Shown here: positions 1 through 64,000 of the stretch, piece by piece
Layout of the letters: every line of letters begins with the position of its first letter
Numbering within the stretch: position 1 is the first letter of the stretch
Source of the DNA: Levilactobacillus enshiensis
GTDB taxonomy: Bacteria > Bacillota > Bacilli > Lactobacillales > Lactobacillaceae
Assembly: GCF_007115095.1 (NCBI RefSeq)
Contig: NZ_SULH01000013.1
Span: forward strand, 1-64,000
Direction: 5' to 3'
Length of the DNA stretch: 64,000 nucleotides
Position numbers and translations under genes: made by a program
The notes under the pieces: generated by a model
What the model saw: the letters and a program-made list of their open reading frames with translations, nothing else
What the model was told of the DNA's origin: nothing
Databases searched by the model: none

Positions 1-2502
1 ATTTTGGAAAGTGAATCGGCTTCGACGAGTGAGTCTGAATCGATTTTGACTAGTGAATCCGAATCTCTTTCAACAGCGGAAAGCGAATCGACTTCGATCC
101 TAGAAAGCGAGTCAGCTTCGACGAGTGAGTCTGAATCAGTTCTGACAAGCGAGTCCGAATCACTTTCCATGGCCGAGAGTGAATCAACCTCGATCCTCGA
201 AAGCGAGTCTGTATCAACGAGTGAATCTGAATCGATTTTGACTAGTGAGTCGGAATCTCTTTCGACAGCCGAGAGTGAATCGACATCTGTTCTAGAAAGC
301 GAGTCAGCTTCAACAAGTGAGTCTGAATCGGTTCTGACTAGTGAGTCGGAATCTCTTTCGACAGCCGAGAGTGAATCGACTTCGGCTCTAGAAAGCGAGT
401 CAGCTTCAACAAGTGAGTCTGAATCGGTTCTGACTAGTGAGTCGGAATCTCTTTCGACAGCCGAGAGTGAATCGACTTCGGCTCTAGAAAGCGAGTCTGT
501 TTCAACAAGTGAGTCGGAATCTCTTTCAACAGCGGAAAGCGAATCGACTTCAATTCTCGAAAGCGAGTCAGTTTCTGCGAGTGAGTCTGAATCAGCTCTG
601 ACAAGCGAGTCCGAATCACTTTCCACGGCCGAGAGTGAATCGACCTCGATCCTCGAAAGCGAGTCTGTATCGACGAGTGAATCTGAATCGATTCTAACTA
701 GCGAATCCGAATCTCTTTCAACAGCCGAGAGTGAATCGACCTCGATCCTCGAAAGCGAGTCTGTATCGACGAGTGAGTCTGAATCGCTTTTGACAAGCGA
801 ATCCGAATCTCTTTCAACAGCGGAAAGTGAATCGACTTCAATTCTCGAAAGCGAGTCAGCTTCGACAAGTGAGTCTGAGTCGGTTTTGACAAGCGAATCC
901 GAATCTCTTTCAACAGCCGAGAGTGAATCGACGTCTGTTTTAGAGAGTGAGTCTGGATCGACTTCGACAGCAGAAAGCGAATCGACGTCTGTTTTAGAGA
1001 GTGAGTCTGAATCAACCTCAACGGCAGAAAGCGAATCGACTTCTGTTTTGGAGAGTGAATCCGAGTCTACTTCAACAGCAGAAAGCGAATCAACTTCGGT
1101 TCTAGAGAGCGAGTCTGAATCGACTTCAACGGCAGAAAGCGAATCAACGTCTGTTTTGGAGAGCGAGTCTGAATCGACTTCAACAGCAGAAAGCGAATCA
1201 ACTTCTGTTCTAGAAAGCGAGTCTGTCTCAACCAGTGAATCCGAATCGACCTCAACAGCAGAAAGTGAATCAACCTCCGTTCTGGAGAGCGAGTCTGAAT
1301 CGACCTCAACAGCAGAAAGCGAATCAACCTCTGTTCTGGAGAGTGAATCCGAATCGACCTCAACAGCAGAAAGCGAATCAACTTCGGTTCTAGAGAGCGA
1401 ATCCGAGTCTACTTCAACAGCAGAAAGTGAATCGACGTCTGTTCTAGAGAGCGAGTCTGAATCGACTTCAACGGCAGAAAGCGAATCAACTTCTGTTCTA
1501 GAGAGTGAATCCAAATCGATCTCAACAGTCGAAAGTGAATCAACCTCCGTTCTGGAGAGTGAGTCTGAATCGACCTCAACAGCAGAAAGCGAATCAACTT
1601 CGGTTCTAGAGAGCGAATCCGAGTCTACTTTAACAGCAGAAAGTGAATCGACGTCTGTTCTAGAGAGCGAGTCTGAATCTACTTCAACAGCAGAAAGCGA
1701 ATCGACGTCTGTTTTGGAGAGTGAATCTGAGTCTACTTCAACAGCAGAAAGCGAATCAACCTCTGTTTTGGAGAGTGAATCCGAATCGACTTCGACAGCA
1801 GAAAGCGAATCGACGTCTGTTCTAGAGAGTGAGTCTGAATCGACTTCAACGGCAGAAAGCGAATCAACTTCTGTTCTAGAGAGTGAGTCTGAGTCGACCT
1901 CAACGGCAGAAAGCGAATCAACTTCTGCTACGATGAGTACCTCTGGCTCGAATAATATTGATTCCGGAACCTCTGGGTTAGTTAACGGAGGCACAGGCGA
2001 TACCGTGAATACTGGTGTGAACGGTGTATCTGGTATTTCAGGCTTCGCTGGTGCTTCAGATACACCTACATCCACAACAACCGTTAATGAAAATAGCGGT
2101 GGTAGTGGCGATGCTATTAGTAATAATGCAACAGCGCTGCGTAGTGGTGGCGATGGTGATCGCGTTTCTGGTAGTGAAAACCAGAATAACATGGGAATGA
2201 TTGCCAATCGGGTTACTGGCAATGGATCAACCAATGACCAGAATGGCCGTTTGACTGGTGTTCCTGAAGATCACACTAGCAAATTGGCAGGAAATACTGC
2301 CAACCAAAGTGACACCGAAGATCGTCATGTTACAACCGGGCATACTGCAACTAGTCATACTGACGCCAACCACACTACGGATCAGGACTTACCTCAAACT
2401 GGTGAGCAGAATACCGGTGGAGCAACCTCGGTACTAGGTTCAATTTTGTTGGGATTCTTGGGATTACTTGGATTTAAGCCGAAACGAAAACGCGACGACT
2501 GA
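1..2502 (+). CDS. Serine-rich repeat surface protein, C-terminal part (5' end outside window)
   Basis: This open frame runs from the first base of the window, so the signal peptide and binding region lie upstream and only about 833 residues are visible. Residues 1 to about 640 are Ser/Glu/Thr-rich tandem repeats. The first part has a 32-residue (96-bp) unit of the type ESxSTSESESxLTSESES. It then changes to an 18-residue (54-bp) unit, [19 protein letters not shown] Gly/Asn/Thr-rich stalk follows, then a sortase anchor: LPQTG at 2389-2403, a hydrophobic stretch and the tail KPKRKRDD. Such proteins are O-glycosylated in the cytoplasm, exported and bound to peptidoglycan. The glycosyltransferases directly downstream are the probable modifiers (inference from context). 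The protein class is clear; the ligand cannot be told. Confidence 0.93.
10..930 (+). repeat. 96-bp tandem repeat array coding for SES-rich segments
   Basis: The coding sequence repeats with a period of 96 bp (32 codons); for example the [10 protein letters not shown] segment at about 10 returns at about 106. Several copies differ only at silent sites, or carry shortened units (around 505), as expected from recombination and slippage within the array. Confidence 0.8.
948..1925 (+). repeat. 54-bp tandem repeat array coding for [18 protein letters not shown]
   Basis: About 18 copies of a 54-bp unit follow the 96-bp array. One copy contains an extra SVSTSES insertion (about 1210-1245) and one reads SKSISTVES (about 1510). 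Copies are nearly uniform in protein but vary at silent sites. Confidence 0.85.
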
Positions 2503-2522
2503 TTTCTAGGTTAAATGATGGT

Positions 2523-2560
2523 AATGGCTCTTTCGCCCCCAAATAGGTGAAGGGGCCATT
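2523..2560 (+). terminator. Stem-loop behind the Ser-rich protein gene
   Basis: A 12-bp stem (2523-2534 with 2549-2560, two G-U pairs) around a 14-nt loop sits 20 bp after the stop codon. It lacks a strong T-run, so it could be a weak terminator or an mRNA-stabilising hairpin. Confidence 0.5.
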
Positions 2561-2593
2561 ATTGGTGTCAGCACAAGGCCTGAAGTAACGGTA

Positions 2594-2602
2594 TGGTAAA
2601 AT
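2594..2602 (+). promoter_or_regulatory. Putative extended -10 promoter for the first glycosyltransferase
   Basis: TATGGTAAAAT contains the extended -10 form TGG-TAAAAT about 80 bp before the start codon. The same TGGTAAAAT occurs before the second glycosyltransferase (4780-4788). I see no good -35 hexamer. Confidence 0.4.
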
Positions 2603-2681
2603 GATAACGGACATTGTCTTTCGGGCTTTTCTAGATAATTAGTAGAAACAGTAATTAAGAATGAAAGCGGGAAAATCCAGC

Positions 2682-4190
2682 ATGAATTATTTTGTTGATA
2701 TCGATTTAGGTGGTGCCATCACGGGCATTGAAAAGGCTGAATTTAACCGATTACGATTATTTCAGCAGGCGGGACTACCGGCCAGAATCGTCTATCTAAC
2801 GTATAAACCGCGATTACATGAATATGCCAAGAAATTTGGTATTCAAGGTGTTAGTTTTTCCATTTATGATTATTTTCAGCGTACGCAGGAATACGCTGAT
2901 TTTGGTCATTTTGATTGGCGGCATTATTGGACAGAGACTTGTCATTACAATCTTCAATTTATTGACGGGGTTGCTGACATTCGGATTACCGATGAGAATG
3001 GGCTTTTCATTATGTATGCCTGTTTTTATGATGCAGCGTATTCACGATTGAATTACGTCAACTACTTTGACAAAAACCATGTTAAGATTCGGCGTGATAT
3101 TTATGACAGTCGTGGTTTTCTGAGCTGTACGTGTCTCCTGGCCGAAAAGGATTTGATCAACACGGAACTTTATTATGATCAAAAAGGAAAAGTTCGCATT
3201 ATTAAGCAGTATCTTATCGCGAATGGCAAGTCCTTTTTGCGAGAAATTACAGTGAAAGATTATCAGCATCACGACTATTATTTCGGTAATGAAGATGAGT
3301 TCCGCACGTTCTTTTTTGATTCGCTTTATCAACCTGGCGATACGTTTTTTGCTGATCGGAATAGTAAAATGGGCGTTGCGTTTAGTCATACCAAGCCAGA
3401 GGTCCGAGTTGTCGCCGTCTTTCACAGCACGCATGTCCGTGCGGATGAGAATCCGTTGACCGGATCGTTGAAATTTGGTGGCTATGAATACACGTTGGAT
3501 CATGCCGCTAAAATCTCACGGATTGTGGTGTCAACTGAGCAACAACGCTTGGACCTTGAACGGTGGTTACCTGGTTTGCCGCCAGTAGTTAATATTCCAG
3601 TGGGGTTTGCAGTGCCACAGCCGGTGGATGATACAGACTTTACGCAGCGTAATCCCCATCGCATTATTTGCGTTGCCCGGTACTCGCCAGAAAAGCAACT
3701 CCTGCATCAGCTTCGAGCGGTCGAGCGACTCGTTCCCGAGTTTCCCGATATCGAGCTACATTTGTTGGGGTACGGGGGCCGAGTCAGAGTCCAATTACAG
3801 AAGTATATCGATGACCATCAGCTCAAAGACCACGTGTTTCTGCGTGGATTCCAACGAGACTTAACGGCCGATTATCGGCAGGGAGCGCTTGCACTTATGA
3901 CCAGTAGGGAGGAAGGATTTTCCTTGGCAACGCTAGAGTCTCTGAGCTATAGTGTCCCTGTAATCAGCTACGACATTAACTATGGGCCCCGTGAGATGAT
4001 TGTAGATGGCCAAAACGGTTTTTTAATCCCAGCGGATGACCAAGAAGCGCTGTATCAGAAGATGCGGTTATATCTTGGCGATCGGAATCTACAGCTACAA
4101 ATGATGCGCAATTGTCGGCCGTTGCTTAAACGATACTCACCAGTGCGGATTATGCGACGGTGGCAAAAGTTGGTTCAAAATTTGAAATAG
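2682..4190 (+). CDS. GT4/DUF1975 glycosyltransferase (TagE/GtfA-like), paralogue 1
   Basis: A 502-residue member of the family that includes poly(glycerol-phosphate) alpha-glucosyltransferase TagE/TarM and the SRRP glycosyltransferase GtfA: an N-terminal DUF1975 acceptor region and a C-terminal GT-B donor domain. The donor domain shows ARYSPEK (phosphate-contacting Arg and Lys) near residue 337 and the EX7E motif EGFSLATLE near residue 413, followed by NYGPREMI. The start is placed at ATG 2682 because the paralogues begin MNYFV; an in-frame ATG at 2661 would add seven residues. It is cytosolic. Its position behind a Ser-rich surface protein suggests protein O-glycosylation; a teichoic-acid glycosyltransferase is the alternative. 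It is most like paralogues 2 and 5. Confidence 0.88.
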   Translation: MNYFVDIDLGGAITGIEKAEFNRLRLFQQAGLPARIVYLTYKPRLHEYAKKFGIQGVSFSIYDYFQRTQEYADFGHFDWRHYWTETCHYNLQFIDGVADIRITDENGLFIMYACFYDAAYSRLNYVNYFDKNHVKIRRDIYDSRGFLSCTCLLAEKDLINTELYYDQKGKVRIIKQYLIANGKSFLREITVKDYQHHDYYFGNEDEFRTFFFDSLYQPGDTFFADRNSKMGVAFSHTKPEVRVVAVFHSTHVRADENPLTGSLKFGGYEYTLDHAAKISRIVVSTEQQRLDLERWLPGLPPVVNIPVGFAVPQPVDDTDFTQRNPHRIICVARYSPEKQLLHQLRAVERLVPEFPDIELHLLGYGGRVRVQLQKYIDDHQLKDHVFLRGFQRDLTADYRQGALALMTSREEGFSLATLESLSYSVPVISYDINYGPREMIVDGQNGFLIPADDQEALYQKMRLYLGDRNLQLQMMRNCRPLLKRYSPVRIMRRWQKLVQNLK

Positions 4191-4204
4191 AAAATATCCA
4201 AAAA

Positions 4205-4252
4205 CAGCAATCTGTGGGGCACTTATCATGCCCGATGGATTGCTGCTTTTTT
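4205..4252 (+). terminator. Rho-independent terminator
   Basis: CAGCAATC (4205-4212) pairs with GATTGCTG (4238-4245), an inner GGCA/TGCC pairs as well, and a run of T follows. It ends the first glycosyltransferase transcript. Confidence 0.88.
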
Positions 4253-4487
4253 AGAGGCGTGTTTTGTTGAAGAACTAGAAAATCGTTAAATATAACTGGA
4301 TAAACAATGACCCCATATTCAAAAATGTGTGCATAACGTCTAAATTGCTATAAAATGCTGATTTGACGGTGTTCATAGCGTATAAAAATAAAATAAATAA
4401 ATTTATAGGAAAACCTGTAAACGACATTAAAAGTGTTGTATAATGAACACAAGCAAAGGAATTAGATTTGAACGGAGGTGCTATCTT
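4253..4487. promoter_or_regulatory. AT-rich intergenic region with promoter for the small membrane protein
   Basis: The region is AT-rich and has no coding signal. TATAAT at 4439-4444, preceded by TTG, looks like a -10 box; TGTAAA at 4416-4421 is a weak -35. The -10 overlaps the first in-frame ATG (4443), which argues that this ATG is not the start codon. Confidence 0.5.
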
Positions 4488-4691
4488 ATGTCAGTATTAA
4501 CTATGATTTTTGCACAACATGGGGTTCAATTTTTTATAAGGTTAATGATCTACTTGATCCTCTGGAGCCTGGTGCTCATCTTCCGGGTAATCAATCGCAA
4601 GAAGACGCAGAAGCGTATGGCTGCGCAGACGGAATATATGATGGCACATACCGAAAAGAGCGCCGATGGTAAATATCCGTGGGAATTGTAA
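4488..4691 (+). CDS. Small single-pass membrane protein with TEYMMxHT/GKYPWE C-terminus
   Basis: 67 residues when started at ATG 4488, which has GGAGGTG 8 bases upstream; the earlier ATG 4443 lies in a -10 box. One hydrophobic helix (about residues 13-34, VQFFIRLMIYLILWSLVLIF) is followed by a basic stretch (RVINRKKTQKR) and a polar tail with QTEYMMAHTEK and GKYPWEL. A paralogue with the same layout lies just behind the giant adhesin (23659). I do not recognise the family. The repeated association with Ser-rich adhesin genes suggests a role in their export or anchoring, but this is inference. It has its own promoter and terminator. Confidence 0.8.
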   Translation: MSVLTMIFAQHGVQFFIRLMIYLILWSLVLIFRVINRKKTQKRMAAQTEYMMAHTEKSADGKYPWEL

Positions 4692-4720
4692 TCCTAGAAA
4701 TTAAACTTAACTTTAAAAAT

Positions 4721-4758
4721 GGGTGATCGCTAAAATTCTTGAGGCGGTCACTTTTTTA
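4721..4758 (+). terminator. Rho-independent terminator
   Basis: GTGATCGC (4723-4730) pairs with GCGGTCAC (4744-4751), followed by six T. It ends the small membrane protein gene. Confidence 0.88.
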
Positions 4759-4779
4759 GTAACTGGTTAAAATAATTGA

Positions 4780-4788
4780 TGGTAAAAT
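4780..4788 (+). promoter_or_regulatory. Putative extended -10 promoter for glycosyltransferase 2
   Basis: TGGTAAAAT, the same element as before glycosyltransferase 1. No clear -35. It would give a leader of about 110 nt containing the hairpin at 4815-4852. Confidence 0.4.
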
Positions 4789-4814
4789 ATAAGGTAAGGC
4801 TAAAGCGATGGCAG

Positions 4815-4869
4815 ACTAGCCTGAGTACCGGTGTTACGCCATTCAGGCTGGTCACGATTTGCCGGCAAA
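4815..4869 (+). other. Hairpin and palindrome in the leader of glycosyltransferase 2
   Basis: ACTAGCCTGA (4815-4824) pairs with TCAGGCTGGT (4843-4852) with one G-U pair. A perfect 12-bp palindrome, TTTGCCGGCAAA, follows at 4858-4869, about 25 bp before the ribosome-binding site. Confidence 0.5.
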
Positions 4870-4905
4870 CGCGTGACAGAATTACGCTTAAAGAAGGACA
4901 GAGAG

Positions 4906-6411
4906 ATGAATTATTTTGTAGACATTAGTGTTGGTCCCACGATTTCTGGTATTGAGGAGGCTGAGTTCAAACGATTGCAGTTGTTTCAGCAAGCCAAGAT
5001 ACCAGCGACAATCGTGTACTTGGGCTATCAGTCGCGGCTGCATGAATACACGAAGAAGTTTGGTATTCAAGGTCATAGCTTTTCAATGTATGATTATTTC
5101 CAGGGATCACGGCAATATGCCGAATTGAAACACTTTGATTGGCGTCATTATTGGGAGAATGATTGTCATTATCATTTGGAAAATGTCCCCGGGACCTTCG
5201 ATATTCGGATCATGGATGAAAATGAGTTATTCATTATGTACGCGCATTTTCTCGATGCGGCTTACTCGCGGATCGATTATGTTAACTACTTTAACCCTAA
5301 TCGTGCGAAGATTCGGCGGGATGTTTATGATGTCCGGGGGTTCTTGAGCCGGACTAGCTTACTTGCCGAACAGGATACCATCAATACGGAACTCTACTTT
5401 GATCAACATCAACGGGTTCGTATCATGAAACAGTACAAACGGGTGGACAATAAATCACTGTTGCGTAAAATTACGCTCAAAAATTATCATCAGCGGGATT
5501 ACTTCTTTGATACCGAGGGAGAATTTCGAACCTTTTTCTTAAATGAACTTTATCGTTCGGGGGACGTGTACTATTGTGACCGTAATAGTGCAATGGCCAA
5601 GACGTTTCACGAACTGCGCCCAGAGATCGCGACGTGTGCCGTCTTTCACAGTACGCATGTGCGCGTGGGCCAGGACATCCTGACGGGGACCTTGAAAGCC
5701 AATATTTATGATTACACGTTGGCCCATCCAGAAAAGCTCAGCCGCATTGTGGTGTCGACTGAACAACAGCGCCGTGATTTGTTAGCGCGGTATACGACGT
5801 TACCACCCGTAGTGACTATTCCGGTGGGGTTTGCGATGCCGCAACCAGTTGATTTTACAGCGCGCAACCCGCACCGAATCATTAGTGTTGCCCGATATTC
5901 ACCTGAGAAACAGTTGCTTCATCAAGTGAAGGCCGTTGAACGGTTAGTGGCTGAATTTCCAGATGTCGAACTTCATTTACTGGGGTCCGGTGCCAAGATT
6001 GAGAAGGTCTTGCGCGATTATATTCGTACACACCATCTGACAGAGCACGTGTTTCTGCGGGGGTTCCAGACGGATCTGACCGCCGATTACCAACGGGGGG
6101 CGCTGGCCTTGATGACCAGTAAAGAAGAGGGCTTTTCACTAGCAACACTAGAAGCGTTGAGCTTTAGCGTGCCAGTGATTGCTTACGACATCAACTATGG
6201 TCCCAGTGAAATGATCACGGATGGTGAAAATGGTTTCCTAGTCCCGGCGGATAATCAAGAAGTGCTCTATCAGAAGATTCGGACGTATTTAGGCAATCGG
6301 GACTTGCAATTGAAGATGATGGCGAACTGTCAACGACTATTGGCGCCATATGCGCCGTCAGTCGTTCAGCGGAAGTGGCAAGATTTCGTCCAACACGTCA
6401 CGCAAGACTAA
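4906..6411 (+). CDS. GT4/DUF1975 glycosyltransferase (TagE/GtfA-like), paralogue 2
   Basis: A 501-residue enzyme very close to paralogue 1 (same MNYFVDI start, GIEEAEF, YDYFQG and HSTHVR segments). Donor-site signatures are intact: ARYSPEK near residue 331 and EGFSLATLE near residue 407, then NYGPSEMI. ATG 4906 is preferred over the longer frame from 4831 because AAGGA lies 8 bases upstream and the paralogues agree. It is expected to be a cytosolic retaining transferase using an activated sugar, acting on Ser/Thr of secreted glycoproteins or on glycerol-phosphate polymer; sequence alone does not separate these. The metalloprotease-like gene starts about 55 bp downstream, so the two probably share a transcript. 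Confidence 0.88.
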   Translation: MNYFVDISVGPTISGIEEAEFKRLQLFQQAKIPATIVYLGYQSRLHEYTKKFGIQGHSFSMYDYFQGSRQYAELKHFDWRHYWENDCHYHLENVPGTFDIRIMDENELFIMYAHFLDAAYSRIDYVNYFNPNRAKIRRDVYDVRGFLSRTSLLAEQDTINTELYFDQHQRVRIMKQYKRVDNKSLLRKITLKNYHQRDYFFDTEGEFRTFFLNELYRSGDVYYCDRNSAMAKTFHELRPEIATCAVFHSTHVRVGQDILTGTLKANIYDYTLAHPEKLSRIVVSTEQQRRDLLARYTTLPPVVTIPVGFAMPQPVDFTARNPHRIISVARYSPEKQLLHQVKAVERLVAEFPDVELHLLGSGAKIEKVLRDYIRTHHLTEHVFLRGFQTDLTADYQRGALALMTSKEEGFSLATLEALSFSVPVIAYDINYGPSEMITDGENGFLVPADNQEVLYQKIRTYLGNRDLQLKMMANCQRLLAPYAPSVVQRKWQDFVQHVTQD

Positions 6412-6465
6412 GTTGGGAAACGGTTGAGGCCAGTGGCTTGCCGTAAAAATTTGGGGGAATTAAAT

Positions 6466-7353
6466 ATGTTCAAGGTGCTCCGACGAATTCTGTATCTAAT
6501 CATTTTAGCGGCAGTCGTGTTCTTCGTGGTCAAGGGTATGACTAAGGTCAACATTTCACTGTTTGGGAATCACAATTACTACCAGCGGTCTAAGGGGACC
6601 AGCACGAACGATGGTTTAGTCAATCAGAAAACTTATTCACAGGCCAAGCTTAAACAATTAACGACGATTACGCATGGAACGCGATATTCTGGGAATACCA
6701 GTCTGGATAAGGTTGCCACCGAGTATTCTTATAAGCTGGCGGGCCATACCATTAATAACTTCATGGGCCGTGATGGCGTCCTACAACTCTACAATGAATC
6801 GTCTTTTATGTCGGATAAGATGGTCAGAGACGCCGCTGACTATTGGAATACCTTAGCGGGAACCAAAATTGTCGAAGTCGTTAAGACGGCTAAGGCTAGC
6901 GATGAAGTCATCCATGATGATCAGGAACAAAATAAATACGGTATCGGTGGTCAAACCTACAATAATATGGGGATGCTCTTCTATCCACGTAATTGGGGAG
7001 TGACCGGATTAACGGCCCGTGGCAGGAACAATTGGAAAGAAGCCATTTTACTGCGAGAGATTGGTCATGCGCTGGGAATTCCGAACCTCGGCGGCGGAAA
7101 AACGGGGATTAACGATCGTAATGCAAATAAGAAGACAACGGACTTTATGGGTAACTGGGGGGTCGAACTGCCTGCCGCACCGTTGGCAAATCAGCATGGC
7201 ATCACCAGCACACCGGTGGACGCCGCAGCACTGACGATTGCGGGTATCGCATGGCCACGACCACAGAAGCTAGCCAATTGGGTGTTCACGACGCCGAAGG
7301 CCACGGTCAATTATGACAATGGAAAAATTGTTTCGACAATTCCTAAGCCTTAG
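6466..7353 (+). CDS. Membrane-anchored matrixin-like protein with degenerate zinc site
   Basis: 295 residues from ATG 6466 (GGGGGAA upstream; a TTG at 6424 is less likely). An N-terminal hydrophobic helix (about residues 7-24) would anchor it with the bulk outside. It aligns throughout with the gene at 10975 (ITHG..YxGNTSLD, DGVLQLYN, GGQTYN, FYPxNW). The zinc motif HExxHxxGxxH reads REIGHALGIPN here (about 7051-7083): the first and third metal-binding His are Arg and Asn, while Glu and the second His remain. I read it as a catalytically impaired relative, perhaps a substrate-binding or regulatory partner of the intact copy. A read-through partner of glycosyltransferase 2; a terminator follows. 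Confidence 0.82.
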   Translation: MFKVLRRILYLIILAAVVFFVVKGMTKVNISLFGNHNYYQRSKGTSTNDGLVNQKTYSQAKLKQLTTITHGTRYSGNTSLDKVATEYSYKLAGHTINNFMGRDGVLQLYNESSFMSDKMVRDAADYWNTLAGTKIVEVVKTAKASDEVIHDDQEQNKYGIGGQTYNNMGMLFYPRNWGVTGLTARGRNNWKEAILLREIGHALGIPNLGGGKTGINDRNANKKTTDFMGNWGVELPAAPLANQHGITSTPVDAAALTIAGIAWPRPQKLANWVFTTPKATVNYDNGKIVSTIPKP

Positions 7354-7360
7354 GATTGGT

Positions 7361-7393
7361 AGGACTGAGGATGATTCCTTGGTCCTTTTTTTG
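7361..7393 (+). terminator. Rho-independent terminator
   Basis: AGGACTGAGGA pairs with TCCTTGGTCCT (two wobble pairs) and is followed by a run of seven T. Confidence 0.8.
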
Positions 7394-7821
7394 ACAGGTT
7401 AGAGTTAACGGAACTTCAGGTAGTCAAGGGGGATCTAAATCACACGAGTTTAAGCAAATTATATAACGTTACACTTTTTAATATTTGTAAGCTAAGTGAC
7501 GCAACTATAGGTTTTTACTTTAATAATTACTGCATTAAATTGATGGAATCAGGCAGGGAGTATTTACACAGTCTATAAACTGTTGTATCCTTGATTATAC
7601 GCAAATGGTAGCGCTTAAGTAATCGTTGGTGGTTCTGGCTAAATACAACGATTTGGTTTTGCTGCTGGATAATGTGAAAAAAGAATCATTGACGATAGCA
7701 ATTGGTTTTATTAATAAAACTAATTAGGTATACTTAGATTAGTTTAAACTTTGTTGATGGATAGCTCAGTTGACTAAAAATGGGTGAAATTCCTTCGCAA
7801 TGAGGATGGGAGTGTGACACC
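7394..7821. other. AT-rich intergenic region before the GtfB/GtfA-like pair
   Basis: About 430 bp with no coding signal. A TATACT box at 7729-7734 could be a -10, but the nearest TTGGTT (7702-7707) is 21 bp away, so the promoter is uncertain. GGGAG lies about 9 bp before the GTG start at 7822. Nothing else convincing. Confidence 0.4.
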
Positions 7822-9342
7822 GTGTATTATTTTATTAATGAGTACCTGTTACAAAAAAATTCAAGTGTTGAACATACGGCAATGAATCGGGTGAAATTAT
7901 TTAATCACTACAAAACCCCCGCCAAGATCGTGACGAAGATTTATGATCGACTCTTGCACCAGACCATTAGTAAATTTGGTGTCGCTGATGATCAGGTTAT
8001 GAACATGTTTGATTACTTTCAGGGGCTTACTGATTCAGGTGCCCCCAAGTTTGTGACCACAGATAAATTGAATTTGCCAATTGAATATGAAGTGAACGTT
8101 GGGGCAAACTTCAGTGGGGTCTTTGATGGCGATCGACTAATCGCCAACGTTGGTTTTATTCCGGGCACCATTGGTCGGGTCTTCTATCAAGAGTTTTTTG
8201 ACCAGCTAGGTAATCGTGTCGGAACTGACCTCTGGGATTGGCGAGGGTTCAGGTCGGCGACACAATATTTCGGGCAGAATGGCCAGTTGATTTCGCAGCG
8301 TTACTATCGTGCTGATGGGCAAACGGCAATTGAGGAATACTTTACTCAAAGTACTGAGGGTAAGCCATTGACGTCACGGATGATCTTAAAGAACTATCAG
8401 GGTGAGGGTGACCGCTTCTTCCAGAACGCGGATGACCTGTTTACCTTTTTCTTAAATGAATTGAGTAAACAAGATCCCGAACGGACGACGTTCATCGTCG
8501 ATCGTCCTGGAACGGGGGTCAATCCCTTGCTGGCGTTGGATGACAATTCGCGTAAATACGTTTACGTCCCGATTAACCATGCGGTCAGTCCCAATGATCC
8601 GATTCATGCGGATCTCGATGGCTTCCTGGCCCCAGCATTTGAACACTTCAGTCATTTCGATGGCTTCATTACAGGTACGCCCCAGCAGGCAGCCAATTTG
8701 AGCACACGTTTCCCTAAAGCACCAGTCTTCTCAATACCTGCGGTGACTACGTTGCCAACCTCAAAGGAAGAAACACGGGAAGTGGTGCCTAGCGAACGAC
8801 TGCCGCACAGCGTCATCTATGTTGGTCGAATTGCTAAGGATAAGCAGATTGAACAGCAACTCCGCATGTTCGCACTGGTTAAGGACCGGGTTCCAGATGC
8901 CACCTTTACCTTATTTGGCTATGGCAGTGCGAAATACGTTGCGGATATGGAGAAGTTGGCACAAGAATTGAATCTTACAGCGAGCGTCACGTTTAAAGAC
9001 TATGTGCCCGACCTGAACGAACAGTATGATCATTATCAAGTCATGACCAACATGTCACTAGCAGACGGTGGTCCCTTGGCGATGTTAGAAGCCATGATCC
9101 ATGGTATTCCAGCGGTCAGCTATCGGTTCAACTACGGGCCCACCGATTTTATTGCGGATGGCAAGGACGGTTATCTAATTGCACCGGGGCAAGCCCTGGC
9201 TATGGCGGATAAGGTTGTTGATCTATTGCTAGATGAGCAGAAACTAACGGCGTTCAGTCACGCTGCGTATGTCAAAGCGCATGACCAATGGACGCGCCGA
9301 AAAGTTTGGAACCGGTGGCAGAAGGAATTGAAGAGCGAATAG
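7822..9342 (+). CDS. GT4/DUF1975 glycosyltransferase family, degenerate donor motif (GtfB-like), paralogue 3
   Basis: 506 residues from GTG 7822 (MYYFINE). It has the same two-part layout as the others but is the most divergent. The usual RxxxxEK appears as GRIAKDKQ, and the EX7E motif is changed to DGGPLAMLE, losing the first Glu. In the known SRRP O-glycosylation pairs GtfA carries the active site and GtfB is an acceptor-binding partner without a working donor site. This gene lies 27 bp before a paralogue with an intact motif (9370), so I propose a GtfB-like subunit of a GtfA/GtfB-type complex. It might still be active on an unusual donor. Confidence 0.82.
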   Translation: MYYFINEYLLQKNSSVEHTAMNRVKLFNHYKTPAKIVTKIYDRLLHQTISKFGVADDQVMNMFDYFQGLTDSGAPKFVTTDKLNLPIEYEVNVGANFSGVFDGDRLIANVGFIPGTIGRVFYQEFFDQLGNRVGTDLWDWRGFRSATQYFGQNGQLISQRYYRADGQTAIEEYFTQSTEGKPLTSRMILKNYQGEGDRFFQNADDLFTFFLNELSKQDPERTTFIVDRPGTGVNPLLALDDNSRKYVYVPINHAVSPNDPIHADLDGFLAPAFEHFSHFDGFITGTPQQAANLSTRFPKAPVFSIPAVTTLPTSKEETREVVPSERLPHSVIYVGRIAKDKQIEQQLRMFALVKDRVPDATFTLFGYGSAKYVADMEKLAQELNLTASVTFKDYVPDLNEQYDHYQVMTNMSLADGGPLAMLEAMIHGIPAVSYRFNYGPTDFIADGKDGYLIAPGQALAMADKVVDLLLDEQKLTAFSHAAYVKAHDQWTRRKVWNRWQKELKSE

Positions 9343-9369
9343 CAAGCTGGTTAAGGGAGGTTCGAGTAG

Positions 9370-10902
9370 ATGTATTATTTTTTGAATGATAACATGCAGT
9401 ACTCAAAATCAGGAATTGAACATGCGGAAATCAATCGATTACACTTGTTTAAGCAACACCACGTGCCAGCAAAAATTGTGACGCGAATTTTCTCTATGGA
9501 TTTGACGAACATCTTGCGACAATCTGGGATTCAGCGTGAAAATTTTGTGAATCTCTTTGAATTTTTCTGTGGTAGTACCCAAGTTGCAAGTCAGTCGTTC
9601 ACGATGAATGAGTTTTCTTTGCCGGCCAATACGACCACGACTCGTAAGGACGATCAGTTACAGGTCTTTGCGCAGGGAAAGATGCTCATGATCATCTATT
9701 TCCGTAAGCAATCGAACGAGATTAGCAATGTCCAGTACTTCGACGTTAACGGCCGAACCGTATCGATGGTTTGGTGGGATGTGCGGGGATTCAAGTGTCT
9801 CGAACAGTTCTTTGATCTTGAGGGGAAGATTTCTCAGGAACAATACTATGGTCCAGATGGCCGCGTTCACTTGGAAAAGAACCATTACCTCAATCGTGGG
9901 GGCAAAGAGTGTTTGTCATGGCGTGTCTTGAATTATCGGAACAGTAGCTGGGTCTTTGGCGGTATGAATGAATTGACCCGTTTCTTCTACGATGAATTGA
10001 ATGGGCTGGACCAGCACAACGTCTTTATTTGTGACCGGACGGTTGAATGTGATTGGGGGTTATTCCACATGCAGACGCCGGCGTTCAAGGTGCTTCATCT
10101 CCACAATGATCACGTGAGCGACCCGAGTGACATGCTGCATTCACCATTAAATAATAATTACACGAACGCACTGAATAACTGGGCAAAGTGGGATGCGGTC
10201 ATTTCGGCGACACCGGAGCAAACAGAAGATGTGGCTAACCGGTTTGGAAGTGATATTCCAGCCTTTACGATTCCAGTCGGTTATGTTTCGGACAAGGAAA
10301 TTGCTGCACCGCACCAAGACTTTACTGCCCGGCAGAAGAACCTCATCGTGCACGTCGCGCGACTCGCACCTGAAAAACAACAGAACCATTCGATTCAGGC
10401 TTTTGCCCAGGTTCATCAACAGTTCCCAGACGCGCGGCTTGAGCTTTGGGGGTATGCAAACGGTGATATTGAACAACAACTTAAGCAACAAGTGGCCGAT
10501 GCCGGTTTGCAGGACGTGATCACTTTTAAGGGCTACACGAGTGATATCGATGCCGTGTATGACCGTGCACAGATCGGAATTTTGCCTAGTCGTGCTGAAG
10601 GTTTCTCACTGACACTGCTTGAGGCGCAATCTCATGGTGTCCCAATGGTTGCCAATGATGTGAAGTATGGTCCTAGTGATATTATTCAAGATGGGGTCAC
10701 GGGAATCCTGACGGAAGATGGCCAACCGCAACAATTGGCGGATGCCCTGATTAAGTTACTGGGAAACCAAGAACTTTTGAAGACTTACAGTGCCGCAGCA
10801 TACGAAAATGCCAAGCGCTACTCGGAGGACGCCGTCTTTGAGAAGTGGCAACAGTTATTGGATTATTTTGATAGTTTAGAACGCGAAAAGGCCGCTGTTT
10901 AA
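9370..10902 (+). CDS. GT4/DUF1975 glycosyltransferase (GtfA-like), paralogue 4
   Basis: 510 residues beginning MYYFLND with GGGAGG upstream. The donor domain is intact: ARLAPEK near residue 337 and EGFSLTLLE near residue 413, then KYGPSDII. The start MYYF and the segment SGIEHAEINRLHLF match the preceding gene, from which it is separated by 27 bp, so the two form one operon. I infer a catalytic subunit adding the first sugar (typically N-acetylhexosamine in related systems) to Ser/Thr of the Ser-rich adhesins, working with the degenerate paralogue 3. Homologues in Lactiplantibacillus were first named TagE and later shown to act in protein O-glycosylation, so the TagE name may mislead. Confidence 0.88.
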   Translation: MYYFLNDNMQYSKSGIEHAEINRLHLFKQHHVPAKIVTRIFSMDLTNILRQSGIQRENFVNLFEFFCGSTQVASQSFTMNEFSLPANTTTTRKDDQLQVFAQGKMLMIIYFRKQSNEISNVQYFDVNGRTVSMVWWDVRGFKCLEQFFDLEGKISQEQYYGPDGRVHLEKNHYLNRGGKECLSWRVLNYRNSSWVFGGMNELTRFFYDELNGLDQHNVFICDRTVECDWGLFHMQTPAFKVLHLHNDHVSDPSDMLHSPLNNNYTNALNNWAKWDAVISATPEQTEDVANRFGSDIPAFTIPVGYVSDKEIAAPHQDFTARQKNLIVHVARLAPEKQQNHSIQAFAQVHQQFPDARLELWGYANGDIEQQLKQQVADAGLQDVITFKGYTSDIDAVYDRAQIGILPSRAEGFSLTLLEAQSHGVPMVANDVKYGPSDIIQDGVTGILTEDGQPQQLADALIKLLGNQELLKTYSAAAYENAKRYSEDAVFEKWQQLLDYFDSLEREKAAV

Positions 10903-10918
10903 ACGGTTTCGACTGGTT

Positions 10919-10955
10919 GCCGTCAAGAACTTATCTGAAGTTGTTGGCGGCTTTT
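10919..10955 (+). terminator. Stem-loop between glycosyltransferase 4 and the metalloprotease
   Basis: GCCGTCAAGAAC (10919-10930) pairs with GTTGTTGGCGGC (10940-10951) with one mismatch; only four T follow. It may be an attenuating terminator that lets part of the transcript run into the protease gene 20 bp later. Confidence 0.55.
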
Positions 10956-10974
10956 GGGTAAAGAGGTGTGAAAA

Positions 10975-11871
10975 ATGTTGTGGAAACGGCTGATGCAGTG
11001 GGGGTTAGCGGCTGCGAGTCTGTCTCTAGTCGTACTGGGGATGACGGGATTAAATGGGCGTGAGAACCCGCAACCAGCGGCGAAGCAGTCCATAAAACAA
11101 GACTACCAGCGAACAGCAACCTATAGTCCGCCGGGTGGTCGGATTGACCAACACATCTATTCTCAAAAGCAGTTGCGGGCCTTAACGGCAATCACACATG
11201 GCAGTCAGTACCGGGGGAATACGAGCTTAGATGCCGTAGCGACCCAGCATGTTTACCAGTTGAATGGCCGTAACCTGGCGAATATTGTGGGGAACGACGG
11301 GGTTCTACAACTGTACAATGACTCCCATTTTATGACGACCCGGATGGTGAAAGATGCCGCTGGGTTTTGGAATCGCGTGGCAGGAACGCAAGTGGTTGAG
11401 GTGGTTGCTCATCCGGACCAAAGCGATGAGATTATTCATGATGGTAAGCGTACGCAGCCGGTACTCGGTGGTCAGACGTACAACGGTAAGGGAATCTTGT
11501 TCTATCCTGGCAATTGGCGAATCCAGAACTTGTCACAGCGTAATCAGCAAAATTGGAAGGAAGCAGCGCTAATCCATGAAATTGGTCACGCATTGGGCAT
11601 TCCTCATTTGGGTGGGGGACCATTAGGGACTAATGCTGCTAAAGCAGGTGTGGCGACGGTCGAACTTATGGCAGTCTGGTCTGTTGGTCGAGCAGGGTCG
11701 CCGCCTGAAAATGAGTTGGGGGTCAAAAGTACGTCCATGGATGCCGCAACTTTGGCTTTAGCCGGATTAAGCTGGCAGCATCCTCGTCGACTGGCGGGCT
11801 GGGTATTGCAAACGCAGCGTGTCGTTTTATATGACAACGGGCACCTCACAACGATTAATAAATCAAAATAA
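10975..11871 (+). CDS. Membrane-anchored matrixin-like zinc metalloprotease
   Basis: 298 residues with an N-terminal hydrophobic helix (about residues 9-26) that acts as signal or anchor. The catalytic motif is complete: HEIGHALGIPH, matching HExxHxxGxxH of metzincins, followed by LGGG, with a downstream Met (VELMAVW) in a plausible Met-turn position. AGAGGTG precedes the ATG. It is the intact paralogue of the protein at 6466. The extracytoplasmic location and its place among glycosyltransferase and Ser-rich adhesin genes suggest processing or shedding of surface glycoproteins (inference). The substrate cannot be deduced. Confidence 0.85.
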   Translation: MLWKRLMQWGLAAASLSLVVLGMTGLNGRENPQPAAKQSIKQDYQRTATYSPPGGRIDQHIYSQKQLRALTAITHGSQYRGNTSLDAVATQHVYQLNGRNLANIVGNDGVLQLYNDSHFMTTRMVKDAAGFWNRVAGTQVVEVVAHPDQSDEIIHDGKRTQPVLGGQTYNGKGILFYPGNWRIQNLSQRNQQNWKEAALIHEIGHALGIPHLGGGPLGTNAAKAGVATVELMAVWSVGRAGSPPENELGVKSTSMDAATLALAGLSWQHPRRLAGWVLQTQRVVLYDNGHLTTINKSK

Positions 11872-11994
11872 AATAAAACGACTGAACTAGTTAGATGACT
11901 TGAATTATCTAATGGTTGCAGTAGGCCTTTAACGTAGAAGACGGGTATTCTGAAGAGTAATGGCGTAGACGTAATTATAGATGGGGTGGCGAAC

Positions 11995-13491
11995 GTGAAT
12001 TATTTTGTCAATCAGAATTTGGGAATGAATTTAACCGGGATTGAAAAAGCGCAATTGAACCGCTTGGCGTTATTCAAAGCGGGAGGGATGGACGCTAAAA
12101 TTCTGACGGTGGGTTTTAATACGCGCTTGCATGAGAATGCGCGTCGCTTTGATGTGGCTGGTCGCTGCTTTTCGATGTATGACTACTTTCAAGGCGTAAT
12201 GGATGATGAAACGGTGACGACGTTTGATTGGATTGCGTATTGGAAAAAGTGTGGATTTACTTTGAAATATATTCCAGAGACCAAGGATGTCCGCGTGTTT
12301 GCGGCAGATGGGCAATTTTTGCTGTACGCGCGGTTCTATGATCAACAGTATCGGTCAATCGAGTACTTGAACTATTTTGATCAACACCATGCTAAAATCA
12401 AGCGAGAATTGTTCGATCAGCGTGGTTTTTGCAGTCAGGTGATCTACTTGGCGGCAATGCAGAAGATTCAAGCGAGGGTTTATTTGAATCGTCAGGGGCA
12501 GGCCTGCTTGGAAGAACTGTACGATTCCGACCAGAAGTTAGAGTCGACACTACGGCAGATTATTGTGCATAGTCGTGAGGGCCGAGATTACTTCTTTAAT
12601 ACGCAAGCGGAACTACAGACGTTCTTTTTTAACACACTCTATCAAGCTGGGGATGTCTACATCAGCGACCGGAATTTAAAGTTAGCCGAGACCCTCAGCA
12701 AGACGGATACGAACGTTAAAGTTTGTGTTGTCTTCCACAGTACGCATGCGCAGAGCCAAACGGACGTCATGGGATCTCGTATCAAGAGCCATTATCGCTT
12801 TATGTTGGAACACATCACGGATTTCGACCGCTTTATCTGTTCGACTGAATATCAGAAGCGAGACCTCTTGGAACGCTTTCCAGACTTGCCGGTCGTGGCG
12901 ATTCCTGTAGGCTTCACGCAGCCACAAGTCCTCGCACCAGAGAAGCGACAGGCCAATCGAATAATTGGGGTTGCACGTTATTCGCCAGAAAAGCAGGTGA
13001 TGCATCAGGCTGTGGCGATTTCTAAGTTAGTGGCAGAGTTCCCAGACGTTCAGCTGCATCTGTTTGGCTATGGCAGCCAGGAAAAGGCCCTACGAGACTT
13101 TATTACAGAACATCATTTGGAAAAAAATATTTTCTTGCGTGGGTTTTATCCGGATCTGACGGCAGAATATCAGATGGCCTCTTTAGCTTTGCTGACGAGT
13201 CGCGAAGAGGGGTTCTCACTAGCGACACTCGAAGCCCAAAACTTTGGTGTGCCCGTCATCAGTTACGACGTCCGCTATGGGCCAAGTGAACTGATTCAGG
13301 ATGGGACCAATGGCTTTTTGGTGACCGCCAACGATCAAAATGAATTATATGAAAAAATACGAGATTATTTGCGCCAGCCGGACTTACAAGAGCAGTTTCG
13401 ACGTGAAAGTCTAGCCACTGCTGAAAAATTCTCTGCAGCGGCCGTCACGAAGAAATGGCAAGATTTAATTCGCAGTGTGTTAGCTGATTGA
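11995..13491 (+). CDS. GT4/DUF1975 glycosyltransferase (TagE/GtfA-like), paralogue 5
   Basis: 498 residues from GTG 11995, which gives the family start MNYFVNQ; GTG 11986 would add three residues but sits inside the GGGGTGG ribosome-binding site. It groups with paralogues 1 and 2 (GIEKAQLNRLALF, YDYFQG, HSTHAQ). Donor-site signatures ARYSPEK (near residue 328) and EGFSLATLE (near residue 404) are intact. It is the last glycosyltransferase before the giant adhesin and ends with a strong terminator, so the adhesin is transcribed separately. Confidence 0.88.
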   Translation: MNYFVNQNLGMNLTGIEKAQLNRLALFKAGGMDAKILTVGFNTRLHENARRFDVAGRCFSMYDYFQGVMDDETVTTFDWIAYWKKCGFTLKYIPETKDVRVFAADGQFLLYARFYDQQYRSIEYLNYFDQHHAKIKRELFDQRGFCSQVIYLAAMQKIQARVYLNRQGQACLEELYDSDQKLESTLRQIIVHSREGRDYFFNTQAELQTFFFNTLYQAGDVYISDRNLKLAETLSKTDTNVKVCVVFHSTHAQSQTDVMGSRIKSHYRFMLEHITDFDRFICSTEYQKRDLLERFPDLPVVAIPVGFTQPQVLAPEKRQANRIIGVARYSPEKQVMHQAVAISKLVAEFPDVQLHLFGYGSQEKALRDFITEHHLEKNIFLRGFYPDLTAEYQMASLALLTSREEGFSLATLEAQNFGVPVISYDVRYGPSELIQDGTNGFLVTANDQNELYEKIRDYLRQPDLQEQFRRESLATAEKFSAAAVTKKWQDLIRSVLAD

Positions 13492-13512
13492 GTTAAGCTA
13501 GCTACCTAAAGA

Positions 13513-13553
13513 ACCCAGCACACCTAATTGGGGTGTGCTGGGCTCTTTTTTTT
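13513..13553 (+). terminator. Strong rho-independent terminator
   Basis: Perfect 11-bp stem CCCAGCACACC (13514-13524) with GGTGTGCTGGG (13532-13542), then CTC and eight T. It isolates the glycosyltransferase array from the adhesin. Confidence 0.95.
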
Positions 13554-14248
13554 GGACAAAATTAGCAGGAGTTGAATTGATGAGTCGATACTTTATTTTG
13601 CTTACTAAGCAGCCATGATATTTATAGTAATCCGTATGAATAGTGGAATTGCCGCACAATGAATAGCGTGGGTAAAACTAAAAATCGTCAAAATAACTAA
13701 AAAAAGTCTTGTTACACTTTTGAAGAAGTGGAGTAGAAAATAAATATTACTTACAAACTTTATAAAAATAAGGGGGAGATGTTAGTTGCAATAAACTAAA
13801 AAATATGGCCAAATAACTATTCACCAGTTTTGCCAAAGTGGACAGATTTTTTAATTAAAATATAATTTTAAAGTATTTTTAAAGCTCAAAATAAAGCAAA
13901 CACCGTTAATAATAAAAGCCTTCTACGCTACATATATTGGCTGTTTCAAGCGATTATGGACTAACGAAACATTAGTGATCAGCAATAAACAAAAATGTGA
14001 ATATTTTAATTTAAAAAATCGTTTATACCAAATACCACCTATACCAATTTGTATTGGAAGATATAAATAGTCTATATATGAAATTTGTGATAAACTCGTA
14101 AGCGAAATGATATTGTTTTACACTACTCACGTTTCACTATAACAATTGGTATATGCCAATTAGACTTTGGTCTAGAACTATTTTCAGACTAATAGTCGGG
14201 GGAGTACAGTGCATTTTAGTCAGTCATTCATAAAGGAGGACATTAAAA
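13554..14248. promoter_or_regulatory. Long AT-rich upstream region of the giant adhesin with repeated TATACCAA boxes
   Basis: About 695 bp without a gene. TATACCAA occurs at 14024-14031 and, as TATACCAATT, at 14040-14049. The exact reverse complement AATTGGTATA is at 14144-14153. Centres of the last two are about 104 bp apart, near ten helical turns, and they flank a possible extended -10 (TGATAAACT, -10 hexamer 14091-14096) that lacks a clear -35. This looks like a regulator-controlled promoter. AGGAGG at 14234-14239 is the ribosome-binding site. Confidence 0.5.
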
Positions 14249-17200
14249 GTGAAATTTATGCGGAATAAAGCTTTTAATGGCGATCCTAAATTACGTTACA
14301 AGATGTTCAAGGCAGGGAAGACGTGGGTCTTCACTGCGATTGCATCTTTCTCGTTATTGGGTGCCGGAAACTTAACAGCCAAAGCTGATACCACTAGTCA
14401 GGCTGATAGTTCTTCTAGCGCAGCGGTCGCCTCAGCTACTAATTCATCGAATACAGTCACATTACAATCAAGTTCGGCGGCAGCTAGTGCCGCTACGGAA
14501 AGCAATACAACGTCAGCGACTAACACAGAGACCGAAACGACTACGGCAACGAGCTCTGAAGCCAGTAACAGTGCAGCTTCGGGTGAAAGCGCTTCATCAA
14601 ATGCTGCTGAATCCTCAAGCGGCGCAACCAGTACGGCGGTAACTAGTGTAGAGGCAACCAGTGCTGAAGCCACGAGTGCCGAAGCAACTAGTGACGCCAC
14701 TACGGCCGCCAGTTTAGCCGCAGAAAGAATTGCAGCGAGTGCCAATACTGACGTGACCTTGACGACTAACGTCACCAAGGCCGTCACTAAAACAGCTACA
14801 ACCAAGAAGGCTGTTGCAGCAAATGACGCTGCAGTATCGGCGGCAGATAGTAGTGCGGCCAATGCGGCTTCCTCAGCAGCAGTTGCAGCTTCAACCGCAG
14901 CGAGTGCAGCGTCCAGTTACGCAACGTTAGTGCCTACAACGGATACGCAGTCGGCAACGAGTGCGGCCAATAGCGCATATAAAGAAACTTTACAAGCATA
15001 CGACTATGCGAAACATTACAATAGTTTGGCCAACATGTACCTAGCAGCAACGGACGTTTCTAGCGATGCTCCGGGGATGGCACAATCATACGCAACTGCC
15101 AACTCATTGGCGAGTTCCTACGCTGAAGATGCAAAATCCTATGCTGGTGTGACGTCCAGTGCCGCCGATGCAGCACGGATTGCAGCCGCACAGGGCGCTA
15201 AGGACATTGTGAGCTCTTACGCTAAGGATGCACACAAGTTAGCTAACTCAGCCGCCGTTGCTGCAGAAGAAGCCTCATCTGCAGCTAGCAGCGCTTACTT
15301 GGCAACTCAGTACGCCAAGGATAACTCCGCAGCATTAGCTGCTGCCACAGCAGCTAACTCAGCCTTCTCTTCGGCGAGTTCAGCTGCAACTGAAGCACTT
15401 AGTTTGGCTAATCAAGCGGATAAACTTTATGAAACTGCAAGTAGTGCTGCTGTTTCTGGCGACTACGATGCTGCAAGTACGGCTTTAGCTTCAGTAATTC
15501 AGGTAGCAACTGTAGATGCAGTGGCAGCGAACCAAGCCGCCAGTGATTTCCGTGATCAGGCGGTCGCTGCTGCCAAGCAAGCCATTGACCTATCTGTCAC
15601 GGATGCGGTCAGTGAAGCAACTAGTAGTGCTAACAAGGCCAGCAGTGCGGCTAGTGTTGCTGCGAGTGCTGCTGCTGCAGCGAGTGGCTACAACGGGGAT
15701 CAGTCAGCGCAATATGCAGCTGATGCTTCTAGTTACGCCGCAGTTGCTTCCGAAGCCGCTGCAACAGCAAGTACAGCAGCAGTCAATGCGGCAACGGCAA
15801 CAACACCTAAAGAAGCACATAACTTTGCTTTAACGGCAGATTCAGCCGCCGTAGTTGCTCGTAGTGCTGCCGCCGAAGCGGTAACGGCAGCTAGTTTGGC
15901 CGAACAATTTGATACTAATGTTGACACGCCACACAAGGACAATGAAGGTAACGTTAGTGCGACCTTGAGTGCAGATAAGGCATTGGCTGACTTGGGCGAT
16001 TCAATTACTTTGACCACTAACCTAGGTATCACTGGGTTGTACAGTCTTAGTGGCAAGGTAACCTACACGTGGTACGTGTCGACCGATGGCAAGAACTGGA
16101 CTTCTTTAAACGACCCAACCACGTCCAGCAATGAAAAGCCAACGAACAATATTGTGACGCCAAATGCCGGGGGAACTTACTACTACCAAATGGTAGCAAC
16201 CGGTAAGAAATCAATTCCATTAACAATTGGGTCAACTGTGAACTTTGCCCAGGCAAGTAACATCATTACTGTTGTTGTCACGGATGCGAAAGGGACTTAC
16301 ACGGATCAAGCTAGCACCGCCGCTAGTTTGGCTGCTAGTTATGCGGCTAAGGCAGCATCCAATGCAACGGCAGCTAGTACTGCAGTGACCAATATGGATA
16401 AGCTGGTTACCTTTAACGAACAAGAATTGTTAACGGCATCATCTTATGCTACTAAAGGTCGGGAAAACACGGCGGATGCCGCGTCATATGCAGCGGAAGC
16501 AAAGACAGCTGCAACGGCGGCTAGCACCGCACAAAGTAATGCTGCGGTAGCTGAAGAAGCCGGTGATTACACTAATGCAAGTTCTTACGCTGCAGTAGCC
16601 ACGGCGAGTGCCAATGACGCTAATTCTTATGGACTTTTAGCAAGTACCGCCGCATCTACGGCACAAAGTAATGTGAACCAGGCCTTGTTTAAGGCTGCTG
16701 GAATAACGGGCGATAAAGACACTGGCGAGTATTTATCTAGTAGTTATGCGCAAGCGGCAGCTGACGCAGCTAGTGCAGCCAATAGTGCGTACAATTTAGC
16801 TAATTCGCATGCGCAAGATGCAAATAACGCTTACTTGGCAGCTGGTGGGGACTTTAACACTGGTGCGTCAACGGCGAACTCAATTGCAACTTCAGCCGCC
16901 GCCGCAGCTAAATCATATGCGAAAGCAGCAAACACGGCAGCTAGTAATGCCGCCGCTGCGGGTACGTACGATGATGCTGCCGCCGCAGCTGATGCAGCAA
17001 ATACCAATTTAACCTTTGCTAACTCTGCCGCCGAAGTTGCTGGTAGTGCTGCCGCTGCTGCAACGACGAACATTATCGATGCGCAATCTGCTTACGCTGC
17101 TTCCGTTGCCGCTGCAATCGTGCTTCAAGACTCCACAGCGGTCTCTAATGCGGCAGTAGCAGCCTCCACGGCAAATTCTTTAGCGAGTGCTAACAAGGTC

Positions 17201-20200
17201 AATACGAGCTTAGGATCTTCTTACGTAGCCGAAGCCTTGGAGTACGCACAAGCTGCTCAATTTGCAGCTGCTTCTGGGGACATTGCTGCCTCAGAAGCTA
17301 ACAGCTACATGGCGCAAGCCTCCTCAGCTGTTGCTGCTGGTGACTTTATCGCCGCCAGTTCCTACGTTTCGTTAAGTAACTCGGCTGCTGCTAGTGGAAA
17401 TTCTTACGCAACGGCGGCAACCTCAGCAGCTGCCGCAGCAGCAGAATCCGTCTTTGAAGCTGGAAATTATTCAAACAACACGTCGAAGAATCAAGAAAAA
17501 CCATACGGAAACGCAACGATCGTTTGGGGAATTGCGTTGACTAATGGTTACACGCAACAACCAGCCCCACTGACCTCAACCATGCAGAATAGTACCTTTA
17601 CGCTGACTGGAACGACTAAGTTAGGGTTGGTCAACATTCCGGCCATTACAACATCAGTAAATTGGTACGTTCAAGTTAACGGCACGTGGATGAAGGTTGA
17701 AAAGGCTGTTAGCCAAGGGTATCTGAAATCAGCTTCCGCAAAGAGTAACAACGGATTAGGGATTAAGACGTCAACGTCAAGTACGTTAACGGTTGAAACC
17801 AATGATACATTTAAAGGAAACTTACGATTCCAAATGGTTTCTGACTATGGTGTTTTGATTGGGGCAACGATGGGTAGTGACATTGCCGAAGTTAACGTTT
17901 ACGACAGGGAAGTTGCCGCAACCGGGATTACGATCTCCGGGGACGATTACTTGTTGAACTCGGCACCCGGAACCTATGTGGCAACACCTAATCCAAGCAA
18001 TGCAACTGGAACGGTTACTTGGAAGAGTAGTAACACCAGTATCGCTACGGTCGATGGTGCTGGGGTGGTAACGCCAGTTTCGGTTAATAGTAAAGGTAAG
18101 GTTACTATTACAGCAACTATCACTAATAGTGATGGGTCATCATATTCCGATTCTAAAGAAATTATGATCGGTAATGGATTACTGGATCAAACGGCTAATG
18201 CGGGGGATACTGTTTACTTCACGCCACAAACGAGTTCTGGTGTATCTGATAGCACAGTTAGCTACCAATGGTACAAATCAGATTCTGCTTCTGGAGCTGG
18301 AAAAGCCATTAGTGGTGCAACCGAAGCTACGTTAAAACTTGAAGATGTGACGTTAGGTGGCGCAGGCTACTACTACCTGGTTATTACTGGAAGTGGTAGT
18401 TCAGTAACTCTTGGGAGTGCTTACCTGACTGTTCTGAGTTCACAAGGTGTAGCCGCTTCAGATGCAGCTAGTGCGGCATCATCAGCAGCGGTTGACGCGG
18501 GCGTTTATGCAAGTATCGCGAATTCCTATGCTAATGTGGCAGATCAGTATGCTGGCGAGAATTATGTTGAGTCTACTTCGTACGCAGCGCAGGCTGCTGA
18601 AGCAGCAAATACAGCAACACAAGCTGCCCAGGCTGCTTCAGATGCAGCTAGTGCGGCGGTTGAAGCGCAGTCAAATGCTGATTCAGCTGAAGCAGCGGGA
18701 GACAATGCGGCAGCTTCAAGCTATGCAAACCAGGCCAAAGAAGCAGCCTCTGCAGCGCAAGATGCTAAGGAAAAAGCTTCTAGTGCCGCTGATGATGCGT
18801 ACTCCTATGCAAGTTTGGCAGTAGAAGCTCATCAGGAAGCAGATAGTGATAGCGACAGTGATTCCGATAGCGACTCCGACAGCGACAGTGGTTCTGATTC
18901 TGATAGTGAATCTGATTCGGATAGCGATAGTGATTCCGATTCCGATAGTGACTCAGACTCCGACAGTGACTCGGACAGCGACAGTGACTCGGACTCCGAT
19001 AGCGATTCAGATTCTGACAGCGACTCAGATTCGGACAGTGACTCCGACTCCGATAGCGATTCCGATTCTGACAGTGACTCAGATTCCGATTCCGATAGTG
19101 ACTCGGATTCTGACAGTGATTCAGACTCGGACAGTGACTCAGATTCTGACAGTGATTCAGACTCCGATAGCGATTCCGATTCCGATAGTGACTCAGATTC
19201 TGACAGTGATTCAGACTCTGACAGTGATTCAGACTCTGACAGCGATTCCGATTCTGACAGTGATTCAGACTCCGATAGTGACTCAGATTCCGATAGCGAT
19301 TCCGATTCTGACAGTGACTCAGATTCCGATAGCGATTCAGACTCGGACAGTGACTCAGACTCCGATAGTGATTCCGATTCTGACAGTGACTCGGATTCCG
19401 ATAGCGATTCAGACTCCGACAGCGATTCGGATTCTGACAGCGACTCAGATTCTGACAGTGATTCGGATTCTGACAGTGATTCGGATTCTGACAGTGACTC
19501 GGATTCCGATAGTGATTCAGATTCTGACAGCGACTCAGATTCCGACAGTGACTCAGATTCCGACAGCGACTCGGATTCTGACAGTGATTCAGATTCGGAC
19601 AGTGACTCGGATTCTGACAGTGATTCGGACTCCGATAGTGACTCCGACTCCGACAGTGATTCAGATTCTGACAGCGATTCAGACTCCGACAGTGATTCGG
19701 ACTCCGACAGTGATTCCGATAGTGACTCCGACTCCGATAGTGACTCAGATTCTGACAGCGACTCGGATTCTGACAGTGATTCCGATTCAGATAGTGACTC
19801 AGATTCCGATAGTGATTCCGACTCCGACAGCGACTCAGATAGCGACAGCGATTCCGACAGTGACTCCGACTCCGACAGCGATTCAGACTCCGACAGTGAT
19901 TCGGATTCTGACAGTGACTCGGATTCCGATAGTGATTCCGATTCTGACAGTGACTCAGACTCCGACAGTGACTCCGACTCCGACAGTGACTCCGACTCGG
20001 ACAGTGATTCTGACTCGGACAGTGACTCAGACAGCGACAGTGACTCGGACAGCGATAGTGACTCGGACAGCGATAGTGATTCAGATTCTGACAGTGACTC
20101 AGACTCAGATAGTGACTCGGATTCTGACAGTGATTCCGACTCGGACAGTGATTCTGACTCCGACAGTGACTCAGATAGCGACAGTGATTCGGATTCAGAC

Positions 20201-23200
20201 AGCGATTCGGATTCCGATAGTGACTCCGACTCCGATAGCGATTCCGATTCAGACAGTGATTCCGATTCAGATAGTGACTCGGATTCTGACAGTGATTCCG
20301 ACTCCGACAGCGATTCTGACTCCGACAGTGACTCAGATTCTGACAGTGATTCCGATTCCGATAGTGACTCAGATTCAGACAGTGACTCAGACTCTGACAG
20401 CGATTCGGATTCCGATAGTGACTCTGATAGCGACAGTGACTCGGATTCTGACAGTGACTCCGACTCAGATAGCGACTCCGACTCTGACAGCGATTCGGAT
20501 TCCGATAGTGACTCAGATAGCGACAGTGACTCGGATTCAGACAGCGATTCGGATTCCGATAGTGACTCCGACTCCGATAGCGATTCCGATTCCGATTCAG
20601 ACAGTGATTCCGATTCAGATAGTGACTCGGATTCTGACAGTGACTCTGACTCAGATAGCGACTCCGACTCCGACAGTGACTCCGACTCAGATAGTGACTC
20701 AGACTCCGATAGTGACTCGGATTCTGACAGTGACTCAGATTCCGACAGCGACTCGGATTCTGACAGTGATTCCGATTCTGACAGTGACTCGGATTCGGAC
20801 AGTGATTCGGACTCAGATAGTGACTCAGACTCCGACAGTGACTCAGATTCAGATAGTGATTCCGACTCTGATAGCGATTCAGACTCTGACAGTGATTCCG
20901 ATTCCGATAGTGACTCAGATTCCGACAGTGATTCGGATTCTGACAGTGACTCCGACTCCGATAGTGATTCCGACTCAGACAGTGACTCGGACAGCGACAG
21001 TGACTCTGATTCTGACTCCGACAGTGATTCTGACTCCGACAGTGACTCCGACTCAGATAGTGACTCGGATTCCGATAGTGATTCAGATTCTGACAGTGAT
21101 TCCGATTCCGATAGTGACTCCGACTCCGACAGTGATTCGGATTCTGACAGCGACTCAGACTCAGATAGTGATTCGGACTCCGACAGTGACTCAGATTCCG
21201 ACAGCGACTCGGATTCAGACAGTGACTCCGACTCTGACAGCGATTCCGATTCCGATAGTGACTCCGACTCCGATAGCGATTCCGATTCCGATAGTGACTC
21301 GGATTCTGACAGCGACTCGGATTCAGACAGTGATTCTGACTCAGATAGTGACTCGGATTCAGACAGTGACTCCGACTCCGACAGTGACTCAGACTCAGAT
21401 AGTGATTCGGACTCCGACAGTGACTCAGATTCAGACAGCGACTCGGATTCAGACAGTGATTCCGATTCCGATAGTGACTCGGATTCTGACAGTGATTCAG
21501 ACAGCGACAGTGACTCAGATTCCGATAGCGATTCAGATTCGGACAGCGACTCCGACAGCGATTCTGATTCAGACAGTGATTCAGATTCGGACAGTGACTC
21601 GGATTCTGACAGTGACTCAGACTCAGATAGTGACTCAGATTCCGACAGCGACTCGGATTCTGACAGTGATTCAGATTCGGACAGTGACTCGGATTCAGAC
21701 AGTGATTCGGACTCAGATAGTGACTCCGACTCTGACAGCGATTCCGATTCCGATAGTGATTCTGACTCGGACAGCGACTCCGACTCCGATAGTGATTCAG
21801 ATTCTGACAGCGACTCAGATTCTGACAGTGACTCGGATTCCGATAGCGATTCCGATTCAGACAGTGATTCAGACTCCGACAGTGATTCAGACTCCGATAG
21901 TGACTCAGATTCCGATAGCGATTCCGATTCAGACAGTGATTCAGACTCCGACAGTGATTCAGACTCCGATAGTGATTCAGATTCTGACAGCGACTCCGAC
22001 TCCGATAGTGATTCAGATTCTGACAGCGACTCCGACTCCGATAGTGATTCAGATTCTGACAGTGACTCCGACTCAGATAGTGATTCTGACTCGGACAGCG
22101 ACTCCGACTCCGATAGTGGTTCCGATTCCGACAGTGACTCGGATTCCGATAGCGATTCTGACTCGGACAGCGATTCAGATTCTGACAGTGACTCCGACTC
22201 AGATAGTGATTCGGACTCCGACTCCGATAGTGATTCCGATTCCGACAGTGACTCGGATTCCGATAGCGATTCTGACTCGGACAGCGATTCAGATTCAGAC
22301 AGTGACTCCGACTCAGATAGCGACTCCGACTCCGACAGTGACTCCGACTCAGATAGTGATTCGGACTCCGACAGTGACTCGGATTCTGACAGTGACTCCG
22401 ACTCTGACAGCGATTCAGATTCCGATAGTGACTCGGATTCTGACAGTGATTCAGACAGCGACAGTGACTCAGATTCCGATAGCGATTCCGATTCCGACAG
22501 TGATTCGGACTCCGACAGTGACTCAGATTCCGATAGCGATTCCGATTCGGACAGCGACTCAGATAGCGACAGTGATTCGGACTCGGATAGTGACTCAGAC
22601 TCCGACAGTGACTCGGACAGCGACAGTGATTCCGATTCCGATAGCGATTCCGATTCGGACAGTGACAGTGACTCAGATTCTGATAGCGACTCAGATTCTG
22701 ACAGCGACTCAGATTCTGACAGCGACTCAGATTCTGACAGTGACTCAGACTCAGATAGCGATTCAGACTCCGACAGCGATTCAGATAGCGACGGTGATTC
22801 CGATTCTGACAGCGATTCGGACTCCGACAGTGACTCAGACTCAGATAGCGATTCCGACTCAAATGGTGGATCGGATAGTGATAGTAGTTCCGATGGTAAC
22901 TCTGACTCGGATAGCGATTCGAATTCCAACGGTAACTCAGATTCCGACAGTGATTCAAATGGCAGTGATGGCAATACTGGTAGTGGCTCAGGGTCAGATG
23001 GTTCAACCAGCGGTGGTGCCGGGGATTCTGGTAACACTGGTTCTGGCAGCAATGGTGGATCGGGTTCAAATGGCTCGTCTACTGGCAATGGCACGACTGG
23101 TAACGGAAGTGTTGGTAATGCTAATACTGGTAATACTAATACTGGCAATGGGGTAAATAATGTTGGTACCGGAACAAATGGGACGGTCACTAACTTGGCT

Positions 23201-23515
23201 GCGACATCTGCCGCGAACACTGCACAACCCGTTGATCTTAGAACGGCGAACGTTGCAACAAACGGAAACGTTCAAAGTGATAACGCTACTGATGACAAGA
23301 GTAAGAGTGCTGACAAACAAACAGCTACTGAAAAGAGTTCGGCTGATAAAGGAACAACAGCTAAAGGCTCGGATGGTAACTTAATTTCCAACCCAGCGAC
23401 TAGAAATGATGGTTCAAAGACTCTCTGGGGAGCTATCGTTGCAGCCATTGCGGCAGCAACCGGTGGATCATGGTGGTTCTTAAGTGGTAAACGTAACAAG
23501 AAAGATGGCGACTAA
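14249..23515 (+). CDS. Giant serine-rich Ser-Asp repeat adhesin
   Basis: 3088 residues from GTG 14249 (AGGAGG 9 bases upstream). An extended signal peptide carries KMFKAGKTW at residues 18-26, the KxYKxGKxW-type motif of accessory-Sec substrates. Long Ala/Ser-rich segments (about 50-555, 680-1085, 1400-1530) with recurrent SAA/SYA patterns look helical. Ig-like domains lie at about 560-680 and 1090-1220, a Big-2-like domain (TGITISG...VTWKSSN) at about 1221-1305 and another Ig-like domain at about 1310-1400. Residues 1532-2871 are almost pure Ser-Asp repeats. A Gly/Asn/Ser stalk follows. The C-terminus has a hydrophobic helix and KRNKKDGD but no LPxTG; NPATR at 3048-3052 sits where a sorting motif would be. 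It is probably a glycosylated adhesin or biofilm protein on the cell surface. Confidence 0.92.
18842..22861 (+). repeat. 4-kb Ser-Asp dipeptide repeat with 18-bp DNA period
   Basis: About 1340 residues of SD repeat. Asp is GAT or GAC. Ser codons follow a dominant order of two TCN then one AGY, giving an 18-bp unit GAYTCNGAYTCNGAYAGY, the same unit known from staphylococcal ClfA/Sdr proteins. A few units are shortened or have Gly/Glu in place of Ser or Asp. Confidence 0.9.
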
Positions 23516-23571
23516 TGAGCAATTAGTCGGGAAGTAGATCTATTCGAAATGAGTTTCAAGTAATACCGCGG

Positions 23572-23597
23572 GTCACTACGGGCCGAACCGTAGTGAC
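23572..23597 (+). other. Perfect hairpin between the adhesin and the small membrane protein
   Basis: GTCACTACGG (23572-23581) pairs exactly with CCGTAGTGAC (23588-23597) around GCCGAA. No T-run follows, so it more likely stabilises or processes a joint mRNA than terminates it. Confidence 0.6.
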
Positions 23598-23658
23598 TCA
23601 TACGTCATCGACATTGGCGGCTTAGGTTAGAAGTGTTTGGCTAAAAGGAGGGACCCCT

Positions 23659-23889
23659 ATGATTTTAACAACTGTATTTGCTACTAAAACGATGCAGTTC
23701 TTTCTACGAATGTCCATCTATGTTGTCCTTGGAATCGTGGTACTCTGCGTACGGGCTTACAATCGGCGGAAGACGCATGACCGGTTGCAGAAGCGGACTG
23801 AATATATGATGAAACACACTAAGAAAAATAAGAATGGCAAGTATCCTTGGGAAGAAGGCGAACCGGTAGTTAAACGGGAACGCTGGTAA
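23659..23889 (+). CDS. Small single-pass membrane protein with TEYMMxHT/GKYPWE C-terminus
   Basis: 76 residues, ATG with AAAAGGAGGG upstream. One hydrophobic helix (about residues 13-33, FFLRMSIYVVLGIVVLCV), then a basic stretch (RAYNRRKTHDR) and the tail RTEYMMKHTKK with GKYPWEEGE. It is paralogous to the protein at 4488, sharing the NR(R/K)KT, TEYMM.HT.K and GKYPWE blocks. It starts 143 bp after the giant adhesin with no proper terminator between, so it is probably cotranscribed. Function unknown. Small accessory proteins of SRRP export (Asp4, Asp5) are a conceivable parallel, but I see no sequence proof. Confidence 0.85.
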   Translation: MILTTVFATKTMQFFLRMSIYVVLGIVVLCVRAYNRRKTHDRLQKRTEYMMKHTKKNKNGKYPWEEGEPVVKRERW

Positions 23890-23892
23890 CCT

Positions 23893-23940
23893 AAAAAAAC
23901 TGCCGGCCAAGAGTTCAATCTTTGAGCCGACAGTTTTTTT
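23893..23940 (+). terminator. Rho-independent terminator
   Basis: AAAACTGCCGGC pairs with GCCGACAGTTTT (one mismatch) and a T-run follows. A-rich and T-rich sides could also work in the opposite direction. Confidence 0.85.
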
Positions 23941-24173
23941 AGTTAGTTAAAATAATGTTAGTATCTTCATAAGTATTCAGTGTATTCGCAACGGCGTAGA
24001 TTTCAGCGTGCTACTATAAGCATGAGTTAGGGGACTTTGCGACGTTGGGGAACCAGGAGAGACTGACACACAGTGCGTGGGCTTAGACGGTAGGCCCACG
24101 TGTCAGGTCACTTAGTTTAATGGTAGATGTATTTTTGGGGGTAACCACTGAAAGAAATTTACTGGGAGTTCGC
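23941..24173. other. Intergenic region with a possible small structured transcript
   Basis: About 230 bp without a gene. CGTGGGC (24076-24082) pairs with GCCCACG (24094-24100), and TGACA (24064-24068) with TGTCA (24101-24105), making a bulged hairpin. TACTATAAG near 24012 could be a -10. The function is unknown. Confidence 0.35.
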
Positions 24174-24217
24174 AAAAAAAGACCTAGCAGTGCGCCAATC
24201 CCACTGTTAGGTCTTTT
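24174..24217 (-). terminator. Rho-independent terminator of cutC
   Basis: On the minus strand AAAAGACCTA-ACAGTG pairs with CACTGC-TAGGTCTTTT and is followed by seven T. It lies 8 bp after the cutC stop codon. Confidence 0.9.
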
Positions 24218-24224
24218 GTAGTTG

Positions 24225-24860
24225 CTAGAACTCTAAAACGTGCTGGCCGTAAAAGAGATTTAGACCGAGTTTTTCACTCAAAGCAGCGGTTTCCTTGGAG
24301 GAAACATTTGCCGGAATTAAGGTCAAACCATCGGCATCAGCTAAGCGTTTAGAAGCCGTCCAATCTGCGATGCGGTCGTTGGTAGCAGTGCCAGCGCTCA
24401 AAATGTGTTCAAATCCTTGATCAGCGAGCCAATCAAGTGCCGTTCCACGATCTTGCGGGCGAATGGCATCGAAATCTAGTCCAAAGGTCATCGTCATTCC
24501 GCCAGCAGCGGCGATTAATGGACTGAGAGCTTCCTGATCGAGTTGTCGCTGGGCCGTCAGGGCGCCAAAGATAACGCCATCAACACCTAATTGTTGTGCC
24601 TCTAACAAGTCAGCCTCCATCATCTTAATTTCAACATCGTTATAGGGCGTGTTTCCGCCGCGCGGTGCAATGATAAGATCTAACGTGACCTGATGCTCAT
24701 GGGCATAACGAACGGCTTCACCCATGACGCCTTTACTGACAGTAGTCCCACCAACGGCGAGATTGTCAGCTAATGCAATTCGTTTTGCACCGGCTGTAAT
24801 GGCATTAGGTAGTTCTGAATAATTTTCTAGTAACGGTTCGACTAATAGCAAAATCGTCAT
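24225..24860 (-). CDS. cutC: CutC family protein
   Basis: 211 residues of the CutC fold (TIM barrel), long called a copper-homeostasis protein though a direct copper role is doubtful. Family signatures are visible: GAKRIALADNLAVGGTT near the start, then IIAPRGGN and GVDGVIFGALT. I start it at ATG 24860, immediately before the first strand (ILLLVEP); a TTG at 24884 would add eight residues. It stands alone on the minus strand, divergent from the AI-2E transporter gene. Confidence 0.88.
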   Translation of the reverse strand: MTILLLVEPLLENYSELPNAITAGAKRIALADNLAVGGTTVSKGVMGEAVRYAHEHQVTLDLIIAPRGGNTPYNDVEIKMMEADLLEAQQLGVDGVIFGALTAQRQLDQEALSPLIAAAGGMTMTFGLDFDAIRPQDRGTALDWLADQGFEHILSAGTATNDRIADWTASKRLADADGLTLIPANVSSKETAALSEKLGLNLFYGQHVLEF

Positions 24861-24901
24861 CCTTTCTCTAGTCGGTCGCAGCAAAGCGGCAAACAGTATG
24901 G

Positions 24902-24907
24902 TACAAT
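24902..24907 (+). promoter_or_regulatory. -10 box of the AI-2E family transporter gene
   Basis: TACAAT in the context TATGGTACAATATA is an extended-type -10, 30 bp before the TTG start. It covers the upstream in-frame ATG 24898, which therefore is not a start codon. No clear -35. Confidence 0.5.
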
Positions 24908-24936
24908 ATACGCACTATTTACTGGGAGGGACCTCA

Positions 24937-26103
24937 TTGAAGACAGACTCTAAGCAGCATCGATCGTGGTTTTGGAACTGGGTGGTCAATAACCGATTAG
25001 TTTCTATCCTAACAATCACGCTCCTCATTTTACTCATTCTATTAGTGATAAGTAAAGTCCCGTGGCTCGCAACACCATTTATTTTAGTGGGCCAGATTCT
25101 GGGTTTGCCCATTATTCTAGCTGGGGTGGGGTATTATTTGCTTAACCCTTTAGTTGATCGACTAGAACGACACCGGATTCGACGGAGCTGGTCGATTATT
25201 GGACTATTCATTATTCTGGCCCTGCTGATTGCCTGGGGAATCATTAGTCTGATTCCAATGGTCCAACGGCAGACGACCACATTGATTACGGAGTGGCCGC
25301 AGTACTGGCACCAGATTACGCAGACTAGTATGCAGTGGTTACAAGATGACCGACTAAATGGGGTTCGAGATCAGCTGGATCAATTCAATCAGCAGATTTC
25401 CAAGAGTTCTTCAACGGCAATTTCGGGATTAGCAAAGAGTACATTCTCTTCGGTTGGCGGTATTGTGAGTCGGGTTGTCTCAATTGTGGTGGCGGTCGTT
25501 ACGGCACCGTTTATTTTATTTTATCTGTTACGGGACGGGCACCAATTACCAGACTACCTATCACGGTTATTGCCAGTCAAGCACCGGCAGTCAGCGATTA
25601 AGTTGTTGACGGAAATGAATCGTCAGGTTAGTAACTACGTGCGGGGACAATTGATTGTTGCATTTATTGTGGCGGTCTTGTTCTACTTGGGATTTCTGAT
25701 TGTTGGCCTGCGATTCGCCTTATTATTGGGAATCGTTGCCGGTGTGTTGAATTTAGTGCCGTACCTTGGCTCGTTCTTAGCTATGATTCCGGCAGTCGTG
25801 GTTGCCGCATTCATTTCACCGTGGATGTTGGTCAAGGTTCTGATCGTTTTTATCGTTGAACAAACGTTGGAAGGTCGACTGATCTCACCATTGGTCTTAG
25901 GAAGTTCGCTTAAAATTCATCCTTTAACGATTATTTTTATTCTGTTGATCTCCGGCAAGGCTTTTGGTGTATTAGGTGTTATTTTGGGGATCCCGGGTTA
26001 CGCGGTGATTCGAGTCGTCGCAACAGAAATTTTCCGCTGGTATCAGAAGTTTAATGGTGGTTATGAGGAACAAGGAGAAAATATAAATAATGAAGAAAAT
26101 TGA
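24937..26103 (+). CDS. AI-2E family transporter (PerM-type permease)
   Basis: 388 residues from TTG 24937 with GGGAGGG 6 bases upstream. The upstream ATG 24898 overlaps the promoter. About eight hydrophobic helices: two near residues 25-70, one near 80-105, then after a loop of about 100 residues several helices in the C-terminal half. The C-terminal signature ...FIVEQTLEGRLISPLVLGSSLKIHP... (split here only for brevity) and KAFGVLGVILGIPGYAV are typical of the AI-2E/UPF0118 family. Members transport the AI-2 signal, or ions and protons; the substrate here is unknown. The rlmA reading frame overlaps its end by 14 bp. Confidence 0.88.
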   Translation: MKTDSKQHRSWFWNWVVNNRLVSILTITLLILLILLVISKVPWLATPFILVGQILGLPIILAGVGYYLLNPLVDRLERHRIRRSWSIIGLFIILALLIAWGIISLIPMVQRQTTTLITEWPQYWHQITQTSMQWLQDDRLNGVRDQLDQFNQQISKSSSTAISGLAKSTFSSVGGIVSRVVSIVVAVVTAPFILFYLLRDGHQLPDYLSRLLPVKHRQSAIKLLTEMNRQVSNYVRGQLIVAFIVAVLFYLGFLIVGLRFALLLGIVAGVLNLVPYLGSFLAMIPAVVVAAFISPWMLVKVLIVFIVEQTLEGRLISPLVLGSSLKIHPLTIIFILLISGKAFGVLGVILGIPGYAVIRVVATEIFRWYQKFNGGYEEQGENINNEEN

Positions 26104-26941
26104 TCAGGCGGCGGCCTTTTTAGCACAACATACGCAACTCTTTCGGTGTCCAGTTTGTCTGAGCCCGTACGCAGAAGTTACGGGGCACAGCCTCGTTTGT
26201 CCCAATGGGCATAACGTGGATCTGTCGAAGAAGGGAACCCTGTATTTCATGCAACGAGCCGTGGCAAGTGAATATGACAACGCCATGTTAGCTGCACGAC
26301 GGCGAATGCTTCAGGCGGGCCTCTTCGCTGGCATTACAGATACGTTTGCTGCCAAGCTTCCGGCAACACCACAGACAATTCTGGATGTGGGTTGTGGGGA
26401 GGGTACACCGTTACACGATGTTCTGGCGCAACGCAATGGTCAGGATACCGCTGTGGGCTTTGATCTCTCCAAACCGGGGATTAATTTGGCAACGCAATTG
26501 GCTGATGGGGCGTTCTTTTGCGTGGCAGATTTGGCGCAGATGCCGTTTGCTGATCACCAGTTTACGGCAATTCTGGATCTTTTTTCACCCTCGGCGTATA
26601 AAGAGTTTAATCGGGTATTGGCACCCGGTGGTCAGCTGTTGAAGGTTATTCCTAACGCGGACTATTTGATTGAATTGCGGCAGGCCATTTTCCCAGCTGG
26701 GAGTGCGCACGCAACCTATGATAATGGCAATGTGCTTAGTTTGTTCAAGGAACATTATCCGACAGCCACAGCCGAACGCATTCGCTATCAAGTGCCAGTG
26801 ACGCCAGAACTTTTCCCGGATCTGATGCTGATGACGCCAATGCATTGGGGTGCTAATGAAGAACGCCTCGCAGAGGTCAAAGCTAACCCATTCCCCGAGA
26901 TTACAGTGGATGTGACGCTTCTAATTGCTCAACAGCCTTAA
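26090..26941 (+). CDS. rlmA: 23S rRNA (guanine-N1)-methyltransferase RlmA
   Basis: 283 residues. The N-terminal zinc-binding domain has FRCPVC and LVCPNGH (CxxC...CxxH), followed by the conserved DLSKKG segment. A Rossmann methyltransferase domain follows with the SAM motif LDVGCGEGTP near residue 100. The family methylates N1 of a guanine in helix 35 of 23S rRNA (G745 or G748 in E. coli numbering), and members such as TlrB affect macrolide sensitivity. The start overlaps the preceding transporter gene by 14 bp, indicating translational coupling. Confidence 0.92.
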   Translation: MKKIDQAAAFLAQHTQLFRCPVCLSPYAEVTGHSLVCPNGHNVDLSKKGTLYFMQRAVASEYDNAMLAARRRMLQAGLFAGITDTFAAKLPATPQTILDVGCGEGTPLHDVLAQRNGQDTAVGFDLSKPGINLATQLADGAFFCVADLAQMPFADHQFTAILDLFSPSAYKEFNRVLAPGGQLLKVIPNADYLIELRQAIFPAGSAHATYDNGNVLSLFKEHYPTATAERIRYQVPVTPELFPDLMLMTPMHWGANEERLAEVKANPFPEITVDVTLLIAQQP

Positions 26942-27251
26942 GTAAAACGTTTGAAGAATTTGTGAAAAAAGCTTGCAGAGCTAACAGTGGGATGTTATAT
27001 TAAGCCATGAGAAATCGTTTGACAGTCAACATCAGCATTTAACTGTTGGTGGCTGGCAAGTAGCACTTCACTAGAGTAGATCCTCGCCGTGCCCACACCG
27101 AGGACCTGCTTTTTTTTCTGTCTAAAATTTAGTAATGGTGCCAGTTAAGGCGTCACATTCTCCGGACGAGAACCCTTGTCAAAGGCCGGGTGAAATGGCT
27201 ATAATAATGGAACAGAACGAATGTTTGATAACAGAACGGAGAAGAGAATTT
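26942..27251. other. Intergenic region with terminator and trmL leader
   Basis: A rho-independent terminator lies at 27075-27118: GATCCTCG pairs with CGAGGACC-type sequence and is followed by eight T. The rest has no coding signal. TATAATAATGG near 27200-27208 is a probable -10 for trmL. Confidence 0.6.
27075..27118 (+). terminator. Rho-independent terminator of rlmA
   Basis: TCCTCG (27081-27086) pairs with CGAGGA (27099-27104), extended by partial pairing outside, and T-run 27110-27117. Confidence 0.82.
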
Positions 27252-27764
27252 ATGACGAATCATATTGCCTTATTTGAACCGCTATTTCCAGCTAACACGG
27301 GGAATATTGCCCGGACTTGTGCAGGAACGGATACAATTCTAGACCTCATTAAGCCATTGGGTTTTTCGGTCGATGACGCCCATTTAAAGCGGGCCGGCTT
27401 GGACTACTGGGACAAGGTGGATGTTCGCTACCATGAGAACCTGCCAGCCTTTTTGGAATCCATTCCTGATCCAACGCAACTCTACTTGGTCTCAAAATTT
27501 GCTGATCAGGATTATACAGAACCGGATTATCGTGTGAACGAGAATGACCACTACTTCTTATTCGGTAAGGAAACGACCGGATTACCTGAACCATTCATGC
27601 GCAAGCACGCTGAGAAATGTATTCGGATTCCACAAGATGATACGCACATTCGGGCACTTAACCTGTCTAACAGCGCTGCCATTGTCATCTATGAAGTCTT
27701 ACGGCAACAACAATTTCCTAAGCTCGAACGGGTTCATCAGTATCCACATGACAAGCTTAAGTAA
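27252..27764 (+). CDS. trmL: tRNA (cytidine/uridine(34)-2'-O)-methyltransferase TrmL
   Basis: 170 residues from ATG 27252 (ACGGAGAAGAG upstream), which matches the usual length; an upstream in-frame start at 27135 would add 39 residues without a ribosome-binding site. It is a SPOUT-class trefoil-knot methyltransferase: ALFEPLFPANTGNIARTC at the start, LFGKETTGLP in the middle and IRIPQ....RALNLSNSAAIVIYE at the end, which forms the SAM knot. It methylates the wobble ribose of tRNA-Leu isoacceptors. A single gene with terminators or leaders on both sides. Confidence 0.93.
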   Translation: MTNHIALFEPLFPANTGNIARTCAGTDTILDLIKPLGFSVDDAHLKRAGLDYWDKVDVRYHENLPAFLESIPDPTQLYLVSKFADQDYTEPDYRVNENDHYFLFGKETTGLPEPFMRKHAEKCIRIPQDDTHIRALNLSNSAAIVIYEVLRQQQFPKLERVHQYPHDKLK

Positions 27765-27978
27765 TTAAAATTTGATTCAGGCTTCATCCTGGTAGTGATC
27801 AGCAGGCGCACCAGATTTGCCGGCCAGGACACGATGCTGTCTAGTTTTCGTTCTAATCCAGACAGAACCGGCATTTTAAAACGTGCATGTTGCTCGAATT
27901 GCCTAACTTGAGGTCAGACTCAAAAATAATAAGTTATTAAGTTATATAGATAAATTTATCATGAAAGGGGGCAGTCGG

Positions 27979-30309
27979 TTGGCTACCAAGAGAAAAACAA
28001 CCCGGCGTCCAGCAAAACGGAAACCAACCAAACGCCGCCGAAAGAGTAATCAACCGTTCCCTTATACCAGTAACGTCATTGGCCTTGTTTTGGTTGCCTT
28101 GGCTGCACTGGGAATCTTTAATCTAGGATTACTGGGAACGCTCTGTGCCAATCTTGTTCGTTTAGTCATTGGGGATACTTATCAGTTTGGACTCGTCATC
28201 GTGGGGGCACTGGGAGTTGCTCTGGCACTAACGGGAACTTGGCCACACATTGCGCGCCATTACTTAGTGGGAAGTGGTCTGGGCTATGCAGGCTGGTTGC
28301 TATGGATTACGGCAAATCATTTTGTGGACGTTAATCAGCATAGTCAGTTTTTAGCGACCATTTGGCATTCAGGACTCGCCGATCTTTGGACCGGTGGGTT
28401 GACATCGCAGCTAGGAGGCGGGGTCATTGGGGCCCTTGAACTCAGTATTGTAGCGTGGCTGATTGCCTTAATTGGCGCACAAATTGCCGCTTGGCTGATC
28501 ATGGTTGGTGGGGTGATTGTGTTCTTCCAAATCCCACTCGCCGATATCGAACGGTGGACGTTGACCGCTTGGCGGGCCTTGACGCATGGAGTCCAAGCCA
28601 GTGGAGACGCGCTGAAACGGGGTGGTGAGCTCGCTAAAGAAAAGCGCACCCAACGTGATCAACAACGCCCGAAACCGGGCACACCGCTTGATCCGGATGA
28701 CAAGGAGTTGCCAGAACCGCGAAGCGCTGCCCAGCCGGCCAGTGAAGAACCAAGTTACCATATTACGGTAGCGGCAAATGAAACATCTAAGCCAGCAGCG
28801 AGTGCGGCAGCAGAATCAGTAACCGATGAGGCTGATCCGGCCGAATCGTTGGTTAGCACTACACCAGTTGATCCGAATTATCAGTTGCCACAAGCGGATT
28901 TGCTGAAACAAGTGCCACCAACTGATCAAACAGCTGAGGTTAATGCAATCGATGCGAATACGAAGATTCTAAAACAGACTCTCGATAGTTTTGGTGTCGA
29001 TGCAGAAGTTAAAAATGTAAGTTTAGGGCCATCGGTGACCGAATATGAGCTTCACCCGGCAATTGGGGTTAAAGTTTCGCGAATTGTGAACTTGGCGGAC
29101 GATTTGGCCCTGGCCCTGGCCGCAAAGGGCATCCGAATTCAGGCGCCGATTCCGGGGAAATCTCTGATTGGAATTGAAGTTCCCAATAAGGAAGTTTCAA
29201 CGGTCTCATTCCGTGATGTGGTTGAGGCGCAGCCAGCACATCCCAACAAGCCGCTAGAGGTCCCTCTGGGGCGTAACGTGACTGGTCAGGTCGTCACGAT
29301 GGACCTTACGAAGATGCCGCATCTCCTGATTGCTGGGGCAACCGGGAGTGGGAAATCAGTGGCCATTAACGGCATCATTACCAGTATGCTGATGAACGCG
29401 CGACCAGATCAGCTGAAATTGATGTTGATTGATCCCAAGAAGGTTGAATTGAGCGTGTATAACGGGATTCCGCATTTGCTCACGCCAGTCGTTTCGGAGC
29501 CTAAAAAGGCTGCTCGGGCATTGCATAAGGTCGTTGCTGAAATGGAACGGCGCTATGAATTATTCTCACAATTCGGTCAACGGAAGATTTCTGGTTACAA
29601 TGCCTTTGTTCAGAAGGCCAACGCTGAGGATGGCCAAGCTCGACCAACGTTGCCATACATCGTGGTCGTTGTTGATGAATTGGCGGATTTGATGATGACG
29701 GTCTCCAATGAAGTTGAAGACGCCATTATTCGTTTAGCACAAATGGGTCGGGCGGCAGGTGTACACATGATTTTAGCCACTCAACGTCCCTCCGTGGATG
29801 TCATTACCGGACTGATCAAGGCCAACGTGCCATCACGAATTGCCTTTGCCGTCTCGAGTGGGATTGATTCCCGGACGATCTTGGACGCTAACGGCGCAGA
29901 AAAGTTGCTGGGACGTGGTGATATGCTTTATCAACCAGTTGATGCGAACTCACCGGTCCGAGTGCAAGGCGCGTTTATTCCTGACGAGGATGTTGCCAAC
30001 GTGGTCGAGTTCATCAAGCAACAGCAATCAGCTGACTACGATGAGGACATGATGGTTACCGATGAAGAACTTCAGCAAGAGGATGCTAGTGATAGCGATG
30101 ACGAATTATTCGATGATGCATTGAAGTTCGTGGTCGACCAGCAAAAGGCCAGCACCTCACTTCTACAGCGCCAGTTCCGCATCGGCTACAATCGTGCAGC
30201 CCGGATCATGGATGACCTCGAACAACGGGGCTACATTGGTCCCCAGGAAGGAAGTAAGCCTCGTCAAGTCTATAAGCAACCTGACAGTGACGACGGTCAG
30301 TCGAATTGA
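27979..30309 (+). CDS. ftsK: DNA translocase FtsK/SpoIIIE
   Basis: 776 residues from TTG 27979, which has AAAGGGGG a proper distance upstream; ATG 27961 lacks a ribosome-binding site and overlaps it. A very basic N-terminus ([13 protein letters not shown]) leads into four or five membrane helices (about residues 20-195), a Pro/Glu-rich linker and a RecA-like motor with Walker A GATGSGKS near residue 453 and Walker [21 protein letters not shown] is typical. The C-terminal winged-helix gamma domain ([17 protein letters not shown]) reads KOPS/SRS-like sites. It moves chromosomal DNA through the closing septum. Confidence 0.95.
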
Positions 30310-30357
30310 GACTAACGATTTCTTCATTATTCTTGGCTGAATTGTTGGCTGACAGAT

Positions 30358-30482
30358 AGGCGACATAGTGGTTGAGCCGCCTTACCGGTCGGCAGATATG
30401 GGCTGAAACGGTGTGAACACAACTTGAAGCCGCGCAAATCACGAGTCTACAGGTTTTCTACTAAGCCTATATCTGCTGGCCG
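30358..30482 (+). repeat. Dispersed repeat with terminal inverted repeats, copy 1
   Basis: The sequence from 30358 is similar to the reverse complement of 49349-49523: 83 of 96 positions agree in my hand alignment. Inside it, CGGTCGGCAGATATGGGCT (30386-30404) is an imperfect inverted repeat (16/19) of 30464-30482. It is non-coding and lies directly behind ftsK. It looks like a small MITE-type or other mobile palindromic element, with an internal deletion relative to copy 2. Confidence 0.75.
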
Positions 30483-30520
30483 CTCGTCTTTCAACCTTTA
30501 GTTAATGACTTAACAGACAG

Positions 30521-30588
30521 CTCCCCCCAACGTACATGTATCTTGGCCCCACATTCAGGCTGCGGTATTCTATGAACGTTGGGGGGAG
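30521..30588 (+). promoter_or_regulatory. Perfect 13-bp inverted repeat covering the ribosome-binding site of the next gene
   Basis: CTCCCCCCAACGT (30521-30533) is exactly complementary to ACGTTGGGGGGAG (30576-30588). The right arm holds the GGGGGGAG ribosome-binding site of the gene starting at 30595. Within the 42-nt loop TTGGCC (30543-30548) and TATTCT (30566-30571), spaced by 17, could be a promoter. The repeat may therefore act in RNA by hiding the ribosome-binding site, or in DNA as operator arms. Confidence 0.65.
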
Positions 30589-30594
30589 ATCTTT

Positions 30595-30957
30595 ATGGAA
30601 TTAGGGACCTGGTCGGATTGGTTTGAAGCGGTGGGAGAACTGCTGGCAGTGGCGGTTGCGTTGTTCCTGCCGGTGTTTCAGGAACATAAACAAAAACGAC
30701 TCACTCGACAACGGGTGAGTCGCAATATTCGTAGCCTGACTACGGCACTCATGCAGGAAAATCGTGAGGCTGAGCAGTGGCAAGAAACTTACCGGTCATT
30801 GCAGACGCTATTGCGATTATATGCGGCACTGATGACGGATGAGCAGGGGGAACCCATCATTGTTATCGGTGAGCATCTGCTGACGGTGTTAGCGCAACCA
30901 ATGCTGGATACTGAGGAAATAACAACTTCGTTAGCTGAGCTAGCTAACTGTTCGTAA
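30595..30957 (+). CDS. Hypothetical small membrane-associated protein
   Basis: 120 residues, ATG 6 bases after GGGGGGAG. The N-terminus has one hydrophobic segment (about residues 12-28, VGELLAVAVALFLPVF) followed by a highly basic amphipathic stretch (HKQKRLTRQRVSRNIRSL) and a helical remainder. The topology (short N-terminus, one helix, soluble cytosolic domain) is frequent in small phage- or stress-related proteins, but I do not recognise the family. It stands alone between a dispersed repeat and a terminator, with its ribosome-binding site inside a perfect inverted repeat, so it is likely to be regulated. Confidence 0.75.
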   Translation: MELGTWSDWFEAVGELLAVAVALFLPVFQEHKQKRLTRQRVSRNIRSLTTALMQENREAEQWQETYRSLQTLLRLYAALMTDEQGEPIIVIGEHLLTVLAQPMLDTEEITTSLAELANCS

Positions 30958-30972
30958 AGTGAGCAACCAATG

Positions 30973-31024
30973 AAAAAGACACACCCTGGGTCGTCGATCA
31001 ACCAGCCAAGGTGTGTCTTTTTTT
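30973..31024. terminator. Bidirectional rho-independent terminator
   Basis: AAAAAGACACACC (30973-30985) pairs with GGTGTGTCTTTTT (31010-31022). A-run on one side and T-run on the other serve both the plus-strand gene ending at 30957 and the minus-strand DUF4044 gene. Confidence 0.92.
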
Positions 31025-31029
31025 ATAAA

Positions 31030-31152
31030 TTAACCCATAATACCTAATGAGGAAATAGCCCCAAAAACTAAGGAACCAATTGTTGCGATAATCATAATCC
31101 AAACAAAGACGTTCGTAATCTTTTGAAATGTTGATTTTTTCTTCTTTTCCAT
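31030..31152 (-). CDS. DUF4044-type small membrane protein
   Basis: A 40-residue protein on the minus strand: a lysine-rich start (MEKKKKSTFQK), one hydrophobic helix (about residues 15-33) and a short tail GAISSLGIMG. AAGAGGTGG lies about 10 bases before the ATG. Length, the KKK-TFQKIT start and position next to the DUF3397 gene and mraZ fit the small DUF4044 family of Lactobacillales. No function is known. It shares a bidirectional terminator with the convergent gene. Confidence 0.8.
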   Translation of the reverse strand: MEKKKKSTFQKITNVFVWIMIIATIGSLVFGAISSLGIMG

Positions 31153-31261
31153 GCGGGCTTAGCCACCTCTTTAATCCAATTTACTCAATTAGTTTACCGT
31201 GAGAACAGCGGAATTGCAACCGTCAGGGTCAAGTTGTCAACTGCTTGTTACAAAACGTGAA

Positions 31262-31290
31262 TTGCAAGTCTCCTGAGAAATCTTTATAAT
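31262..31290 (+). promoter_or_regulatory. Promoter of the DUF3397 gene
   Basis: TTGCAA (31262-31267), 17 bp, TATAAT (31285-31290). The -10 overlaps an upstream ATG (31289), showing that the gene starts at 31322. Confidence 0.8.
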
Positions 31291-31321
31291 GAGACGGAAA
31301 ACATTAGTGGGGGGAAGTAAA

Positions 31322-31675
31322 ATGGCGTTTTGGGCATCGCCCGCGGGACAACTAGTGATTCTGGTGATCGGCTGGCTGATTATTCGCGCCAGCAAGCGGG
31401 TTTTAAAGCGCCGTTGGCCAACTGGATTGAGTACATGGGACTTAATGACACCATTACTCATTTTGTGCTCGGTGATTTTGGTGCCAGCCGGCGCGGGAGC
31501 TATTCTCCCGTGGTTAGTAATCGGTTGGATGAGCGTGGGAATCTTAGTGACACTTATTCAAGCTGCTCACAACAAAGAGTTACTTTATAGCACTTTTTTT
31601 AAGACATTTTGGCGGCTGACGGACCTTTTTTGGGCGTTAGGTTTCGTGGTTTGTTTTTTACTTGTTATTAGTTAG
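31322..31675 (+). CDS. DUF3397 family membrane protein
   Basis: 117 residues from ATG 31322 with GGGGGGAAG upstream. Four predicted membrane helices (about residues 10-25, 44-60, 62-82, 97-116). The family lies next to mraZ in many Lactobacillales and its function is unknown. The earlier ATG at 31289 is inside the -10 box. A terminator separates it from mraZ, so it is not part of the division operon transcript. Confidence 0.82.
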   Translation: MAFWASPAGQLVILVIGWLIIRASKRVLKRRWPTGLSTWDLMTPLLILCSVILVPAGAGAILPWLVIGWMSVGILVTLIQAAHNKELLYSTFFKTFWRLTDLFWALGFVVCFLLVIS

Positions 31676-31739
31676 TCTATGCATAAATATAAATAATTTT
31701 GATTAATGACTCATTTTTTATGGGGCAAAATAATCGCTC

Positions 31740-31775
31740 AAAGCCACGGTGAACAAGTGTTCGCCGTGGCTTTTT
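31740..31775 (+). terminator. Rho-independent terminator before mraZ
   Basis: AAAGCCACGG-GAAC pairs with GTTC-CCGTGGCTTT, followed by T. Strong stem with a short loop. Confidence 0.92.
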
Positions 31776-31832
31776 GCACCTTTGGTGGGAAATTTATAAA
31801 AATTCGGAAACGTTGTGGTAGAAAGTGGGGGG

Positions 31833-31844
31833 GTGTGGTAAACT
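31833..31844 (+). promoter_or_regulatory. Putative extended -10 promoter of the mraZ operon
   Basis: GTGTGGTAAACT; the same 12 bases stand before ftsA (40595-40606). TTGTGG at 31813-31818 is a possible -35 but with a 20-bp spacer. MraZ, where studied, represses its own operon from repeats near this position. Confidence 0.5.
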
Positions 31845-31875
31845 TGGAAATAGTTACAAACGGGGGGTAATGGCT

Positions 31876-32307
31876 ATGTTCATGGGCGAATTTGAACATT
31901 CGATCGACACCAAAGGCCGGCTAATTATTCCCGCTAAATTTCGGGAACAGTTAGGCGACAATTTTGTCGTTACCCGGGGAATGGATGGGTGTTTATTCGG
32001 TTATGCCATGCCTGAATGGTCGGCACTGCAGGACAAATTGAAAGCCTTGCCAGTCAACCGAAAAGATGCCCGTGCCTTCGTCCGCTTCTTCTACTCCGCA
32101 GCAACGGAGTGTGAGCTGGATAAACAGGGCCGAATCAACATTCCCAAGCCGCTTCGCGACCACGCTGCGTTAACCAAACAATGTGTGATTGTCGGGGTTG
32201 CTAACCGTTTTGAAATTTGGAGTTCGGATCGGTGGCAGGACTTTTCTGACACTGCTGAAGAAAATTTTGATGACATTGCCGAGAACTTAATCGACTTTGG
32301 CATGTAG
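31876..32307 (+). CDS. mraZ: Transcriptional regulator MraZ
   Basis: 143 residues, the normal family length, when started at ATG 31876 ([11 protein letters not shown]), with GGGGGG 8 bases upstream; ATG 31870 is too close to that site. Two AbrB-like half-domains are visible: [14 protein letters not shown] near residue 13 and the second copy [17 protein letters not shown] near residue 80. MraZ forms a ring that binds DNA repeats ahead of the division/cell-wall cluster and represses it. It is the first gene of this cluster, 21 bp before rsmH. Confidence 0.96.
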
Positions 32308-32328
32308 ATTTAAGAAAGGAGAGTGTTT

Positions 32329-33273
32329 ATGGAAGACTTTCATCACGTAACCGTATTACTAAAAGAAACAGTGGCGGGGTTAGCCATTAAGCCGACGGGT
32401 ATCTATGTTGACTGCACTCTCGGCGGCGGTGGCCACAGTGAGCGCATCCTCGGCCAATTAACGACGGGGCATCTCTACGCGTTCGACCAAGATCAGACCG
32501 CCATTACCTATAACCAACAACACTTAAAGCAATACGTGGACGAAGGTAAGTTAACCTTTATAAAAAGCAACTTTCGCGACATTAAAAATGAACTCAATCA
32601 GCGCGGTATTACGGCGGTAGATGGCATTCTTTACGATTTGGGTGTGTCCTCGCCACAATTTGACGAGGCTGATCGTGGGTTTAGCTATCAACACGATGCG
32701 CCATTAGACATGCGCATGGATCAGAGCCAGAAGTTGACTGCGTGGATCGTGGTCAATGAGTGGGAGTTCAACGATCTCATGCGAATCTTTCACCGTTATG
32801 GCGAAGAGAAATTCGCTAAGCCAATCGCACGGGCCATTGAACGGCACCGTGCCGTGGCACCGATCGATACGACCGGCCAATTGGTCGAAATTATCAAAGA
32901 GGGGATTCCCGCAGCGGCTCGTCGGCATGGCGGTCATCCTGCAAAGAAGGTCTTTCAAGCGATTCGAATCGCGGTTAACGATGAATTAGGGGCCTTGGAA
33001 GATTCACTTGAGCAGGCGGTCTCCTTACTGGATCTAAACGGGCGCATCAGCGTCATTACCTTCCAGTCCTTGGAAGATCGACTAGTGAAGACGATGTTCC
33101 GAGAACAGTCTTCACTGCCAGAATTACCCCATGGCATTCCGGTTATTCCAGACAATTTACAACCCGACTACCAACTGGTCAATCGCAAGCCAATCTTGCC
33201 ATCACCAGCTGAGTTGGAAGCGAACCATCGTGCTCATAGTGCCAAGTTACGAATTTTAGAAAAAATTAAGTAG
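32329..33273 (+). CDS. rsmH: 16S rRNA (cytosine(1402)-N4)-methyltransferase RsmH
   Basis: 314 residues from ATG 32329 (AAAGGAGAG upstream). [11 protein letters not shown] at the start, the SAM-binding [15 protein letters not shown] near residue 25, and [16 protein letters not shown] with DMRMDQ in the middle are typical. It methylates N4 of C1402 in 16S rRNA at the ribosomal P site. Second gene of the division cluster; formerly mraW. Confidence 0.97.
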
Positions 33274-33315
33274 TCTAACCAAATACGAAAACTCGACATA
33301 GGAAGATGATTATTT

Positions 33316-33717
33316 ATGGCGCAGAATAGTTTAGCTGAAGCGGTTCCCCTTTCGCCGGAACCCCAACAACGCCCAAACATAGAACAGCCGCAACATCAGG
33401 CTCGCCCGCAAAGTAATCCGCAACGGAATCCTCAGAGCCAAAAGTTACCGGTTTCTAAATTCGAAAAGTGTCTCATGACGGTCTGTGGCCTTATTTTGGC
33501 GACACTCATGGTCTTTGTGGTCTCATCGAAAATTGCGATGAGTAACGCCCAACACGAACTGCAGAGTGTGAATAGCAATGTGACGACAATTCAAAATCGC
33601 AATACGAACGCGCAACAAGAAATTAATGAGTTGCAGAGTCGGACGCGACTTGATAAAATTGCCAAAAAGCAAGGGCTCACTTTGCAAAACGATAGAATAA
33701 GGAATGTAAACAAATAA
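33316..33717 (+). CDS. ftsL: Cell division protein FtsL
   Basis: 133 residues: a Pro/Gln/Asn-rich cytoplasmic tail (about 1-48), one membrane helix (about 52-72), and an extracellular coiled coil (about 75-118) ending in RLDKIAKKQGL, a motif usual in Gram-positive FtsL. It bridges the divisome and, with DivIC and DivIB, activates septal peptidoglycan synthesis. The next gene starts 1 bp after its stop codon. Confidence 0.92.
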   Translation: MAQNSLAEAVPLSPEPQQRPNIEQPQHQARPQSNPQRNPQSQKLPVSKFEKCLMTVCGLILATLMVFVVSSKIAMSNAQHELQSVNSNVTTIQNRNTNAQQEINELQSRTRLDKIAKKQGLTLQNDRIRNVNK

Positions 33718-33718
33718 C

Positions 33719-35878
33719 ATGAAAGATTCCCAAAAGCGACAAATGATGAATAAGCAACCACGCAGAAACCGGAAGTACTTTGGCCAGTTTCTGTTTTTCC
33801 TTTTCCTCCTGGTGTTTGCGATTATCGTCGGTCGCTTTTCGTATATCTCCATCGGGAAAAATGTTCAGAACGTTAACTTGAGTGCCTCTGCCCAAAAACT
33901 TTACACGGCTAATGAGACAATCAAGGCAAAGCGGGGGACTATTTACGATGCGAACGGCCAAGCCATTGCCGAAGATACTAGTGTATACTCCCTGTACGTG
34001 GTGCTTGATAAGCGGCAGGTGAGTCTGAACGGGAAAAAACTGTATGCAACTAACAAGGAAAAGATTGCGACGGTTCTGGCGAAGTACTTACCGCTGACGC
34101 GCAATCAGGCGCTCAAGGCGCTTTATCCAAGTAAGGCCAATACGTTCCAAGTGGAATTTGGAACGGCTGGTCAAAATATTTCGTTGACCACCAAGCAGAA
34201 GATTCAGGCATATCATTTGTCCGGGATTAACTTTGTTCAGCAGGAAGCACGACTCTATCCCAATGGGATCTTTGCCTCACACCTAGTTGGTCTGGCACAG
34301 GCGCAAACGGCCAAGAATGGTCAAACGACACTGACTGGGACCATGGGGATCGAGCAGGCTTTCAATCAGCAATTAACCGGGACTGATGGGTCGCAGAAAA
34401 TCAAGAAAGATATGTATGGTTACCAGCTACCAGGGACCAAGCAGAAATCTAAAAAAGCTAAGGACGGTGACAACGTCTATACCACGTTAGATACGCGCCT
34501 CCAAACGCTACTTGAAACCGAAATGAGTAATGTGCAAGGTCAAGTCAAGGCCAATTCAATGAACGCGGTGCTGATGAATGCCAAGACCGGGGCCATTTTA
34601 GCGGCCACGCAACGGCCAACGTTTAACGCCACGACCAAGGCAGGCTTGAGCCAGATTTGGCGGGATACCTTAGTTCAAGATGCTTATGAGCCGGGGTCAA
34701 CGATGAAGGTCTTCACGTTGGCGTCTTCCATTGATAGTGGCAATTACAACGGTAACGCGACTTACCAATCTGGGCGTTACACCATTGGCAACCAAATCGT
34801 ACCCGATTGGAACACCGCAGGTTGGGGGACGATTACCTATGACAAGGGGTTTGCCCTCTCCAGTAACGTTGCGATGGCGCACTTGGAACAGCAAATGGGC
34901 GCTAAAACCTGGAAAAAATACATTGACCGTTTCCATTTTCTGAAGAGCACGCATTCGGGCTTGCCAGGTGAAATGACTGGGAGCATCGCCTTTCAGCGGC
35001 CAATTGAACAGGCAGATACGTCATTTGGCCAAGGTATTCAGGTCACGGTCTTTCAGATGCTGCAGGCTTTAAGTGCGGTCAGCAATGATGGCAAGATGAT
35101 GAAGCCTTACGTGATCAGTAAAGTTACCGATTCCGATACCAATAAGACTGTGAAGAAGTACTCACCAACTGTGGTGGGTAATCCTATCTCGGCAAAGACG
35201 GCCCAGGCGGTGCGGAAACACATGGAAGATGTGGTTTACAAGAGTTATGGTATTGGGGCTGACTACAAGATGAGCGGCTACAAGGTTGCGGTGAAGACCG
35301 GGACAGCGCAGGTCAGCAACGGGAAGGGCTATCTTTCCGGCGATGATAACTACCTGTACTCAGTTGCCGCGATGGTCCCTGCTAGTAATCCCAAGTACGT
35401 TATGTATATCACGATGAAACAGCCCCATCTGGGCGGCACGACCGCGACCAAATTATTGGCATCAATTATGAAACCGGTAATGGCGCGGGCACTGCAAGAA
35501 GATACCGGATCGACCACGACGAAGACGAACAAGATGCCAAATGTTGCTGGCAAATCCGTGACAACTGCTACGAGAGCGTTAAACAAGGCAGGCGCCACGG
35601 TGACGCAATTAGGGACGGGGACAAAGGTCTTGAAACAGTCCGTCACAGCTGGAACGTCACTTTATCAAAATCAGCGGGTGTTCATTACCACTGGTGGTAC
35701 GGTGGCCATGCCAAGTTTAATCGGCTGGTCAAAGGGTGATGTGGTAAAATTAGCTCAGTTGGAAGGCTTAAAGGTAACTGTAGCGGGTGATGGCTACGTG
35801 ACGAAGCAAAGCATCAAGGCAGGAACTACCGTTGGTGCGGATTCGACACTGGTCGTGACGCTGAAACAAAATAAATAA
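33719..35878 (+). CDS. Penicillin-binding protein 2B/2X (FtsI-type transpeptidase) with PASTA domains
   Basis: 719 residues. A membrane helix (about 25-45), the dimerisation domain, then the transpeptidase domain with all three active-site motifs: STMK (Ser327, Lys330), SSN near 381 and KTGT (Lys526). Two C-terminal PASTA repeats (about 596-655 and 656-719: MPNVAGKS..., MPSLIGWS...) resemble PBP2x. It crosslinks septal peptidoglycan and is a beta-lactam target. Placed between ftsL and mraY as usual; I leave the symbol open because pbp2B, pbpX and ftsI are all used. Confidence 0.95.
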   Translation: MKDSQKRQMMNKQPRRNRKYFGQFLFFLFLLVFAIIVGRFSYISIGKNVQNVNLSASAQKLYTANETIKAKRGTIYDANGQAIAEDTSVYSLYVVLDKRQVSLNGKKLYATNKEKIATVLAKYLPLTRNQALKALYPSKANTFQVEFGTAGQNISLTTKQKIQAYHLSGINFVQQEARLYPNGIFASHLVGLAQAQTAKNGQTTLTGTMGIEQAFNQQLTGTDGSQKIKKDMYGYQLPGTKQKSKKAKDGDNVYTTLDTRLQTLLETEMSNVQGQVKANSMNAVLMNAKTGAILAATQRPTFNATTKAGLSQIWRDTLVQDAYEPGSTMKVFTLASSIDSGNYNGNATYQSGRYTIGNQIVPDWNTAGWGTITYDKGFALSSNVAMAHLEQQMGAKTWKKYIDRFHFLKSTHSGLPGEMTGSIAFQRPIEQADTSFGQGIQVTVFQMLQALSAVSNDGKMMKPYVISKVTDSDTNKTVKKYSPTVVGNPISAKTAQAVRKHMEDVVYKSYGIGADYKMSGYKVAVKTGTAQVSNGKGYLSGDDNYLYSVAAMVPASNPKYVMYITMKQPHLGGTTATKLLASIMKPVMARALQEDTGSTTTKTNKMPNVAGKSVTTATRALNKAGATVTQLGTGTKVLKQSVTAGTSLYQNQRVFITTGGTVAMPSLIGWSKGDVVKLAQLEGLKVTVAGDGYVTKQSIKAGTTVGADSTLVVTLKQNK

Positions 35879-35903
35879 AAGAGAATGAGGATTGAGAGAG
35901 ACA

Positions 35904-36875
35904 ATGATGAATATGATTGTGCCCCTGTTGGGCGGTTTTATAATTACGGCGGCGTTTATGCCGTCATTGATTCGGTACTTCCGGGCCCGGCATGAGGGGC
36001 AAATGATTCGTGAAGAAGGCCCAACGTGGCACGAGAAGAAGTCAGGAACCCCGACAATGGGTGGCCTGTTATTCATCGTTGCAATTTTAGTGATGACGTT
36101 AGCTAGTAGCTGGCTGTTAGCCCCGCATCACACGTTATCTACGACCTGGATTTTGCTATTTATCCTCGTCTTGTACGGTGGCCTGGGTGCTTGGGATGAC
36201 AGTATTAAGCTCTTTCATCGTCAAAACGAAGGATTAAAGGCTTGGCAAAAATTGTTGGGTCAAATCGTGGGGGCATTGATTCTCTTTTGGGTCTATACTC
36301 ACGAACGACTCCCAATGGCCTTGCATATCCCGGGGATGGGTAACTGGCACATGAGTGGCTGGTATGCCATCTTCGTCATTATTTGGTTAGTTGGCTTTAG
36401 TAACGCGGTCAATTTGTCAGATGGCCTGGATGGTTTAGTCAGCGGGTTAGCAAGCATCTCTTTTGCAGCCTATGGTGTGATTGCTTGGCACCAGATGCAA
36501 ATGAACATTGCCATTTTCTGTTTTGCCGTAGTTGGTAGTCTGCTCGGTTTTCTCATCTTTAATCACAAACCGGCCAAGATCTTCATGGGTGATACCGGTT
36601 CCTTAGCACTGGGTGGTGCTTTAGCGGCCGTTTCAATTCTGTTGCATCATGAATTGTCACTGCTGTGGATTGGACTGGTCTTTGTGATTGAGACGGCGAG
36701 TGTTATTTTACAAGTTGCCTCATTTAAGTTGACGGGCAAGCGGATTTTCCTGATGAGTCCCATTCATCATCACTTCGAAATGAAGGGATGGAGCGAATGG
36801 AAGATTGACTTTACCTTCTGGGGAATCGGCTTGATCACCGCGTTAACTGGATTGTGGGTCATCTTGCCAAGATAA
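35904..36875 (+). CDS. mraY: Phospho-N-acetylmuramoyl-pentapeptide transferase MraY
   Basis: 323 residues from ATG 35904 (a TTG at 35892 is possible but abuts the GAGGA site). Ten hydrophobic helices are visible. Signatures: [16 protein letters not shown] near residue 37, [12 protein letters not shown] near 170 with the Asp pair, [11 protein letters not shown] near 225, and SPIHHHFE near 285. It transfers phospho-MurNAc-pentapeptide to undecaprenyl phosphate, making lipid I. Last gene of the mraZ transcript, with a terminator behind it. Confidence 0.97.
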
Positions 36876-36891
36876 GGGCGACTGACTAATG

Positions 36892-36928
36892 GGCTAGCTT
36901 GCTCGTTAGGGTCAAGCTAGCCTTTTTT
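36892..36928 (+). terminator. Rho-independent terminator between mraY and murD
   Basis: Perfect 10-bp stem GGCTAGCTTG (36892-36901) with CAAGCTAGCC (36913-36922), then T-run. It divides the cell-wall cluster into separate transcription units. Confidence 0.94.
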
Positions 36929-36976
36929 AGTGGACTGGCCGTGAATAAATAGTGGAGTCGTCAGGCCTCGCCGCTG

Positions 36977-37173
36977 TATAATTAAGGTGTCTGGTTCTGG
37001 CGACAGTCCAGACCAACTGTGACTGACAAAACCGCTGGTTGCAACATGGTGTTAGCGATGTTGTGGGCACGACGACCGTTTTATTAGACGAGTTGATCGT
37101 CAGGTTAACAGTGACTATTTTGGAATCAAACTATTAAAAGCATAAGTGAATGAATGGAGAGCGAAAGGTAATT
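36977..37173 (+). promoter_or_regulatory. murD promoter and hairpin-rich leader
   Basis: TATAAT at 36977-36982 is a likely -10. The leader of about 180 nt contains GTCTGG/CCAGAC (36989-36994 with 37008-37013), CAACAT/ATGTTG (near 37042-37063) and GACGA/TCGTC (near 37088-37102). GAAAGG precedes the murD start. It has no open frame. Such a long structured leader is unusual inside this cluster. Confidence 0.5.
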
Positions 37174-38553
37174 ATGAAGCAGATCACGACGTATACGGGG
37201 AAGAGAGTGCTGGTCTTAGGACTGGCGAAGAGTGGGGTCAACGCGGCTCGCTTGTTGAAAAAACTAGGTGCTAAGGTGACCGTCAGTGACGTGAAGCCAC
37301 TGGCCGAGAACCAAGACGCCCGCGACTTACAAGCGGAAGGGTTTACCGTGATTACCGGTGAACAAACGGCTGACCTACTGGACCCGGGGTACGACTTGAT
37401 CGTGAAAAATCCCGGTATTTTCTACGATGTGCCAGTCGTTAAGCGGGCATTAACGGAGAATATTCCAGTCATTGGTGAAATGGAATTAGTCGGCGAAGTG
37501 GCCGATGCGGAGTTGATCGCCGTTACGGGAAGCAACGGGAAGACGACGACCACGACCATGATTCAAAAGATGGTCGACCACGACCGGAAAGCTGGTCACG
37601 CGGTTTACGCTGGGAATATTGGTATTCCTGCCAGCAAGGTTGTTCAAGAGGTGTCACCGGCCGATACGCTGGTCTTAGAAGTCTCTAGCTTCATGTTGGC
37701 CGAAACGACCGAATTTCACCCGCACATCGCCGTGTTGACGAATATTTTCTCCAATCACCTGGACTACCACAAGACGCGAGCAAATTATGTGGCTGCTAAG
37801 ATGAAGATCACTGCAAATCAAACGGCGGACGATTACTTCGTGGTCAACTTCGATAATCCTGAATGGCAAGAGCTCAGCAAAAAGTCCGCTGCAAAAGTCG
37901 TTCCATTTTCTCGGCTGAACCAGTCGGAAGACGGCGCCTATGAAACTGATGGTGAGCTGTACTTCAAGGGTGAACATATCATGGCTGCCAGCGAAATCAA
38001 GGTACCAGGGGATCACAACGTAGAGAACGCCTTGGCTGCCATTGCGGTGGCTAAGATCAAGGGTGTCAGCACGCAGGCCATCGTGGCCGTTCTTCGGAGC
38101 TTTGGTGGGGTTCGGCACCGGACGCAATACGTGTTGGAAGCCGAGGGCCGTCAATACTACAACGATTCGAAGGCCACCGACATGGAAGCCACCGAGATGG
38201 CACTCAAGGGATTCAAGGCGCCAGTCGTCCTATTAGCAGGAGGATTGGACCGTGGCTATACCTTTGAAAAGATGATTCCATCCTTCAAGGATCACGTCAA
38301 GGCCATCGTTCTCTTTGGTCAGACAGCAGATCTCTTAGCGGAGACTGCCAAACAGGCGGGTATCAAGGTGATCAAAAAGACAGAAAATGTTGAAACTGCT
38401 GTTCCGTTAGCTTATCAATTGAGCGCAGCTGGAGATATTATTTTATTGTCACCAGCCAATGCCAGTTGGGACCAATACCCGAATTTCGAGGTCCGTGGTG
38501 ATCGGTTTATCAAGGCCGTTGAGCAGTTAACGGGTAAACAGGAGGAAGTTTAA
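37174..38553 (+). CDS. murD: UDP-N-acetylmuramoyl-L-alanine--D-glutamate ligase MurD
   Basis: 459 residues from ATG 37174; the earlier ATG 37150 lacks a good ribosome-binding site. N-terminal Rossmann part VLVLGLAKSGVNAARLL, the ATP-binding loop GSNGKTTTTTM near residue 117, and the Mur-ligase segments NIFSNHLDYH and YYNDSKATD. It adds D-Glu to UDP-MurNAc-L-Ala in the cytoplasm. Directly abuts murG. Confidence 0.97.
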   Translation: MKQITTYTGKRVLVLGLAKSGVNAARLLKKLGAKVTVSDVKPLAENQDARDLQAEGFTVITGEQTADLLDPGYDLIVKNPGIFYDVPVVKRALTENIPVIGEMELVGEVADAELIAVTGSNGKTTTTTMIQKMVDHDRKAGHAVYAGNIGIPASKVVQEVSPADTLVLEVSSFMLAETTEFHPHIAVLTNIFSNHLDYHKTRANYVAAKMKITANQTADDYFVVNFDNPEWQELSKKSAAKVVPFSRLNQSEDGAYETDGELYFKGEHIMAASEIKVPGDHNVENALAAIAVAKIKGVSTQAIVAVLRSFGGVRHRTQYVLEAEGRQYYNDSKATDMEATEMALKGFKAPVVLLAGGLDRGYTFEKMIPSFKDHVKAIVLFGQTADLLAETAKQAGIKVIKKTENVETAVPLAYQLSAAGDIILLSPANASWDQYPNFEVRGDRFIKAVEQLTGKQEEV

Positions 38554-39648
38554 ATGCGATTAATGGTATCAGGTGGCGGTACCGGGGGTCATATTTACCC
38601 GGCATTAGCGCTCATCAAAGCACTCAAAAAGCATGACCCAGACGCAGAAGTCATGTACGTCGGCTCCGAACGGGGCTTGGAAAGTACGATTGTACCAGCT
38701 AAGGGGATTCCGTTTCAATCTACCCGAATTCAAGGGTTCAAGCGGTCCCTATCACTGGAAAACTTCAAGACGGTCTATCTATTCTTGAAGAGTGTCCACG
38801 AGACGAAAAAGATGATTAAGGCCTTTAAACCAGACGTTGTCGTGGGAACTGGTGGTTACGTGTCGGGTGCTGTGGTCTATGCGGCCGCGCACTTGCACGT
38901 TCCAACGTTGATTCACGAACAAAACAGCGTTGTCGGCATCACCAACCGCTTCTTAAGTCGTTACGTTGATCGGATTGCGTACGTCTTTGACGCCGCCCTG
39001 GATCAGCTTCCGGCAAACAAGATGGTTAAGACTGGGAATCCACGGGCTCAGGAAGCCGCTGAGGTCGTTAGTCACTTTAGCTGGCAGGATTACCAGCTCA
39101 AAGACGATGTGCCCACGCTGCTGATTTTTGGGGGCTCACAAGGGGCACCGAAGATCAACCTCGCCACGATTGCGGCTATCCCTGAATTCAATAAGCGCAA
39201 TTACCAAGTCGTCTTTGTGACTGGACAGAAACGCTATGATAACGTGATGGACCGGTTAAAGGATGTCAAGGTGGCAGCAAATGTTGTGATCAAGCCTTAC
39301 ATCAGCAACATGCCCGAGGTTTTACCTAAGGTAGCCGCGATTGTCGGTCGGGCCGGAGCGACTAGTTTGGCTGAAATTACGGCTGATGGGATTCCTTCAA
39401 TTTTGATTCCAAGTCCTTATGTTACCGCAGATCATCAGACTAAGAACGCACAGTCATTGGCGACGGTCGGTGCTGCGGAGATTATCAAGGAAGCTGATTT
39501 GACGGGAGCGTCTTTGGTCACTAAGGCAGATCAATTAATGAACGATGATGCGTTGCGTCAGGACATGGCCGCGGCTTCTAAGCAGCTCGGGGTGCCCGAT
39601 GCGGCTGACCGCGTTCTAGATGTGGTCTTGTCACTAAAAAAAGATTAA
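38554..39648 (+). CDS. murG: UDP-N-acetylglucosamine--undecaprenyl-PP-MurNAc-pentapeptide transferase MurG
   Basis: 364 residues. GT28 family: [14 protein letters not shown] at the start binds the lipid side, [14 protein letters not shown] follows near residue 95, [12 protein letters not shown] near 128, and the donor loop has [10 protein letters not shown] near 192 and [11 protein letters not shown] near 265. It adds GlcNAc to lipid I at the inner membrane face, making lipid II. Starts immediately after the murD stop codon, so it is translationally coupled. Confidence 0.97.
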
Positions 39649-39679
39649 AACCAGACTAGTGAATGGAAGGTGAGCGACC

Positions 39680-40537
39680 GTGAAGTTTCGTTTAAACCGT
39701 AACGATCCGAAACAACAGCGATCACTAACACCGTGGGAGAAGTATCAGGCGCAAGCCCAGCAGAAGCGTCAGCGAGCGAAAACGCCTGGTTGGATTCACA
39801 AGGCGAAGCGAATTGGGGATAAACTTCCCCGGCTAAAGCACGAGCGGGCCCGAAAGTTAGTTCGGCGACTGAGCATACTGCTAGGAAGTTTTACCGCCGT
39901 TATTTTAGTCATGGTGTACTTGGTTTCACCACTGAGTCATTTTGAAACGGTGCACGTAACCGGTAACGTTGCCCTTTCTCCGGCACAGGTCCAGCGAGCA
40001 GCACAGGTCCAGCCTGGGGATTCCATTTTCCAACTGCTAGGGCATACACAACAGCTGGAACGGCAAGCAGTTAAACGTAATACACGTGTCAAACGCGTCA
40101 CGATTCGTTTCAAGCGGCCCAATCATGCGTCGATTCACGTCACGGAGTTTATGACGGCTGGTTATGTATTGAAGCAAAATCGTTACTATGAAGTCTTAGA
40201 AAATGGTATTGTTAGTGAACAGTCAGTGACACAACCGAAAAGTGGGACGCCGGTTTACGGCAACTTTAAACGTGCTAAGACGTTGCACCGGATGATTCTC
40301 CAGTATGCGCAGCTCAGTTCAACGATTAAGCGGAGTATCAGTGAGATTCAGGAGTCACCAACTAAGGCTAATCCCGATCGCGTTCATCTCTTCATGAACG
40401 ACGGCAATGAGGTCTATGCCAGCATCTCCAGTTTCGCGAAGAAGATGGCCTTTTATCCTAGCATTGCGGCGAAGATGAAGACCAAAGGTGTGGTCAATTT
40501 GGAAGTGGGGGCGTACTCGTACCCCTTCAGTAAATAA
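39680..40537 (+). CDS. divIB: Cell division protein DivIB/FtsQ
   Basis: 285 residues from GTG 39680. A long basic cytoplasmic region (about 1-62) is followed by one membrane helix (about 70-90) and an extracellular POTRA domain (from HFETVHVTGNVALSPAQVQ) plus the beta domain. It connects FtsL/DivIC with the septal synthases. The length and layout are typical of Lactobacillales DivIB. Last gene of the murD transcript. Confidence 0.93.
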   Translation: MKFRLNRNDPKQQRSLTPWEKYQAQAQQKRQRAKTPGWIHKAKRIGDKLPRLKHERARKLVRRLSILLGSFTAVILVMVYLVSPLSHFETVHVTGNVALSPAQVQRAAQVQPGDSIFQLLGHTQQLERQAVKRNTRVKRVTIRFKRPNHASIHVTEFMTAGYVLKQNRYYEVLENGIVSEQSVTQPKSGTPVYGNFKRAKTLHRMILQYAQLSSTIKRSISEIQESPTKANPDRVHLFMNDGNEVYASISSFAKKMAFYPSIAAKMKTKGVVNLEVGAYSYPFSK

Positions 40538-40558
40538 TTTCATTTTGATTTCAGCGTT

Positions 40559-40581
40559 AAAAAGCGTCAATAAGGCTTTTT
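40559..40581 (+). terminator. Weak terminator between divIB and ftsA
   Basis: AAAAAGC (40559-40565) pairs with GCTTTTT (40575-40581). The stem is short and A/T-rich, so termination is probably partial. Confidence 0.45.
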
Positions 40582-40594
40582 CAACCCCTAGTAA

Positions 40595-40606
40595 GTGTGG
40601 TAAACT
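40595..40606 (+). promoter_or_regulatory. Putative extended -10 promoter of ftsA
   Basis: GTGTGGTAAACT, identical to the element before mraZ (31833-31844). TTTTCA at 40578-40583 would be a poor -35 with a 17-bp spacer. Confidence 0.5.
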
Positions 40607-40678
40607 GAAAAATAATTAGGAGAAAAAGCGAATTCATGCAGTGTTGATATTAGATTAACTTAGGAGGTTCCTTTTTCT

Positions 40679-42010
40679 ATGGATAATTCAGGGATGTACG
40701 TTGGTCTCGATATAGGAACCACCTCAATAAAAGTCATTGTTGCTGAGAATGTTAAAGGGCAAATGAACGTTATTGGTGTGGGAAATGAACGTTCGAATGG
40801 TGTCAGCCGCGGCGTAATCGTGGACATTGACAAAGCAGCGGAAGCGATTCAGCGCGCCGTTCGACAAGCCGAAGAGAAGGCCAGCATCGAAATTCACGAT
40901 GTGATTGTGGGGATTCCCGCAAATATGTTAAAGATTGAACCTTGTAGCGGTATGATTGCCATTGACGATCAGTCTCGCGAAATCACCGGTCGTGACGTGC
41001 GGAGCGTTTCGGCGGCGGCTTTGATTCAAAGCTTGCCACCAGAGCGTGAAGTCGTTGACATCTTGGCCGATGAATTTGTGGTGGATGGGTTTGATGGCAT
41101 CAAGGATCCCCGGGGGATGGTCGGCGTGCGCCTTGAACTGCACGGGACTTTGTTTACGGGACCCAAGACCATCATGCACAATACCCGTAAAGCCGTTGAA
41201 CAAGCTGGCTTGCATCTGCGGGGCACAGTCATTAATCCAATGGCGCAAGGTATGATGGTGATGAACGACGGTGAGCAAGACTTTGGTACCATCCTGATCG
41301 ATTTGGGTGGAGGTCAAGCCACAGCGGCCGTTATCCATGACCACCAACTGAAGTACATTGACGTTGACCAGGAGGGTGGTCAGTTCATCACCAAGGACAT
41401 TTCGGTGGTGTTGAACACCTCACTGGATAGCGCAGAGAAGCTGAAACGTGATTATGGCTATGCTGATTCGGCACAAGCTAGCGATGAAGATGAATTCCCA
41501 GTTGACGTGGTTGGTCAAAGCCAGCCCACGCCAATTTCAGAGAAATACTTAGCAGAAATTATTGAAGCTCGACTTGATCAAATCTTCCAGCGCTTACAGG
41601 CAAACCTGAATAAGGTCCAAGCCTTAGAGCTACCAGGAGGAATCGTGTTGACTGGTGGCGTTGCGGCGTTACCAGGCATTACCGACTTAGCAACCGCTGA
41701 GTTCGGCACGAATGTTCGGGTTTATGTTCCAGATCAAATGGGGTTACGGCACCCATCGTTTACCCTGGCTTTGGCTTTGGTAAACTACTTTGGGGGACTG
41801 AGTGAGATCGACTTGCTCATTAAGAGTGCGTTGACGGGCTCAACACAATTGGCCGATGAAACCGATGAGATTCGTCAACGTGAGCAACCGGTCGATAACG
41901 GCCCAGTGGATGCTCCCGTGCAAGCTCACCAGAAGAGTAAGGCGACACCAAAACCGAAGAAGAAGCGAACCGAAGGAATCAAGAAGTTCTTTAGCGACTT
42001 CTTTGATTAA
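40679..42010 (+). CDS. ftsA: Cell division protein FtsA
   Basis: 443 residues. Actin-like ATPase: YVGLDIGTTSIKVIV phosphate-1 motif at residue 7, ILIDLGGGQATAAV phosphate-2 near 206, and LTGGVAALPGI near 323. A linker with Pro/Lys/Gln leads to the C-terminal amphipathic helix IKKFFSDFFD that tethers FtsZ to the membrane. AGGAGG-type site upstream. First gene of an ftsA-ftsZ-sepF-yggT-ylmH-divIVA run. Confidence 0.97.
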   Translation: MDNSGMYVGLDIGTTSIKVIVAENVKGQMNVIGVGNERSNGVSRGVIVDIDKAAEAIQRAVRQAEEKASIEIHDVIVGIPANMLKIEPCSGMIAIDDQSREITGRDVRSVSAAALIQSLPPEREVVDILADEFVVDGFDGIKDPRGMVGVRLELHGTLFTGPKTIMHNTRKAVEQAGLHLRGTVINPMAQGMMVMNDGEQDFGTILIDLGGGQATAAVIHDHQLKYIDVDQEGGQFITKDISVVLNTSLDSAEKLKRDYGYADSAQASDEDEFPVDVVGQSQPTPISEKYLAEIIEARLDQIFQRLQANLNKVQALELPGGIVLTGGVAALPGITDLATAEFGTNVRVYVPDQMGLRHPSFTLALALVNYFGGLSEIDLLIKSALTGSTQLADETDEIRQREQPVDNGPVDAPVQAHQKSKATPKPKKKRTEGIKKFFSDFFD

Positions 42011-42031
42011 CGCGAGATGGAGGAATATAGA

Positions 42032-43309
42032 ATGGAATACTCACTAGACTCTGCGCAGAATAATGGCGCAATCATTAAGGTGATTGGCGTTGGTGGCGGT
42101 GGGAACAACGCCGTTAACCGAATGATCACGGAAGACGTCAAGGGTGTTGAATTCATCGTGGCAAACACGGATGTTCAAGCCTTAGAAGCCTCAAAGGCAG
42201 AAACTAAGATTCAACTTGGGCCGAAATTGACCAAAGGGTTAGGCGCTGGTGCCAACCCAGAGGTCGGTGCTAAGGCCGCCGAAGAAAGTGAAGAACAGAT
42301 TACGGAAGCCCTTGAAGGTGCCGACATGGTCTTTGTCACTGCCGGTATGGGCGGTGGGACCGGTAACGGTGCTGCACCAATCGTCGCTAAGATCGCCAAA
42401 GAGGGCGGTGCCCTGACTGTTGGGGTCGTTACCCGGCCATTTAGTTTTGAAGGCCCACGGCGGGCACGTTTTGCTGCCGAAGGGGTCGCTGCAATGAAGG
42501 AAAACGTGGACACGTTGATCGTCATTGCCAACAACCGTTTGTTAGAAATCGTTGACAAGAAGACACCAATGATGGAGGCCTTCCAAGAAGCCGACAACGT
42601 CTTACGTCAAGGGGTTCAAGGAATCTCTGACTTAATCACGAGCCCTGGCTACGTTAACTTGGACTTTGCCGATGTGAAGACGGTCATGAAGGACCAAGGG
42701 GCTGCTTTGATGGGAATCGGTTCCGCTAACGGTGAAAACCGGACGGAAGATGCCACCAAGAAGGCTATCTCTTCGCCACTGCTGGAAGTGTCTATCGATG
42801 GTGCCGAACAAGTGCTGCTGAACATTACCGGTGGTCCAGACCTGTCCTTGTTTGAAGCCCAAGCTGCTTCTCAAATCGTATCCGATGCGGCAACCAGTGA
42901 CGTTAACATCATCTTCGGGACTTCGATTGACGAAGACCTTGGCGATGAAGTTCGGGTAACGGTAATTGCGACCGGAATTGATAAGAAGAAGGAAGAGCGT
43001 GAAGCTGCACACAGTCGCATTGCGCGGCGTGCAGAAGGCCAACAACGGACGACTTCAACGGACAATGCTGCCCAAGAGAATGCCCCTAAGGAAACAGACC
43101 AAGATCCATTTGGCAATTGGGACATCCGCGAACCAGCGCACCGTCCAGAACCACAAGCTCGTCCTAACAATTCACATGATGAATTTGCGGGCGTTGACAA
43201 ACCAGACTTTAACATCTTCAACCCGAGCTCAAATGATAGTTCAGCGGCTGATGATAGTAGTAACAAGGGTGAAGACACACCACCATTCTTTAAGCGGCGG
43301 CGTAAGTAA
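42032..43309 (+). CDS. ftsZ: Cell division protein FtsZ
   Basis: 425 residues from ATG 42032, with GGAGG 8 bases upstream; ATG 42017 overlaps that site. Tubulin-like GTPase with [13 protein letters not shown] near the start, the signature [10 protein letters not shown] near residue 108 and the T7-loop NLDFADVK near 210. A disordered Asn/Asp/Ser/Pro-rich linker runs from about 330, and the C-terminal peptide [10 protein letters not shown] binds partners such as FtsA and SepF. It forms the Z ring at midcell. Confidence 0.98.
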
Positions 43310-43350
43310 TCACCCAGCTGTAGAATTCGTTATGAGAGGAGTGGCCAACC

Positions 43351-43782
43351 ATGGCGGAGAAGTTTAGTCTTAGCAAATTTTTCGGAACAGACGATGATTA
43401 TGACGAAGACTATCAAGAGGATCCAACTCCGGTAGCGACTCCCAAGCCAGCTACCCCCAGTCAACCGGTTGATAGGCGGAAGGTGGTTGCCATGCGGTCT
43501 GCAAAACCCAATTCAAGTCACATTGCGATTTGTGAGCCACGAATCTACTCGGATGCGAAATCAATCGCAAAACAAATTACGGGCGGGGATGCCGTCATTG
43601 TAAACTTTGCCCGGGTCGATGAAGCACAAGCGCAACGCATTGTAGATTTCTTAAACGGAACTGCGTTTGCTGTGGGCGGTGAGATTAAGCGGATCGGTGA
43701 ACAGATTTTTCTGTGCACACCGCATAATTTCGAAGTGAGTGGTGACGTCGCTGTCAACTTAGGAACGCAATTCACGCAATAA
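43351..43782 (+). CDS. sepF: Cell division protein SepF
   Basis: 143 residues. The N-terminus ([12 protein letters not shown]) forms the membrane-binding amphipathic helix, followed by an acidic stretch ([11 protein letters not shown]) and the SepF/DUF552 core with [32 protein letters not shown] and [22 protein letters not shown] (given in parts). It bundles FtsZ filaments and ties them to the membrane. Follows ftsZ in the usual order. Confidence 0.96.
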
Positions 43783-43796
43783 AGGAGAGCGACGCC

Positions 43797-44081
43797 GTGA
43801 TATATTTCGTTAGTTTGATCTTTAGAGCTTTGAACTGGCTGGTAAGTGCCTACATCCTGTTAATTGTGGTGTACGCCTTACTAAGTTGGTTACCAGGCGG
43901 CTATGAGTCTAAGTTTGGTCGAATCGTTGGCCGCTTGGTGGAGCCGTTTCTGAGCTACTTCAATTTTATTTCATTAGGACCGATCGGGTTTGGACCGGTC
44001 GTTGCCATCGTGGTCTTATCCCTGGTGCAGTACGGCATTCAGTATCTGGGAATGCTCGTCTTACAACTCATGATAAGATGA
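43797..44081 (+). CDS. YggT family membrane protein
   Basis: 94 residues from GTG 43797 with AAAGGAGAG upstream. Two hydrophobic helices (about 5-28 and 60-85) surround a conserved loop with YALLSWLPGG and ..GRLVEPFLSYFNFI. The family sits after sepF in Gram-positive division clusters (YlmG) and is linked to division and nucleoid distribution without a known activity. Confidence 0.92.
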   Translation: MIYFVSLIFRALNWLVSAYILLIVVYALLSWLPGGYESKFGRIVGRLVEPFLSYFNFISLGPIGFGPVVAIVVLSLVQYGIQYLGMLVLQLMIR

Positions 44082-44147
44082 CGATTGCCGATAGATTTTT
44101 GAAAAATAGATGGGTGACCATCAGCAACTTGAGGGGAGGAAAGACTC

Positions 44148-44927
44148 GTGGATGAGAACATTACCCAGCATTTTCGCCCGGATGAGGCGCCGTTTATCGA
44201 TGCCATCACTGGCTGGCTTCAACAGGTTCAAGATGAGTATCGGCCAGTTCTCACTCACTTTTTGAATCCTCGTCAGGTATACATCGCAACAACATTAGCG
44301 CGGCATGCAGATATTCCCGTCCGGTTTAGTGGCGGGCATGAGCATGCAGAGATGCAGCGGGCGCTATTCTATCCAGACTACTATACGCCAGAAGACAAGG
44401 ACTTTGAATTAACCCTGATGCAGGTCGATTACCCGGTGAAATTTGCAACGCTCCATCATAGTCAGATTCTGGGAACACTCTTGGGATCAGGGATCGAACG
44501 TGAAATTTTAGGTGATATTTTGACCGATGGTGAGGTCTGGCAGGTCGTGACGGAGACGTCGATGGTCGATTATTTGACCAGTCAGGTTGACCGTATCGGT
44601 CGGGTCAAGGCGCGGCTGAAATTGGGCGACTGGACACAGTTAGTCCAGCCGTTGAACGAGTGGGAGAGCGAAAGTGCGACCCTGTCGTCACTACGATTGG
44701 ACAACATTGTGGGGACAGGGTTTCATCTGTCCCGACACCGAGCCAAAGAGTTGATTGAAGGCGGCCACGTACGGTTGAATTGGGCAGATACGCTCAAGCC
44801 AGACTACGAGCTGGATGTGGCAGACATTGTGTCTGTTCGGGGGTTTGGTCGAATTCGATTGGACGAAGTTGCCGGTCGAACGAAAAAGGAAAAAATTCGG
44901 GTCACCCTAGCGGTGTTGAAGAAATAG
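44148..44927 (+). CDS. ylmH: YlmH family S4-domain RNA-binding protein
   Basis: 259 residues from GTG 44148 (GAGGGGAGGAAAG upstream). The N-terminal part matches YlmH, and the C-terminal S4 domain is seen from LRLDNIVGTGFHLSRHRAKELIEGG (shown in two parts: LRLDNIVGTG, HRAKELIEGGHVRLNW). The family binds stalled or split ribosomes and is involved in rescue of peptidyl-tRNA on 50S. Usual place between yggT and divIVA. Confidence 0.94.
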   Translation: MDENITQHFRPDEAPFIDAITGWLQQVQDEYRPVLTHFLNPRQVYIATTLARHADIPVRFSGGHEHAEMQRALFYPDYYTPEDKDFELTLMQVDYPVKFATLHHSQILGTLLGSGIEREILGDILTDGEVWQVVTETSMVDYLTSQVDRIGRVKARLKLGDWTQLVQPLNEWESESATLSSLRLDNIVGTGFHLSRHRAKELIEGGHVRLNWADTLKPDYELDVADIVSVRGFGRIRLDEVAGRTKKEKIRVTLAVLKK

Positions 44928-44946
44928 ATGCGGAGGGAACAGTGTA

Positions 44947-45645
44947 ATGGTATTAAGTCCATTAGATATTCATAATAAAGAGTTTGGCACGAAAATGCGT
45001 GGTTATAACGTTGATGAGGTCAATGACTTTTTAGACCAAGTCATCAAGGATTACCAGATCACGTTGAATCATAACAAGGAATTAGAAGAACAGTTAGATG
45101 CGGCTAACGAAAAGTTGAAGTACTTTAACGACTTGAAGGATTCCTTGAACCAATCCATTTTAGTTGCGCAAGAGGCTGCCGATAAGGTCAAAGCTAATTC
45201 GCAAAAGGAATCGGAAATTATTATTCGCGAAGCTCAAAAGCAAAGCTCTGATATCGTTTCTGAAGCAACGAACAAAGGGAATCAAATCATGGATGAAGCT
45301 TCCAAACGGGCCAAGAAATTGGCAGTGGAAACCGATGATTTGAAGAAGAGTACCCGCGTCTTCCGGCAACGGCTACAGGTGATGCTTGAGAGTCAGCTTG
45401 AAGTGGTCAAATCCAACGACTGGGATAGTCTGTTGAAGGAAGGGTCCATGTCGAGCTATGAAGAAATCAAGAAGGTCGTCGGTGACCGGCTTGACAATGA
45501 CGCTGCACAAGGCGTAAACTCGGAAGCATCATCTGAGGAAGATGACCAAGTCACGGAAGCTCCCGTGACGGATTCAGCACCAGATGATGGTGAAACGGTC
45601 GTTATCTTCCCAGACAATGATGATCCCCATTTTGACCAAAACTAA
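44947..45645 (+). CDS. divIVA: Cell division protein DivIVA
   Basis: 232 residues. The lipid-binding N-terminal domain has LSPLDIHNKEF and MRGYNVDEVNDFLDQV; a long coiled coil (about 30-165) follows, and an acidic Ser/Asp/Glu-rich tail. It recognises curved membranes at septum and poles and recruits division and cell-wall factors. Last gene of the division run, 10 bp before the ileS T-box. Confidence 0.96.
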   Translation: MVLSPLDIHNKEFGTKMRGYNVDEVNDFLDQVIKDYQITLNHNKELEEQLDAANEKLKYFNDLKDSLNQSILVAQEAADKVKANSQKESEIIIREAQKQSSDIVSEATNKGNQIMDEASKRAKKLAVETDDLKKSTRVFRQRLQVMLESQLEVVKSNDWDSLLKEGSMSSYEEIKKVVGDRLDNDAAQGVNSEASSEEDDQVTEAPVTDSAPDDGETVVIFPDNDDPHFDQN

Positions 45646-45654
45646 TAAATAACA

Positions 45655-45888
45655 GTGGCACAGAGAAACTAGCCAAATAAAAAGATGGAACTAGCGAGTT
45701 AGCGATGGTGGAAGGCTAACACCCACTCTTTTTAGGCGGTATCATTCTCCCGAGCCCCATGGCTGAATCAAGTAAGCGATGGCGGTGCACCCCGATACGG
45801 TGCTTGAGGGTAAGCACTGGATAACCAGTCCTTACTAAAATTGGGTGGTACCACGAACGACTTCGTCCCTTGCGACGGGTCGTTTTTT
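45655..45888 (+). ncRNA. Isoleucine T-box leader of ileS
   Basis: The T-box sequence GGGTGGTACCACG at 45843-45855 binds the tRNA acceptor end. An ATC triplet at 45741-45743 lies in the expected specifier loop and matches isoleucine. The terminator is AACGAC with GTCGTT (45856-45884) and six T. Uncharged tRNA-Ile would favour the antiterminator and allow ileS transcription. Confidence 0.93.
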
Positions 45889-46001
45889 ATTTGTTTTCAA
45901 AAACAGTGGGTAATTTGACCAATTGTAGCCGCACGGTAGGTGCTAGTCTTGATCGGCAACGTTTAGTCATCTATTTTAAGCTCTGGACGTACAACGGTTT
46001 C

Positions 46002-46055
46002 GGTTGACCGGTGAGCTGAGACCAGTGATGGTTTGAGCTCACCGGTTCACCAACC
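46002..46055 (+). promoter_or_regulatory. Second hairpin between the T-box and ileS
   Basis: ACCGGTGAGCT (46007-46017) pairs perfectly with AGCTCACCGGT (46036-46046), with GGTT/AACC outside. It is 15 bp before the ribosome-binding site. It is not part of a standard T-box; it may affect mRNA stability or translation. Confidence 0.55.
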
Positions 46056-46086
46056 GAGTTACAAAAATTTAAGGAGGAAACACGGT

Positions 46087-48900
46087 ATGCGAGTAAAAGA
46101 CACGCTTAACCTGGGTAAGACCAAGTTTAAAATGCGCGGGAATTTACCAGTCAAAGAAGTTGACCGGCAAAAAGCCTGGGCTGAAAACAAAGTCTACGAA
46201 GCCCGTCAAAAATTAAACGAAGGAAAGCCTAGCTTTATTCTTCACGATGGGCCACCATATGCCAACGGTCCAATCCATATGGGTCACGCCATGAACAAGA
46301 TCTCTAAGGACATCATTGTGCGTTACAAGTCCATGAGTGGGTTCCGTGCCCCTTACGTTCCCGGTTGGGATACCCATGGGTTGCCAATCGAACAACAGTT
46401 GACGAAGGCCGGTTACGACCGGAAGAAGATGTCAACGGCTGAATTCCGTGACCTCTGTCGCGACTACGCGTTGAAGCAGGTTGACTTGCAACGGGATGGT
46501 TTCAAGCGCCTCGGTGTTGCCGGCGACTGGGACAACCCTTACCTGACATTGAAGCCAGAATTCGAAGCCGCTGAAGTGCGGGTCTTTGGTGAATTTGCCA
46601 AGCGGGGATTGATCTACAAGGGAAAGAAGCCAGTCTACTGGTCATGGTCATCCGAATCAGCGATGGCGGAAGCCGAAGTTGAATACCATGATGTGACCTC
46701 ACCATCTGCTTTCTATGGCGAAAAAGTCGTTGATGGCAAGGGTGTGTTGGACGACAACACTTACTTGGTGGTCTGGACCACGACGCCTTGGACGATTCCT
46801 GGATCTGAAGGGATCACCATTGATGCTGGTATCGAATATGCCGTGGTTCAACCCGCTGGGGAAGACCGGAAATTTGTCTTAGCTAGTGACTTGGTTGCGG
46901 AAAATGCAGAACGTTTCGGCTGGAAAGATGTTAAAGTCTTGAAGACCGTGATGGGGCAAGATATGGACAACATCATTGCCCAACACCCATTCATCGCTGA
47001 CCGGAAGTTGGTCGTGATGTTAGGCGACTTCGTAACGACCGAAACCGGTACTGGTTTGGTCCACACGGCACCTGGTTTAGGGGAAGATGACTTTAACGTG
47101 GGTAAGTTATACAACCTGCCCGTTTTAGTTCCCGTTAACGACCAAGGGTACATGACCGCTGAAGCCGGTGAAGACTTTGAGGGTGTGTTCTATGAAGATG
47201 CCAACAAGATTGCGCTAGATAAGTTAAAGGCTAACAATGCCTTGCTGGATTACATGCCATATGAACACAGTTACCCATTTGACTGGCGGACGAAGAAGCC
47301 CGTTATCTTCCGGGCAACGCCACAATGGTTCGCTTCCGTGGACAAGATTCGTGATGAAATCTTGGACAGCTTAAAGGACGTTAAGTTCCAACCAGATTGG
47401 GGCAAGCGTCGTTTGGAAAATATGATCAAGGACCGTGGCGACTGGGTTATCTCTCGTCAACGGGTCTGGGGTGTGCCGCTACCGATTTTCTATGGTGAAG
47501 ATGGGGAAGCCATCATCACACCAGAAACGGTCAACCACGTGGCTGATCTCTTTGGTAAGTATGGGTCCAACATCTGGTTCAAGCGCGAAGCTAAGGATCT
47601 CTTACCTGAAGGCTTCACAAGCGAACACTCACCTAATGGCGAATTCACGAAGGAAAACGACATCATGGATGTTTGGTTTGACTCCGGTTCGTCTCACCAG
47701 GGTGTGCTGGCCGAACGGGACTACTTGGACTTCCCAGCTGACCTCTACCTGGAAGGTTCAGACCAATACCGTGGTTGGTTCAACTCTAGTTTGATCACCA
47801 GTGTTGCCGCTACGGGTAAAGCGCCATACAAGCAAGTCGTTTCGCAAGGGTTTACCTTAGATAAAGACGGACACAAGATGTCCAAGTCGCTGGGGAACAC
47901 GATTGCGCCTGATGAAATTATCAAAAAAATGGGTGCTGACATCGTTCGTCTCTGGGTAACTTCTGTAGATACTTCAGCTGATGTGCGGGTAACGACTGAA
48001 GCCTTTGTGAAGATTTCCGACAGCTATAAGAAGTTGCGGAACACGATGCGTTACTTGTTGGCGAACACCAGTGATTTTGACCCTGAAAAGGATGCCGTTT
48101 CCTTTGACCAGCTGACTGCCGTTGACCGGCACATGCTGTATCAATTGAATGCCTTCACTAAGAGTATTGAAAACCACTACGAAAACTTTGACTTCCTGAA
48201 CATTTACAAGGAACTTATCAACTTTGTTGTGAGTGACTTGTCTGCGTTCTATCTTGACTTTGCTAAGGATGTTCTCTACATCGAAGCAGAAGACAGTGCC
48301 GTTCGTCGTTCAATGCAAACGGTCTTCTATCAGATTGCCGTCACGTTGACGAAGTTGATTACGCCAATCTTGCCACACACTGCCGAAGAGATCTGGGACT
48401 TCTTGAAGGAACCAGAAGACTTTGTTCAATTAGCAGAAATGCCAGTTGTGATGGACATGGATGATGCTGTTGAGGCCGAAGATGACGATCACAAGTCAAC
48501 CTGGGATCACTTTATGACCTTGCGGAGCCACGTCTTGAAGGCGTTGGAAGAAGCACGGGACGAGAAGCTGATTGGGAAGGCTGCCGAAGCACACCTTGAC
48601 TTATATGTCGATGCTGATACGGAAGCTATGTTGGCTAAGTTGGACGTTGATGTCCAACAAATCTTATTAGTTTCCGGTTTAGACGTTGCTAAGCTGGATC
48701 AAGCACCAGCCGATGCGTTGACCTTCGACCATATGGCCGTTAAGGTCACGCCAGCTGCCGGTGAGGTCTGCGAACGTTGTCGTTTGACTAAGGAAGACGT
48801 TGGTAGCGATGCTGACTACCCACACTTCTGTGCACGCTGTGCGGCCATTGTCCGGGCGAACTACCCAGAAACGGCCACCGAGGGCTTTGAAGAAAAGTAA
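46087..48900 (+). CDS. ileS: Isoleucyl-tRNA synthetase
   Basis: 937 residues from ATG 46087, which has AAGGAGG upstream. An in-frame start at 46033 would add 18 residues but lies in the leader hairpin. Class I enzyme with the HIGH-type motif [11 protein letters not shown] near residue 58, the CP1 editing domain ([12 protein letters not shown] and [10 protein letters not shown]), the KMSKS loop [10 protein letters not shown] near 598, and four C-terminal Cys (CERC...CARC) that bind zinc. It charges tRNA-Ile in the cytoplasm. Controlled by the T-box upstream. Confidence 0.97.
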
Positions 48901-48922
48901 GCACTGATTGAAATGTGACATG

Positions 48923-48956
48923 AAAGCTCGTAACCGTTGTTGGTTGCGGGCTTTTT
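48923..48956 (+). terminator. Rho-independent terminator of ileS
   Basis: AAAGCTCG-AACC pairs with GGTT-CGGGCTTT (one G-U), followed by T. Confidence 0.88.
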
Positions 48957-49348
48957 AATTTGAACCTAAAGGCTGAAAGATCAAATTCTGACCTCATTCC
49001 AGTGATAGGTAAGTCCCACTGTTAAATTGGCTAAATTGGGCGCACTCCGGCTGCCAGGGATTCCGCCTGCTGTGGGGACGCTTCAGCCTGGAAGAACACC
49101 AGTCTTCTCGCTCGTTTTGAAGCCACGAAGACCACGTGTTTCCAAAGTCGCCCGGGTTGTAAGCTGGCTTCAGAAACACCAGCTAACAACCCCCTCACGG
49201 CTGGGGCCATCCCTGGCCTCCTCCGATGCTGACTGTGTTTCATCATGGCAATAGTTGTAAGACACGTTTACCTAACGTTTTGGCGCCCATTAATAACGAC
49301 GGTTATTGTTAGTCTCAGTGTCGTCTTCAAGTACAACGTAAGCCGAGA
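48957..49348. other. Non-coding region behind ileS, GC-richer block of unknown nature
   Basis: About 250 bp (48995-49245) are GC-richer than the surroundings and open in several frames on both strands, with short inverted repeats such as GAAGA/TCTTC and AGCTGG/CCAGCT. None of the frames has a ribosome-binding site or a plausible protein. It could be a decayed gene or part of a repeated element; I cannot assign it. Confidence 0.35.
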
Positions 49349-49523
49349 GGTCGGCAGATATGGGCTCAGGCGCGTCGTTCTACTTAGTCAGTAAGTGTAC
49401 TGCTTACTGGCTTAGTAGAAAACCAAGCTTGTAGACTCGTGGTTTTCGAGGCTTCAAGTTGTGTTCGCACCGATCCAGCCCATATCTGCCGGCCGGTAAG
49501 GCGATGTAACCACTATGTTGCCT
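49349..49523 (-). repeat. Dispersed repeat with terminal inverted repeats, copy 2
   Basis: Reverse-oriented relative of 30358-30482. GGTCGGCAGATATGGGCT (49349-49366) matches the reverse complement of 49477-49496 at 17 of 18 positions. The interior is longer than in copy 1 and includes a stem TTAGTCAGTAAG/CTTACTGGCTTAG-type. Non-coding. Confidence 0.78.
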
Positions 49524-49836
49524 AGTTTTAGTCCCATTATTTTTGCTAAAGCTGGCATAGCCGCTACTTTGAAACTTTTGAAACGAGTTAGCAGCGAAGT
49601 AGTTGCACGCCAGCGGTCTCTGCTTTTTGGACCGTATTGTGGCATGATGGCCGTTTTACTGTTGACCAACTAACTAAGCTATTTAACGGGTAATTGAAGT
49701 AAAGATTAAGTAGAATTAGGGATAATAATAGCAGGGAACACTTAAGAATTCGCCAAGGCGAGCGGGCAAGGGAACCATTGTTTGCGGTCGACCGCCCAAG
49801 CGAGTATAATTTGTCCTATGTATGGGAGGGAATACC
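49524..49836. promoter_or_regulatory. Upstream region of the cold-shock gene with promoter
   Basis: TTGCGG (49782-49787), 17 bp, TATAAT (49805-49810) form a good promoter for the cold-shock gene, giving a very short leader. The remaining 250 bp have no gene. Confidence 0.7.
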
Positions 49837-50061
49837 ATGTTAACCGGAAAAGTAAAAAGTTATAGTGAACAACGCGGCTTTGGGTTTATTACCACGCCCG
49901 CTGATGGCGATATCTTTGTGTATTACACGGCCATCGTTGGTGAAGGATTCAAGAAGCTCGAAGTCGGTCAGACCGTCCAATTCGTGGTTGTTCAAGGGAT
50001 GCGTGGCCTCCAAGCGGCTAAAGTGACCCCCGTGATCACGGGGACGACTGAGGAGGTTTAA
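49837..50061 (+). CDS. Cold-shock domain protein (CspA-like)
   Basis: 74 residues from ATG 49837 (GGGAGGG 6 bases upstream). One OB-fold cold-shock domain with RNP1 [12 protein letters not shown] and RNP2 DIFVYYTAI; the usual FVHFSAI has Tyr for His and Phe. It binds single-stranded RNA or DNA. Unlike classical cold-shock genes, no long cold-sensitive leader is present, because the -10 box is about 27 bp before the start. The Nudix gene follows after 1 bp. Confidence 0.92.
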
Positions 50062-50062
50062 C

Positions 50063-50605
50063 ATGGACTTAGAAGAACACGTTGAATCATCTGAAACGTT
50101 GTACGATGGGGTCATTGTTAAATTGGAACGACAACAAGTTCGACTACCAAATGGGGACACGGCAACCCGAGAAATTGTCCGCCACACGGGAGCGGTCGGT
50201 ATTTTAGCATTGACCAGCGACAATAAAATGTTTTTGGAACGGCAGTGGCGGGCGCCAATTCATGCGGCCACATTGGAAATTCCAGCTGGTAAGTTAGATA
50301 GTCGGGATGCCGACAATGCCGAACACGCCGTCATTCGGGAGTTGAACGAAGAGATTCGCTATCAACCAGGGCAGTTAAAACGAATCACTGGTTTTTATTC
50401 CAGTGTTGGTTTTTCTGACGAATACATGACGCTCTTTTTAGCAACTGATTTAAAGCCGGTAACGACTGAGTTACCCCGAGATCAGGGTGAAAATCTCGAA
50501 CTCTTAACGGTAACGAAGGACGAAGCCAAGGCCATGATTGAAAATGGTGAGATTGAAGACGCCAAAACGGTTACGGCCATCTATTACTGGTTATTACAGA
50601 AGTAG
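50063..50605 (+). CDS. Nudix hydrolase, ADP-ribose pyrophosphatase type
   Basis: 180 residues. EIPAGKLD and the Nudix helix REL-NEE place it with NudF-type ADP-ribose pyrophosphatases. The box GX5EX7REUXEEXGU is modified: about two extra residues (SRDADN) between Gly and Arg, Asp where the first Glu is expected, and EEIRY for EExGY. The metal-binding RE..EE is kept. It would hydrolyse ADP-ribose or similar. The GAGGAGG site lies in the end of the cold-shock gene, so the two are coupled. Confidence 0.85.
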   Translation: MDLEEHVESSETLYDGVIVKLERQQVRLPNGDTATREIVRHTGAVGILALTSDNKMFLERQWRAPIHAATLEIPAGKLDSRDADNAEHAVIRELNEEIRYQPGQLKRITGFYSSVGFSDEYMTLFLATDLKPVTTELPRDQGENLELLTVTKDEAKAMIENGEIEDAKTVTAIYYWLLQK

Positions 50606-50613
50606 GTGACAGC

Positions 50614-50898
50614 ATGCAACAGGATGATCAACCGAAAACGAGAGCGGATTACCGTAAGGAGCAAGAACGCGCTGAGAAGGATTTTCAAGAGCGCGACCGT
50701 AAACGAGTGCAGGTTGAAAAGGAATATGCCCGCACTCACGGTGAGCCCCTTCCGGACGATGAAGGAGAAGCAAATCAGCGGGTTAACCCCACGGGCGACA
50801 AGCAACGTCGATTGGGTCGACGACTCAACTGGGCGATTGGCTGGTTGATCGTGCTGATTATCGCGGTCTATTTGATTCTGTTCTTTGTTGAATTTTAA
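50614..50898 (+). CDS. Small tail-anchored hypothetical protein
   Basis: 94 residues. A highly charged helical N-terminal part (RADYRKEQERAEKDFQERD) and a Pro/Glu-rich middle are followed by one C-terminal hydrophobic helix (about residues 72-92) that ends three residues before the stop, a tail-anchor layout. Eight bp behind the Nudix gene and 88 bp before mtnN. I do not recognise the family. Confidence 0.8.
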   Translation: MQQDDQPKTRADYRKEQERAEKDFQERDRKRVQVEKEYARTHGEPLPDDEGEANQRVNPTGDKQRRLGRRLNWAIGWLIVLIIAVYLILFFVEF

Positions 50899-50900
50899 GC

Positions 50901-50936
50901 GTGGCCAAGCGTGAAAGTCACGTTTTGGCTACTTTA
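50901..50936 (+). terminator. Stem-loop before mtnN
   Basis: GTGGCCAA-CGTGA pairs with TCACG-TTGGCTAC around AAG; only a short T-run follows. Possible weak terminator. Confidence 0.5.
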
Positions 50937-50985
50937 TTGATTAATTAAGTGAATAAACATGACAAAAAGGAGTTGGCGACACAAC

Positions 50986-51678
50986 ATGACATTTGGAATT
51001 CTCTGCGCCATGGAAGAAGAAATTAAGGAACTACACGACGCCCTCGAGAACGGGACAACGACCGTTATTCATGGGTTGAAATTTTATCAAGGTACCATTC
51101 ACGGACAATCCGTCGTTTTGGTACAATCCGGAATTGGTAAGGTAGAAGCGGGACTGACGACCGCTTTATTGATTACCCAATTTAATGTTGATGTGATGAT
51201 CAACTCCGGTTCAGCCGGTGCTTTAGCGCCCGACTTAAACATTGGGGATGTCGTTGTTTCCACCGAAACGGCGTATCACGATGCCGATGCCCGGGCCTTT
51301 GGCTACGAATACGGTCAGTTGCCTCAACAGCCAGCTCGGTTCACGGCCTCTAAAGAATGGGGCGAAAAAATCGTGGCCGCAGCAGCTGCAACCGGCTTGA
51401 AGACTAAGTTAGGCCTGATTGTGACGGGGGACCAGTTCTTGAACAGTCCAGCGACCATCAAGACAATCATGGGTCACTTCCCAGACGCCTTATCTGGTGA
51501 AATGGAGGGGGCCGCAGTTGGTCAAGTTGCCCATCAATTTGACGTCCCATACGTTGTGGTCCGGGCAATGTCCGATAATGCCGACAATGATTCCGGTGTT
51601 AATTTTGATGACTTTATTATTGATGCAGGCCACCGTTCTGCACAAATGTTATTAGCCTTGTTAGCCGCACAGGACTAG
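50986..51678 (+). CDS. mtnN: 5'-methylthioadenosine/S-adenosylhomocysteine nucleosidase
   Basis: 230 residues from ATG 50986. FGILCAMEEEI at the start with the catalytic Glu, IQSGIGKVEAGL, and the C-terminal SGEMEGAAVGQVA and VVRAMSDNAD with the catalytic Asp are clear. It splits MTA and SAH to adenine and thioribose/homocysteine derivatives in the SAM cycle, on the route to AI-2. Possibly cotranscribed with the desulfurase 27 bp further on. Confidence 0.96.
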   Translation: MTFGILCAMEEEIKELHDALENGTTTVIHGLKFYQGTIHGQSVVLVQSGIGKVEAGLTTALLITQFNVDVMINSGSAGALAPDLNIGDVVVSTETAYHDADARAFGYEYGQLPQQPARFTASKEWGEKIVAAAAATGLKTKLGLIVTGDQFLNSPATIKTIMGHFPDALSGEMEGAAVGQVAHQFDVPYVVVRAMSDNADNDSGVNFDDFIIDAGHRSAQMLLALLAAQD

Positions 51679-51705
51679 CAGAGCTTTTCGGGAGGTTTTT
51701 TGAGG

Positions 51706-52902
51706 ATGCAAGAGATTCATATTGATAATAGTAATGCTGTCCGGGAAATCTACCTGGACAATGCTGCAACGACGCCCATGGCGCCAGAAGTCTTAACTGA
51801 AATGGTCGACAAGATGGCTAACGTCTACGGCAACGCTTCGACGTTGTATGGCCTGGGACGTCAGGCACATACAGTTATGGAAAATAGTCGCCAAGTGATT
51901 GCCAAAAGTATCAATGCCGCGCACGATGAGGAGATCATCTTCACCAGTGGTGGGAGTGAGAGTGATAACACGGCCATTACCCAAACGGCACTGGCACGAC
52001 AATCACTGGGAAAGCATATTATTACCACGGAGATTGAACATGAAGCCGTATTAAAGCCACTACATGCCTTAGAGGAGCAGGGCTTTGAGGTAACCTATTT
52101 GCCAGTCGACGAGCACGGTCGGATCAGCCTAGATGATTTTAAGGCGGCGTTACGTGATGACACTATTTTGGTGACCATCATGATGGGAAATAACGAGGTC
52201 GGCAGTCGGATGCCGATTCATGAAATCGGTGAAATTTTGAAGGACCACCAAGCCTGGCTGCATACCGATGCCGTCCAAGCTTACGGGTCGCTTGATATTG
52301 ACGTGCAACGTGACCATATCGACATGTTGTCGACGTCCGCTCACAAGATCAACGGTCCCAAGATGATCGGCTTCCTGTACAAACGGGAGGGCGTGAACTT
52401 TCCAAGCTTGATCAAGGGTGGCGACCAAGAGGAAAAGCGCCGTGCTGGAACGGAAAATGTTCCCGCAATTGCCGGTATGGCGGTGGCGGCTAAGTTACTC
52501 ACACCAGAGGTCAAGGCCGAAAAGCGCGCTCGGTTCCACGGATTCAAGGAACAAGTGGTACAGGGATTGACCGCTAATGGTGTCGATTTTGAAATCAACG
52601 GGTCGCTTGAAGGTGAGAACCTTGAGCATGTTTTGAACATCTGGATCAAGGGCATTTCAACCTACGTCATGCAGACGAATCTAGATTTGGCCGGGATCGC
52701 TGTCTCTGGTGGTTCTGCCTGCACGGCCGGTTCGATTGAGCCTTCACATGTGTTGACCGCGATGTTTGGCGCCGACAGTCCACGGATTGCGGAGTCCATC
52801 CGGTTATCATTTGGGGCCCAGACGACTAGCGCTGACATTGACGCTTTCGTCAAGAACGTTAGTGCCATTGTTAAGCGACTTTCTCACAGTGAGGTGAAGT
52901 AA
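51706..52902 (+). CDS. Cysteine desulfurase (IscS/NifS family)
   Basis: 398 residues from ATG 51706, 10 bases after GGAGG; TTG 51700 is too close. Class V aminotransferase fold: YLDNAATTPM, SGGSESDNTAI, HTDAVQAYG with PLP-binding Asp, SAHKINGPK with the PLP Lys, and the catalytic Cys in SGGSACTAGS. It releases sulfur from cysteine. It lies before DUF1831 and the tRNA thiolase mnmA in the wider neighbourhood, which suggests sulfur supply for s2U34 tRNA modification. Confidence 0.95.
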   Translation: MQEIHIDNSNAVREIYLDNAATTPMAPEVLTEMVDKMANVYGNASTLYGLGRQAHTVMENSRQVIAKSINAAHDEEIIFTSGGSESDNTAITQTALARQSLGKHIITTEIEHEAVLKPLHALEEQGFEVTYLPVDEHGRISLDDFKAALRDDTILVTIMMGNNEVGSRMPIHEIGEILKDHQAWLHTDAVQAYGSLDIDVQRDHIDMLSTSAHKINGPKMIGFLYKREGVNFPSLIKGGDQEEKRRAGTENVPAIAGMAVAAKLLTPEVKAEKRARFHGFKEQVVQGLTANGVDFEINGSLEGENLEHVLNIWIKGISTYVMQTNLDLAGIAVSGGSACTAGSIEPSHVLTAMFGADSPRIAESIRLSFGAQTTSADIDAFVKNVSAIVKRLSHSEVK

Positions 52903-52903
52903 C

Positions 52904-53245
52904 ATGTTGTTTGCAAAAGAAATGAAAATCGAGGGTGACACGGATACCTACGTGCTCCATCCTAATGTGAAACCCTACGCGTTAAAGGATGTTGGCTTCC
53001 AACTGTCCCATGCAGGGAACTATACATTGGAACGGTCAGTTGACCCAACGTCGCCCTACAACAAGAATCAAATGTTGCGGGTGACCGTTGCCAAGGACCT
53101 GAGTGGGTTCAAGATGGCAACGACCAACGCTTCTGGTAACAGCCGCGTCAATATTTTCAAAGGGGCACATGCGGAAGGTAACGTGGAACAATACCACTTT
53201 ATCCTCCAAAACCTGATTGACCGCGAGATTTTACAGAAAAAGTAG
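52904..53245 (+). CDS. DUF1831 domain protein
   Basis: 113 residues, 1 bp after the cysteine desulfurase, as in many Lactobacillales. The sequence (LHPNVKPYALKDVGF, VAKDLSGFKM, NIFKG) fits DUF1831, a single-domain alpha/beta family. No catalytic residues are recognised. The tight linkage to the desulfurase suggests a role in sulfur transfer, but that is inference. Confidence 0.88.
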   Translation: MLFAKEMKIEGDTDTYVLHPNVKPYALKDVGFQLSHAGNYTLERSVDPTSPYNKNQMLRVTVAKDLSGFKMATTNASGNSRVNIFKGAHAEGNVEQYHFILQNLIDREILQKK

Positions 53246-53262
53246 GCCCTATTTAGTTGGTT

Positions 53263-53459
53263 CAAACGAAAAGGGACTGTGACTTAGGTTGCAGTCCCTT
53301 TTTGCGCGCCGAACGTCTATGGCTGAAGCGTGGAACCAAAGGCCGTCAACTCCGCTTAACCCCGATAGACAAACAATCCAAGCCCGGGATTATTCGTCTA
53401 TCGAAGCATCGTTCATGCTCATTGACTAACCGCCTTTTGTTCCACTCTCTTTTCGTTTG
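53263..53459. repeat. Nested palindromic element between convergent operons
   Basis: Outer arms CAAACGAAAAG (53263-53273) and CTTTTCGTTTG (53449-53459) are perfect. Inside are AAAGGGACTG/CAGTCCCTTT (53270-53279 with 53292-53301, followed by T and so also a terminator of DUF1831), GTGGAACCAAAGGC/GCCTTTTGTTCCAC (53330-53343 with 53432-53445, one mismatch), and CGATAGAC/GTCTATCG (53363-53370 with 53396-53403) with further pairing. It lies between converging genes. Confidence 0.78.
53269..53303 (+). terminator. Rho-independent terminator of the mtnN-desulfurase-DUF1831 unit
   Basis: AAAGGGACTG pairs with CAGTCCCTTT, then T; inside the larger palindromic element. Confidence 0.9.
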
Positions 53460-53480
53460 GGCGTGATTTCAGATTTTGAC

Positions 53481-53957
53481 TCACCAACTGGATCCGAAAC
53501 TAGTATCGATGTCTTGAACGTAGTGTGGGGTTAGACTCGGCTGGAGAAATGGGCGGAGTTCGGCGGGTTGAAAGTCGATTTGCGCCAATCGTTCCGGTGT
53601 CTGCCAGATAATCCGGTCACCGTTACAGGTTGCCGCTGGCAAGGTCGCTGTCGTTTGGACTTGGAATAAGAGCACAACTTGCTGCCACGTTTCATTTGGA
53701 ATCGTTACTTGATGATCGGCTACTGCCAGTAGACGGATTGGGGTTATGGAGATACCAAGTTCTTCTTGAAATTCGCGGATAATAGCCGTCGCAGCCGATT
53801 CATGTAATTTGACGCGACCACCAATCAAGACGGCGTCGGCAGTTGTTGAGGTGGTGACGAGAATGCGACCGGTTGAGTCAAATAGCGTACCTGCCACCCG
53901 GTAGTTGAAATTACCATTAGGCGTTTCTAGTGTGATGTCATTGGGTTCATGTTCCAT
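53481..53957 (-). CDS. Nudix hydrolase
   Basis: 158 residues. The Nudix box is complete: GRVKLHESAATAIIREFQEELGI fits GX5EX7REUXEEXGU (the run is given here as GRVKLHE, REFQEELGI with seven residues between). The substrate cannot be deduced. AAGGAG stands before the ATG, inside the end of the preceding ABC permease. It is the last gene of the minus-strand ABC operon; the association could mean detoxification of nucleotide-like compounds or chance. Confidence 0.88.
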   Translation of the reverse strand: MEHEPNDITLETPNGNFNYRVAGTLFDSTGRILVTTSTTADAVLIGGRVKLHESAATAIIREFQEELGISITPIRLLAVADHQVTIPNETWQQVVLLFQVQTTATLPAATCNGDRIIWQTPERLAQIDFQPAELRPFLQPSLTPHYVQDIDTSFGSSW

Positions 53958-53966
53958 GAATTCTCC

Positions 53967-54734
53967 TTAATTGGCTGAGACGTATTTGAGTAGGCCTCGT
54001 TGCCATTCAATGTATGAGATAGCCAGTAATAGACCGGTGACCAGAATCGTCCATAAAAGGAGCCACGTTGGACGATTATGACCGAATTGAGCCGGAACAT
54101 TGGTAACGGCCAGTGAAGGGATGACCCACAGAAAAAGTTGTTGGATTATCCGGGGGTAAATTTTAGCCGGTTGTGCTGAGGCTGTCATCAGGTCCTCTGG
54201 CAGACCGTTAAGCGCGGTCAAGCCATCGACCCAAAAGGCGAGCGTCACCATGATCTGGTTGAGGGCAAAGACAAAGGCGACACCAACGATCACTGCGACC
54301 AAATAGAGGAGCAAATTGAGTAGTGTTGGATGCAATTGAGCCAAGATGACACCCTCAATGATTCCCGTCAGGAGTAACGTGACCAGTGAGGGAAAGTCCA
54401 CGCGATAACAGGCGTGAAACCAATAGGAATTTACCGGTCGTAGCAGGGAATAGTCTAAGTTGCCCGATAGAATTTGGTCAGTGAGGTCCTCATGCGCGGC
54501 GACAAAAAGGAATTGATAGGCGTAACTAATGATGTTGGCTGTGGTGATGAGGTTGAGGTAGTCTAAAAAATTCCAACCATAAATGGTAGGGGTAAAGGAA
54601 AAGTAAACGCCGCCGGTAATCAAGTCGATACCATAGAATAAGGTGCCAAACAAGGCGGTTAGAATGGTCGTTACGCGGTAGGTCATGGTTTCCGCCAAAC
54701 TTTGGGTGACCAACACGCGATAAATTTTGAACAT
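53967..54734 (-). CDS. ABC-2 family transporter permease
   Basis: 255 residues with six hydrophobic helices. The YxFLFVAAHEDLTDQILSGNLDYSLLRPVN region is typical of the ABC-2 permease family Pfam calls ABC2_membrane_6 (quoted in part: ILSGNLDYSLLRPVN). It shares one base with the next upstream permease gene, so the two are translationally coupled and probably make a heterodimer. The cargo is unknown. Confidence 0.88.
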   Translation of the reverse strand: MFKIYRVLVTQSLAETMTYRVTTILTALFGTLFYGIDLITGGVYFSFTPTIYGWNFLDYLNLITTANIISYAYQFLFVAAHEDLTDQILSGNLDYSLLRPVNSYWFHACYRVDFPSLVTLLLTGIIEGVILAQLHPTLLNLLLYLVAVIVGVAFVFALNQIMVTLAFWVDGLTALNGLPEDLMTASAQPAKIYPRIIQQLFLWVIPSLAVTNVPAQFGHNRPTWLLLWTILVTGLLLAISYIEWQRGLLKYVSAN

Positions 54735-55510
54735 TAGCTACCTACCCCCTCATAAGAATGGATGCCGCGCTGCCAGGTTAGTTTGAGAATTGCCAGGGCA
54801 ACGACGGTCCAGATGATGGCCCAGCCAGTGGCGATCGCAATTTGGTAAAGTGAAAGTTTTCCTAAAAGTAGCAAAGTCAGCTGATTGCCGGCCAGGGAAA
54901 AAGGGTTGTAGATCAGCCAGGAAACCGCCGATGGCAGGACTTGTAAGGGGAAGGCCTGTCCTCCCAAAAGTAAGAAGAGTGCACTTAAGACGGGGCGCAA
55001 CGGCCAAACCTGAACCAGCCAGAAGCTACAGAGACTGATAGCGGTAATTAATAGGAAAAACATGCCATACGTGATCAGCATGAGCAAGAGGCTGCTAAGC
55101 CCATACCGTAGTCCCCGGTGAAAGACGGGACTGACAAGGCCAGTTGTGAGCCCATAAACAATGAGATAGGGAATGGCGCGCCCGAAGTAATCCCAGAAGC
55201 TCTGAATGAAATAGTTGATGGGACGGATGAGGACGACAGAGAGATTGCCACTGCGGACCAGGCTGCTAAATTTAAAAATAGGTTCCGCGGAGAAAATCAG
55301 CGCTAAGATGTTGACGACAATTAAGTAGATCACCATTTGATTGGGCTGAATACCCGCAATATTGGAACGGCCGCTAAAGTTATAAACGGCGAGCCACATA
55401 AAAATAGCGACTAAGACGTTGATGGCCGTGGTCAATAAGTGCAGAAGCAAGTTTCCCCGGTAGGCCAACGTGGTCAGCAGGGCATTTTGACAAGTTACCC
55501 AATATTTCAT
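54734..55510 (-). CDS. ABC-2 family transporter permease
   Basis: 258 residues with six hydrophobic helices. LVRSGNLSVVLIRPINYF corresponds to the ILSGNLDYSLLRPVN motif of the partner permease, so they are paralogues. The start overlaps the ATPase gene by 4 bp. Together the three genes form one exporter of the DUF990-type ABC-2 family; drugs or peptides are candidate cargo, unproven. Confidence 0.88.
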   Translation of the reverse strand: MKYWVTCQNALLTTLAYRGNLLLHLLTTAINVLVAIFMWLAVYNFSGRSNIAGIQPNQMVIYLIVVNILALIFSAEPIFKFSSLVRSGNLSVVLIRPINYFIQSFWDYFGRAIPYLIVYGLTTGLVSPVFHRGLRYGLSSLLLMLITYGMFFLLITAISLCSFWLVQVWPLRPVLSALFLLLGGQAFPLQVLPSAVSWLIYNPFSLAGNQLTLLLLGKLSLYQIAIATGWAIIWTVVALAILKLTWQRGIHSYEGVGS

Positions 55511-56475
55511 TGTTTTGGCGCCTCCTCGGAGAAGAGTTGCGTGAGAATGGCGTCCAGACTCCCATTGCGACGGTTCACACTTAAGATGTGACGTGGGTCG
55601 ATTGGTAACGCTACGAGTGCCGTGGCGTTCACTTCATAATGTGTGTTGTCTACTTGTTTGACGTGTGTGGGTAACGGGGCAAGGGGGCCGTCCGTTACAA
55701 TTTCCAGAATTGGTACGGTGGCATAACGACTGATTAGACCAGTCGTGGTGCCATCAAAAATCTTCTTGCCGTGGTTAATGACGGCTACCCGTTGCGCCAG
55801 CGCTTCGATATCCTTGGTGTTGTGGCTAGTCAGGATGATGGTCATCTGTATGTCGTGATTTAGCTGTTTCAAGAAGCGATAGATATTGGCTTGACTGCTG
55901 ACATCAATACCGATCGTCGGTTCATCCAAGAAAAGGATTTCTGGTCGATGGATCAACGCACAGATTAGTTCAAACTTGATGCGTTGGCCCAGCGATAGTT
56001 TGCGAACGGGAACGTGTAGTTGTGGGGTGACAGCGAGTTCTTTGGTGAGAAACGCCAGCCAGGAGGTGAATTGATCACGCGGGATGTGGTAGATTTCTCG
56101 CAACAGAACCAAAGTGTCCAGTGGGGGGAGATCCCATGCCAATTGACTCTTTTGGCTAAGCATCACGCCGATTCGTTGCAGAAAGGCGGCGCGCTTGCGA
56201 AAGGGAATTTCGTCAGTGAAGAGACGGACGCTACCCGTGTTGGCTGGAAGAATCCCGGTCATGAGCTTGATTAAGGTCGTTTTGCCGGCCCCATTAGCGC
56301 CTAATAGGCCGAGAATCTCGCCCCGGTTCACTTGGAGGGAAACATCCTGAATGGCGGCAACGGTACTTTTTTGGCGGTGAAACAAGTCATGCCAGGCGCC
56401 ACTGAAGCCTGATTGCTTGGTAAAGGTGACGTAACTAAAGTCCGTATGAACGATGGAAATAATGGGTGCAGCCAC
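55507..56475 (-). CDS. ABC transporter ATP-binding protein
   Basis: 322 residues. Walker A GANGAGKTTL near residue 63, signature LSLGQRIKFE near 160, Walker B ILFLDEPTIGID near 178 and the His switch TSHNTKDIE. A C-terminal extension of about 90 residues is usual in the ABC-2 subgroup of exporters (Daunorubicin/YadG-like). First gene of the exporter operon; its product energises the two permeases encoded next to it. Confidence 0.93.
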   Translation of the reverse strand: MAAPIISIVHTDFSYVTFTKQSGFSGAWHDLFHRQKSTVAAIQDVSLQVNRGEILGLLGANGAGKTTLIKLMTGILPANTGSVRLFTDEIPFRKRAAFLQRIGVMLSQKSQLAWDLPPLDTLVLLREIYHIPRDQFTSWLAFLTKELAVTPQLHVPVRKLSLGQRIKFELICALIHRPEILFLDEPTIGIDVSSQANIYRFLKQLNHDIQMTIILTSHNTKDIEALAQRVAVINHGKKIFDGTTTGLISRYATVPILEIVTDGPLAPLPTHVKQVDNTHYEVNATALVALPIDPRHILSVNRRNGSLDAILTQLFSEEAPKQ

Positions 56476-56603
56476 GACTATCGCTTCCTAACTTATGGAA
56501 ATTTCATTAATATTTAATCTGATTCTAACTATAGTACTGACTAGATGATTTGTCTATTTGAAAATGACTAAAGTAGGCGGCATGATGAAAGGAAACGCCA
56601 GGC

Positions 56604-56632
56604 TTGCAAAACGGTTGGAAAATGGGTAAACT
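56604..56632 (+). promoter_or_regulatory. Promoter of mnmA
   Basis: TTGCAA (56604-56609), 17 bp, TAAACT (56627-56632) preceded by TGGG. The leader is about 70 nt. Confidence 0.65.
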
Positions 56633-56634
56633 AG

Positions 56635-57831
<1,197 letters not shown>

Positions 57832-57838
57832 ATTTAAC

Positions 57839-57875
57839 AGGGCCTTTTCACTTAAACGGTGAAGAGGCCCTTTTT
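57839..57875 (+). terminator. Rho-independent terminator of mnmA
   Basis: AGGGCCTTTTCAC pairs with GTGAAGAGGCCCT (one wobble), then T-run. Thirteen base pairs. Confidence 0.93.
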
Positions 57876-57941
57876 GTAAGTAACAATTACTTGCTGGAAG
57901 TTAACAATCAAGAGAAAATCGAATTTTCTGGCGGAGTTTCT

Positions 57942-58284
57942 TTGAAATAAGGCATAAAACTGGCATAATATATAGGATGTACTTGTGATCGTCTTGCACG
58001 ATGGCCTCATGGTAATTGACGTGCTTCTCAGCAATGAGGAGCGCGATTTACCGGTTACCAGGCCAACGGGAGTAGCCGTTAGGACTTCTTGTCGCGACAT
58101 TGGCGAGCAGTTGGCTGGTTGTTAACACTTCGCCCGTGAGCTGGCGCATACTTGGTTTCCCCGATTAAATGGGAAGAACACACGCAGAACTGAGTTAGCA
58201 TAACCGCAGTATTTAAACAAATTGTAGTATCCAAATAATTGATAAGAGTGGCATTAGAGCGAGCAGAGAAGGGAAGATTATACG
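57942..58284 (+). ncRNA. Promoter plus structured RNA of unknown class (6S-like or long leader)
   Basis: TTGAAA (57942-57947), 16 bp, CATAAT (57964-57969) is a good promoter. The RNA would contain a long rod: GGCCT/AGGCC (58003-58007, 58060-58064), GGTAAT/ATTTACC, and GTGCTTCTCA/TGAGGAGCGC (58021-58030, 58035-58044) closed by a GCAA tetraloop; then AACGG/CCGTT (58065-58069, 58076-58080), GGCGA/TCGCC and TTCCC/GGGAA (58157-58161, 58171-58175). No open frame and no terminator before 58285. The Bacillus locus order near mnmA and recD2 includes a 6S RNA, so 6S RNA is one option; a 300-nt leader is the other. Confidence 0.45.
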
Positions 58285-58941
58285 TTGAAATTATACTTTA
58301 TTCGTCACGGGAAGACCCAATGGAATTTGGAGGGGCGTTTCCAAGGAGCCGGGGGCGACTCACCCTTGCTGACTGAAAGTTACCAACAGATGGTGCAAGT
58401 CGGTCATTTTCTACGTGACACGCCGTTTACACACGCCTATGCAAGTCCCATCAAGCGTGCGCGGGTGACCGCGCGTCGCGTTGTCCGCGAACTTCATCAA
58501 CGGGTTCCCCTAACATTGATGAGTCGCTTAGAAGAGTTTCACTTGGGCCAAATGGAAGGCATGGCCTTTGACGACGTTCGGCAGCAGTTTCCAGCTGAAT
58601 TAGACGCGTTTCGTAACCATCCGGATCAGTACGACGCGGCGACTATCGGTGGGGAGACCTTTACTGAAGTGATCGACCGGATGACGCCTGCGATTCAGAC
58701 GATTGTGGCAGCTAATCCACGGCCAACGGACAATGTTTTGGTCGTCAGTCACGGGGCAGCGCTGAACGCCGAGATTAACGCCTTACTCGGAACACCACTT
58801 GCTGATTTGCGGAAACGTGGCGGCATTCGGAATACTAGCGTGACTATTTTGGAAACGACTGATGGTCAGCATTTCGACTTGATCGATTGGAATGACACAA
58901 GCTTTTTGACGGCCGCGGCAACGCCGACCGATACAATTTAG
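58285..58941 (+). CDS. Histidine phosphatase family protein (phosphoglycerate mutase-like)
   Basis: 218 residues from TTG 58285 (AAGGGAAG upstream). The catalytic motif LYFIRHGKTQWN is at the start, and VVSHGAALNAEI holds the second His. The family ranges from phosphoglycerate mutases to broad-specificity phosphatases; the short length and missing insert suggest a cofactor-dependent phosphatase rather than glycolytic mutase. The TPR gene follows after 10 bp, and recD2 17 bp after that, so the three form an operon. Confidence 0.9.
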   Translation: MKLYFIRHGKTQWNLEGRFQGAGGDSPLLTESYQQMVQVGHFLRDTPFTHAYASPIKRARVTARRVVRELHQRVPLTLMSRLEEFHLGQMEGMAFDDVRQQFPAELDAFRNHPDQYDAATIGGETFTEVIDRMTPAIQTIVAANPRPTDNVLVVSHGAALNAEINALLGTPLADLRKRGGIRNTSVTILETTDGQHFDLIDWNDTSFLTAAATPTDTI

Positions 58942-58951
58942 GTGATAAATA

Positions 58952-59635
58952 ATGACAGATAAAAATGAAAAGAGTCGTGACACAGACAAGCAGCATTCAG
59001 AACATTTAGTTCATCAATTAGTACAGCGCATTGATACCCATCCTGGGGATGCCGATGCCTATTATGAGTTGGCAACGGTCTTAGTCGACCTAAACTCTTA
59101 CGCACAGGCAGAGGAGCTATTGATGAAGGCTTTGGGATTGTTTGCAGCCCAAACTGACGTTGTGGAGAAACTCCGGTATGGGTTGGGTAACGTGTACTAT
59201 GCGGCGCAGGATTACACGAAGGCAATTCAGCAGTTTGATCAGTTGGGGAGTCAATGGAAGGGTGCCGGTTACCTTATGTTAGCGCAGAGCTACATGGCCA
59301 ACGGGGATCACAAGCGGGCACTGGCTTTTGCTTTAACGGCGTTGACCAGCCAACCACAGGATCCGGCAACGTTACAGGTCGTTGCTGAAAACTTATTGGC
59401 ATTGGGCGATATGGCGCAAGCGGCGCAGTACTATGATCAGGTATTGGCGTTGGATCCTAAGAACGGTCGCGCCAATTTTGATCGGGGCTTAGTGGCAATG
59501 GTTCAAGGCGAGCCCTATGCGACTTACTTTGATCTGGCCAAGCAACAGGACGCTGGTTACTTTGAAAAAGGGCAGCAGCGTTTGGCTGACATTGAACGAT
59601 TTGTGCAAGCGCAACAAGGGAAAACGGACAAGTAA
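58952..59635 (+). CDS. Tetratricopeptide repeat protein
   Basis: 227 residues composed of about five TPR-like helical pairs (for example DADAYYELATVLVDLNSYAQAEELL, given here as DADAYYELATVL and YAQAEELL; then YGLGNVYYAAQDYTKAIQQF; later AENLLALGDMAQAAQYYDQVL). It is a cytosolic protein-interaction scaffold without known partner. The position directly before recD2 matches yrrB-yrrC of Bacillus. Confidence 0.92.
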   Translation: MTDKNEKSRDTDKQHSEHLVHQLVQRIDTHPGDADAYYELATVLVDLNSYAQAEELLMKALGLFAAQTDVVEKLRYGLGNVYYAAQDYTKAIQQFDQLGSQWKGAGYLMLAQSYMANGDHKRALAFALTALTSQPQDPATLQVVAENLLALGDMAQAAQYYDQVLALDPKNGRANFDRGLVAMVQGEPYATYFDLAKQQDAGYFEKGQQRLADIERFVQAQQGKTDK

Positions 59636-59652
59636 CGAAGGGAGGCAAGCAG

Positions 59653-62211
59653 ATGGCAACCGAATCACTGGATTTATTTGCAGCGGATAACGCTGGACAA
59701 GCCGATTACGTGGTCGGCACCGTCAGTGCGGTCTTCTTTGCCAGTAATGATAGCTTTTATAAGGTAATGTTGGTCAAGGTATCGGAGACTAGCTTGGATT
59801 GGCACGAGGACGAGATCGTCGTGACTGGCAACTTTGCGGACATTAAGGATGACGTCACGTACCGTTTCACTGGGAAACGCGTTGAGCATCCAAAATATGG
59901 TGTCCAGTTTCAGGCCGACAATTATCAAAATGAGACGCCGACTTCTCGCAGTGGGCTCATTGCCTATTTGAGTGGTGATGACTTTCCGGGATTGGGGAAG
60001 AAAACGGCGGAAAAAATTGTCGACGGCCTGGGGACGAACGCCATTGAAAAAATCTTAAACGATAGCAGTGTCTTGACCCCCCTTGGCCTGTCACCTAAGG
60101 TCGTCGCAACGTTGGTGAGTCAGCTCCAGACTAATAATGGAATGGAGCAGATCATCATTGGCCTCAACGGCTATGGGTTCGGGAGTACTTTAGCGGCGGC
60201 TATCTATAACCGTTACCAGGAGAAAACGTTGGATGTGATTCACGACAATCCTTACCAACTGGCCGAGGATATCACCGGGGTCAGCTTTAAGCGCGCCGAC
60301 CAGATTGCCACGCAGTTAGGCTACGAAGCGGATCGACCGGAACGGTTGCGGGCGGGGTTGCTCCAGACGCTCAACGACTTGTCGGTGGCTAACGGAGATA
60401 CGTATACGACGGCCAAGCCACTCTTGAACAATGCTTTGAGTCTGCTTGAGAATTCGCGGAATGTGCGGCTAAATCCACAGAGTCTCGCGGATCAATTGCT
60501 CGAGTTAGCCAAGCAACAGAAGGTCGTTGGCGATGAACAACGCATTTATTTGAAATCCTTGTATGATGCAGAATGGCAAATTGCCGAACATCTTCAGCGC
60601 TTGCTCCAAGCCGATGACCACCGACCAGAATTTAGCGAAACCGCGATTAAGAAGCAACTACGCATTGTGGAAAATCAAGCGGACATTGTCTATGACGACT
60701 CGCAGACCTCGGCCTTGGCAGCCGCTATTCGCGCCAAGGTGCTCCTCTTGACTGGTGGGCCGGGGACCGGGAAGACGACGATCATTCGTGGCCTGGTCAA
60801 TCTGTATGCCCGACTATACGACGTGTCATTGGACATCAATGAGTATAAGGACAAGCCATTTCCAATTTTATTAGCCGCACCAACTGGTCGGGCCGCCAAA
60901 CGAATGAGCGAATCGACGGGATTGCCCGCTAGTACGATTCACCGATTGCTGGGGCTGACGGGTCGGGAAAACGATGCGGATGCGGCGGCAACGAAGGATC
61001 TTGAAGGGGGACTCCTGATCATCGACGAAGTTTCGATGGTCGATGTCTACCTCATGAAGACATTGTTGCGTGCCGTGCCCGATGGAATGCAGGTTATTTT
61101 CGTAGGTGACAAGGATCAACTGCCATCAGTTGGTCCTGGACAGGTTTTCCATGACTTGTTGGCTAGCGACCATCTGGACAAGATTCAGTTGGATACGATC
61201 TACCGTCAGGGGGATGGGTCGTCGATCATTCCACTGGCTCATGCGATTAAGAAGGGTCAATTGCCTGCTGACTTTACTAAGAATCAAGCGGATCGCTCAT
61301 TTATTGCCTGCCACGCGGGTCAGGTGCCCGCCGTGATCGATCAAATCGTTGCCAAGGCGCATGCCAAGGGCTTTTCGGCCGCCGACATTCAAGTATTGGC
61401 GCCAATGTACCGTGGAACAGCCGGTATTGATCGGTTGAACGTCGTTTTGCAGGACATTTTAAATCCGAAGAAGAGCGAGCGGTCAAAGGAAGTTGAATTC
61501 CGGAATCAGCATTTTCGAATTGGTGACAAGGTCTTACACCTCGTGAATAGTCCCGAAAATAACGTCTTTAACGGTGATATTGGGACCATTACGGGAATTG
61601 ACCTGGCTAGTGACAAACACAGCGAGGTTAAGTCCGATGCCTTAACGATTGCTTTTGAGCAGACTGAAGTGACCTATTCACGAAATGACTGGAACCGACT
61701 GACCTTGGCCTACTGCATGTCGATTCATAAGTCGCAGGGGTCTGAGTTCAAGCTGGTCATTTTACCAATGGTCAATCAGTATAGTCGGATGCTGCAACGC
61801 AACCTGCTGTACACGGCGGTGACACGGGCGGCGGATATGCTGATTTTAATTGGGGAACCCCAGGCATTTGAGACCTGTGTGACCAATTTGTCGGTCAACC
61901 GGCATACGACGTTGACCTTACGAATCCAATCGGTGATCGCACCGGACGAAAAGCCGGTGCAGTCGCCGGCATCCGCTGATAAAACAACTGAGGCAAAACA
62001 ACCGGCGACAACGGGCGAGTCACAAGGGAGTGAAGCGAGCGAATCGCCGTCATCAGCGGAGTCAACATCGGCTGAAATAACGCCAACACCGACCGAACCA
62101 CAGGATTATCGGTTAACGCCGGAATTGGTTTTGGCTGGGGGGATTGACCCCATGATCGGCATGCAGGGCGTCACCCCGCAACAATTTATGCCATCGGCTC
62201 AAAATAGCTAG
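59653..62211 (+). CDS. recD2: ATP-dependent RecD2 helicase
   Basis: 852 residues. N-terminal OB-like and helix-hairpin-helix region (SGDDFPGLGKKTAEKIV near residue 108), then SF1B helicase domains with Walker A GGPGTGKTTI near 370, IIDEVSMVD near 458, QLPSVGPGQ near 495 and the C-terminal SIHKSQGSEF near 697. It unwinds DNA 5'-3' in repair of replication forks. An unusual Ser/Thr/Glu/Pro-rich tail (about 770-815) separates the core from a final short conserved-looking peptide with GGIDPMIGMQGVTP. Confidence 0.95.
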   Translation: MATESLDLFAADNAGQADYVVGTVSAVFFASNDSFYKVMLVKVSETSLDWHEDEIVVTGNFADIKDDVTYRFTGKRVEHPKYGVQFQADNYQNETPTSRSGLIAYLSGDDFPGLGKKTAEKIVDGLGTNAIEKILNDSSVLTPLGLSPKVVATLVSQLQTNNGMEQIIIGLNGYGFGSTLAAAIYNRYQEKTLDVIHDNPYQLAEDITGVSFKRADQIATQLGYEADRPERLRAGLLQTLNDLSVANGDTYTTAKPLLNNALSLLENSRNVRLNPQSLADQLLELAKQQKVVGDEQRIYLKSLYDAEWQIAEHLQRLLQADDHRPEFSETAIKKQLRIVENQADIVYDDSQTSALAAAIRAKVLLLTGGPGTGKTTIIRGLVNLYARLYDVSLDINEYKDKPFPILLAAPTGRAAKRMSESTGLPASTIHRLLGLTGRENDADAAATKDLEGGLLIIDEVSMVDVYLMKTLLRAVPDGMQVIFVGDKDQLPSVGPGQVFHDLLASDHLDKIQLDTIYRQGDGSSIIPLAHAIKKGQLPADFTKNQADRSFIACHAGQVPAVIDQIVAKAHAKGFSAADIQVLAPMYRGTAGIDRLNVVLQDILNPKKSERSKEVEFRNQHFRIGDKVLHLVNSPENNVFNGDIGTITGIDLASDKHSEVKSDALTIAFEQTEVTYSRNDWNRLTLAYCMSIHKSQGSEFKLVILPMVNQYSRMLQRNLLYTAVTRAADMLILIGEPQAFETCVTNLSVNRHTTLTLRIQSVIAPDEKPVQSPASADKTTEAKQPATTGESQGSEASESPSSAESTSAEITPTPTEPQDYRLTPELVLAGGIDPMIGMQGVTPQQFMPSAQNS

Positions 62212-62219
62212 CTCAGGCG

Positions 62220-62248
62220 TTGCGTTTCGTGACAAAGATTGCGATAAT
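62220..62248 (+). promoter_or_regulatory. Promoter of prs
   Basis: TTGCGT (62220-62225), 17 bp, GATAAT (62243-62248). Confidence 0.7.
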
Positions 62249-62299
62249 ATAGACAGTAAAAATTAACGAATTGTGGGTAATCCCCACTGGGAGGCTGTT

Positions 62300-63283
62300 A
62301 TGGCAGAACACGTCGAAGCTGGCAGAATGAAAGTCTTTGCCTTGAACTCAAACCGACCACTCGCAGAAAAGATTGCGAAGGCCGCCGGAGTTGAACTGGG
62401 AAAAGCAACGATCAAGCACTTTAGTGACGGTGAAATTCAGATCAGTATTGACGAAAGTATCCGGGGCGATGAATTGTTCATTATTCAATCCGTCTCTGAC
62501 CCAGTCAACACCAACCTGATGGAGCTTTTGATCATGGTCGATGCAGCACGTCGGGCAAGTGCGGATAAAATCAACGTAGTCGTTCCGTACTATGGGTACT
62601 CACGAGCTGACAGAAAGGCCCGTTCACGGGAGCCCATTACGGCTAAATTGATTGCATCACTCATGCAGATGGATGGTGTGAGCCGAGTGATTGCGCTGGA
62701 CTTACATGCGGCACAGTTACAAGGGTTCTTCGATATCCCGGTTGACCACTTACAAAGCGACCGGTTGTTGACTAGCTACTTTGAGAACAGTTCCATGGCT
62801 GATGAAGACATCGTGGTCGTGGCACCTGATCACGCCGGTGTGAGTCGGGCCCGTCGATTAGCAGAACTGCTGAGTGCCCCAATTGCCATTATTGACAATC
62901 GTGACGATGCCGAAAATGCGGCCCATCCAGAGGCCGTTATCGGGGACGTGAAGGGGAAGCATGCGATCTTAGTGGATGACATCATTGATACGGCCGTGCG
63001 GATTACCATTTCAGCCGATGCCCTCAAGAAGGCCGGTGCAGCAGACGTCTACGCTTGTGCAACGCACGCGGTCTTGTCTGGGGATGCTACCCAACGAATC
63101 AACGATTCCGTTTTGAAAAAAGTAGTCATTACAGACTCCATTCAGTTGCCAGAGGACAAACAAAGCGACAAGTTCGTGGTGATGTCCGTGGGCGATTTGT
63201 TTGGGAAGGCGATTGACCTGATTTACCATGAAGAACCAGTGGATTCCTTATTCCATCCAGCACCCAAGCGTCAGGAACAGTAA
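62300..63283 (+). CDS. prs: Ribose-phosphate pyrophosphokinase family protein with altered PRPP loop
   Basis: 327 residues from ATG 62300 with GGGAGG upstream. It has class I Prs features: [42 protein letters not shown] and [20 protein letters not shown] (each shortened here). The family makes PRPP from ribose-5-phosphate and ATP. The PRPP-binding loop VDDxIDTAGT is [10 protein letters not shown] here, and the flexible-loop YARxDRK is YSRADRK. Lactobacilli often carry two prs genes; this may be the divergent paralogue with reduced or different activity. Own promoter and strong terminator. Confidence 0.9.
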
Positions 63284-63302
63284 AAATTTTTAAAGTAAAC
63301 GA

Positions 63303-63349
63303 AAAGCACCGAAACGGTCTGAAAAATCAGATGGTTTCGGTGCTTTTTT
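63303..63349 (+). terminator. Rho-independent terminator of prs
   Basis: AAAGCACCGAAA pairs with TTTCGGTGCTTT, with an inner CTGA/TCAG, then T-run. The A-rich left side may also serve the convergent permease gene. Confidence 0.94.
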
Positions 63350-63376
63350 AAAACAGGCAGGACCGGTGTTTTGAAC

Positions 63377-64000
63377 CTATAACAATTTTAAATGTTCCTT
63401 AGGTCGGTCGTAGTCCAACCAACGTTCCAACTGATTTTGGCCAGCCGTGATGATGACGCAGCAGAGCCAATACAGGATGGCAATCGTGATGTAGATCGTC
63501 ATGTAATCCTGATTAGCACCAGCGACGATCTTAGCCTGCATGAACATTTCGGTCACGGTAATCATGGCTGCGAGCGAGGTTCCCTTGAACATGTCGAGTA
63601 AAATGTTGCCGAGGGCGGGAATGCTGATGCGAAAGGCCTGTGGAATGATGATGAAGCGCATGACCTTGCGATAAGATAGTCCAATCGAATAGGCAGCTTC
63701 GTATTGGCCGGGGTCAATGCCCATGAATGCTGAGCGAAAAACCTCGGAGATAAAGGCCGCGGCACCAATCGTAAACGAGAGAATCGCCGCTGGCATGGCA
63801 TCTAGACCAAAGCCAAAGTAGATGATAAACAAGACGACCAGCATTGGCACCCCCCGCATAAAGGAGATGTAAGCACGCGCCAGCCAGTGGAGTGGTTTTA
63901 TATGACTCAGCTGCGCCAGGGTCAGCAACATGCCTAAGATCGTAGCCAGGACAAACGCCATTGCGGTCAAATAGATGGTCATGGGCAGGCCACTTAGAAT
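63377..64000 (-). CDS. Amino-acid ABC transporter permease (5' end outside window)
   Basis: At least 207 residues; the frame stays open to the window edge, so the true start is upstream. Hydrophobic helices, the start-side TxxLTAxAFxLAxxLG pattern of the His/Glu/Gln/Arg/opine permease family, and the EAA loop EAAYSIGLSYRKVMRFIIIPQA that contacts the ATPase are visible (quoted as EAAYSIGLS and IIIPQAFR). It imports amino acids such as glutamine or glutamate; the substrate is not determined. Confidence 0.9.
   Translation of the reverse strand: MLSGLPMTIYLTAMAFVLATILGMLLTLAQLSHIKPLHWLARAYISFMRGVPMLVVLFIIYFGFGLDAMPAAILSFTIGAAAFISEVFRSAFMGIDPGQYEAAYSIGLSYRKVMRFIIIPQAFRISIPALGNILLDMFKGTSLAAMITVTEMFMQAKIVAGANQDYMTIYITIAILYWLCCVIITAGQNQLERWLDYDRPKEHLKLL

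Follow-up and report, generated by a model that had tools for sequence, protein, structure and literature searches.

In metzincin metallopeptidases the zinc is held by three ligands. The protein described here, which we call the R-form, resembles the matrixins, or MMP-like metzincins (PF00413; karilysin, human MMP), in its model-predicted fold, the methionine of its Met-turn, the catalytic Glu and the middle His of the zinc motif. It differs from them in having Arg or Lys in place of the first His and Asn, Ser, Thr or Asp in place of the third, in the absence of a Pfam M10 match, and in an N-terminal segment that we read as an anchor. A fold that is kept and conserved after its ligands are lost is likewise a feature of pseudopeptidases in other metallopeptidase families, such as inactive ADAMs, the M16 alpha subunits and Goe (PMC11266112, parts of which were available to us). 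According to those parts, pseudoproteases have mostly been discussed in animals, inactive relatives control sheddases and signalling, and Goe is a type II membrane protein, to which the R-form with its predicted anchor may be likened. The same parts name no bacterial matrixin, and the R-forms are distinct in sharing one clade-wide basic replacement within a surface-glycoprotein island.

The second comparable system is that of SdgA and SdgB in staphylococci, where, as at the locus studied here, a Ser-Asp repeat protein lies beside glycosyltransferases of this kind. The portion of the source available to us (PMC3794999) reports that Sdg glycosylation shields Ser-Asp repeat proteins from host protease and mentions no metzincin, while our glycosyltransferases also differ in scoring under the curated SdgA/SdgB cut-offs. 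A literature search, to which most subscription journals were not open, found no description of the R-form. Pseudoproteases as such are already known; what this looks like is a clade of bacterial pseudo-matrixins that carry a basic residue at the place of the zinc.

The window, by which we mean the whole analysed stretch of 64,000 nucleotides (positions 1 to 64,000 of contig NZ_SULH01000013.1, assembly GCF_007115095.1, of Levilactobacillus enshiensis), carries the R-form gene among the following features, given in their order along the DNA.

4 to 2502, plus strand: end of a protein with Ser-Glu-Ser repeats, LPQTG and a match to a Gram-positive anchor, running off the left edge of the window.
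2661 to 4190, plus strand: SdgA/SdgB-like family-4 glycosyltransferase (SdgB model 479 bits, under the curated cut-off of 800).
4900 to 6411, plus strand: SdgA/SdgB-like glycosyltransferase, separated by 54 bases from the R-form that follows (start 4900 chosen within a listed frame from 4831).
6466 to 7353, plus strand: R-form, matrixin-like, with two zinc-ligand positions replaced (from sequence, translation and model).
7054 to 7086, plus strand: altered site REIGHALGIPN, residues 197-207 of the R-form (R197, E198, H201, N207).
7147 to 7149, plus strand: Met-turn methionine M228 of the R-form, invariant in both forms.
7361 to 7386, plus strand: terminator-like hairpin with T tail just 3' of the R-form (consensus match).
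7822 to 9342, plus strand: SdgA-like glycosyltransferase, first of a conserved pair (profile matches).
9370 to 10902, plus strand: SdgA/SdgB-like glycosyltransferase, second of the pair (profile matches).
10975 to 11871, plus strand: H-form, the intact paralogue of 298 aa, with HEIGHALGIPH at 11575-11607 (translation).
11986 to 13491, plus strand: SdgB-like glycosyltransferase after the H-form, the fifth of the island (profile matches).
14249 to 23515, plus strand: serine-rich adhesin-like protein of 3088 aa with a KxYKxGKxW signal and a long Ser-Asp repeat.

The Ser-Asp repeat of the adhesin-like protein (window positions 18700-23000) exceeds 1000 residues, and other reading frames stay open across it for about 1430-1460 codons as by-products of the repeat. 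The hairpin belongs to a class that is not above shuffled sequence (8 found, 10.0 expected).

The R-form is encoded by an open frame from ATG to TAG, with GGGGGA ahead of the start, and has 295 residues. Its N-terminus has a basic start followed by a hydrophobic segment (about residues 8-26), probably a signal anchor that would leave the domain outside the cell. The R-form does not fit the zinc motif HExxHxxGxxH, whereas the H-form does; the two are of the same length, share invariant columns, and are 46% identical over 296 columns in the window. The sequence-only reading had set REIGHALGIPN against the HEIGHALGIPH of the gene at 10975, with the codons CGA at motif position 1 and AAC at position 3, and all of this was confirmed by reading the sequence. 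At E ≤ 1, the only matches of the R-form in its own genome were itself and the H-form.

That reading had also called the protein matrixin-like. The term is justified by the H-form motif, the Met-turn methionine, which is invariant in two alignments, of 32 and of 31 sequences, that cover both forms, and the model fold, but not by profile matches: the R-form has no match to Pfam M10 at E ≤ 1 and none to NCBIfam, and the H-form is seen in these two collections only below cut-off (M10, 14.8 bits against a cut-off of 24). The models of the two forms are of similar quality (R-form, pLDDT 75.7 and pTM 0.77; H-form, 74.2 and 0.75). With VIA-align, the best match of the R-form model was karilysin 4in9 (Z 9.4, 2.8 Å over 136 residues), and every one of the 50 chains listed was an MMP or karilysin entry; the best match of the H-form model was human MMP-1 (Z 9.4, 3.3 Å over 148 residues). 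Foldseek gave a best E of 4.2e-4 for the R-form, with low TM-scores for both forms, and a family profile run against the sequences of solved structures found serralysins alone, with weak E-values (best 0.0048). We grade an MMP-like metzincin fold of the R-form as probable only, because middling Z values are common in such comparisons (models that lack a clear match reach 7 to 8) and because the TM-scores are low; the intact motif of the H-form and the Met-turn are independent support for it.

The replacement of the two ligands is clade-wide. R-forms were collected from 20 genomes and one metagenome-assembled genome, each of the 21 sequences from a different genome, and in a tree with the 11 motif residues masked they form one clade (support 100/98) that was recovered in all of 200 bootstrap trees and requires one change of state. 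This tree omits two long-branch rows, g18c and g18e; an earlier tree that included them gave an R clade of 20, also with 100/98. Position 1 of the motif is Arg in 18 and Lys in 3 of the 21, and position 3 is Ser in 8, Asn in 7, Thr in 5 and Asp in 1, with His at neither position in any of them, so that the alignment proposed as a check by the sequence-only reading turned up no full motif within the clade. Shared by every one of the 21 clade members, each from a different genome, the double replacement is more than chance. The catalytic Glu (Glu198) and the middle His (His201) are kept in 21/21. In 19 R genes, position 1 is encoded by CGA, CGG, CGT, CGC, AGA, AAA and AAG (five Arg and two Lys codons), so a basic residue has been kept amid codon change, and the Glu and His positions each use both of their codons. 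The two zinc ligands were lost once, in the common ancestor, long ago, and the protein has been preserved since.

Selection on the R-form was assessed for 19 of the 21 sequences (the codon and dN/dS tables leave out G005 and G032, and the row of L070 starts one codon late). Nei-Gojobori dN/dS was 0.029-0.075 in the 15 pairs with a finite value, a sixteenth pair being saturated, and it was 0.055-0.075 in five pairs of species without an H-form. Because many dS values lie near saturation, pN was compared as well. Lower values in R than in H were found in 8 of 9 species pairs both for pN (exception tujiorum/hammesii) and for dN/dS (exception andaensis/koreensis). Both forms are less constrained than the neighbouring glycosyltransferases at 7822 and 9370, and pN of the R-form exceeds that of the two enzymes in all 8 comparable pairs; the glycosyltransferase tree has 27 rows, without G030, G029, G016 and others. 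Within the R clade the active helix (residues 190-206) is the best conserved of 15 regions, with a mean column identity of 0.80 against 0.59 for residues 59-295, a clustering at the cleft that is modest, as 3% of circular shifts reach the same level. Over all columns the H-forms have a mean identity of 0.65 and 92 invariant columns against 0.59 and 74 for the R-forms, figures that come from unlike species sets, the R set spanning more lineages. The region after motif position 3 is looser in R (0.64) than in H (0.83).

These results bear on the explanation of the R-form as a decaying duplicate or a sequencing error. Two catalytic ligands are indeed gone, and the copy in G005 departs further: its motif REIRHALGIPD and its long end branch (0.29 against a median of 0.067) are the reasons why we think that this copy may be relaxing. 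Against decay stand the agreement of 21 separate genomes in a single old clade, dN/dS values that do not exceed 0.075 and show no relaxation, and R frames free of internal stops; where a copy is broken, in G031, it is the H-form. We therefore reject decay and error, which are hardly credible with 21 agreeing genomes and such low dN/dS, and the proposal that this is a maintained pseudoprotease and not a decaying gene is upheld in its main point.

The behaviour of a matrixin site that drifts can be seen in the same genus. PF00413 matches number 4-10 in every Levilactobacillus genome; in that of the window there are six further M10 matches, five with an intact motif and the sixth as follows.

G000:C1:63582-64091 (L006:1441-2001), minus strand: second degenerate matrixin, 187 aa, with AELGSALGLNY (M10 match).

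Its relatives in the genus were read from 30 loci (L109-L138) of a longer match list. Among the 31 rows read, 15 lack HExxH; of these 15, 3 retain the Glu and none the middle His, and some rows of this lineage also lack the methionine of the Met-turn. As this lineage drops Glu and His and the R clade keeps both in 21/21, free drift of a dead matrixin site looks unlike what is seen in the R clade, for which the AELGSALGLNY lineage is a ready comparison.

The R-form is present in 20 of 35 Levilactobacillus genomes, and the count for R-form or H-form is likewise 20, so there is no genome with an H-form alone (0/35). A scan of named genomes gave 19 loci, titled Levilactobacillus, Lactobacillus sp. 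or uncultured Lactobacillus, and the named loci of the two forms include L. brevis, L. hammesii, L. koreensis and L. parabrevis. Outside the genus, the survey took in 397 family and 395 order genomes, sampled evenly from larger groups, and no R-form was seen among the matches read. The relatives in other genera are proteins of 400 aa (g57) and 370-418 aa (g18), and those whose motifs were read have, unlike the R-form, HExxH and the third His. This survey covers part of the weak matches; L041 has no row in the motif table, and L046 is a 105-aa fragment with no readable motif. Spread of the R-form on plasmids was considered and rejected, as there were zero matches among 72,556 plasmid records (from which records of the own genome were possibly excluded).

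An intact short H-form was found in 11 genomes (G000, G002, G008, G009, G010, G013, G019, G022, G027, G028 and G032) and a broken one in G031, while eight genomes have the R-form without any H-form (G003, G005, G006, G014, G016, G025, G029 and G030), so that 9 of the 20 carriers lack an intact H-form partner. In G031 and G032 there is, in addition, a longer intact relative (1067 aa). A protein of this length at L072:9992-13195 and L054:10926-14126 has an intact H-type matrixin domain followed by repeats with GW-domain matches, and it lies in the same chromosomal island. If the duplication predates the first split of the R clade, as the tree suggests, the H-form would have been lost or broken three times (in the L. 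brevis-like group, in G005 and in G031) while the R-form was kept. Gene transfer may also have contributed to the history of the two forms.

A dedicated partnership, with the R-form as heterodimer subunit, inhibitor or substrate-presenting subunit of the intact H-form, in the manner of the inactive alpha subunit of the mitochondrial processing peptidase, has to be weighed against this distribution. Pseudopeptidases that act as partners have precedents (PMC11266112, in the parts available). The R-form accompanies every intact short H-form (11 genomes) as well as the broken one (hypergeometric probability 1.5e-4 for 12/12 among 20/35, which is overstated because the species are related). The two genes are direct neighbours in six loci, with gaps of 9-13 bases (13 in L070) or, in three loci, an overlap of 4 bases. 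In the window species and three close relatives, on the other hand, two glycosyltransferase genes separate H from R, and the eight carriers without an H-form retain a constrained R-form, as the dN/dS values of the five species pairs given above indicate. The description of the R-form as paired with an intact paralogue thus holds in the window and cannot be generalised: because an H-form is absent from eight of the 20 R genomes and broken in one, it is not an obligatory partner, and such a partnership is rejected as the general role. Of the roles that the sequence-only reading had suggested, a substrate trap or a regulator, those eight genomes make it unlikely that regulation of the intact paralogue alone is what the R-form does in general. 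The other matrixins of each genome could replace the H-form, and a weaker version of the partner explanation therefore survives, but we regard partnership as rather unlikely.

The setting of the R-form in the adhesin island is constant. A relative of the glycosyltransferase at 9370 occurs at E ≤ 1e-60 in 32 of 35 genomes, and in all 20 R genomes it lies within about 11.3 kb of the R-form. An adhesin gene match is likewise present in the island of 20/20 R carriers (in G025 as a C-terminal fragment at a contig end). The glycosyltransferase is also found in 12 genomes without an R-form, and the islands of ten of these (all except G012 and G020) contained a clear adhesin match in four cases, a Ser-rich frame alone in four, and neither in two (G004 and G023). 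The four with a clear adhesin indicate that the R-form accompanies the adhesin and that the adhesin does not need the R-form. Shared neighbourhood with the adhesin does not, of course, prove shared function.

As the R-form lost its zinc ligands long ago and yet has been preserved, it probably has a job different from ordinary zinc-dependent cutting. On balance, we lean towards reading the R-form as a pseudoprotease whose metzincin fold is exported and anchored in the membrane and, after a single loss of two of the three zinc ligands, has been kept as a non-catalytic part of the surface-glycoprotein island. To our knowledge, Arg and Lys are not zinc ligands in metzincins and cannot replace His, and it is because of the lost ligands that we infer the R-form to be catalytically dead. 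It would then bind no catalytic zinc, and the basic side chain at the zinc place may stand in for the charge of the metal, keeping Glu198 and His201 in position. The kept cleft could still bind peptide or glycan, the bound partner presumably being the serine-rich-repeat adhesin or some other polymer that the island produces; the R-form might hold the adhesin, shield it from the cell's other matrixins, or hand it on at the cell surface. By analogy, a non-cutting matrixin that occupied matrixin-sensitive sites of the adhesin would fit both the protection afforded by Sdg glycosylation and the several PF00413 proteins encoded in each genome.

The R-form might instead have remained a metalloprotease whose ligands are unusual, or a protease with a narrower activity. 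Glu, the middle His and the Met-turn methionine are all kept, and the single R member with Asp at position 3 recalls snapalysin, in which Asp is the third zinc ligand. This explanation seems very improbable to us, as position 1 is Arg or Lys in 21/21 and 20/21 have Asn, Ser or Thr at position 3, and as no other invariant residue capable of acting as a ligand, and absent from the H clade, was noticed when the columns of the two clades were compared.

A metzincin site rebuilt to work without zinc is a further explanation, which we consider improbable, if less so than residual metalloprotease activity. Here Arg or Lys would replace the charge of the metal. Together with Glu and the middle His it would make up a centre that catalyses or binds covalently without a metal, or else a site whose ligands are acidic Ser-Asp repeats, sugars or polymers of the wall; it is doubtful, though conceivable, that this specific site binds or chemically acts on an acidic Ser-Asp glycoprotein or its glycans. 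The invariance of Glu and His and of a basic position 1 through synonymous turnover would be explained, and pseudo-matrixins of the second lineage in the same genus lose the Glu and the His. Position 3, however, is free to be Asn, Ser, Thr or Asp, folding alone may account for the retention of the same residues, and we know of no chemistry for an Arg/Lys-Glu-His set in a metzincin. Were the rebuilt site real, a former protease would now serve adhesin display, without a metal, as a receptor, chaperone or enzyme.

On the pseudoprotease reading that we favour, the R-form is an apparent bacterial metzincin counterpart, in harmless food-related lactobacilli, of the pseudoproteases of animals, and it suggests a missing component in the biogenesis of serine-rich-repeat adhesins. 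Nature provides the R-form with an intact H-form, with a broken H-form and alone, as well as genomes with neither, which makes the role of a protease fold after cutting has stopped testable.

Several further observations concern the island. The N-terminal part of the glycosyltransferase at 7822 (window positions 7822-9339) exceeds the Pfam cut-off for Asp1, a protein of accessory Sec export (30 against 26 bits), and a genome-wide Asp1 search of the own genome listed no match over cut-off. In the L. brevis-like species without an H-form, the R-form follows a group of polymer genes, and in five of them it adjoins a protein of 1072 aa in which a MurF-like ligase, a part resembling D-Ala-D-Ala carboxypeptidase and a PGA_cap domain are fused; this protein lies directly ahead of it (L062:6756-9974 in L. 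brevis, and in G003, G016, G025 and G029; the fusion is split in G024). Islands of the L. brevis type also have a conserved protein of about 546 aa between the adhesin and the glycosyltransferase pair (for example L087, 17437-19077), with no Pfam match at E ≤ 0.01. Throughout the genus the adhesin island (L056, L087-L106 and the window) is flanked on one side by a relQ-nadK-rluD group and on the other by a block that we take to be cutC, an AI-2E-like gene, rlmA, trmL and ftsK; its contents vary strongly.
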